From: Parvibaculum sp.
Lineage (GTDB): Bacteria; Pseudomonadota; Alphaproteobacteria; Parvibaculales; Parvibaculaceae
Length of the DNA stretch: 34,037 nucleotides
Assembly (NCBI GenBank): GCA_030682415.1
Contig: JAUXOE010000054.1
Span: forward strand, 1 to 34,037
Direction: 5' to 3'
Part shown: positions 1 through 34,037 of the stretch, piece after piece
Layout of the letters: every line of letters starts with the position of its first letter
Numbering within the stretch: the stretch's first letter is position 1
Made by a program: the position numbers and the translations under genes
The notes under the pieces: generated by a model
Databases searched by the model: none
The model's input: only the letters and a program-made list of their open reading frames with translations
Told to the model about the DNA's origin: nothing

Positions 1-314
1 GCCGCCCAGATCGCCGTCTTCGCGCCGTCGCCCTTCGACAGCAGCGTCTCGATGTAATTGACCCGCGCGCCGGGAAACCACGTCGCCCCCGGCATTTCCG
101 TTCCGCGCAAAACGCATTCATAGGGCGTCGACGACTTCACGTCGAAATATTCCCACACCGCTTCCCAGAACGCCGCGATGTCGTCCACCGACCAGCGCCG
201 CAGCTCTTCGTAGTTCGCGAAGCTGTGGCCGCGCGCGTTGAGCCAGCCGATGAACGCCGTGATGTTCGCCGTCGTCACCCTCTCGGCCGACGGTGTCCAC
301 AGCAGATCCCCCAT
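1..314 (-). CDS. Acetoacetate-CoA ligase, N-terminal part (runs off the window)
   Basis: Reading the minus strand from the ATG at 314 gives 104 open codons that continue past base 1. The N-terminus (MGDLLWTPSAER, then RRWSVDDIAAFWEAVWEYF, MPGATWFPGARVNYIE) matches the N-terminal cap of acetoacetyl-CoA synthetases, which use ATP to activate acetoacetate in the cytoplasm. The WTPSAER opening and the WFPGARVNYIE block are typical of this family rather than of acetyl-CoA synthetase in general. The AMP-binding core and catalytic lysine lie outside the window. A purine-rich GGAAGG lies about 15 bases upstream of the ATG. The gene is divergent from the MMPL cluster. It fits a context of ketone or branched-chain breakdown, but that link is inference. 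Confidence 0.85.
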   Translation of the reverse strand, partial: MGDLLWTPSAERVTTANITAFIGWLNARGHSFANYEELRRWSVDDIAAFWEAVWEYFDVKSSTPYECVLRGTEMPGATWFPGARVNYIETLLSKGDGAKTAIWA

Positions 315-755
315 ATTGGCCACGGCGTTTCCTTCCGCTCTTCGAAATTGAAAGCGGAATGCTAGGAGCGCGCCACGCGCTGCTCCCCACCCGTTCGGGC
401 GGCTCACCGCGCGCCCGTTTGCGCCGCCGCCGCACCCCGTTCGTGTAATTCCAACAAGGCCGCCAATCGCCGAACGTCGGATGCGGCTTCGGTCCGGTTT
501 CCGTTGGCAAAATTCCGCGCAATTGCCGCCGTTCGAGACGATCGAAGCCATCGCCACTCTTTAGGGCGGGGCGTCGAGCAACCCCGTCGCCCACGATCCC
601 TCGGACGGATGGATTTCGACGTCACCACGGCAACAGGGGCCGCGTCACTGGCTGGAATTATAACGATATTTAAAAAATAATTTACAAAAGAAATAATTTA
701 TGGAATGAACGAAGTGCCGGAGGGGCACGGGGGTCGGTAAGAGGGGGAGTACCGG
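315..755. other. Divergent intergenic region between the ligase and MMPL genes
   Basis: This 441-base gap holds no convincing gene. Open frames here are arginine- and proline-rich, without ribosome binding sites or recognisable domains. It must contain the promoters of both flanking genes. The right part turns abruptly AT-rich (about 656-710) and holds the conserved 30-base sequence described separately. After that sequence an 11-codon reading frame (705-740, ATG to TAA) ends 15 bases before the MMPL start; whether it is translated is unknown. Confidence 0.6.
680..709 (+). promoter_or_regulatory. Conserved 30-base upstream sequence, copy A (before MMPL cluster)
   Basis: This stretch begins atttacaaaagaaata and continues through ttatggaatgaa. 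It matches 28 of 30 bases of the sequence at 32701-32730 in the MarR/P450 gap; the two differences are at 696 and 703. It ends 46 bases before the MMPL start codon, and copy B ends 50 bases before the P450 start, so the placement is alike. It is far more AT-rich than its surroundings. The best guess is an operator for the MarR-family regulator at 32097-32612 or a shared promoter element. No clean -35/-10 pair could be assigned. Confidence 0.6.
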
Positions 756-3254
756 GTGGAGCGTCTGAGTGTTCGATTGGCCCGAGCCGCCATGAGCTAT
801 CGGTGGCTGTCGTTGCTTGTGATCGTCGCGATCACGGCATTTTTTGCGATGGGTCTGAAGAACGTCGAATTGAGGACGATCTTCAGCGACCTCCTTCCCA
901 AGACCCACCCCTTCGTTCAGACCTATACGGATCACCCGAATTTCGGCAATCCGCTGACCGTCACCGTCATGATCAAGCGCAAGGACGGGGACATCTACAA
1001 CCCCGAGACCCTTGCCAAGGTTTGGGATCTGACCCGCGACGTCGACCTGGCGCCCGGTGTCGATCACGACCAGATCCTTTCGGTCGCGACCGAGAAGGCG
1101 CGCTACGCCGAAGCAACGCCGGACGGCATCGATTCCCGTCCGCTGATGGAAGACCATCCGCCACAAACCGCTGAGGAAATCGCCGAGTTCCGTTTGCGCG
1201 TCTTGAAGGCGCCAAACGTCCGGACCTTCATGGTCTCGGAAGACGAAACAGCGACGCTGATCAATGCGACCTTCATCGAACGTCTGCTCGATTACGGTGA
1301 GACCTTCGAGTACCTGGACAAACTGGTCAAGGATGCACGCGACGACAGACACGATGTCTATATAGCCGGTCAGCCGGTGTTGACGGGCTGGGTGTATTTC
1401 TACGAACAGCAAATGTTTGGAATTTTCGCGATCACTGCAATCGCGCTGCTCCTCGCATTGCTCTTCTACATGCGCAATGTCGTCGGCGTCGTCGCGCCCT
1501 TGGTGACAAGCATTGTTGCGGCTATCTGGGGTTTCGGCTTTGTCGGCTGGCTGGGTCAGCCGATCGAGCCGCTGATCATGGTGGTACCGCTTCTGCTTGT
1601 GGCGCGGTCATTCAGTCACTGTGTGCAGTTCACTGAGCGCTACTACGAAATTCTTCATCATGTAAAAGATCGCCGTCGCGCGGCCGAGATCTCGCTCAGC
1701 GTGATGATGGCACCGGGTGTGCTCGGCATCACGACCGACGCTCTCGGCCTCTTCATCATCGGCGTCGCGCCGATTCCGGCGATGGAACGGTTTGCCCTCT
1801 TCTGCGGCTTCTGGGCGTTGATGCTCATCCCGACAAATGTCTTTCTGACGCCGCTCCTCATCATGATCCTTCCCAAGCCGCGCAATGTCGACCGTATGGT
1901 CGGTTCCGGGGATCCGGCGAACGGCTACAGCGGCATTAGGATACTGCTCGGTGCGATTGCGCGCCTCTCCATCGGCAAGACGTCGGTGCTGACGGCTATT
2001 GGCGTCGTGACATTGGCGGTTATCAGCTTCAACAAGGTTCTGGATATCAAGATCGGAAACCCTGTCGAGGGCAGCAATCTCCTGTGGGAGGATTCCGAGT
2101 TCAATGTGGCTGTTGCAAACATCAACAGTCATTTTCCGGGATTGAACACACTCGAAATCGTCTTTGAGACAAAATCGGCCGACAGTCTCGACCGGGTAAT
2201 GCGCAAGGCTGAAACGGTGCTCACCATGCACCGTCTGCAACATTTGCTTGAGAGTCAGCCAAATCCGCCCGAAGCCTCGCTTTCCTTCGCCGACTACCTG
2301 CCGGAAGCCAACCGTCTCTTCAGTGGCGGCAATCCGAAATGGGCGCCGCTTGATCATGACGATGCCGCGGTCAGTGCGGCGGCCGGGGCCTTGATGGTTG
2401 GTACCGGGCCGAAGGCCTTCCTGCATGTCGCCGATTTCGAACAGCGCAACGGGACGGTGTCGCTCTGGTACAAGGACAACAAGCAGGAAACCGTCGACGA
2501 GGCGCTGTATCAGGCCCGCGCCGCGCTGGAAATTATCGGAACCGAGTTCGATGATTTCCGCATCCGCCTCGGCAGCGGCACCATTGCCCTGCAGCAGTCG
2601 ATCAACGACACCGTCGACACTTATCAGTGGGTCATTCTGGCGCTGCTGAACGTCGTCATCCTGATTACCTGCAGCCTTGCCTATCGCTCGGTGGTCGCCG
2701 GCATTTTGTTACTGATTCCGGTCAACCTGTCGAACCTGCTGCTCGGCGCGGTGATGACGGAAATGGGCATCGGGCTCGACGTCAACACGCTGCCCATTGC
2801 GGCGATCGGCGTCGGCGTCGGCATCGATTACGGTATCTACCTGTTGAGCCGCATTTACGAGGAGTATCAGCTCCGCAAGGACATGGCGGCGGCGATCCTG
2901 ACGGCAGTCACGACGACAGGTAAGGCAATCTTCTTCACCGCGACCATTGTCCTGATCGGCATCATGCCCTGGTATTTCCTGTCCGAGTTGAAATTCCTCG
3001 CCGACATGGGACTGCTGCTGGTCATGGTGATGCTGATCAACATGATCATCGCACTGATCGTCGTGCCGCTGCTGGTGTGGCTGATCCGGCCGCGATTCAT
3101 CGATTCCAAGAAATTGCTCGTCAGCGAAGGCATCGACCTCTCGGCCCTCTCGGCCGAAGCCGATGAAAGAGCTGCGGCGCCTCGTGCAAAGGCAGCCGAG
3201 GCGGCCAGACACCCGGAGATTGATTTGAACGAGATGGCCCCGGTCCGGCCCTGA
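756..3254 (+). CDS. MMPL/RND-superfamily transporter
   Basis: This 832-residue inner-membrane protein has the two-fold RND layout. One membrane helix (about residues 14-33) is followed by a large periplasmic domain, a helix bundle (about 220-375), a second helix (about 408-426) with a second periplasmic domain, and a final helix bundle (about 620-790). The second bundle carries GVGVGIDYGIYLLSR (685-699), the MMPL signature, with an acidic residue at D691 in the expected proton-relay place. The first bundle has ARSFSHCVQFTERY instead. MMPL proteins move lipids, hopanoids or other hydrophobic compounds across the inner membrane using the proton gradient. The GTG start at 756 is chosen because GAGGGGGA lies seven bases upstream. 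It leads a cluster with DUF1329, Ycf48-like and DUF1302 genes, with gaps of 40-141 bases. The substrate is unknown. Confidence 0.85.
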   Translation: MERLSVRLARAAMSYRWLSLLVIVAITAFFAMGLKNVELRTIFSDLLPKTHPFVQTYTDHPNFGNPLTVTVMIKRKDGDIYNPETLAKVWDLTRDVDLAPGVDHDQILSVATEKARYAEATPDGIDSRPLMEDHPPQTAEEIAEFRLRVLKAPNVRTFMVSEDETATLINATFIERLLDYGETFEYLDKLVKDARDDRHDVYIAGQPVLTGWVYFYEQQMFGIFAITAIALLLALLFYMRNVVGVVAPLVTSIVAAIWGFGFVGWLGQPIEPLIMVVPLLLVARSFSHCVQFTERYYEILHHVKDRRRAAEISLSVMMAPGVLGITTDALGLFIIGVAPIPAMERFALFCGFWALMLIPTNVFLTPLLIMILPKPRNVDRMVGSGDPANGYSGIRILLGAIARLSIGKTSVLTAIGVVTLAVISFNKVLDIKIGNPVEGSNLLWEDSEFNVAVANINSHFPGLNTLEIVFETKSADSLDRVMRKAETVLTMHRLQHLLESQPNPPEASLSFADYLPEANRLFSGGNPKWAPLDHDDAAVSAAAGALMVGTGPKAFLHVADFEQRNGTVSLWYKDNKQETVDEALYQARAALEIIGTEFDDFRIRLGSGTIALQQSINDTVDTYQWVILALLNVVILITCSLAYRSVVAGILLLIPVNLSNLLLGAVMTEMGIGLDVNTLPIAAIGVGVGIDYGIYLLSRIYEEYQLRKDMAAAILTAVTTTGKAIFFTATIVLIGIMPWYFLSELKFLADMGLLLVMVMLINMIIALIVVPLLVWLIRPRFIDSKKLLVSEGIDLSALSAEADERAAAPRAKAAEAARHPEIDLNEMAPVRP

Positions 3255-3294
3255 AGGGTCGGAGGGTTCCTGTCCTACTGGGAGGAGGAAGGAA

Positions 3295-4674
3295 ATGCGA
3301 ATTCGGAAATACGACAGAGAGTTCTCGCGCCGGACTTTCATGGAGAAGTCCCTTAAGGGGATCGCGACGGCCGGCGTGTTGTCGCCGCTTTGGCCGGAGA
3401 TTGCGAAGTCGGGCACGATCGACAAGGCTTATCCCGACGAGCTGCTATCGATCGAGATGTACACCAAAGGGCAGGTGAAGCCCGGCGATGTCATCACGGC
3501 CGACAATGTCGATGTGGTGAAGGATCTGCTCGACCCGATCGCCTACCGGCAGGTCAAGGAAATGGGTCGTCGCATCAACATCGTTGAGACGACTCGCGAT
3601 GTGACAAAACTCTTTCCACACGAATATCTCGAGGCAACGCTTCGGAACGCCGGGCGCGCGCGCTTCGACTCCGATGGCAATGTTGTCACCGACGAGGGCA
3701 AGCCGTGGATCGGTGGCAATCCATTCCCGAATGCCCAGACGGGCGAGGAGGCATTCTACAATCTGACGCTCTCCTGGGGTCGGCATGACGAGTCGGTCTA
3801 CGCTGTGCGCGACTGGGACATTTCGCCGAACGGTACGCTGTCCTACCAGTACGACTTCGTCTGGGCCGAGCAGAACACAGTCGGCCTCGTCAACAAGTCG
3901 TCGCCATATCAGGCCGGCGACGAAAGCAAGCTGCGCTATCAGGCGGTTTGGTTCACCTCGCCAACGGATGCGCGGGGAACAGCGTTCCTCAACACATGGC
4001 ACTACGACCAGCGGAAATTCCCGGACCTGCTCGGGTACCTGCCGGCCTTCAAACGCGTTCGCAACTTCCCGACCAATCAGCGGTTCGAGCCGCTGGTTCC
4101 CGGCATCACCATCTTCCTGTCGGATGCATGGGCGGCAGGCGATCCGATGCTGACCTGGGGCAACTACAAGGTCATCGGCACCAAGCCGCATCTCGGGGCT
4201 GTGTCGGGCAACTGGACCGGCAAGACGAATGCCAACTGGGAACGCGAAGTCCATGGCGGCCCGAACGGCCAGACGTTCTTCGAGGACTACAAGGAACTGA
4301 TCCCCGAAGTGCTGGTGGTGGAGGCGGAGCCTATCGGCTATCCGCGCGCACCCGTCGGAAAGAAGCGCGTCTATATCGACATGCGAAACATGATGTTCGT
4401 TTCCTATCTGACCTACGACCGGCGCGGCGAGATTTGGAAGTCCTTCGAGCCGGCATTCAGTCAGTACCAGGACGGCGACGCGTCGTTCATGGACGGCGGT
4501 CACCCGCTCTGGTCGTGGACCCATGTGCACAGTCACGACGTGCAGTCGAACCGCATGAGCCGTTTCGTGCAGGCAAAGCAGATCACCGGTGGATTCGGTC
4601 CTGAATACAACATCGGTCCGAGCATCTACGACAGGTATCTGACCGCACAGGCAATCCGTCGTTTCGGCACATAG
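3295..4674 (+). CDS. DUF1329 protein, copy 1, with twin-arginine-type signal
   Basis: This 459-residue protein belongs to DUF1329 (PF07044), a family with a LolA/LolB/LppX-like lipid-carrier fold according to structural classification recalled from memory. The N-terminus contains SRRTFM followed by a moderately hydrophobic stretch (LKGIATAGVLSPLW), which resembles a Tat export signal and predicts a periplasmic location. Family landmarks include AYPDELLSIE, WIGGNPFP, LTLSWGRHD, FPTNQRFEPL and SDAWAAGDP. The ATG at 3295 follows a strong GGAGGAAGGA. It lies 40 bases after the MMPL gene. A paralogue at 7669-9045 aligns along its whole length, with well over half of residues identical by eye. A role carrying a hydrophobic molecule between inner and outer membranes is inference from fold and neighbours. 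Confidence 0.85.
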   Translation: MRIRKYDREFSRRTFMEKSLKGIATAGVLSPLWPEIAKSGTIDKAYPDELLSIEMYTKGQVKPGDVITADNVDVVKDLLDPIAYRQVKEMGRRINIVETTRDVTKLFPHEYLEATLRNAGRARFDSDGNVVTDEGKPWIGGNPFPNAQTGEEAFYNLTLSWGRHDESVYAVRDWDISPNGTLSYQYDFVWAEQNTVGLVNKSSPYQAGDESKLRYQAVWFTSPTDARGTAFLNTWHYDQRKFPDLLGYLPAFKRVRNFPTNQRFEPLVPGITIFLSDAWAAGDPMLTWGNYKVIGTKPHLGAVSGNWTGKTNANWEREVHGGPNGQTFFEDYKELIPEVLVVEAEPIGYPRAPVGKKRVYIDMRNMMFVSYLTYDRRGEIWKSFEPAFSQYQDGDASFMDGGHPLWSWTHVHSHDVQSNRMSRFVQAKQITGGFGPEYNIGPSIYDRYLTAQAIRRFGT

Positions 4675-4682
4675 CAATCAGG

Positions 4683-4707
4683 GCGGCGCCGGAGCTTCCG
4701 GCGCCGC
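4683..4707 (+). other. Strong intercistronic hairpin
   Basis: An 11-bp perfect inverted repeat (GCGGCGCCGGA and its complement) with a three-base loop sits just after the first DUF1329 stop. No T-run follows, so it is more likely an mRNA-stabilising or 3'-end-processing element than a full intrinsic terminator. It could make the first two genes of the cluster more abundant than the later ones. Confidence 0.6.
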
Positions 4708-4729
4708 ATCTGCTCTGGGAGGAGTTGTT

Positions 4730-5674
4730 TTGAAGAAAGTCATTGTCACGCTTCTGGTCCTGGTCCTTGCGCCGGTCGTCGCGGCATCAGCCGCGAGCGG
4801 TGACGATCCGGCGGTCAGGCATCAGGGAACGTCGCACGACGCGTTTTTCGACATCGGGTTCGACGGCACCCGCGGGCTTGCCGTCGGCAGTCGTGGCGTG
4901 GTGATGGAAAGTGACGATAGTGGAAAGACCTGGACACACAGCACGCGTCCCGACACTGAACTGGCCCTGCTCGGCGTTGCTGCAAAGGGTGACCGGCGTT
5001 TTGTCGTCGGCCAGTCAGGGCAGGTGTTCCGGTCCATCGCGCGTGGGTGGACGTCACTCGAAAGCGGAACCGATGAACGTCTCTTCGCCGTAGCACTCGG
5101 TGCACGCCGCACCGTTGTCGCTGTCGGTGCATTCGGAACCATTTTGGTATCGCGCGACGACGGCGAAAGCTGGTCGCCGGTTAAGCTCGACTGGTTGGCG
5201 ATTCTCGGCGACGACCTCGAACCGCATTTCTATGCAGTGCATATAGACGGAAATACGGTGACCGTTGGAGGCGAGTTCGGACTGCTACTTCGTTCCCACG
5301 ATCAGGGAGCGACATGGACCGTCGTACACAAGGGCGACGCCTCGATTTTTGACTTCACTTTCAACGACAGAGGCCGCGGCCTGGCAATCGGTCAAAACGG
5401 TCTTGTTCTCCGCACCGACGACAATGGAGTGAGCTGGCACCGTATGGCGCCGCTCGGGGAAATCAATTTGCTGGGTGTCTGGTTGTCCGGTGAGTACGCA
5501 CTGACGGTCGGTATCCGTGGTGCGTTTTCCAGTCGCGACAGCGGGCGCAGCTGGAAGGAGTTGACGGGGAGTGACGTCGACACGGCCTGGTATCAGGCGG
5601 TCGCTTCGCCTGCCGGCCGGGACACGCCCATCGTCGTTGGGCATCACGGCCGCATTCTGGAGATAAGGGAGTGA
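4730..5674 (+). CDS. Ycf48-like beta-propeller protein, exported
   Basis: This 314-residue protein has an N-terminal signal peptide (MKKVIVTLLVLVLAPVVAAS) and then repeated propeller blades. Each blade ends in a BNR/Asp-box-like pattern: SDDSGKTW, SRDDGESW, SHDQGATW, TDDNGVSW and SRDSGRSW, each preceded by a glycine-rich G..G strand. This is the layout of the photosystem II assembly factor Ycf48/HCF136 family. In non-photosynthetic bacteria the family is found as periplasmic proteins beside MMPL, DUF1302 and DUF1329 genes (established genomic association, from memory). The TTG start at 4730 is preceded by GGGAGGAG at a good distance. A scaffold role linking the transporter to the outer-membrane barrel is speculation. 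Confidence 0.8.
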   Translation: MKKVIVTLLVLVLAPVVAASAASGDDPAVRHQGTSHDAFFDIGFDGTRGLAVGSRGVVMESDDSGKTWTHSTRPDTELALLGVAAKGDRRFVVGQSGQVFRSIARGWTSLESGTDERLFAVALGARRTVVAVGAFGTILVSRDDGESWSPVKLDWLAILGDDLEPHFYAVHIDGNTVTVGGEFGLLLRSHDQGATWTVVHKGDASIFDFTFNDRGRGLAIGQNGLVLRTDDNGVSWHRMAPLGEINLLGVWLSGEYALTVGIRGAFSSRDSGRSWKELTGSDVDTAWYQAVASPAGRDTPIVVGHHGRILEIRE

Positions 5675-5739
5675 GCCGCTGGAAGGCTCGGGGAAATTTT
5701 GGTTCCGACGGGTTCGGATTATCCAAGGGAGGGGAGAAA

Positions 5740-7527
5740 ATGTCTCGTAAGCCTAACGCAGTCGCCGGGGGACTTGTATCCTGCGCGGCGCTGATATTGG
5801 GGGCTGTCTCGTTCACACAAGAGGCAAGCGCTGTCGATTTCAACGTTCAAGGATTTATCCGGCAGGAACCGGCGATCAAGCTCACCAACGAGGAAAACCC
5901 GTTCAATCAGCGGGGGAACTTGTTCAATGGCGTCACGGTAACACAGGATTCAACGCTGCTTGGTGGTGCGGTAACGGCGACAACACGCCCTATCGCCGGA
6001 GCCGATAACGACTTCAATCTGATGGCAACACGGGTTGAGGTCGATTTCCAGGCGAGTTTCAATCAGAACTGGACAGGCTTCGCGCGCCTGCGCGGTTATT
6101 TCCAGCCTGACATTTTCGACAGCTACGGCGATCCCGAATATTTCGCCACACCCTTCTGGGGTGGCGACCGGGCCACCTTGTTCGAAGTCAATGGCCGCAA
6201 CTACATGCTCGACCTGCCGGCTTTCTACCTCGACTACGCCGACGGTCCGCTCTGGTTACGCTTTGGCAATCAGCAGATCGCCTGGGGTGAATCGCTGTTC
6301 TTCCGTGTTCTCGACGTGCCAAACGGTCTCGATCTGCGCCGTCATCTGCTGCTCGATCTGGTTGCCGAGGAGTTCGCAGACGAACGTGTTTCGGCACCCG
6401 GCATACGCGGATCTTATCGCGTCTCGAACGATCTCGAAGTCGAGGCGTTCACGCAGCTTTTCAATCCGTCGATTCTGGCAAACCCAGACACGCCCTATAA
6501 CGTGATCCCTTCGCAGTTCACCATTCACCAGCAGGAAGGCTTCGATGACGCGAAAGGGGCGATGAATTTTGGCACACGCGTTCAGGCCCAGTTCGGCGAT
6601 GTTGCGTTGCAGTTCATCGCCGTCAATCGACGCAATCCGGACGGTGTTTTTCACTGGACGGAGTCAGGTATAGATCGTGACATTCCGGGACTGCCGGGCA
6701 GCGGCGCCGTTCTCGCGATGACGCCTTTCGAGGTCAGCCCCACCGGCGTCTATTCGGCGACCGAGTGGTTCAAATATGCCGGTATGGCCCGCCTGAACGG
6801 CTTGACCGGATTTAACGCCGCGATCAACGAGTTCCCGGCAACGGCTTTCCTCGGCGCGGTGCCGATGCCCAACCAGACATTGGCGGCGTCGGAACTCGAT
6901 CTCTTCTTTCAGCTAAGCCCGCTTCGCGGTCATATCACGCGCATCTATCCGCGTGAGAGCATCTTCGGCATCGGCGCCAATTATATTGTCAAGGCTGGTC
7001 CGGAATCGTTCCTCGATCAGTTGGTAATTCGAAGCGAATTCACCTACACGCCTAACAAGAAGTTTACCAGCCCCGATCTCAGCCGTAGCCTGATCGAAGA
7101 AGACGAGTATGTCGCCTCGCTGGTCTTCGAAAAGTATCACCGCTTCACGCAGGACTTCCCTGCGACCTTCATGGTGTTGCAATACTTGCACAAATCGGAA
7201 AGCGATCTGTTCGGCCGTCACTTGAGCGGCATGGGTGCGTCCGGCGACAGGACGACGGGCCTGCCGACCGGCAACAGCTCCTTCAACGCCGTTGCCTTCG
7301 CGCTTCAGCAGCCCTTCCCGAACCTGATCTGGCGGGCGGACTTTTCGGTTCTCTACGATGTGAAGGGTGGGGCGTTGATTCAGCCCGGCCTCAGGTGGAA
7401 GCCGAACGAGGCGTGGACAGCCGAAGTCTTTGCCAACATCACACTGAGTGACGGTGGCAACGACGACATTGTCAGCACGATCGACTGGGCGGACGAACTG
7501 GCATTCCGCATTACCTACCAGTTCTGA
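5740..7527 (+). CDS. DUF1302 outer-membrane beta-barrel protein
   Basis: This 595-residue protein belongs to the DUF1302 (PF06980) family. It has a signal peptide with a likely cut after residue 31 (EASA|VDF). The body is rich in alternating aromatic strands, and the protein ends in a phenylalanine (ITYQF), the usual outer-membrane barrel assembly signal. Landmarks are LDYADGPLWLRFGNQQIAWGE and NGLDLRRHLLLD. The frame is open back to 5671, but the ATG at 5740 is preferred because GGGAGGGGAG lies just upstream and the signal peptide starts there. It is probably the outer-membrane component of the MMPL/DUF1329 system. Whether it imports or exports cannot be told from sequence. Confidence 0.85.
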   Translation: MSRKPNAVAGGLVSCAALILGAVSFTQEASAVDFNVQGFIRQEPAIKLTNEENPFNQRGNLFNGVTVTQDSTLLGGAVTATTRPIAGADNDFNLMATRVEVDFQASFNQNWTGFARLRGYFQPDIFDSYGDPEYFATPFWGGDRATLFEVNGRNYMLDLPAFYLDYADGPLWLRFGNQQIAWGESLFFRVLDVPNGLDLRRHLLLDLVAEEFADERVSAPGIRGSYRVSNDLEVEAFTQLFNPSILANPDTPYNVIPSQFTIHQQEGFDDAKGAMNFGTRVQAQFGDVALQFIAVNRRNPDGVFHWTESGIDRDIPGLPGSGAVLAMTPFEVSPTGVYSATEWFKYAGMARLNGLTGFNAAINEFPATAFLGAVPMPNQTLAASELDLFFQLSPLRGHITRIYPRESIFGIGANYIVKAGPESFLDQLVIRSEFTYTPNKKFTSPDLSRSLIEEDEYVASLVFEKYHRFTQDFPATFMVLQYLHKSESDLFGRHLSGMGASGDRTTGLPTGNSSFNAVAFALQQPFPNLIWRADFSVLYDVKGGALIQPGLRWKPNEAWTAEVFANITLSDGGNDDIVSTIDWADELAFRITYQF

Positions 7528-7668
7528 GACCGGTCGATCCAAGGCTCCGCCCGGAGCGTCGGCGCAGGATAGCAGGCCTTTTCAGGATGAGGCGCTGTGT
7601 CCCCCCAAAGCGCACCGGCGATCCGGGCGGATGCTGTTTCCGTGTGACGATACGCGGTGGAGAATCGG

Positions 7669-9045
7669 ATGTATTTGCGGCGCTATACGCATGACTATTC
7701 TCGCCGCCTGTTTCTTGAGCGGCTGGCGGCAGGCGTCGTCAGCCTGGGCGTGACATCACCCCTCTGGCCGGTGCTCGCCGCGACGGGCGATGCGTCGTCC
7801 GCCTATCCCGACGAGCTTCTGTCGATTGAGGCCTATACGAAGGGTGCCATCTCGACCGGCGGCCGGATTGATGCCGGCAATGTCGAACTCGTCAGGGAAT
7901 TGCTGGACCCGATCCGCTTTCGCCAGATCAAGGAAATGGGCCGCGTTCTCGAGATTGTTGCGCCGACGACAGAACTGATGGAACTGAGCCCCTGCGAATA
8001 TCTGGAGGCAACGTTCCGCAACAGCGGCAAGGCGCGTTTCGACGCGCGCGGCAATGTTGTGACGGAGGAGGGTGAGCCCTGGATCGGCGGCAACCCGTTT
8101 CCAAACCCGAAAAGTGCGATCGAGATTTTCGCGGGCCTCACACTGAGCTGGGGCCGCCACGATATCTCTGTCTACGCAACGAAGGAATTCGATCTCGCGC
8201 CGAACGGGTCGATCGACTATCGCTACGAGAGCGTCTGGGCAGAACTTGCGCCGGTGGGGCGCGTTGCCGTCGAACCCATGCCCTATTGGAACGAATTCAA
8301 GGACAAGCTGCGCTTCCAGTCGGTCGCCTTCACCTATCCCAATGAGGAGAAGGGGACCTCGTTCCTGAACATCTGGCCCTACGACCAGAACGAGTTTCCC
8401 GAACTCTACGGATACCTGCCCGCCTTCAAGCGCATCCGGCGCTTTCCCACCAACCAGCGCTTCGAGCCGTTGATCGCCGGCTCCACGCTCTATTTATCGG
8501 ATGCCTGGGCGGCTGGAGACCCGCTGCTGACCTGGGGCAACTACCGCCTTGTGCATCAGGGACCGGCACTGGCGGCGCTCTCCGGCGGTTGGGCGGCCGA
8601 TCATCCGAATTGGGAGCACACGACCCATGGCGGTCCGAATGGCGACAGCTTCTGGGACACGAAGGTTCAACTCGTACCGGAAGCGTTGGTCGTCGAGGCC
8701 GAGCCGGTCATGTTTCCGCGTGCGCCGGTCGGCAAGAAGCAGGTCTGGTTCGACGCGCGGACATTGTTGCCTTTTGTGATGGTCTCATTCGACCGCAAGG
8801 GCGAGGTATTTCGGTCGTTCGACGGGGCTTTCTCGCAGTACCGCAAAGGCGATTCGGTCGTGATGGACGGAAAGCATCCCTACTGGTCATGGACGCATGT
8901 TCATGCCCACAACATCCAGACCAACCGCATCACGCGCCTTGAACAGGTCAAGCAGGTCAGGGGTGGTCACACGATGATGGTCAACGACCAGTCGGCTTAT
9001 GATCGCTATCTGACTACCCATGCGCTCCGTCGACTGGGCATATAG
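7669..9045 (+). CDS. DUF1329 protein, copy 2, with twin-arginine-type signal
   Basis: This 458-residue protein is the second DUF1329 member of the cluster, full-length relative to copy 1. The start chosen is the ATG at 7669, not the in-frame GTG at 7657. GGTGGAGA precedes the ATG, and the resulting N-terminus (MYLRRYTHDYSRRLFLERL) lines up residue for residue with copy 1 (MRIRKYDREFSRRTFMEKS). SRRLFL plus GVVSLGVTSPLW again resembles a Tat signal. It shares AYPDELLSIE, LSWGRHD, FPTNQRFEPL and SDAWAAGDP with copy 1. The two are divergent enough to be an old duplication that has been kept, so they may bind different partners or substrates. The gene is 141 bases after DUF1302. Confidence 0.85.
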   Translation: MYLRRYTHDYSRRLFLERLAAGVVSLGVTSPLWPVLAATGDASSAYPDELLSIEAYTKGAISTGGRIDAGNVELVRELLDPIRFRQIKEMGRVLEIVAPTTELMELSPCEYLEATFRNSGKARFDARGNVVTEEGEPWIGGNPFPNPKSAIEIFAGLTLSWGRHDISVYATKEFDLAPNGSIDYRYESVWAELAPVGRVAVEPMPYWNEFKDKLRFQSVAFTYPNEEKGTSFLNIWPYDQNEFPELYGYLPAFKRIRRFPTNQRFEPLIAGSTLYLSDAWAAGDPLLTWGNYRLVHQGPALAALSGGWAADHPNWEHTTHGGPNGDSFWDTKVQLVPEALVVEAEPVMFPRAPVGKKQVWFDARTLLPFVMVSFDRKGEVFRSFDGAFSQYRKGDSVVMDGKHPYWSWTHVHAHNIQTNRITRLEQVKQVRGGHTMMVNDQSAYDRYLTTHALRRLGI

Positions 9046-9051
9046 TCTTTC

Positions 9052-10182
9052 TCACCTGGCCGGCTCGACACGCAGCAGGCTGCCATTCTCCTTGTCGGTC
9101 AGCAGATACAGATAACCGTCGGGTCCCGTACGCACTTCGCGGATCCGCTGACCGAGCTCGCCGAACAACTCCTCCTGACTGGCGACCGCGCCATCGACCA
9201 GATGGACGCGGCGAACGTGCTGCCCCGCCAGCGCGCCGGCAAAGAGATCGCCCTGCCATTGCGGAAACCTGTCGCCCCGATAGAGCGTAAAGCCTGCCGG
9301 CGCGATGGACGGCGTCCAGTGCAGGAATGGCTGTTCCATGCCTTCATATTCGACAAACGGCGAAACCCGCGCGCCGGAATAATCGATGCCGTGTGTGATG
9401 ACCGGCCAACCGTAGTTCTTGCCGGGCTCGACGATGTTGATTTCGTCGCCGCCTTGCGCGCCATGCTCGTGCGCGTATACGCGGCCGGTAGCGTCGTCGC
9501 GGAGTATGCCCTGCACATTGCGGTGGCCATAGCTCCATATCTGCGGCAGCGCGCCCTCGCGTCCAACAAACGGATTGTCCGCAGGCACGCTACCGTCGTC
9601 GTTGACGCGAATGATCTTGCCGAGATGGTTGTCGAGCATTTGCGCGTGCTCGCGATAGTCGAAACCATCGCCCGTTGTTACCAGCAGTGTGCCGTCCGGC
9701 AGAAAAAGCAACCTGCCGCCATAGTGAACGGGCGTGTCCTTCAACGGTTCGGCCTCGAAGATCACTTCGAGATCGTGCAGCGAAGCGCCGTCGAACCGCG
9801 CTCGGGCGACACGCAACGCATTGGCGCCCGCAGTGCCGTGTGCATAGGACAGATAGAGCAGGCCGCTGTTCGCAAAGTCGGGATGGAGGATCGCATCGAA
9901 GAGGCCGCCCTGGCTGCGGAAAAAAACAGGTGGCACGCCGGCCACCGGATCGGGCGACAGTGTGCCGTCCTTGACAGACCTGATCTGGCCGCTCAATTCG
10001 ACGACGAGCATCGACCCGTCGGGCAGGAAGGTCAGGCTCCACGGGTGGTCGAAGCCCTCGGCCACCGGCACGATGCGGTAGTCAGCGCTCGCCGGTGCCG
10101 CCTCTTGGGCGAGGGCCGCCCCCGCGGCGGCCGTAGAAAGAGAAATCGTCAGCGCAAGGCCGATCAATATCTGTTTGCTCAT
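9052..10182 (-). CDS. PQQ-dependent soluble aldose sugar dehydrogenase family protein, exported
   Basis: This 376-residue protein is of the GSDH/YliI type (PF07995). A signal peptide (MSKQILIGLALTISLSTAAAG, cut near ALAQ) is followed by a six-bladed propeller with family landmarks: GFDHPWSLTFLPDG, GLFDAILHPDF, YGGRLLFLPDGTLLVTTGDG, LGKIIRVNDDGSVPADNPF, WSYGHRNVQG, EHGAQGGDEINIV and GKNYGWPVI. Family members oxidise aldoses or similar compounds in the periplasm with PQQ; some members may have other substrates. The frame stays open to 10503, but the upstream part lacks homology and overlaps the plus-strand gene at 10253, so the start at 10182 is used. Its stop lies six bases from that of the convergent DUF1329 gene. 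No PQQ biosynthesis genes are in the window. Confidence 0.85.
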   Translation of the reverse strand: MSKQILIGLALTISLSTAAAGAALAQEAAPASADYRIVPVAEGFDHPWSLTFLPDGSMLVVELSGQIRSVKDGTLSPDPVAGVPPVFFRSQGGLFDAILHPDFANSGLLYLSYAHGTAGANALRVARARFDGASLHDLEVIFEAEPLKDTPVHYGGRLLFLPDGTLLVTTGDGFDYREHAQMLDNHLGKIIRVNDDGSVPADNPFVGREGALPQIWSYGHRNVQGILRDDATGRVYAHEHGAQGGDEINIVEPGKNYGWPVITHGIDYSGARVSPFVEYEGMEQPFLHWTPSIAPAGFTLYRGDRFPQWQGDLFAGALAGQHVRRVHLVDGAVASQEELFGELGQRIREVRTGPDGYLYLLTDKENGSLLRVEPAR

Positions 10183-10252
10183 TTGCCCGAATCCCGTCCC
10201 ATGTGCTTCCATTCTGTGCAATCCTAGCGCGAGATCGGGGCAGAAAGAAATC

Positions 10253-10699
10253 ATGGGGACGAATATGTGGGTCTTGAGGGTGGTACTGGCCTTTGTTCTG
10301 GCAGTTGTCGTTGCCACGGTGCTGGGCGCGGTCGCACATACACAGTTTGTTCTGGCGCGCCTTTCCGGCCTCGGTATCGATATATCGCTCGGCGAGCGGC
10401 TGTCGACGACGCTGCACGACATCGTCGGCATGGCGCCGCTCTTCGGCGCGATCGTCGGTGCGGGCTTCATTGTCGCGCTTTCGGCCGGCGCACTGGTCTT
10501 CAAACTGGCCGGGGTTCAGCGCACATTGATTTACACGGTCGCGGGCGCGGCCTCGCTTTGCGTGACGCTGCTGGTGATGAGTTCGATTTTCGAGATTACA
10601 GCGATCGCCGGCGCGCGCTCGACGCTCGGCTTCCTTGCCCAGATGGCTGCCGGGGCCATTGGCGGCTTGACCTTTGCAAAGGCGCTGCCAGCGCGCTGA
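10253..10699 (+). CDS. Small four-helix integral membrane protein
   Basis: The product is 148 residues with about four predicted membrane helices (roughly 7-28, 58-82, 89-109 and 125-145) and short loops. I do not recognise a family. The body resembles uncharacterised alphaproteobacterial inner-membrane proteins. The ATG at 10253 (MGTNMWVLRVV) has an AGAAAG upstream; the ATG at 10265, with GGGGAC before it, is an equally possible start. It is divergent from the sugar dehydrogenase with a 70-base shared promoter region and is followed by a 179-base gap before the TRAP genes, so it is probably a single-gene unit. Confidence 0.65.
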   Translation: MGTNMWVLRVVLAFVLAVVVATVLGAVAHTQFVLARLSGLGIDISLGERLSTTLHDIVGMAPLFGAIVGAGFIVALSAGALVFKLAGVQRTLIYTVAGAASLCVTLLVMSSIFEITAIAGARSTLGFLAQMAAGAIGGLTFAKALPAR

Positions 10700-10878
10700 T
10701 TTCTGTGTGATGAAGGCCGGGCGGTGGACTGTTGCGCCGCGGCTTCGCGCGGCACAATTCCGGCGCACGCCATATCTGAAAATCTTGCCTCTTTGCGCCA
10801 GCCGGTGCAGCCTGTTGTCTTGGTGCGGCGGGGCCGTCGCGCCTGCGTCGTTGCCGTAGCTGCGGGGGGTATCGCATT

Positions 10879-11391
10879 TTGCCTGGAGCGGTAAGAGCCT
10901 ATGTCAGGTATGTCGAGGCCGTGAATCGCGTGGTCGGTCGGCTCGCCATGTATTTGATCTTTGTGATGATCGGCATCCTGCTCTATTCCTCCTTTTCGCG
11001 AACCGTCTACAACGTGCCCATCGTCTGGGTGATGGAGATGGGCCAGTTTCTGCTGGCCGCCTATTACCTTCTGGGCGGCGCTTACGCCATGCAGATCGAC
11101 GGTCACGTCCGGATGGACCTTCTCTATGGCCGGCTGTCGACGCGCAAGAAGGCCTTCACCGACACCATCACCGCCTTCTTCCTGATCTTCTACCTCGTGG
11201 TGCTGCTGATGGGTGGCATATCGAGCACCGAATATGCGCTCACCTACGACCAGAAAAATTACACCGCCTGGGGCCCGCCGCTGGCGCCCATCAAGATCAT
11301 CATGACGTTCGGCATCTTCCTGATGCTGCTGCAGGCCATCGCGATCTTCTTCCGGGACCTTGCGCGCGTTCGCGGTGAGGAACTCGAATGA
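10879..11391 (+). CDS. dctQ: TRAP transporter small membrane subunit (DctQ type)
   Basis: This 170-residue protein has four membrane helices: RLAMYLIFVMIGILLYSSF, VWVMEMGQFLLAAYYLLGG, a helix around ITAFFLIFYLVVLLMGG, and IIMTFGIFLMLLQAIAIF. This is the DctQ/YiaM fold that pairs with DctM. The sequence VDGHVRMDLLY-like block (IDGHVRMDLLYGRLS) is the most conserved part of DctQ proteins. The start is uncertain. TTG at 10879 has a G-rich stretch upstream, while the in-frame GTG at 10921 has CGAGG close by. Its end overlaps the next gene by four bases (ATGA), which suggests translational coupling. Confidence 0.85.
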   Translation: MPGAVRAYVRYVEAVNRVVGRLAMYLIFVMIGILLYSSFSRTVYNVPIVWVMEMGQFLLAAYYLLGGAYAMQIDGHVRMDLLYGRLSTRKKAFTDTITAFFLIFYLVVLLMGGISSTEYALTYDQKNYTAWGPPLAPIKIIMTFGIFLMLLQAIAIFFRDLARVRGEELE

Positions 11392-12710
11392 GCTACCAGC
11401 TGATCACGCTGCTGATGTTCTCGTCGCTGATGCTGCTGCTGCTCACCGGCCAGCGGGTCTTCGGCGCGATCGGTTTCGTCGCCGCGGCCGCAGCACTGCT
11501 GCTCTGGGGCGATGGCGGCTCTGAAATGCCGTTCAACGCCAGCTTCATCGTCCTCAACTGGTATCCGCTACTGACGCTGCCACTCTTCATCTACATGGGC
11601 TACATGCTGTCTGAATCCGGCATCGCCAACGATCTCTACAAGGCATTTCACGTCTGGATGGGCCCGCTCAGCGGAGGCTTGGCGATCGGTACCATCGGCC
11701 TGATGGTCGTGATCTCGGCCATGAACGGATTGAGCGTCGCCGGCATGGCAATCGGGGCCAGCATCGCGCTGCCGGAGCTGTTGCGGCGCGGTTATGACAA
11801 GGTCATGGTGACCGGCGTCATCCAGGCCGGCAGTTCGCTCGGCATTCTGATCCCGCCAAGCGTCGTCCTCGTCCTCTATGCGATGATTGCCCGACAGCCA
11901 GTATTGCAACTCTGGCTCGCAGGCGTCGTTCCCGGACTGATCATGGCGACCTTCTTCGCCATCTACATCTACATCCGCTGCCGGCGCAACCCTGCGCTCG
12001 CGCCCGTTTTGCCGCCCGAGGACCTTGATGTCAGTTTGAAGGAAAAGCTTCTGCTGCTGCGCGCCGGCATCGCGCCGCTGGCGATTTTTCTTGCGATGAT
12101 GGGGCTCTTCCTGATGGGTGTGACGAGCCTCGTCGAAAGTGCGGCGGTCGGCGCGGCGGCTGCGACGCTGGTGGCTCTTTTCAAGCGCCGTCTCACCGGG
12201 CATGTGCTCGACGAAACGATGCGCAAGACGCTCAGCATCACCTGCATGTTCATGTGGATCATTCTTGCAGCGCTATGTTTCGGCGCGGTCTATGACGGCC
12301 TCGGCGCCAAGCGTGCCATCTCGGCGCTGTTTCTCGAAACATGGGATCTCACCCCGTGGGAAATCCTCATTATGATGATGGTCTCCTTCATCGTTCTCGG
12401 CATGTTCCTCGATGATACGGCAATGTTGGTCATCGTCGCGCCGCTCTACGTCCCGCTGGTTATCAGTCTCGGGTTCAATCCGATCTGGTTCGGTGTGCTC
12501 TACGTGATGACCTGCCAGGTGGCCTACATCACCCCGCCTTTTGGCTATAATCTGTTCCTGATGAGGGCAATGGCGCCCCCGGAGATAACGCTTGTCGACA
12601 TCTACCGGTCAATCGTACCGTTTGTATTCATTATGCTGTTCACGATCGGTATCGTAATGACTTTTCCTCAGCTGGCCCTTTGGCTGCCTGATTTGTACGC
12701 AGGACGATGA
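11388..12710 (+). CDS. dctM: TRAP transporter large permease subunit (DctM type)
   Basis: This 440-residue protein has about 12 membrane helices and DctM signatures: MGYMLSESGIANDLYKAF near the N-terminus, GLSVAGMAIGASIALPELLRRGYD, IQAGSSLGILIPPSVVLVLY, and GMFLDDTAMLVIVAPLYVP near the C-terminus. It catalyses sodium-driven uptake of an organic acid handed over by the periplasmic DctP protein. It follows dctQ with a four-base overlap and is followed, after 156 bases, by dctP. The full set forms one transporter. The substrate cannot be read from this subunit. Confidence 0.9.
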   Translation: MSYQLITLLMFSSLMLLLLTGQRVFGAIGFVAAAAALLLWGDGGSEMPFNASFIVLNWYPLLTLPLFIYMGYMLSESGIANDLYKAFHVWMGPLSGGLAIGTIGLMVVISAMNGLSVAGMAIGASIALPELLRRGYDKVMVTGVIQAGSSLGILIPPSVVLVLYAMIARQPVLQLWLAGVVPGLIMATFFAIYIYIRCRRNPALAPVLPPEDLDVSLKEKLLLLRAGIAPLAIFLAMMGLFLMGVTSLVESAAVGAAAATLVALFKRRLTGHVLDETMRKTLSITCMFMWIILAALCFGAVYDGLGAKRAISALFLETWDLTPWEILIMMMVSFIVLGMFLDDTAMLVIVAPLYVPLVISLGFNPIWFGVLYVMTCQVAYITPPFGYNLFLMRAMAPPEITLVDIYRSIVPFVFIMLFTIGIVMTFPQLALWLPDLYAGR

Positions 12711-12866
12711 GTAAGGCGATCGGCGCCGGATTTCAGCGGTCATCCGGGGTCTGAGCAAGGAAGATCGATGTAGGACCGCACACGGACTTCTTCATTCGAG
12801 CGGATTGGCGTCCGTTTTCCATCGGGCGCAACCCGGAACATTCCAGTGGATAGGGAACCAATCGAG

Positions 12867-13934
12867 ATGAACGACCGCACGAAACTGAACAAACGCGACT
12901 TTCTGAAAAAGGCCGGCGTGGCGTCGGTTGCCGCCGTCGGCGCGACAACCTTGGCCGCGCCTTACGTGAAGGCGCAGAGCCCGATCAAGTGGCGCATGCA
13001 GACTTATGCCGGTGCCTCGCTTGCCGAACACGTAATCAAGCCGTCGATCGACGAGTTCAACAAGGCCGCCAACGGCGAAATGGAAATCGAACTCTTCTAT
13101 GCCGACCAGTTGGTGCCGCAGGGCGAACTTTTCCGCGCTGTGCAGAACGGAACCATCGACGCCGCGCAAAGCGACGACGACAGCATGGCCTCGCCCGTGG
13201 ACGTTTCGGTCTTCGGCGCCTATTTCCCCTTCGCCTCGCGTTACGGCCTCGACGTGCCGGTACTGTGGGAATGGTACGGCCTGCGCGAACTCTGGGAAGA
13301 AGCCTATGCCGAGGTGCCGGGCGTCACATGGCTCAGCGCCGGCGCGTGGGACCCGTGCAACTTCGTCACCAACAAACCGATCCGTTCGCTCGAAGACTTG
13401 AAGGGCCTGCGCGTCTTCACCTTCCCGACGGGCGGCACCTTCCTGCAGCGCTTTGGCGTCGTGCCGGTAACGCTGCCATGGGAAGACATCGAAGTGGCGA
13501 TCCAGACCGGTGAACTCGACGGCGTCGCCTGGTGCGGTGCGACTGAAACCTACACGGTCGGTTGGGCCGACATCACGAAGTACTACCTCACCAACAACAT
13601 CTCCGGCGCCTGGGCGGGTTCCTACATCGCCAACACCGCTAAATGGGAAGCGCTGCCTGAGCATCTGAAGACGCTCTTCAAGCTCTCCATGGACAGTTCT
13701 CACTATTATCGGCAGCACTGGTACTGGTGGGGCGAGGCGCATTACCGCACAACCGGCGGCAAGCTCGAACTGACGACCATTCCCGAAGCGGAGTGGAAGA
13801 CGGTCGAGGACGAGGCGCTGAAGTTCTGGGATGAAGTCGCCCAGAAGAGCCCGCGCAATGCCAAGATCGTGCAGATTCTGAAGAACTACGCCGACACGAT
13901 GCGCAAGGCCGGCGCGCCATACCGCTACGGCTAG
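12867..13934 (+). CDS. dctP: TRAP transporter periplasmic substrate-binding protein (DctP type)
   Basis: This 355-residue protein begins with NKRDFLKKAGVASVAAVGA and an AxA-like site near KAQ. This is the export signal typical of the DctP subgroup, here with KR in place of RR. The mature part shows DctP landmarks: LAEHVIKPSIDEFNKAANG, LKGLRVFTFP with the arginine that usually binds the substrate carboxylate, and TLPWEDIEVAIQTGELDGV. The subgroup resembles those annotated for mannitol/chloroaromatic compounds or 2-oxo acids; this is weak guidance only. The ATG at 12867 is preferred over the GTG at 12846, because AGGGAAC lies upstream and the signal peptide begins there. Confidence 0.9.
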   Translation: MNDRTKLNKRDFLKKAGVASVAAVGATTLAAPYVKAQSPIKWRMQTYAGASLAEHVIKPSIDEFNKAANGEMEIELFYADQLVPQGELFRAVQNGTIDAAQSDDDSMASPVDVSVFGAYFPFASRYGLDVPVLWEWYGLRELWEEAYAEVPGVTWLSAGAWDPCNFVTNKPIRSLEDLKGLRVFTFPTGGTFLQRFGVVPVTLPWEDIEVAIQTGELDGVAWCGATETYTVGWADITKYYLTNNISGAWAGSYIANTAKWEALPEHLKTLFKLSMDSSHYYRQHWYWWGEAHYRTTGGKLELTTIPEAEWKTVEDEALKFWDEVAQKSPRNAKIVQILKNYADTMRKAGAPYRYG

Positions 13935-13960
13935 GCGGTCGCGCCAGCGCCGACAGCTTC

Positions 13961-13984
13961 GGGCCCCGTCGAAAGGCGGGGCCC
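13961..13984 (+). terminator. Hairpin after dctP, terminator-like
   Basis: A perfect 8-bp inverted repeat (GGGCCCCG and CGGGGCCC) with an eight-base loop lies 26 bases after the dctP stop. It lacks a downstream T-run, so termination strength is uncertain, but its position at the end of the TRAP operon supports a role in 3'-end formation. Confidence 0.55.
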
Positions 13985-14053
13985 GATCGCTATCTGACGT
14001 CGCGAAACCGCGATGAATCCCGAACCCTTTGACATGTAGTAATTAAATTTTAT

Positions 14054-14070
14054 CATTTGACCAAAGAAAT
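14054..14070 (+). promoter_or_regulatory. Possible weak relative of the shared 30-base motif, before the Baeyer-Villiger gene
   Basis: The AT-rich stretch ahead of the monooxygenase contains catttgaccaaagaaat. This resembles the catttacaaaagaaat core of copy B (32700-32715) if one base is inserted. It ends 29 bases before the start codon. The similarity is short and could be chance. Confidence 0.25.
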
Positions 14071-14099
14071 CGTGACACGCAAGGGATGGAGCAGGCCGA

Positions 14100-15902
<1,803 letters not shown>

Positions 15903-16089
15903 GGTTGAGGGGAAAGGTTTTGCGGGCGCCGGGCATGAATTGCGCGGCGCCTCTGCGGGGCAATTGGTGAGCGACGGCAAGGTGTTGACGGCTGAGGCAG
16001 TGGCGAATAGGTTCGCCGCGCGCAACCGAGCTGCGCCGCGCCCGTGCCGCACCGCCGTAATGGCGGAGAACCGGGCAGAATCGGCGTCT

Positions 16090-16163
16090 TGGGGGATCGT
16101 CTAACGGTAGGACTGCAGACTCTGACTCTGCCTATCTAGGTTCGAATCCTAGTCCCCCAGCCA
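16090..16163 (+). tRNA. tRNA-Gln (anticodon CTG)
   Basis: The acceptor stem TGGGGGA pairs with TCCCCCA (16153-16159), followed by G and an encoded CCA. The anticodon arm GCAGA-CTCTGAC-TCTGC gives anticodon CTG, reading CAG. The T-loop GGTTCGAATCC is standard. The 3' half of the gene is the integration site of the island that follows, and the gene is left intact. Confidence 0.95.
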
Positions 16164-16165
16164 GC
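16146..16165 (+). repeat. attL: 20-bp direct repeat within tRNA-Gln
   Basis: The sequence atcctagtcccccagccagc covers part of the T-arm, the 3' acceptor strand, CCA and two further bases. The identical 20 bases recur at 23679-23698. Flanking bases differ at both copies, so 20 bp is the whole identity. Confidence 0.9.
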
Positions 16166-16230
16166 GCAACCCTAAATCCTTGATTGCATTGATTTTCTTC
16201 ACCGCTCACCCCGTTCAGGGGTGATTTTCT

Positions 16231-17958
16231 ATGCGACGCTCACACAAACGCTCACACAAGTGCTCACACATTGCTCTAAAACGTGGGGTCTTCTATTACC
16301 GCCGACGCCTCCCACAACCCCATTCCGGCGATCTAGCCCTGTCTCTTGGTACATGCGCCTACAGCGAGGCCGTGCGCCTTGTCCGGCTTCTGGACGCTGC
16401 CTTTGAGACTGTTTGTATGAGAGACGCAATTCAGCGCCCCGACCTGCGTGAAATCCTCCGGGCCTTTCTGAACGACCAGCTTGAGGGAGACCGCTGCCTT
16501 CATCTCGGCACGATGCCCGGACAGCCCGTGTATGCCCTTGCCGGGACGTTCGATGCGCTCAACGTGTCGCCCCAAGAGGCGGACCATGAAATCCTAGCGT
16601 TCCATCAATCAAGGTACGGGGATGCGATCATCAATCGCGACATTGGCGAGGTCACGCCGCTTGTCGACAGTCTCATGGCGCAGCATGGCCTGTCGGGACC
16701 GGAGACGCGCATAGAGCTTGGTCTGGGGCTTCTGGGCGCACTCCGCGACCTTGCCGACGTGCAGATGCAGCGCGTGGCTGGAAGCCTTGCCGCACAAACT
16801 CCGGGCGACGGAAGCACCGCGTCCGCAGCCCCGCCGCAGTTGCCGCCGCCCGCCGCTTCGCTGGACGCCGGGCCGGTCTTCACCGGACGCCGCCTTTCTG
16901 AGTTGCTTCCCCGGTTTGTGGAAGCCCAGCGCGGCGAGGAATGGCGGGTCCATACCGAGCGCCAAAACATGAAGACCTATCAAATGTTCATGGAGGTTTG
17001 CGATGACCTGCCGGTCGACGCATACACCTCAAAGGACCACGTCGTCCCCTTTATGGAGGTGTTGAAGCGGATGCCGGCGACGCACGGCAAGTCCGACAAG
17101 GACAAAGCCTTGAGTCTGGCGGAAATAATCGACCGCGCCAATGCGACGGATGCGCAGCGCATCACGCAAAAGACCCGCAACCGCCATAAGGCCGCGTTGG
17201 GCAGCCTCTTTGACTGGTTGATCCATCGCGCCCACGAGCGCGGCGAGCCAAACCCCGCGCACGGTGTGCGAACGGGTAGTCGCGGGGGCAAGGGGAGCAA
17301 GGGTGCTAACCGGAAAGTCTGGGAGGGCGACAAGCTACGGGCGCTCTTCTCCGGCCCCGCGCATACCGGGTCACACGCGTTCTTCAGATCGAAGCCCGGC
17401 CCGCACATCATCAAGGATGCTTACTACTGGCTCCCGTTGCTAGGGCTGTACCAAGGCGCGCGGCTTGAAGAGCTTGCACAGTTGCAGACTGAGGATGTGC
17501 GCGAGGTCGACGGCATCTGGTGTCTCGACATCAACGATGCCGATTTCAAGAACCTCAAGAATGAACAGTCGCGGCGGCTTGTTCCGGTCCATCGCAAGCT
17601 GCTTGCACTGGGCTTCATCGACCACGCGCGCGCCGCAGCTCCAGAGAGAGGGGGCCGCGTATTCCCAGACCTGAAACCGGGCGGGGCCGACAAGAAGGCC
17701 AGCTATGATTTCACGCGCAAGTTCGGCGCGTATCGCAAGGGGATCGGCCTCTATGAACGCTGGCTCGACTTCCACTCTCTGCGGCACACGTTCATTTCCA
17801 AATTGGCGGACGAGTCGGTCCCCGACACTACGATTGCGACAATCGCCGGGCATGAAGGGATCACCCAGACGGCGCAATATGCGAAGTCAAAGAAGCCCTC
17901 GGTCGCTACGTGTTTTGCCGCGATCAATCTCGCGGAGTGGAACGAAATGCCCTTCTGA
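16231..17958 (+). CDS. Tyrosine site-specific integrase of the island
   Basis: This 575-residue tyrosine recombinase integrates and excises the island at tRNA-Gln. The catalytic domain is C-terminal: the first arginine is in GLYQGARLEELAQLQ, the HxxR box in HSLRHTF, the second histidine in IAGHEG, and the nucleophilic tyrosine in TQTAQYAKSKKP. The N-terminal part (LKRGVFYYRRRLP) is the usual opening of phage-type integrases with an N-terminal DNA-binding region, followed by a long linker and a SAM-like core-binding domain around residues 215-360. Codons 2-14 are written by the arm-type repeats (RRSHKRSHKCSHI), so translation may really begin further in; no good ribosome site precedes 16231. 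Length is above the usual 400 residues because of the N-terminal region. Confidence 0.9.
   Translation: MRRSHKRSHKCSHIALKRGVFYYRRRLPQPHSGDLALSLGTCAYSEAVRLVRLLDAAFETVCMRDAIQRPDLREILRAFLNDQLEGDRCLHLGTMPGQPVYALAGTFDALNVSPQEADHEILAFHQSRYGDAIINRDIGEVTPLVDSLMAQHGLSGPETRIELGLGLLGALRDLADVQMQRVAGSLAAQTPGDGSTASAAPPQLPPPAASLDAGPVFTGRRLSELLPRFVEAQRGEEWRVHTERQNMKTYQMFMEVCDDLPVDAYTSKDHVVPFMEVLKRMPATHGKSDKDKALSLAEIIDRANATDAQRITQKTRNRHKAALGSLFDWLIHRAHERGEPNPAHGVRTGSRGGKGSKGANRKVWEGDKLRALFSGPAHTGSHAFFRSKPGPHIIKDAYYWLPLLGLYQGARLEELAQLQTEDVREVDGIWCLDINDADFKNLKNEQSRRLVPVHRKLLALGFIDHARAAAPERGGRVFPDLKPGGADKKASYDFTRKFGAYRKGIGLYERWLDFHSLRHTFISKLADESVPDTTIATIAGHEGITQTAQYAKSKKPSVATCFAAINLAEWNEMPF
16238..16271 (+). repeat. 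Left cluster of integrase arm-type repeats
   Basis: Three copies of GCTCACACAA (the third ends in T) start at 16238, 16250 and 16262, exactly 12 bases apart. Two more lie near the right end (23597 and 23609) with the same spacing. In addition, CCGCTCACC at 16202-16210 is the exact reverse complement of GGTGAGCGG at 23621-23629. Such paired clusters at both ends are expected for integrase or excisionase binding. They overlap the first codons of the integrase frame. Confidence 0.65.
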
Positions 17959-17961
17959 GAT

Positions 17962-17980
17962 GCCCGGACGTGCGGGCTTT
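17962..17980 (+). terminator. Short hairpin after the integrase gene
   Basis: GCCCG at 17962-17966 pairs with CGGGC at 17973-17977, followed by TTT, four bases after the integrase stop. The stem is only five base pairs, so this is a tentative intrinsic terminator. Confidence 0.35.
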
Positions 17981-18111
17981 CCGTTGCCAAACAAGCTCAT
18001 TCTCAGGCACCTTTACGCACTTGCCGGAAATAGCGGGCCACGGTAGCGCGGGCGGCGGCGGTTGGCGGATTGAACGCCGTCCCGCCGCATTTGCCATCCG
18101 CAAGCGTTCCT

Positions 18112-18480
18112 TCACTTTTTTAGGGGCCGCCCCCAATAATCTGAACCGCCCGCTTTTTCCGCCGCTGCTTTCGCCGCCGCTGCTTTCGCCGCCACCGCCG
18201 CGTGCACGTCGCGTTCATTCACTTCCCATGCCGCCAGCATATCCGGATTCCCTTTGAGAAGAATTTTCACGTCCGCAAACTCTCCCTTCAACTGTTCAAC
18301 ACCCCAGCCAAGCGCGCCTGCAATGATAAGGGCGTAACCGAAGTAAATGGCGTTCTGGAAAAGCGCCATCGCGTGAAAGTTGACGATACCCAAACGAGCG
18401 TCGCCCGGCATAAAGAGCAACAGAAGCCAGCCGATGACCGCAATAAGAAAACCAGCTTTCGAGACGTTGTTTGCAAACAT
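18112..18480 (-). CDS. Small membrane protein of the island, unknown function
   Basis: This 122-residue protein has two predicted membrane helices (about residues 9-25, FLIAVIGWLLLLF, and 42-60, NAIYFGYALIIAGALGWG). An alanine-rich, probably helical tail follows (AAVAAKAAAAKAAAEKA). The ATG is preceded by a run of seven G residues that can serve as ribosome site. I do not recognise a family. It reads against the integrase gene, from which it is separated by about 150 bases with no other gene. Confidence 0.6.
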   Translation of the reverse strand: MFANNVSKAGFLIAVIGWLLLLFMPGDARLGIVNFHAMALFQNAIYFGYALIIAGALGWGVEQLKGEFADVKILLKGNPDMLAAWEVNERDVHAAVAAKAAAAKAAAEKAGGSDYWGRPLKK

Positions 18481-18598
18481 TTCGATTCCCCCCCAATCAA
18501 CTCTTCAATCGGACATTCATGCACGATTTCAGATTCTTTGGAAAGCACGGCAACCGACCGGGGACAGGTCGAGACTTCACAACCCTAGCGAGGCCGCT

Positions 18599-18796
18599 TC
18601 ACGCGATGAACGGCACCGGCACCGCCTCACTCCGCACGTCCGTCCACCGATCAAAGCACGTCGCGCCGCGCTGAACCCACGCCTGCCCAATGCCCGCCAC
18701 GCGGATAAACAGAACCCCGTGAAAGTCCGTCTCGAATACGAAAGCGCGCCCGAAGTGGATGCTGAACGGGACGCCAATGTTGATGAAAAAGTGCAT
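18599..18796 (-). CDS. Hypothetical 65-residue protein of the island
   Basis: The frame is open further upstream, but GAAGGAAG precedes the ATG at 18796, which gives a 65-residue product beginning MHFFINIGVPFSIHFGRAFVFE. It is rich in aromatic residues and predicted beta strands, with one cysteine and no recognisable domain. Its location in the island next to other small leftward genes and the clean ribosome site are the only support. Confidence 0.45.
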   Translation of the reverse strand: MHFFINIGVPFSIHFGRAFVFETDFHGVLFIRVAGIGQAWVQRGATCFDRWTDVRSEAVPVPFIA

Positions 18797-19097
18797 GGGG
18801 AGCTTCCTTCTGTTGAACCGGAAGCCCCCCATTAGTGACACAAAACGCGCCCCGTCAACGGTTGCACGGGTGGATAGATCGCGGCCCGGAAATGCCCTGA
18901 GCGCGCCGGGACATAGGGCCGGACCTACCCACCCGTGAGAACCCGTCAAAATCTCAAGCGGCCCGGCAAAGCGGCTTCGCGCCTTTGGAAACGGGCGTTT
19001 GTCACTCACGGTGTTGCCCTGAGGTGTTCAAATTGAACAGCCCGGCGAAGCGCCCGCTGCGGCCCAGCGCGTTTCCTGGGGCGACGCTGGGGATGCG
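18797..19097. other. Intergenic region with inverted repeats
   Basis: No supported gene lies in these 301 bases. There are two dyads. CACGGGTGG (18865-18873) pairs with CCACCCGTG (18929-18937) across 55 bases. GTTCAA-A-TTGAAC forms a 13-base palindrome at 19026-19038. The latter could be an operator. The region lies downstream of the ParB-like gene and upstream of the 65-residue gene. Confidence 0.4.
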
Positions 19098-19850
19098 CTA
19101 GAAGTCGGCATGTTGCTCCGGCACGGTCCAAGTGCCCCCCGCCTCCAACTCCGCTAGAACTTCCCTAAGGTCGGTAATAGCGCGGCCCCGCCGGGCGGGT
19201 GCCGTGAGGCCGGTTGCTGCCGCACGCGCGCTCTTGAGGTGATGCGCCACGCTGGCCGCCAATGCCTCTTGCTGGTCAATGCGCGGAAACTCTGCACCCG
19301 CCGCTGCCACCGGATCAAGGCCGCCCATTTGCCGCGCAACCTTCGGGTGGTCGGACAGCATCCAGTGCCGGACGGTTGTGTGCTGGACGCGGTTGCCCAG
19401 CATCGCAGCAATCTCCCGATAGCTGTGCAGGCGACCGCGTGCCTTGATGTGCCGCCGCGACTTAATGAGCGCGTTGAACACGCGCCTGAGACCGGCGCGG
19501 TCCAGCGGGACGCCGTGGTCAAGGTTCGCTTGCGCGGCCATCCAAAGGGCCGTCTGTGCGGTGACGCCTTGATAGACTTGAGCATCGACGTGCGCTTGTC
19601 CGTTGCGCTCAAGCGCGGCCAACCGATGCCAGCCGTCGGTAACGATAGGCGCACCGCCAACAACCGCGACGGACACAGGCGGGAGCACGCTACCGGCCTT
19701 GTAAGCGTTGGCGTACTCCGCGACCTTCGCCAAGTTTAGGCGGACGTCGCCCTTCCGGTCGCGCCGCATTTGATATTCCGGGAGCCGCACAAGGTCCGCG
19801 ACTAAGAGTGTGCGGGTGACAGGTGGGCTGCCGCCGTCAGGCTTTCTCAT
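19098..19850 (-). CDS. ParB/Spo0J-like nuclease-domain DNA-binding protein
   Basis: This 250-residue protein has an N-terminal ParB/sulfiredoxin-type domain: LVADLVRLPEYQMR, then LPPVSVAVVGGAPIVTDGWHRLAALERNG, where GWHRLAA corresponds to the family's GxHRLxA nucleotide-binding box. A helix-turn-helix follows (SYREIAAMLGNRVQHTTVRHWML, about residues 150-172). The start at 19850 is chosen because TTGGAAC lies upstream. No ParA partner is present, so it is more likely a phage- or island-type regulator or accessory protein than a partition protein. It is last in a leftward group with two HNH-like genes; a 140-base gap separates it from them. Confidence 0.75.
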   Translation of the reverse strand: MRKPDGGSPPVTRTLLVADLVRLPEYQMRRDRKGDVRLNLAKVAEYANAYKAGSVLPPVSVAVVGGAPIVTDGWHRLAALERNGQAHVDAQVYQGVTAQTALWMAAQANLDHGVPLDRAGLRRVFNALIKSRRHIKARGRLHSYREIAAMLGNRVQHTTVRHWMLSDHPKVARQMGGLDPVAAAGAEFPRIDQQEALAASVAHHLKSARAAATGLTAPARRGRAITDLREVLAELEAGGTWTVPEQHADF

Positions 19851-19990
19851 TGATGTTCCAATCATTGGTTTGTGTTTCGCCGACGCCCGTGCGGTGTCCG
19901 CCAGAGGCAACGCGAACGCGCGGTGAAGGTGTCGCTGAAGTGCATTGAGTGGGTGCCGTGCGGACGCAAACGCGCCGCCCAACGCGTCCG

Positions 19991-20341
19991 CTACGGGTTG
20001 AGCCGGAACCACTCGTAAATCGCGTCAGTGCCCCAAGGCGGTTCGGGCTGCGGCATGACGCACGCCTCACCCGCAGTGAATACCCGCTGAAGGTTCGCGC
20101 GGCGGCAGTCCAGCACGTCGCCATTCAGATGCTTGGCGAACGCGGGGGACTGATAACCGCCGACACGCCACCGCGCGACCTGCACCGTAAATGCCTTCCC
20201 GCGCCCACGCATGATGAAAAAGGGGCGGCGGTGGCCTGCGGACGCCCGGTAGATGTTACGGCCTCGGCGTATGAGCCACTGCGCCGCGCAGTCGTCCAGC
20301 AACAGGTAATCGTTCGAGCCGACGATAAGGAGGCGCATCAT
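19991..20341 (-). CDS. HNH-like protein, copy 2
   Basis: This 116-residue protein carries AKHLNGDVLDCRRANLQRV (about residues 69-87). It fits the HNH core pattern H-x-N-G-D-x-x-D-x-R-x-x-N-L seen in phage and homing-type HNH nucleases. One histidine of the usual HH pair is replaced by lysine. The N-terminal part (about residues 1-60) has the short beta-rich layout common before this core. Its ATG overlaps the stop of the upstream HNH-like gene by four bases, which implies translational coupling. It could cut DNA or act only in DNA binding; sequence alone does not settle this. Confidence 0.6.
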   Translation of the reverse strand: MMRLLIVGSNDYLLLDDCAAQWLIRRGRNIYRASAGHRRPFFIMRGRGKAFTVQVARWRVGGYQSPAFAKHLNGDVLDCRRANLQRVFTAGEACVMPQPEPPWGTDAIYEWFRLNP

Positions 20342-20739
20342 GCGTGAACGCTCCCGCTAGCGGCACGCTCAACAAGCGCCGCGTCCGCACGCCGCCCGAA
20401 GCCGGGGCGCAACACAAGGTTATCGCGCCGCAGGTTGCGCGTGTCACTGTCGAGATACCGGACGCGCTGGCCGGGCCGCGCCGCCATCAAAACGCGCGCG
20501 ACGGTTACGAGGTTGCCCGCCACGCTGTTGAGCGCGGCGCGGACATACGCGGTGCCGCCTGTCCCGTCCCTGTTGAGGCACCAATTTGGGGAGAGGCCGG
20601 CGGCAAGCAGGCGCTCATAGTCCGCCGGGAGAATGCGGGCCACGCCGCCGTCACGCGCAAGCGGGATCAATAGCACCGCCGCGCCGTCCCTAGGATCGAC
20701 GCCGGGGACAGGACTGCGGGAAGTTCGGGGTTTCGTCAT
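20338..20739 (-). CDS. HNH-like protein, copy 1, lacking the catalytic histidine
   Basis: This 133-residue protein has RVRYLDSDTRNLRRDNLVL near residues 94-112. It has the shape of an HNH core, but tyrosine stands where the conserved histidine is expected, so nuclease activity is doubtful. AAGGAAC lies five bases before the ATG at 20739. It heads the leftward operon and overlaps the next HNH-like gene by four bases. Its last codons (LVERAASG) are written by a 26-bp sequence that is repeated exactly at 22293-22318, so its 3' end may have been remade by a recombination event. Confidence 0.55.
   Translation of the reverse strand: MTKPRTSRSPVPGVDPRDGAAVLLIPLARDGGVARILPADYERLLAAGLSPNWCLNRDGTGGTAYVRAALNSVAGNLVTVARVLMAARPGQRVRYLDSDTRNLRRDNLVLRPGFGRRADAALVERAASGSVHA
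20353..20378 (+). repeat. 26-bp direct repeat, left copy
   Basis: This 26-base sequence starts cccgctagcggcacgctc and is identical to 22293-22318, which lies 1940 bases to the right in the same orientation. It contains the perfect palindrome CCGCTAGCGG. It lies inside the 3' end of the first HNH-like gene. Between the copies sit that gene's 5' part, its promoter, a small gene and the serine recombinase. Confidence 0.85.
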
Positions 20740-20877
20740 AGGTGTTCCTTGTGGCTGGCCCATAGGAAAGCGAGCGCGCGCCCCTGTGAGGCGGCGAACG
20801 GGCCGTGATGGTGATTTGAGGGGGACGTGAGCGTGCGGCTGCGGTGCCCGCGCTTACTACGGATCGGGAATTGTAGG

Positions 20878-20890
20878 TCACACGGTGTGA
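20878..20890 (-). promoter_or_regulatory. Palindromic operator with adjacent -10 box for the HNH/ParB operon
   Basis: TCACAC-G-GTGTGA is a perfect 13-base palindrome. On the minus strand it is followed three bases later by TACAAT, a good -10 hexamer, so the palindrome falls in the spacer between -35 and -10 of a leftward promoter. No clear -35 is seen. The distance to the first HNH-like start is about 130 bases. A repressor binding here would control the operon; which protein does so is unknown. Confidence 0.45.
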
Positions 20891-21128
20891 GACACGCGGA
20901 CGCGGCAAGCGCCGCCCGGCCCCGTCACTCCCTATCTGTAGAGGTGCAACCCAATACGGGCGGAGGTGTTGCCCGCCCCGGCGGCTGCGTTATCGGCTGG
21001 ACACCCGGCGGTGATAGCGCCTCACGTCTGCGCCAGCGGGTGAGCGCGTCCGCCCTGACTCTGCGCGGGCCGCTGGGACGCTCTTCCGCCCCGGCACGCG
21101 GCCCCGTTCCCCGGCCCGCGCCGCTGCC

Positions 21129-21158
21129 GCCCAGCGGGCACTGTGGCGTCTCTCAGCG
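21129..21158 (+). repeat. 30-bp imperfect direct repeat, left copy
   Basis: It matches 27 of 30 bases of 21511-21540. The two copies flank the 52-residue gene. Weaker similarity continues to the left of both copies. Confidence 0.7.
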
Positions 21159-21290
21159 CCTGCCAAAACCGCCGAGGTACCGATACTCAGCCGGAAATCG
21201 TTATCGCTAGAGGGCGGTCTGCGAATAAACGTTCCCTCGCAGCGGTCGTGACAACACGCTCCTCCGACACCTCTAAGGAGTATCAACCGA

Positions 21291-21449
21291 ATGACCTACC
21301 CACTATTCGACGGATGCATGGCGGCGCTGGCTGTTTGGGCGCTGAGCCTCATTCGCAGCTATGTGCTTGCGCGGCCCAGCCGTCCGCCCCGCGCTGCGAA
21401 GGGTCGTCGCCGAAAGCGGCTTACGTTTGTCTTGAAGTACAAGTCCTAA
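21291..21449 (+). CDS. 52-residue protein with one membrane segment and basic tail
   Basis: An ideal AAGGAG lies 11 bases before the ATG. The product begins MTYPLFDGCMAALAVWALSL and so has one probable membrane helix (about residues 8-27). A strongly basic tail follows (RPPRAAKGRRRKRL). No family is recognised. Single-span, basic small proteins like this are found in phages and islands as holin-like, toxin-like or membrane-regulator proteins; none of these is shown. It lies between two copies of a 30-bp repeat and reads towards the serine recombinase gene. Confidence 0.55.
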   Translation: MTYPLFDGCMAALAVWALSLIRSYVLARPSRPPRAAKGRRRKRLTFVLKYKS

Positions 21450-21510
21450 GTCAGCAGTGCCGGAGGTGGGGACACGCTTCACCTCCGCACGGCCCTCCGC
21501 GCCGACACCC

Positions 21511-21540
21511 GCCCAGCGGACACTGCGGCGTCTCTTAGCG
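21511..21540 (+). repeat. 30-bp imperfect direct repeat, right copy
   Basis: It differs from 21129-21158 at three positions. It ends seven bases before the stop of the leftward serine recombinase gene, so it would lie in that gene's 3' untranslated region. Confidence 0.7.
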
Positions 21541-21547
21541 GCCCCGA

Positions 21548-22138
21548 TCATGCGGCCTTGAGAATGCCCTGAACGGTCCCGATCGACGCCCCGACGCGCG
21601 CCGCGATCTTGCGGACGCTCAGGCCCTCAGCCCGCGCCGCTAGCACCGCCGCATTCATCCGGGCGTCTGCCACGCGGGGCCGCCCCAACGTCTTTCCTTG
21701 CGACCGCGCCCGCGCCAGTCCGGCCTTAACGCGCTCTTGGATCATGGCGCGCTCAAACTCGGCAAAGACGCCAAGCATCTGGAACATGGCCTTGCCAGCG
21801 GGTGAGGTTGTGTCGATCCCCTGTTGATGCAGATAGAGGTCAACGCGGTAGCCGTGCAACTCGCCTAGGAAGGCGACAAGGTCTTGCAGGCTGCGCCCCA
21901 ACCGATCAACGGACCACGCCATGACCACGTCGAATTGCCGCCGGGCCGCGTCCTTGGCGAGCCTGTCGAAGGCCGGACGCTTGTCGCGCCCCTTCGCGCC
22001 GGATACGCCCGCGTCCTTGTATATCTCGACAACGTCCCAGCCCGCCTGTGCCGCGACGCGGACAAGCTCAAGGCGCTGGTTCTCGGTTGTCTGGCCGTCC
22101 GTCGAAACCCGGAGATAGATAGCGGCGCGCTTGGTCAC
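21548..22138 (-). CDS. Serine recombinase (resolvase/invertase type)
   Basis: This 196-residue protein of the resolvase/invertase family opens with TKRAAIYLRVSTDGQTTENQ, with the nucleophile at Ser12. It then shows the family blocks VSGAKGRDKRPAFDRL, VVMAWSVDRLGRSLQDL, FQMLGVFAEFERAMIQERVKAGL and GKTLGRP, and ends in a Hin-type helix-turn-helix (GLSVRKIAARVGASIGTVQGIL). The GTG start at 22138 follows AGGGAG. The frame is open to 22216, but that extension runs into a res-like dyad and lacks homology. Such enzymes resolve, invert or excise DNA between short crossover sites. The gene lies between two 26-bp direct repeats. Confidence 0.92.
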   Translation of the reverse strand: MTKRAAIYLRVSTDGQTTENQRLELVRVAAQAGWDVVEIYKDAGVSGAKGRDKRPAFDRLAKDAARRQFDVVMAWSVDRLGRSLQDLVAFLGELHGYRVDLYLHQQGIDTTSPAGKAMFQMLGVFAEFERAMIQERVKAGLARARSQGKTLGRPRVADARMNAAVLAARAEGLSVRKIAARVGASIGTVQGILKAA

Positions 22139-22187
22139 GGTGGCACTCCCTGTTTGCTTTCCAATGCCGGGGAGTCTTTCACAGCGA

Positions 22188-22215
22188 TGTTCAACAAACA
22201 AGTGTTTAATGAACA
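22188..22215. promoter_or_regulatory. res-like 28-bp dyad upstream of the serine recombinase
   Basis: A 28-base stretch starts TGTTCA and ends TGAACA. Its two 14-base halves match as inverted repeats at 11 of 14 positions, the size and end bases of a resolvase subsite. A further copy of 12 of these bases (TGTTCAACAAAC) occurs inverted at 22277-22288. The position, 50 bases upstream of the recombinase start, is where a resolvase would both recombine and control its own promoter. Confidence 0.55.
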
Positions 22216-22292
22216 CTCCGCACCCTGCCTCTCAGGCCGCAGCTTTCCGCGCTTTTCCGTCCGCCGCCGCGCCGGGGTTTGTTGAACACCCG

Positions 22293-22318
22293 CCCGCTAG
22301 CGGCACGCTCAACAAGCG
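22293..22318 (+). repeat. 26-bp direct repeat, right copy
   Basis: It is identical to 20353-20378. Here the palindrome CCGCTAGCGG lies between TTGTTGA (22279-22285) and TCAACAA (22309-22315), forming a larger imperfect dyad. Confidence 0.85.
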
Positions 22319-22344
22319 TCCCCAGTTGTTCTTATTTCGTTCTC

Positions 22345-22581
22345 ATGGTACGGTATCACGTTGGTCCAATCGAAACGCTGCGTGACGCGGTGGCTGCACA
22401 GCGCCATCTCTGGGTGCTCTGTCTAAAGTGTGGCAACAGCAAGCGCATTGATCCGCGCCCTATCGCGATGGTTTGGGGAGCGGTGAGCATCAAGCAATTG
22501 CGGGACCGAATGCGTTGTCGAAAGTGTCACGCGCGTCGCGCCACTATCGTGCCGGACGATGAAGAATGGCCGGGGCGGTGA
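22345..22581 (+). CDS. Small zinc-ribbon protein
   Basis: This 78-residue protein has two CxxC pairs, LCLKCGN and MRCRKCHA, about 30 residues apart. They form a likely zinc ribbon, with a helical stretch (AVSIKQLRDR) between them. It is preceded by an N-terminal part, MVRYHVGPIETLRDAV. No clear ribosome site is seen before the ATG at 22345, and the frame is open upstream to 22279, so the start is uncertain. Zinc-ribbon proteins of this size are frequent in alphaproteobacterial genomes and phages, probably binding nucleic acid. No specific function is recognised. Confidence 0.6.
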   Translation: MVRYHVGPIETLRDAVAAQRHLWVLCLKCGNSKRIDPRPIAMVWGAVSIKQLRDRMRCRKCHARRATIVPDDEEWPGR

Positions 22582-22656
22582 GGTACGCGACGGAACCAAC
22601 TGGGGCGGGCGCGTCCTTGCGTATTGGTATTCAACCCACCGCGATAGGAGCATCAC

Positions 22657-22974
22657 ATGCCGTTGAAGGACGGGCTTTTCAAGATCGAGTTTCAGACACC
22701 CTTAGGCGCAGGCGCAGGCGTCGTCGTGCTTGAACAAGGCCGCGTTCGCGGCGGTGACAGCATCATGTATTACAGTGGCACCTACCGACAAAATGGCGAC
22801 GACTTCAGCGCAAACGTCGTCGCCAAGAAGCATTCGCAGGGCGTGTCTGTCATGGGCGGCGACGCGTCTCTGTCGATCCAAGGCAAAGTGACTGGGGACG
22901 CCGCAATGCTCACCGGGAGCGCCGCCGAGGCGCCTCAACTCAAATTGAAGGCGCGGCTCTCTCGCATTGAGTAA
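22657..22974 (+). CDS. GrlR-like domain protein
   Basis: This 105-residue protein has the pattern of GrlR-type regulator proteins (PF16518): KDGLFKIEFQTPLGAGAGVV, VRGGDSIMYYSGTYRQNGD and a glycine-rich beta-barrel C-terminal half. GrlR itself represses type III secretion genes in enteropathogenic E. coli by binding GrlA. Stand-alone relatives are widespread in alphaproteobacteria with unknown roles, and no GrlA or secretion gene is present here. TAGGAG lies seven bases before the ATG. The gene is 75 bases after the zinc-ribbon gene in the same direction. Confidence 0.7.
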   Translation: MPLKDGLFKIEFQTPLGAGAGVVVLEQGRVRGGDSIMYYSGTYRQNGDDFSANVVAKKHSQGVSVMGGDASLSIQGKVTGDAAMLTGSAAEAPQLKLKARLSRIE

Positions 22975-23037
22975 CGGGCGGGCCGGTGACGATACTGATG
23001 GCGGGGCTGATAGCGAACGGGGCGGGCTTCCTTATAT

Positions 23038-23157
23038 GTGCCCGGAGGCACGTTGCTGCTGGCGCGACGCGGCGACTACCCCGCCCGGTACATCATCGTG
23101 ACAGGCGCAGCGATCATGCTTGTCGGCACGGTGCTCACCTTCGCCGCCTCCTTCTGA
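23038..23157 (+). CDS. Tiny membrane protein, possibly frameshifted
   Basis: The frame from GTG 23038 to TGA 23157 encodes 39 residues with one clear membrane helix (about residues 19-37, IIVTGAAIMLVGTVLTFAA). An overlapping frame starting at GTG 22986 encodes another good helix (MTILMAGLIANGAGFLIC) before turning into unlikely sequence. Together they look like a roughly 57-residue, two-helix protein broken by a single-base frameshift near 23035. It could also be a true short gene. No ribosome site of quality is seen for either start. Confidence 0.35.
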   Translation: MPGGTLLLARRGDYPARYIIVTGAAIMLVGTVLTFAASF

Positions 23158-23323
23158 CTTATCCCCGGCATTGCGGGGGGCAGGGCGTCAAGTGATGCCC
23201 GGCGCGGCGCGCTCGTTCCGCGTGGGTGCGCGCCGGGGGTATGGGGGGAAGTCCGCTTTGAGCCGCTAAGGGTATATCTCAACAGATTTTTGCAACCAAA
23301 CTCCCCCCAATCGACCGGCGTTG

Positions 23324-23548
23324 TCAGGCGCCGGTGAAGTGCCCGCCGATAAGCCACGCCAACCCGAGATAGATGAATTGATACAGAACTGCATCAAGCA
23401 TGGGCACCTCCGGCGCTAGGTCAGCCCAGAAGGCGGAGGTGAACCCAAGCAAGAGGATGAACGCTATCCACCCTTGGGCTTTCTTTGGCACTGCCCTTAG
23501 GTGCCAAGGTTCTTTTCGCTTATTCGGATCGTTACCGTCCATTCGCAT
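23324..23548 (-). CDS. Small two-helix membrane protein at the right end of the island
   Basis: This 74-residue protein has a charged N-terminus (MRMDGNDPNKRKEPWHLRAV) and two predicted membrane helices (about residues 25-41 and 50-68). AGAGAGGG precedes the ATG at 23548. Family unknown. It lies between the GrlR-like gene and the right arm-site cluster and reads leftward, into the island. Confidence 0.55.
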   Translation of the reverse strand: MRMDGNDPNKRKEPWHLRAVPKKAQGWIAFILLLGFTSAFWADLAPEVPMLDAVLYQFIYLGLAWLIGGHFTGA

Positions 23549-23596
23549 ACCCTCTCTTTGTGCTTCTGAGGCCGCGCCATTGACTTGTCCACGAAT

Positions 23597-23618
23597 GCTC
23601 ACACAAATGCTCACACAA
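23597..23618 (+). repeat. Right cluster of integrase arm-type repeats
   Basis: Two copies of GCTCACACAA start at 23597 and 23609, 12 bases apart, matching the spacing of the left cluster. They are followed at 23621 by GGTGAGCGG, the reverse complement of CCGCTCACC at 16202. The cluster lies 60-80 bases inside the right attachment site. Confidence 0.65.
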
Positions 23619-23678
23619 CCGGTGAGCGGCGTAAGAAAAATCCCTGCAAATCCCTGAGGCGCGCACAAAGAGGGGCGT

Positions 23679-23698
23679 ATCCTAGTCCCCCAGCCAGC
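23679..23698 (+). repeat. attR: right copy of the 20-bp direct repeat
   Basis: These 20 bases are identical to the tRNA-Gln 3' end at 16146-16165. The upstream sequence here no longer forms a tRNA, so this is a duplicated 3' fragment that marks the right end of the island. Confidence 0.9.
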
Positions 23699-23800
23699 CT
23701 TCGGGCCACCCCACGCGCTTTACCCCGCGCCTCAAGCTGCTAGACTGCCCCCAACTGAAAAAACAGGGAATCCGGTCGGAAGCGCGGTGCGCGTAAAGCG

Positions 23801-25180
23801 ATGCCTCGCCGCTTCCCGGGTCTGAGAGCCGTGCGCCCAGAAACCGACGGCGGTTCCGGCGGCCTCGATTTGGCCGCCGTCGCTGAAAAGGGTCTTTCCG
23901 CGCCGCGCCAGCCCTCCGGGGAAGGTGCCGCCGAGGCCGCCAGCCAAGCCACCGACGCGTCGGGGGCAATGCACGCTCATGCCGGGACGGAACAGCCGGC
24001 GGGTCATGACGAACCTCGCCCGAAACGCCGCCGCCGCCGCGGCCGTCGGGGCGGGCGTCAGACCGAGCGCGCCGACCAGCCAAAGCAACCCGTCGCTCCG
24101 CGCCTGCAAAAGCCGCATGCCGTGCGAGCGGCGGCTGACATTCTCTATGCGGCGCTTGATCTCGGTACCAACAATTGCCGCTTGCTGATCGCCCGTCGAA
24201 ACAATGACGGCTTCAAGGTTATCGACGCCTACTCCCGAATCGTGCGTTTGGGTGAGGGGCTTGGTCGCACAGGCGCGCTGGGCGAGGCGGCAATGACCCG
24301 CGCCATCGAAGCGCTGAAAATATGTGCCGACAAGATGGAACGACGCGGCGTTGTTCGTACCCGGACCATCGCCACAGCAGCCTGCCGAACGGCATCGAAC
24401 AGCGACACCTTTGTTGAACGAGTTAAGAAGGAAACGGGCCTTTCCCTCGAGATTGTCTCAACCGAAGACGAGGCGCGCCTGGCGGTCGCCGGATGCGCGC
24501 CGCTCCTCGATCCGGGCTGCTCCTCCGCGCTGGTATTCGATATCGGCGGCGGTTCGACAGAACTGATCTGGGTCAGGATGCCGGATGGAGATACGCGGCA
24601 TCGCCCGGTGATAGGTGACTGGATTTCATTGCCTTGTGGCGTCGTCACGCTGGCCGAACACCATGGTGGTGTTGACGTACCGGTCGCGCTCTATGACCGA
24701 ATGGTCGCCGAAGTCAGTGAACGACTTGAACCCTTTCTGGAACGCGTGCGTGAATTGGATGCAGGGCAGGGCGGCTTTCATCTGCTCGGTACATCCGGCA
24801 CCGTTACCACAATCGCCGGCGTTCACCTCGGCCTCGACCGCTATGATCGGACGCGTGTGGACGGTGTCTGGATTTCCCCCGTCGACGTTCACCGCGTCAC
24901 GCAGTCGCTCCTGGCAATGAGCCACAGCATGCGCGCTGCGCATCCCTGTGTAGGTGGCGAGCGCGCCGACCTCGTGCTCGCCGGCTGCGCGATTTTCGAG
25001 GCAATTGCGCGCGCCTGGCCGGCCGAACGGCTGCGGGTGGCCGATCGCGGTTTGCGCGAAGGAATACTGATGTCCCTGATCGAAAGCGATGCACGACGCG
25101 GTCGCCGCCGGCGCCGCCGGCGCCGCCGCAATGCAAAGCGGTTCGACGGAGCAACAGCACAACCGGTTCAGGTGACGTGA
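23801..25180 (+). CDS. Ppx/GppA phosphatase-family protein with arginine-rich ends
   Basis: The Ppx/GppA domain begins near residue 113. It has the phosphate-1 motif [15 protein letters not shown] (117-131), [14 protein letters not shown] for the second phosphate loop, and [12 protein letters not shown]. The family hydrolyses polyphosphate or pppGpp in the cytoplasm. The first 110 residues are low-complexity and end in a basic block, [14 protein letters not shown]. The C-terminus has another ([17 protein letters not shown]). These basic ends suggest nucleic-acid or polyphosphate binding. The start is uncertain: 23801 lacks a good ribosome site, and the in-frame ATG at 23969 would give 403 residues. 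One base separates it from rlmE, so the two are co-transcribed. Before the island arrived, the gene followed tRNA-Gln by about 100 bases. Confidence 0.85.
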
Positions 25181-25181
25181 G

Positions 25182-25928
25182 ATGGCCACAGGCGACAAAA
25201 GCGGTGGCAAGGGCGTTGGCGGCGGTGTCCGTGCGCTGAAAGTGCGCGTCAAGACCGCCCGCAAGCGCAGTAACTCGTCGACACGCTGGTTACAGCGGCA
25301 GTTGAACGACCCCTATGTCCATGCGGCAAAACGCGAAGGCTATCGTTCACGCGCCGCCTTCAAGCTGACCGAGATCGACGACAAATATCGCTTCCTGAAG
25401 CCCGGCGGCCGGGTGGTCGATCTTGGCTGCGCGCCGGGCGGCTGGACCCAGGTCGCTGTCGCCCGCGTCAATGCGCAAGGTACGGCCGGCAACAAGCAGG
25501 GAAGTGTCATCGGCCTCGATTACCTCGAAATGGACCCGGTGCCGGGCGCCACCATCCTGCAGCTCGACTTCCTTGACGAAGGTGCCGACACACGCGTGAA
25601 AGAGTTGTTGGCGGGCGAGGCCGATGTCGTTTTGTCGGACATGGCAGCGCCGACCACTGGCCACAAACAGACCGACCACATGCGCATTATGTCGCTCTGC
25701 GAGATCGCGGCGCAGTTCGCGGTCGAGGTGCTGGCGCCCGGCGGCACCTTCCTCGCCAAGGTCTTGCGTGGCGGTACCGAAAACGAATTGCTGGTTCTCC
25801 TGAAGCGTCATTTCCAGACCGTTCGCCATGTGAAACCCAAGGCGAGCCGCGCCGATTCGGCCGAGATGTATGTGCTGGCCCAAGGCTTTAAAGGCCGTTC
25901 CGCAAGCGATTCGGGAGAACCCGGCTAG
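25182..25928 (+). CDS. rlmE: 23S rRNA 2'-O-methyltransferase RlmE (RrmJ/FtsJ)
   Basis: This 248-residue methyltransferase modifies U2552 of 23S rRNA in the 50S subunit. The SAM-binding motif is [13 protein letters not shown] (78-90). The K-D-K-E catalytic set can be placed at K61 (SRAAFKL), D153 (LSDMAAP), K193 (LAKVLRGG) and E228 (SAEMYVLA). An extra basic N-terminal stretch of about 25 residues ([11 protein letters not shown]) precedes the core, as usual in alphaproteobacteria. The ATG lies one base after the Ppx/GppA stop. Confidence 0.95.
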
Positions 25929-25981
25929 TGTCTTTGGCCTGCCGACAGAAGCGTCTTTGCATTCCCGGATATAGATGTTAA

Positions 25982-27505
<1,524 letters not shown>

Positions 27506-27533
27506 TCGCGTATCGCGACACCGGGAGCTTCAA

Positions 27534-28832
27534 ATGACGCCCGGGGCACGTCTGCAATCGGCAATCGATATTCTGACCGGCATTTTCGAAACGCGGCAGC
27601 CGGCCGACCGGGCCTTCGACACATGGTCGCGATCGAGCCGGTTTGCCGGTTCGAAGGACCGCGCGGCCGTCAGCGAACTTGTTTTTTCCGTGCTCCGCCA
27701 CCGTGCGCAGCTTGCGGCTGCCACCGGCTCGGACGCGCCGCGCCTGCTCGCTTTTGCGGTCATCGCATTGTTGCATGGGGACGGTGCGGAAGCTGCCGCG
27801 GCGCGCGCCGACGGAACACCCCACGCTCCCGCGCCCCTGACCGTCGAAGAGAATGCCGCGCTCTGCGAAGCTGCCTTGCCCGGACCGGAGGCACCGTCAT
27901 GGGTCAGGCTCAACTACCCCGAATGGTTGCACCCCGAGTTTGAATTGGCGCTTGGGGCGGGGCTCGAACGCGAAATGGCCGCGCTGATGGAGCGTGCGCC
28001 GACCGATTTGCGAGTCAATGCGCTGAAAGGGTCTCGCGACCACGCCAAATCCGCGCTCGCTGATGAGAATGTAGCGACTGAACCAACACCGCTCTCGCCG
28101 TGGGGCCTGCGCCTCACCGGCCGCGCCAACATTCTGGGCCTCGCGAGTTTTCGCGACGGACTGGTCGAATTGCAGGATGAGGGCTCGCAACTGGCATGCC
28201 TGGCCACCGGTGTGAAACCCGGCGAACAGGTGGTCGATCTCTGCGCTGGCGGTGGTGGCAAGTCGCTGGCACTGGCCGCGATGATGCGCAATCGCGGCCA
28301 GGTGCACGCCTGCGACAACGATAGCCGCCGCCTCGACAAGCTGATGCCGCGCGCCCAGCGCGCCGGCATCCGCAATATCCAGACCCGTGCGCTCGGCATC
28401 TTCGCGCCCGATGCGCCGGATGCGGACCTGGCCGGCCTCGAGGCCCGCATGGACTGTGTGTTGGTTGACGCCCCCTGCAGCGGCACCGGCGCGTGGCGCC
28501 GCAATCCCGATGCGCGCTGGCGTCTGACACCGGAAATCCTGGCCGGCTACCACACCGCGCAAATGGAGGTGTTGGCGCGCGCCGCCCGGTTGGTCAGGCC
28601 GGGCGGCCGTCTGGTCTATGTCACATGCTCGCTGCTGCCGTCGGAAAACGATCGACAGGTGACCGCATTCCTGACCACCGACCGCGAATTTACAGTGGCG
28701 CCGTGGCGCTCGATCTGGCCCGCCGATTTTCCGCCCCCGCCCGCTATCGGCGATGAGCCCTTCCTCCGGCTGACGCCGGCCAGCACCGAAACGGATGGCT
28801 TTTTCATTGCCGTTCTGCGGCGGGAGGGCTGA
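27534..28832 (+). CDS. RsmB/NOP-family RNA cytosine-C5 methyltransferase
   Basis: This 432-residue protein has an N-terminal NusB-like helical region (about 1-140) and a C-terminal methyltransferase core: VVDLCAGGGGKSLALAAMM for SAM binding, DAPCSGTGAWRRNPDARW with Cys315, and YVTCSLLPSEN with Cys365. The two cysteines are the usual pair of m5C RNA methyltransferases. The target is probably rRNA or tRNA, as for RsmB (C967 of 16S rRNA), but orthology to rsmB itself is not certain, so no symbol is given. The start has CCGGGAG upstream. It sits 28 bases after guaB and two bases before the TPR gene. Confidence 0.9.
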   Translation: MTPGARLQSAIDILTGIFETRQPADRAFDTWSRSSRFAGSKDRAAVSELVFSVLRHRAQLAAATGSDAPRLLAFAVIALLHGDGAEAAAARADGTPHAPAPLTVEENAALCEAALPGPEAPSWVRLNYPEWLHPEFELALGAGLEREMAALMERAPTDLRVNALKGSRDHAKSALADENVATEPTPLSPWGLRLTGRANILGLASFRDGLVELQDEGSQLACLATGVKPGEQVVDLCAGGGGKSLALAAMMRNRGQVHACDNDSRRLDKLMPRAQRAGIRNIQTRALGIFAPDAPDADLAGLEARMDCVLVDAPCSGTGAWRRNPDARWRLTPEILAGYHTAQMEVLARAARLVRPGGRLVYVTCSLLPSENDRQVTAFLTTDREFTVAPWRSIWPADFPPPPAIGDEPFLRLTPASTETDGFFIAVLRREG

Positions 28833-28834
28833 GA

Positions 28835-29392
28835 ATGTTGCGCTGCGGTGTGAAGCTTGACGGATTTCGGCAAGGGTGGTCTATCGGACCAAGCATCCCC
28901 CGAAAGCATGGACACATGCCCGCTGCCTCTCTCCGAAACCGGCTCCGAATGGTTTGCCTGCCCGCGCTGGCACTCCTGCTGGCGCTGTTGCCGGGCGTGG
29001 CGATGGCGGTTGACGATGCATCGGCCCGCATATCGATTGTGCTCGGTGAGCGCGGCATTGAGGCGGTTGCGCGTGGCGACCTCGCTGGCGCGCAGAGACT
29101 GTTCGAACGCGCCATTGTGGCAAACCCGGCCAATGCGCCTGCCTACGCCCATCTCGGCGCTGTGCATCATGCGACGGGCGATGTGCGCCTTGCCCGCAAG
29201 TATTTTGGCATCGCGCTCTCCATCGATCCGACTGAGCTGGATGCCTTGAGCGGCCTCGCGCGTCTCGACATCGCCGAGGGCAATCGCGACGCGGCGGCAG
29301 AGAGGCTCCGCGTCCTTCGCATCCATTGTGAATCTTGTGAACAGACGCGGGATATTGCCCGCATGCTCGAATCCGGGCCCGGTGCCCCATGA
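28835..29392 (+). CDS. TPR-repeat protein with signal sequence
   Basis: A hydrophobic export signal ([20 protein letters not shown]) is followed by about two to three TPR units ([62 protein letters not shown]). It is probably periplasmic or membrane-anchored, and TPRs imply protein-protein contacts. The start is unsettled. ATG 28835 has GGAGG at good distance but puts 38 residues before the hydrophobic core. ATG 28916 ([18 protein letters not shown]) gives a normal signal peptide but has a poor ribosome site. It lies in the guaB-guaA run and ends 16 bases before guaA. Confidence 0.7.
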
Positions 29393-29408
29393 ACCTGGTA
29401 GAAGGACG

Positions 29409-30959
29409 ATGACCGAAGACCGCATCCTCATTATCGATTTTGGTAGCCAGGTAACGCAATTAATCGCGCGGCGTGTGCGCGAAAGCGGTATTTATTCGGA
29501 GATTGTTCCCTTCAACAAGGCTGAGGGGCTCGACAAGAGCTTCGCGCCCAAGGCGGTCATTCTTTCGGGGGGACCGGCCAGTGTCACCGGCATCGGCACG
29601 CCGCGTGCGCCCGAATGGGTGTTCAAGGCGGGCGTGCCCGTCCTTGGCATCTGCTACGGCGAACAGACCATGTGCGCCCAGCTCGGCGGCAAGGTCGAGA
29701 GCTCCGACGAACGGGAATTCGGCCGCGCCATCATCGAGGTTCTCGATGACAGCCCGCTCTTCGAGGGTCTGCTGCAGGCCGGTGAGAGCGAACCGGTCTG
29801 GATGAGCCATGGCGATCGTGTGGTCGCGCTGCCGCCGGGCTTCAAGACCATCGCGGTCAGCCGCAATGCGCCTTTTGCCGCCATAGCGGATGAAAGCCGC
29901 CGCTTCTATGGTGTGCAGTTCCATCCCGAAGTTATGCACACGCCGCGCGGCGCCGCGATGCTGAAAAACTTCACGCACAGGATTGCCGGCTGCAAGGGTG
30001 GCTGGACGATGGCCGCCTTCAGGGAAACCGAGATCGCCAAGGTCCGCGCCCAGGTCGGCAAGGGCAAGGTGATTTGTGGTCTGTCGGGCGGCGTTGATTC
30101 ATCTGTGGTTGCGGTGCTGCTGCACGAGGCCATCGGCGACCAGCTTCAATGCGTTTTCGTCGACACCGGCATGATGCGCGCCGGCGAGGCCGATCAGGTC
30201 GTCAATCTCTTCCGCCACCACTACAACATCCCGCTGGTCAACCGCGACGCGACGGACCTCTTCCTCGGCAAGCTCGACGGTGTTTCCGATCCGGAAAAAA
30301 AGCGCAAGATCATCGGCGCCACCTTCATCGACGTCTTCGAGGAGGAGGCGAAGAAGATCGGCGGCGCCGACTTCCTGGCGCAAGGCACGCTCTATCCGGA
30401 CGTGATCGAAAGCGTTTCCTTCGCCGGCGGTCCATCGGTCACGATCAAGAGCCACCACAATGTAGGCGGTCTGCCCGAGCGCATGAACATGAAGCTCGTG
30501 GAGCCGCTGCGCGAACTCTTCAAGGATGAGGTGCGCATTCTCGGCCGCGAACTCGGTCTGCCGGAAGAATTCGTCGGCCGCCACCCGTTCCCGGGCCCGG
30601 GTCTCGCCATCCGCGTGCCCGGCGAGATCACCCGCGAGAAGCTCGAAATCCTGCGCAAGGCCGACGTCATCTATCTCGACGAGATCCGCAGGGCCGGTCT
30701 CTACGATACGATCTGGCAGGCCTTTGCGGTGCTGCTGCCGGTGCGCACTGTCGGTGTCATGGGCGACGAACGCACCTACGACTATGTCTGCGCGCTGCGC
30801 GCCGTCACCTCGATCGACGGCATGACGGCGGACTACTATCCCTTCAGTCACGACTTCCTGGGCCACGTCTCGACCCGCATCATCAACGAAGTCCGCGGCA
30901 TCAACCGCGTCGTCTACGACGTGACGTCGAAGCCGCCGGGAACGATCGAGTGGGAGTGA
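29409..30959 (+). CDS. guaA: GMP synthase (glutamine-hydrolysing)
   Basis: This 516-residue enzyme converts XMP to GMP. The class I glutamine amidotransferase part has the nucleophile in GICYGEQTM (Cys82) and the FHPEV histidine-glutamate pair. The ATP-pyrophosphatase part begins with the PP-loop LSGGVDSS (near residue 226), and the C-terminal dimerisation domain ends PPGTIEWE, the usual terminus. AGAAGGAC lies just before the ATG at 29409; an upstream in-frame extension to 29328 has no homology. With guaB in the same direction, both dedicated GMP steps are close together. Confidence 0.97.
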
Positions 30960-30967
30960 TCCCGCTC
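30948..30967. terminator. Hairpin at the convergent guaA/asd junction
   Basis: GAGTGGGA pairs with TCCCGCTC (one G-U pair in RNA) around a GTGA loop. It spans the guaA stop codon and the six-base gap to the asd stop. It may serve both transcripts as a 3'-end structure; there is no T-run. Confidence 0.35.
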
Positions 30968-31982
30968 AGCCCTTGACGAGAATCTCGCCGATCTGCACCG
31001 CGTTGAGCGCCGCGCCTTTCAGGAGCTGGTCGCCGGCGACGAACATCGCGATCGAGCGCCCGCTCGGATCGGAAATATCCTGCCTTATGCGGCCGACCAG
31101 AATGGCGTCCTGGCCGGAAGCGTCTTTCGGCATCGGGAAATAGTTGCCTGCCACATCGTCGACAATCTTGATGCCCGGCGCTGTGGAAAGAATTTCGCGC
31201 ACCTGAGCCGGCGTGATCGGCCACTCGCATTCGAAATCGAGCGCTTCCGAGTGCGCGCGCAGCACCGGCACGCGCACACAGGTCGCCGTCACGCGAATAT
31301 CGTTGTCGCCGAAAATCTTCTTGGTCTCCTTCACCATCTTCAGCTCTTCCTCGTTGTAGCCCGTCTCCGGGTCGACCTTCGAGTTGTGGCTGAAGACGTT
31401 GAAGGGGTAGGGATGTGGAATGATCTTCTGCTCAAAGGGCTCGCCCTTGAGGAAAGCGCGCGTCGCTTCTTCGAGTTCCTCCATCGCCGCCGCACCCGCG
31501 CCCGACGCCGCCTGATAGGTCGCGGCGACGATGCGCTTCACACGGTTGACCTTGTGGATCGGCCATAGCGGCGTGATCGCAATGATGGTCGAGCAGTTCG
31601 GATTGGCGATGACGCCATTATGCTTGAGCGCCGCCTCCGGATTGATCTCGGGGATCACCAGCGGCACGTCGGCGTCCATGCGGAAGGCCGACGAATTGTC
31701 GATCATCACCGCGCCGGCGTCCTTCACCGCCTTGACGAACTGCCGCGATATACCGCCGCCCGCCGAAAAGAAGCCGATGTCGACGCCCGCGAAGCTCGCT
31801 TCCGTCAGTTCCTCGACGACAATGTCCTGACCCCGGAATTTCATGGTCTTGCCGGCCGAGCGCGCCGAAGCGAGCAGCTTCAGCTCCTTCACCGGGAAGT
31901 TGCGTTCCTCAAGGCAGCGGATCATCTCGACGCCGACGGCGCCGGTCGCGCCCGCAATGGCGACGACGGGGTTCGAAATCAT
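30966..31982 (-). CDS. asd: Aspartate-semialdehyde dehydrogenase
   Basis: This 338-residue enzyme reduces aspartyl phosphate to aspartate semialdehyde for lysine, threonine, methionine and cell-wall diaminopimelate synthesis. It has the NADP-binding GATGAVG near the N-terminus, the catalytic cysteine in ANPNCSTI (Cys130), SGAGAAAMEEL, and the substrate-binding VRVPVLRAHSEA. The length is normal. The start has GAGAGCC upstream. It converges on guaA with a six-base gap. Confidence 0.96.
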   Translation of the reverse strand: MISNPVVAIAGATGAVGVEMIRCLEERNFPVKELKLLASARSAGKTMKFRGQDIVVEELTEASFAGVDIGFFSAGGGISRQFVKAVKDAGAVMIDNSSAFRMDADVPLVIPEINPEAALKHNGVIANPNCSTIIAITPLWPIHKVNRVKRIVAATYQAASGAGAAAMEELEEATRAFLKGEPFEQKIIPHPYPFNVFSHNSKVDPETGYNEEELKMVKETKKIFGDNDIRVTATCVRVPVLRAHSEALDFECEWPITPAQVREILSTAPGIKIVDDVAGNYFPMPKDASGQDAILVGRIRQDISDPSGRSIAMFVAGDQLLKGAALNAVQIGEILVKG

Positions 31983-32096
31983 GGCTCTCAGGCTCCGGTT
32001 CGGGCCGCGCCGGGCCCGTAATTTGCGCCGTGCCTATAACAGCGGCGGCGGCCCCGGGCAAGGGCGCGCCTCCGGCCATGAGGTCGCGGGCGGCCG

Positions 32097-32612
32097 TCAG
32101 CGGAATCCGGCGACGATTTCGGAAATGCGTCGGAAAAAATGCAGGCCCTGCGTGATCTCCTCGTCGGTCATATGGTCGACGATCAACTGCACATAGGCCT
32201 CGCCACCGGCGATCATCTTTTTCATATGCGCCTCGCCCTTGGCCGTCAGCACGACGATCTTCTCGCGCCCCGATCGGGGGTCCTCGACAAGCTGCACCAG
32301 CTCCAGCGGCGGCTGGGCCATCGCCCGCAGCGCCTTGGTAATGGCGGCGCCGGAAATCTCGAACCAGGTTTCGAGCGACCGCTCGATGGCCTTGCGGTTC
32401 ATCTCCCGGCCGCCCTTGCCCTCCGAATGGATCAGCCAGAGCATTGCCACCTGATGGCGGCCGAGTTGCCCGCCGCGCAGCGCGTCCTCCACGCCGATGC
32501 CGGCCTTGTAGTGAATGGGATAGTAATATTCGAGAAACCGCAGCGCTGCGTCGGGGATCTGCGATGCGGCCTTGCCGCCCGGCTTTCCGCTCCCGGCCTT
32601 TTTGGTCGCCAC
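32097..32612 (-). CDS. MarR-family transcriptional regulator
   Basis: This 171-residue protein has a winged-helix MarR-like core: QLGRHQVAMLWLIHSEG, then MNRKAIERSLETWFEISGAAITKALRAM as recognition part, VEDPRSGREKIVVLTAKGEAHM as the wing and post-wing helix, and a helical C-terminus for dimerisation. The basic N-terminal tail (TKKAGSGKPGGKA) is unusual. The GTG start at 32612 follows AAGGACGG; the open frame reaches 32702 without homology and into the operator-like sequence. It is divergent from the P450 gene, so it probably controls that gene and itself. The match at 680-709 suggests the MMPL cluster is also a target. Confidence 0.8.
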   Translation of the reverse strand: MATKKAGSGKPGGKAASQIPDAALRFLEYYYPIHYKAGIGVEDALRGGQLGRHQVAMLWLIHSEGKGGREMNRKAIERSLETWFEISGAAITKALRAMAQPPLELVQLVEDPRSGREKIVVLTAKGEAHMKKMIAGGEAYVQLIVDHMTDEEITQGLHFFRRISEIVAGFR

Positions 32613-32700
32613 ACATCCGTCCTTTCGCTGCGCGGCCCGGAGGCGCGCGATTCCTTTGGCGCATCCTAGCGCGGTCGCCGCCGCTCCGGCTGTATAAACC

Positions 32701-32730
32701 ATTTACAAAAGAAATAGTTTATGAAATGAA
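32701..32730 (+). promoter_or_regulatory. Conserved 30-base upstream sequence, copy B (MarR/P450 gap)
   Basis: It begins atttacaaaagaaata and is identical at 28 of 30 positions to 680-709. CATTT at 32700 and AAATG at 32724-32728 form an inverted pair, as expected for a dimeric regulator. It lies 50 bases before the P450 start and about 90 bases from the MarR start. A 12-codon frame (32726-32764) follows, in the same relative place as the 11-codon frame after copy A. Confidence 0.6.
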
Positions 32731-32780
32731 TAAAAAGCCGGACGCCAGAACCGGCCTTGGATGAAATCGGGGAGGGAAGA

Positions 32781-34037
32781 ATGCCGAACAGCCGGACTGC
32801 CGATGCCGGAGAGGTCGACCTGGAGGCGCTGGTTGCCGCGCTCCCGACCGGCGACACCATCGCCGCGCCTTACGCGCTCTATGACAGGCTACGGCCCCAC
32901 GCGCCGGTCTATGGCTATCGCGACTATCCGCCGGGCACGGTGCCCGACGCCGACGAGCCGGTTACGGCCTGGGTGCTACTGGACTACGACCAGGTTTCCG
33001 CAGCGGCCCGCGATCATCGCCTGTTCTCGTCGCGCGATCCGCTGCAGGAACAGTCCTCGGCGCCGACCCTGATGCTGGTCAATCACGACAACCCCGAACA
33101 TGACCGCTTGCGCGGCATCGTCAATCTGGCCTTCTCCCGGCCGCGTGTCGAAGCGCTCGACCCCTGGGTGCGAGAAATTGTCGACGGCATGGTTGCCGAA
33201 CTGGGCGAGGGCGACGTCGAGGTCATGGAGGCGCTCGCGGCGCGCATTCCGGCGCGCATCATGGTCGGCCTGCTGGGACTCCCCGAAAGCGTCGTCGATC
33301 GCTTCCGCCACTGGGCAACCGCGTTCATGCTTTCAGCCGATCTTTCGCCGGCCGAACGCGAGGCGAGCAACCGCGAACTGGTCGAATATTTCGTTGGCGT
33401 CGTCACCGAACACGACCGCGCGCTGCGGGCAGGGGAGGCGCTGCCGGACAGCCTCATCGTTGCGCTGCTGAAAGCCGACGCCGGTGGCGAGAAACTGACC
33501 CTCGATGAAGTGATCCGCTTCTGCATCACGCTGGTGGTGGCTGGCTCCGAAACCACGACCTTCCTGCTCGGCAATCTGCTTCACAATCTGGCCATCATGC
33601 CGGAAGTCCGCGCGCAACTCGCTGCCGACCGCAAGCTTGTCGGTGCCTTCATCGATGAGAGCTTGCGCCACAGCGGCCCGCCGCAACGCCTGTTCCGCGT
33701 TGCGACGCAGGACGTCGAGATCGGCGGCCGATACATCGCGGAGGGAGATTGGGTGGCGCTCTTCTTTGCCGCCGCCAATCACGATCCGGCCGTGTTCCCG
33801 GATCCGGGTCGCTTCGACATCACGCGGCCGAACCTCAACAAACAGCTCACCTTCGGCGTCGGCATCCACCACTGTCTCGGCTCCGCTCTGGCGCGTATGG
33901 AAGGCCGGGCGCTTGTCGAGGCCATGCTGGCGCGCATGTCCGAAATACGTCTCGGCGATGCGCCGCCGGTGCCGCAGCGCGCGAGCCTCCTCAATCACGG
34001 ATTCGACAGCCTGACCCTCCGTTTCACGCCAGCCCGC
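32781..34037 (+). CDS. Cytochrome P450 (3' end beyond the window)
   Basis: 419 codons are open to the last base, which is nearly the full usual length of a bacterial class I P450. The I-helix oxygen-activation motif is VVAGSETTT, the K-helix ExxR is ESLRHSG, and the haem loop is [10 protein letters not shown] with the axial ligand Cys365. [17 protein letters not shown] is the conserved C-helix block. It is a soluble monooxygenase that needs ferredoxin partners, none of which are in the window. GGGAGGGA precedes the ATG. Family members hydroxylate fatty acids, terpenoids or steroids. The substrate here is unknown, but the shared upstream sequence ties it to the MMPL cluster. Confidence 0.92.

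Follow-up and report, generated by a model that had tools for sequence, protein, structure and literature searches.

The stretch of Parvibaculum sp. DNA analysed here (34,037 nucleotides, hereafter the window) carries an operon for an MMPL/RND-type transporter and its putative envelope partners near one end, and a MarR-family regulator gene with a divergent cytochrome P450 gene at the other (Table 1). One copy of a short AT-rich element, copy A, precedes the MMPL gene (GTG start at 756), and a second, copy B, is placed 32 kb away in the gap that separates the MarR-type gene (GTG at 32612, minus strand) from the P450 gene (ATG at 32781); the element-to-start gaps are 45 and 49 bp. Region 16090-22216, between the two copies, holds a tRNA gene and, after it, genes for an integrase of phage type (16231-17958) and a resolvase (21548-22216), which suggests insertion of a mobile element at the tRNA. 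A search of the window for riboswitches and other known RNAs gave a tRNA only.

Table 1. Features of the window discussed in the text
Feature	Position	Strand	Remarks
Copy A palindrome O1	680..694	+	ATTTACAAAAGAAAT; 11/12 consensus positions; conserved island in the four-species clade
Copy A palindrome O2	696..710	+	ATTTATGGAATGAAC; 11/12 consensus positions; centre lies 16 bp from that of O1
Tiny frame A, 11 codons	705..740	+	judged chance; ATG-AAC-TAA in G001, G013 and G023
MMPL/RND-type (HAE3-like) inner-membrane transporter	756..3254	+	first operon gene; Pfam MMPL 1.2e-28; below the cut-off of TIGR00921 (HAE3)
DUF1329 (LolA-like) periplasmic protein	3295..4674	+	Pfam 1.9e-71
YCF48/BNR-type propeller protein	4730..5674	+	Pfam PSII_BNR 2.1e-19
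DUF1302 outer-membrane protein	5671..7527	+	Pfam 1.1e-25
Second DUF1329 protein	7657..9045	+	Pfam 7e-55
MarR-family regulator, 171 aa	32097..32612	-	GTG start; ribosome-binding site AAGGACG; Pfam HTH_27 above cut-off
Copy B palindrome O1	32701..32715	+	ATTTACAAAAGAAAT; element in 28/29 MarR/P450 gaps at >=21/24
Copy B palindrome O2	32717..32731	+	GTTTATGAAATGAAT; element in 28/29 MarR/P450 gaps at >=21/24
Tiny frame B, 12 codons	32726..32764	+	judged chance; in relatives absent, or 3, 9, 79 or >300 codons
Cytochrome P450	32781..34037	+	Pfam p450; last residues missing at the contig end; ~84% identical to PDB 9lw0

A preliminary description of the window had reported a 30-base match between bases 680-709 (copy A, ATTTACAAAAGAAATAATTTATGGAATGAA) and 32701-32730 (copy B, ATTTACAAAAGAAATAGTTTATGAAATGAA), about 50 bases before each downstream gene and, for copy B, in the gap between a MarR gene and its divergent neighbour. 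Direct comparison gives the same 28 of 30 identities, and the two placements hold as well. The copies are real, but the conserved unit proved to be one base longer (680-710 and 32701-32731) and to consist of a pair of palindromes. The description had also called for a genome-wide search allowing mismatches, and this turned up no unrelated places: in the 2.97 Mb genome, copies A and B are the sole matches with at most 3 mismatches to their joint 30-mer pattern (0 for the reversed control), and the same is true of a 22-base core at the same tolerance. Within the window, 2 copies were observed against 0.00 expected from 100 shuffles.

Comparison of 29 MarR/P450 gaps resolves the element into 31 bp: two 15-bp imperfect palindromes of consensus RTTTAYnnnRTAAAY, each with a 3-bp centre, separated by a 1-bp spacer and thus 16 bp apart from centre to centre. 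An additional dyad runs through the linker base and spans the whole element. Both the two-palindrome reading and the consensus were partly derived from the sequences they describe, and the palindromes are imperfect; one site, that before the MMPL gene of genome G007, was left out of the consensus derivation and was recovered by a single-palindrome search. We set aside a different reading, as an 11-bp inverted repeat centred in O1, since that repeat is strong in only part of the genus. Copy A shows a possible weak third unit (window 664-678) 16 bp upstream of O1, and the G007 site may have one too; if so, the stoichiometry may exceed two dimers.

When the consensus was required in tandem, at no fewer than 21 of its 24 specified positions, a search of 40 Parvibaculaceae genomes returned 33 sites: 28 in MarR/P450 gaps, 5 upstream of MMPL genes, with no site at any other place. 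A single site came from the reversed control in the same 40 genomes, and a base-composition model leads one to expect about 0.002 tandem sites per 3.5 Mb. The 22-base core, at 2 mismatches or fewer, occurs in 24 of the 40 family genomes, always between the MarR gene and the divergent P450 gene except at the sites that precede MMPL genes (copy A and those of G001, G013 and G023). Protein searches place single-copy orthologues of the MarR regulator and of the P450 in exactly the same 29 of the 40 genomes, and in all 29 they are divergent neighbours with the element in the gap. Conservation in close relatives, which the preliminary description had proposed as a check, is borne out: the element scores at least 21/24 in 28 of the 29 genomes carrying both genes, as against 0 of the 11 that have neither MarR nor P450 (Fisher 5e-9, a value that ignores the kinship of the genomes). 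The single genome missed at that threshold, G019, has a weaker version. The site lies in the gap between a marR gene and its divergent neighbour, as is characteristic of an autoregulatory operator, and is absent where the regulator is absent.

Searches for a wider regulon with a loose 22-mer gave matches at control level only. The exact 15-mer palindrome recovered the MarR/P450 sites, the G007 MMPL site and a few scattered others, the latter at about the level of the control. Because matches at looser thresholds drop to control level, weak further sites may exist. Among 380 genomes from outside the family, 11 match at 2 mismatches, not far above the 7 of the reversed control; these matches fall mostly in AT-rich DNA, and none of the 11 has a MarR, P450 or MMPL homologue alongside.

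The regulator is predicted to have the MarR fold. HTH_27 is recognised by Pfam in 21 of 22 orthologues, and an AlphaFold model built from the 22 orthologues (mean pLDDT 81) finds its best PDB matches by Foldseek in the MarR family, as expected for a MarR-type winged helix. The solved regulators YusO, MhqR, BpsR, MftR and MarR share this fold by Foldseek, at only 13-23% identity and TM-scores of about 0.5-0.65. Named records with close relatives of the gene belong to Parvibaculum, Tepidicaulis and Rhodobiaceae/Parvibaculaceae assemblies. A 45% identical relative is encoded on a Sphingopyxis macrogoltabida plasmid (NZ_CP013345.1), where it sits amid acyl-CoA and TonB receptor genes, a neighbourhood that hints at lipid-like ligands for this group of regulators; neither the box nor a P450 gene adjoins it.

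For the P450, a solved structure is available through the orthologue in G014, which is identical over 393 aa to PDB 9lw0 and comes from a genome that we take to be Parvibaculum lavamentivorans DS-1. The G014 gene has the same MarR/operator arrangement as in the window, but that genome differs in having an MMPL operon without the operator. Our literature search found no paper naming 9lw0, and no physiological substrate was found in the papers searched. In G014 (12225-12641, L185) and G032 (11217-11624, L190), a SnoaL-like gene directly follows the P450 gene, and the two are probably joined in one transcript; the contig of the window stops at the P450. The most similar P450 (98%) is found in G018, which has the MarR/P450 operator and lacks a close MMPL orthologue (loci L127 and L186), which implies loss or gain of the transporter cluster at a nearby point in the tree.

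MMPL orthologues (at least 68% identity) are present in 13 of the 29 genomes that have MarR and P450, and in none of the rest, and the operator precedes the gene in 5 of the 13: in G000, G001, G013 and G023, which form a four-species clade, and in the distant G007. Within the clade the element, at 84-87% identity, stands out as an island from flanks of about 45-56%. G007 has the most diverged MMPL orthologue; its tandem box (ATTCACAGAAGTAAT-T-GTTTACAAAGTAAAT) is found roughly 300 bp ahead of the MMPL frame, which is unlinked to the P450 gene at a distance of 1.15 Mb. The different position of the box suggests independent gain or site turnover. The other 8 MMPL orthologues, including that of G014, have no recognisable operator within 900 bases, despite the MarR gene in the genome. 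The connection between P450 and MMPL is thus lineage-specific, confined to the four-species clade and one distant species, and the 8 operator-less loci, together with G018, imply that it is not obligatory. The core of what had been claimed, a control sequence joining P450 and MMPL, is supported (it is conserved, specific and co-occurs with MarR), though the joining does not extend to most MMPL orthologues. A second conserved noncoding block (CTTTAGGGCGGGG and its neighbours, window 546-600) lies between an acetoacetyl-CoA ligase gene and MMPL; its core is found at all 13 MMPL loci, with about 90% identity in the four-species clade.

Our preferred reading, to which we assign a probability of roughly 80%, is that the element is the operator of the adjacent MarR protein, which would repress its own gene and the P450 gene as well as the AmeABCD-like transporter operon of some species. 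The comparisons establish how the site is built, that it is conserved and specific, and that it co-occurs with MarR; binding by this protein, repression rather than activation, the number of dimers and the ligand we infer along the following lines. Two regulator dimers would each occupy one of the neighbouring 15-bp palindromes and, with centres 16 bp (about 1.5 turns) apart, would face nearly opposite sides of the helix. Free of ligand, the regulator would hold down its own gene, the P450 gene that diverges from it and, in this species, also the operon MMPL-DUF1329-YCF48-DUF1302-DUF1329 that follows copy A. Binding of a hydrophobic compound, for which the substrate of the P450 or the cargo of the transporter is plausible, would free the regulator, and transport and oxidation would be switched on together. 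The placement of the sites 45-49 bp ahead of the start codons is consistent with repression through promoter overlap. The tight tie of the element to the MarR gene across relatives suggests that one sensor may control both the P450 and the transport operon, and a single putative ligand governing the two, as the preliminary description had proposed, is plausible.

That a different regulator, encoded elsewhere, binds the element and controls MarR, P450 and MMPL is unlikely. The MarR protein is assigned to the site from neighbourhood and co-occurrence only, and the P450 co-occurs just as perfectly; however, the element is restricted to genomes that have this MarR, and the site has dyad symmetry, is of the right size and resembles the box of PchR/YvmB. 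A divergent neighbour is, moreover, a common target of MarR-type regulators. Somewhat less probable still is that the copies resemble one another through promoter architecture, as a shared -35/-10 promoter of a particular sigma factor: the AT-rich composition, the distance to the starts, a TTTACA that is invariant in nearly all sites and a weak sigma-70-like match in the copy A region (669-697) would all suit a promoter, but promoters of one class would be expected ahead of many genes, whereas this element occupies just two places in the genome, and none of the genomes that lack the MarR gene has it. G030 carries it inverted relative to the MarR and P450 genes, which fits a dyad operator, the symmetric site of a regulator, and would not be tolerated by a directional promoter. 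Restriction to MarR/P450 and MMPL sites, together with this inversion, rules against a housekeeping or special promoter as the explanation; the element may well overlap a promoter, as operators do.

We consider it very unlikely that copy A is a piece of the P450 promoter region, duplicated by chance or carried along by hitch-hiking, with no function at MMPL. Its 28/30 identity to copy B, their presence on one 34 kb contig and the operator's occurrence at only 5 of 13 MMPL loci would agree with such an origin, but copy A is a conserved island between diverged flanks in four species, copies A and B in G001, G013 and G023 differ from each other yet stay tandem, and G007 has a separate tandem box before an MMPL gene far from its P450 locus. 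Least probable, to the point of being almost negligible, is that the tiny reading frames noticed after each copy are leader peptides controlling the downstream genes. Both frames, of 11 and 12 codons, do exist here and stop 15-16 bases short of the gene start; in relatives, however, the frame from the same ATG has 2, 3, 9, 79 or >300 codons, or is absent. Because the ATG sits within O2 in both copies, and nearly every relative departs in both length and stop, we attribute the frames to chance; the short upstream frame that attenuation calls for is not conserved, and as a feature of the element the frames did not survive comparison.

Returning to the adjacent MarR protein as the regulator, the MMPL-DUF1329-DUF1302 systems are mostly uncharacterised, their cargo unknown in most cases, and one of them is here linked, by an operator that is shared and highly specific, to a P450 with an orthologue of solved structure that is open to assay. 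Given the shared operator, a ligand found for the small MarR protein would indicate the likely substrate of P450 and transporter alike, and the main use of the element is as a clue that the two handle related compounds. It also offers a compact case of regulon growth, in which a family-wide, one-site MarR-P450 regulon gained a transporter target in some lineages. We go further tentatively, giving it just short of an even chance: a very small dedicated MarR regulon (the regulator itself, the P450 and the MMPL-DUF1329-DUF1302 machine) would co-switch transport and oxidation of one hydrophobic substrate, the transporter having been recruited more than once through gain of a tandem operator.

The closest known system is that of PchR (YvmB) and the P450 CypX in Bacillus subtilis: this MarR-type regulator is divergent from the P450 operon yvmC-cypX (promoters yvmC-cypX and yvmBA), includes yvmA in its regulon and recognises a 14-bp box (GTTYMMYMGTAAAC), with palindromic boxes in the shared gap, several near one promoter, and CypX serves pulcherriminic acid synthesis (PMC4992311). 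Here too a MarR gene is divergent from a P450 gene, palindromes lie in the gap, and the half-site GTAAAY is similar to that box; the likeness is one of gene arrangement and box, and orthology of the regulators is not part of it. Unlike the 14-bp box, the palindrome described here has 15 bp with a 3-bp centre, no pair of PchR/YvmB boxes 16 bp apart is reported, and that system has no MMPL/DUF1302 component. No YvmC cyclodipeptide synthase accompanies the P450, the gene found beside it in G014 and G032 being the SnoaL-like one. Since the two systems differ in the length of the box, in their partner genes and in the type of transporter, we regard our system as working like PchR/YvmB, and do not place it in the PchR/YvmB regulon. 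For the transporter, the counterpart is AmeABCD of Castellaniella defragrans, which brings together an HAE3-type RND protein, a DUF1329 protein, a YCF48-like protein and a DUF1302 protein and is linked to the metabolism of apolar compounds (PMC6394551). The word 'regulator' is absent from that paper, which makes no link to a P450. The operon behind copy A has the same gene content (HAE3/MMPL, DUF1329, YCF48-like and DUF1302), although its gene order differs and it includes an extra, second DUF1329 gene. Transport of apolar compounds is the function given to AmeABCD in the literature, and it is by gene content that we liken the operon behind copy A to it.
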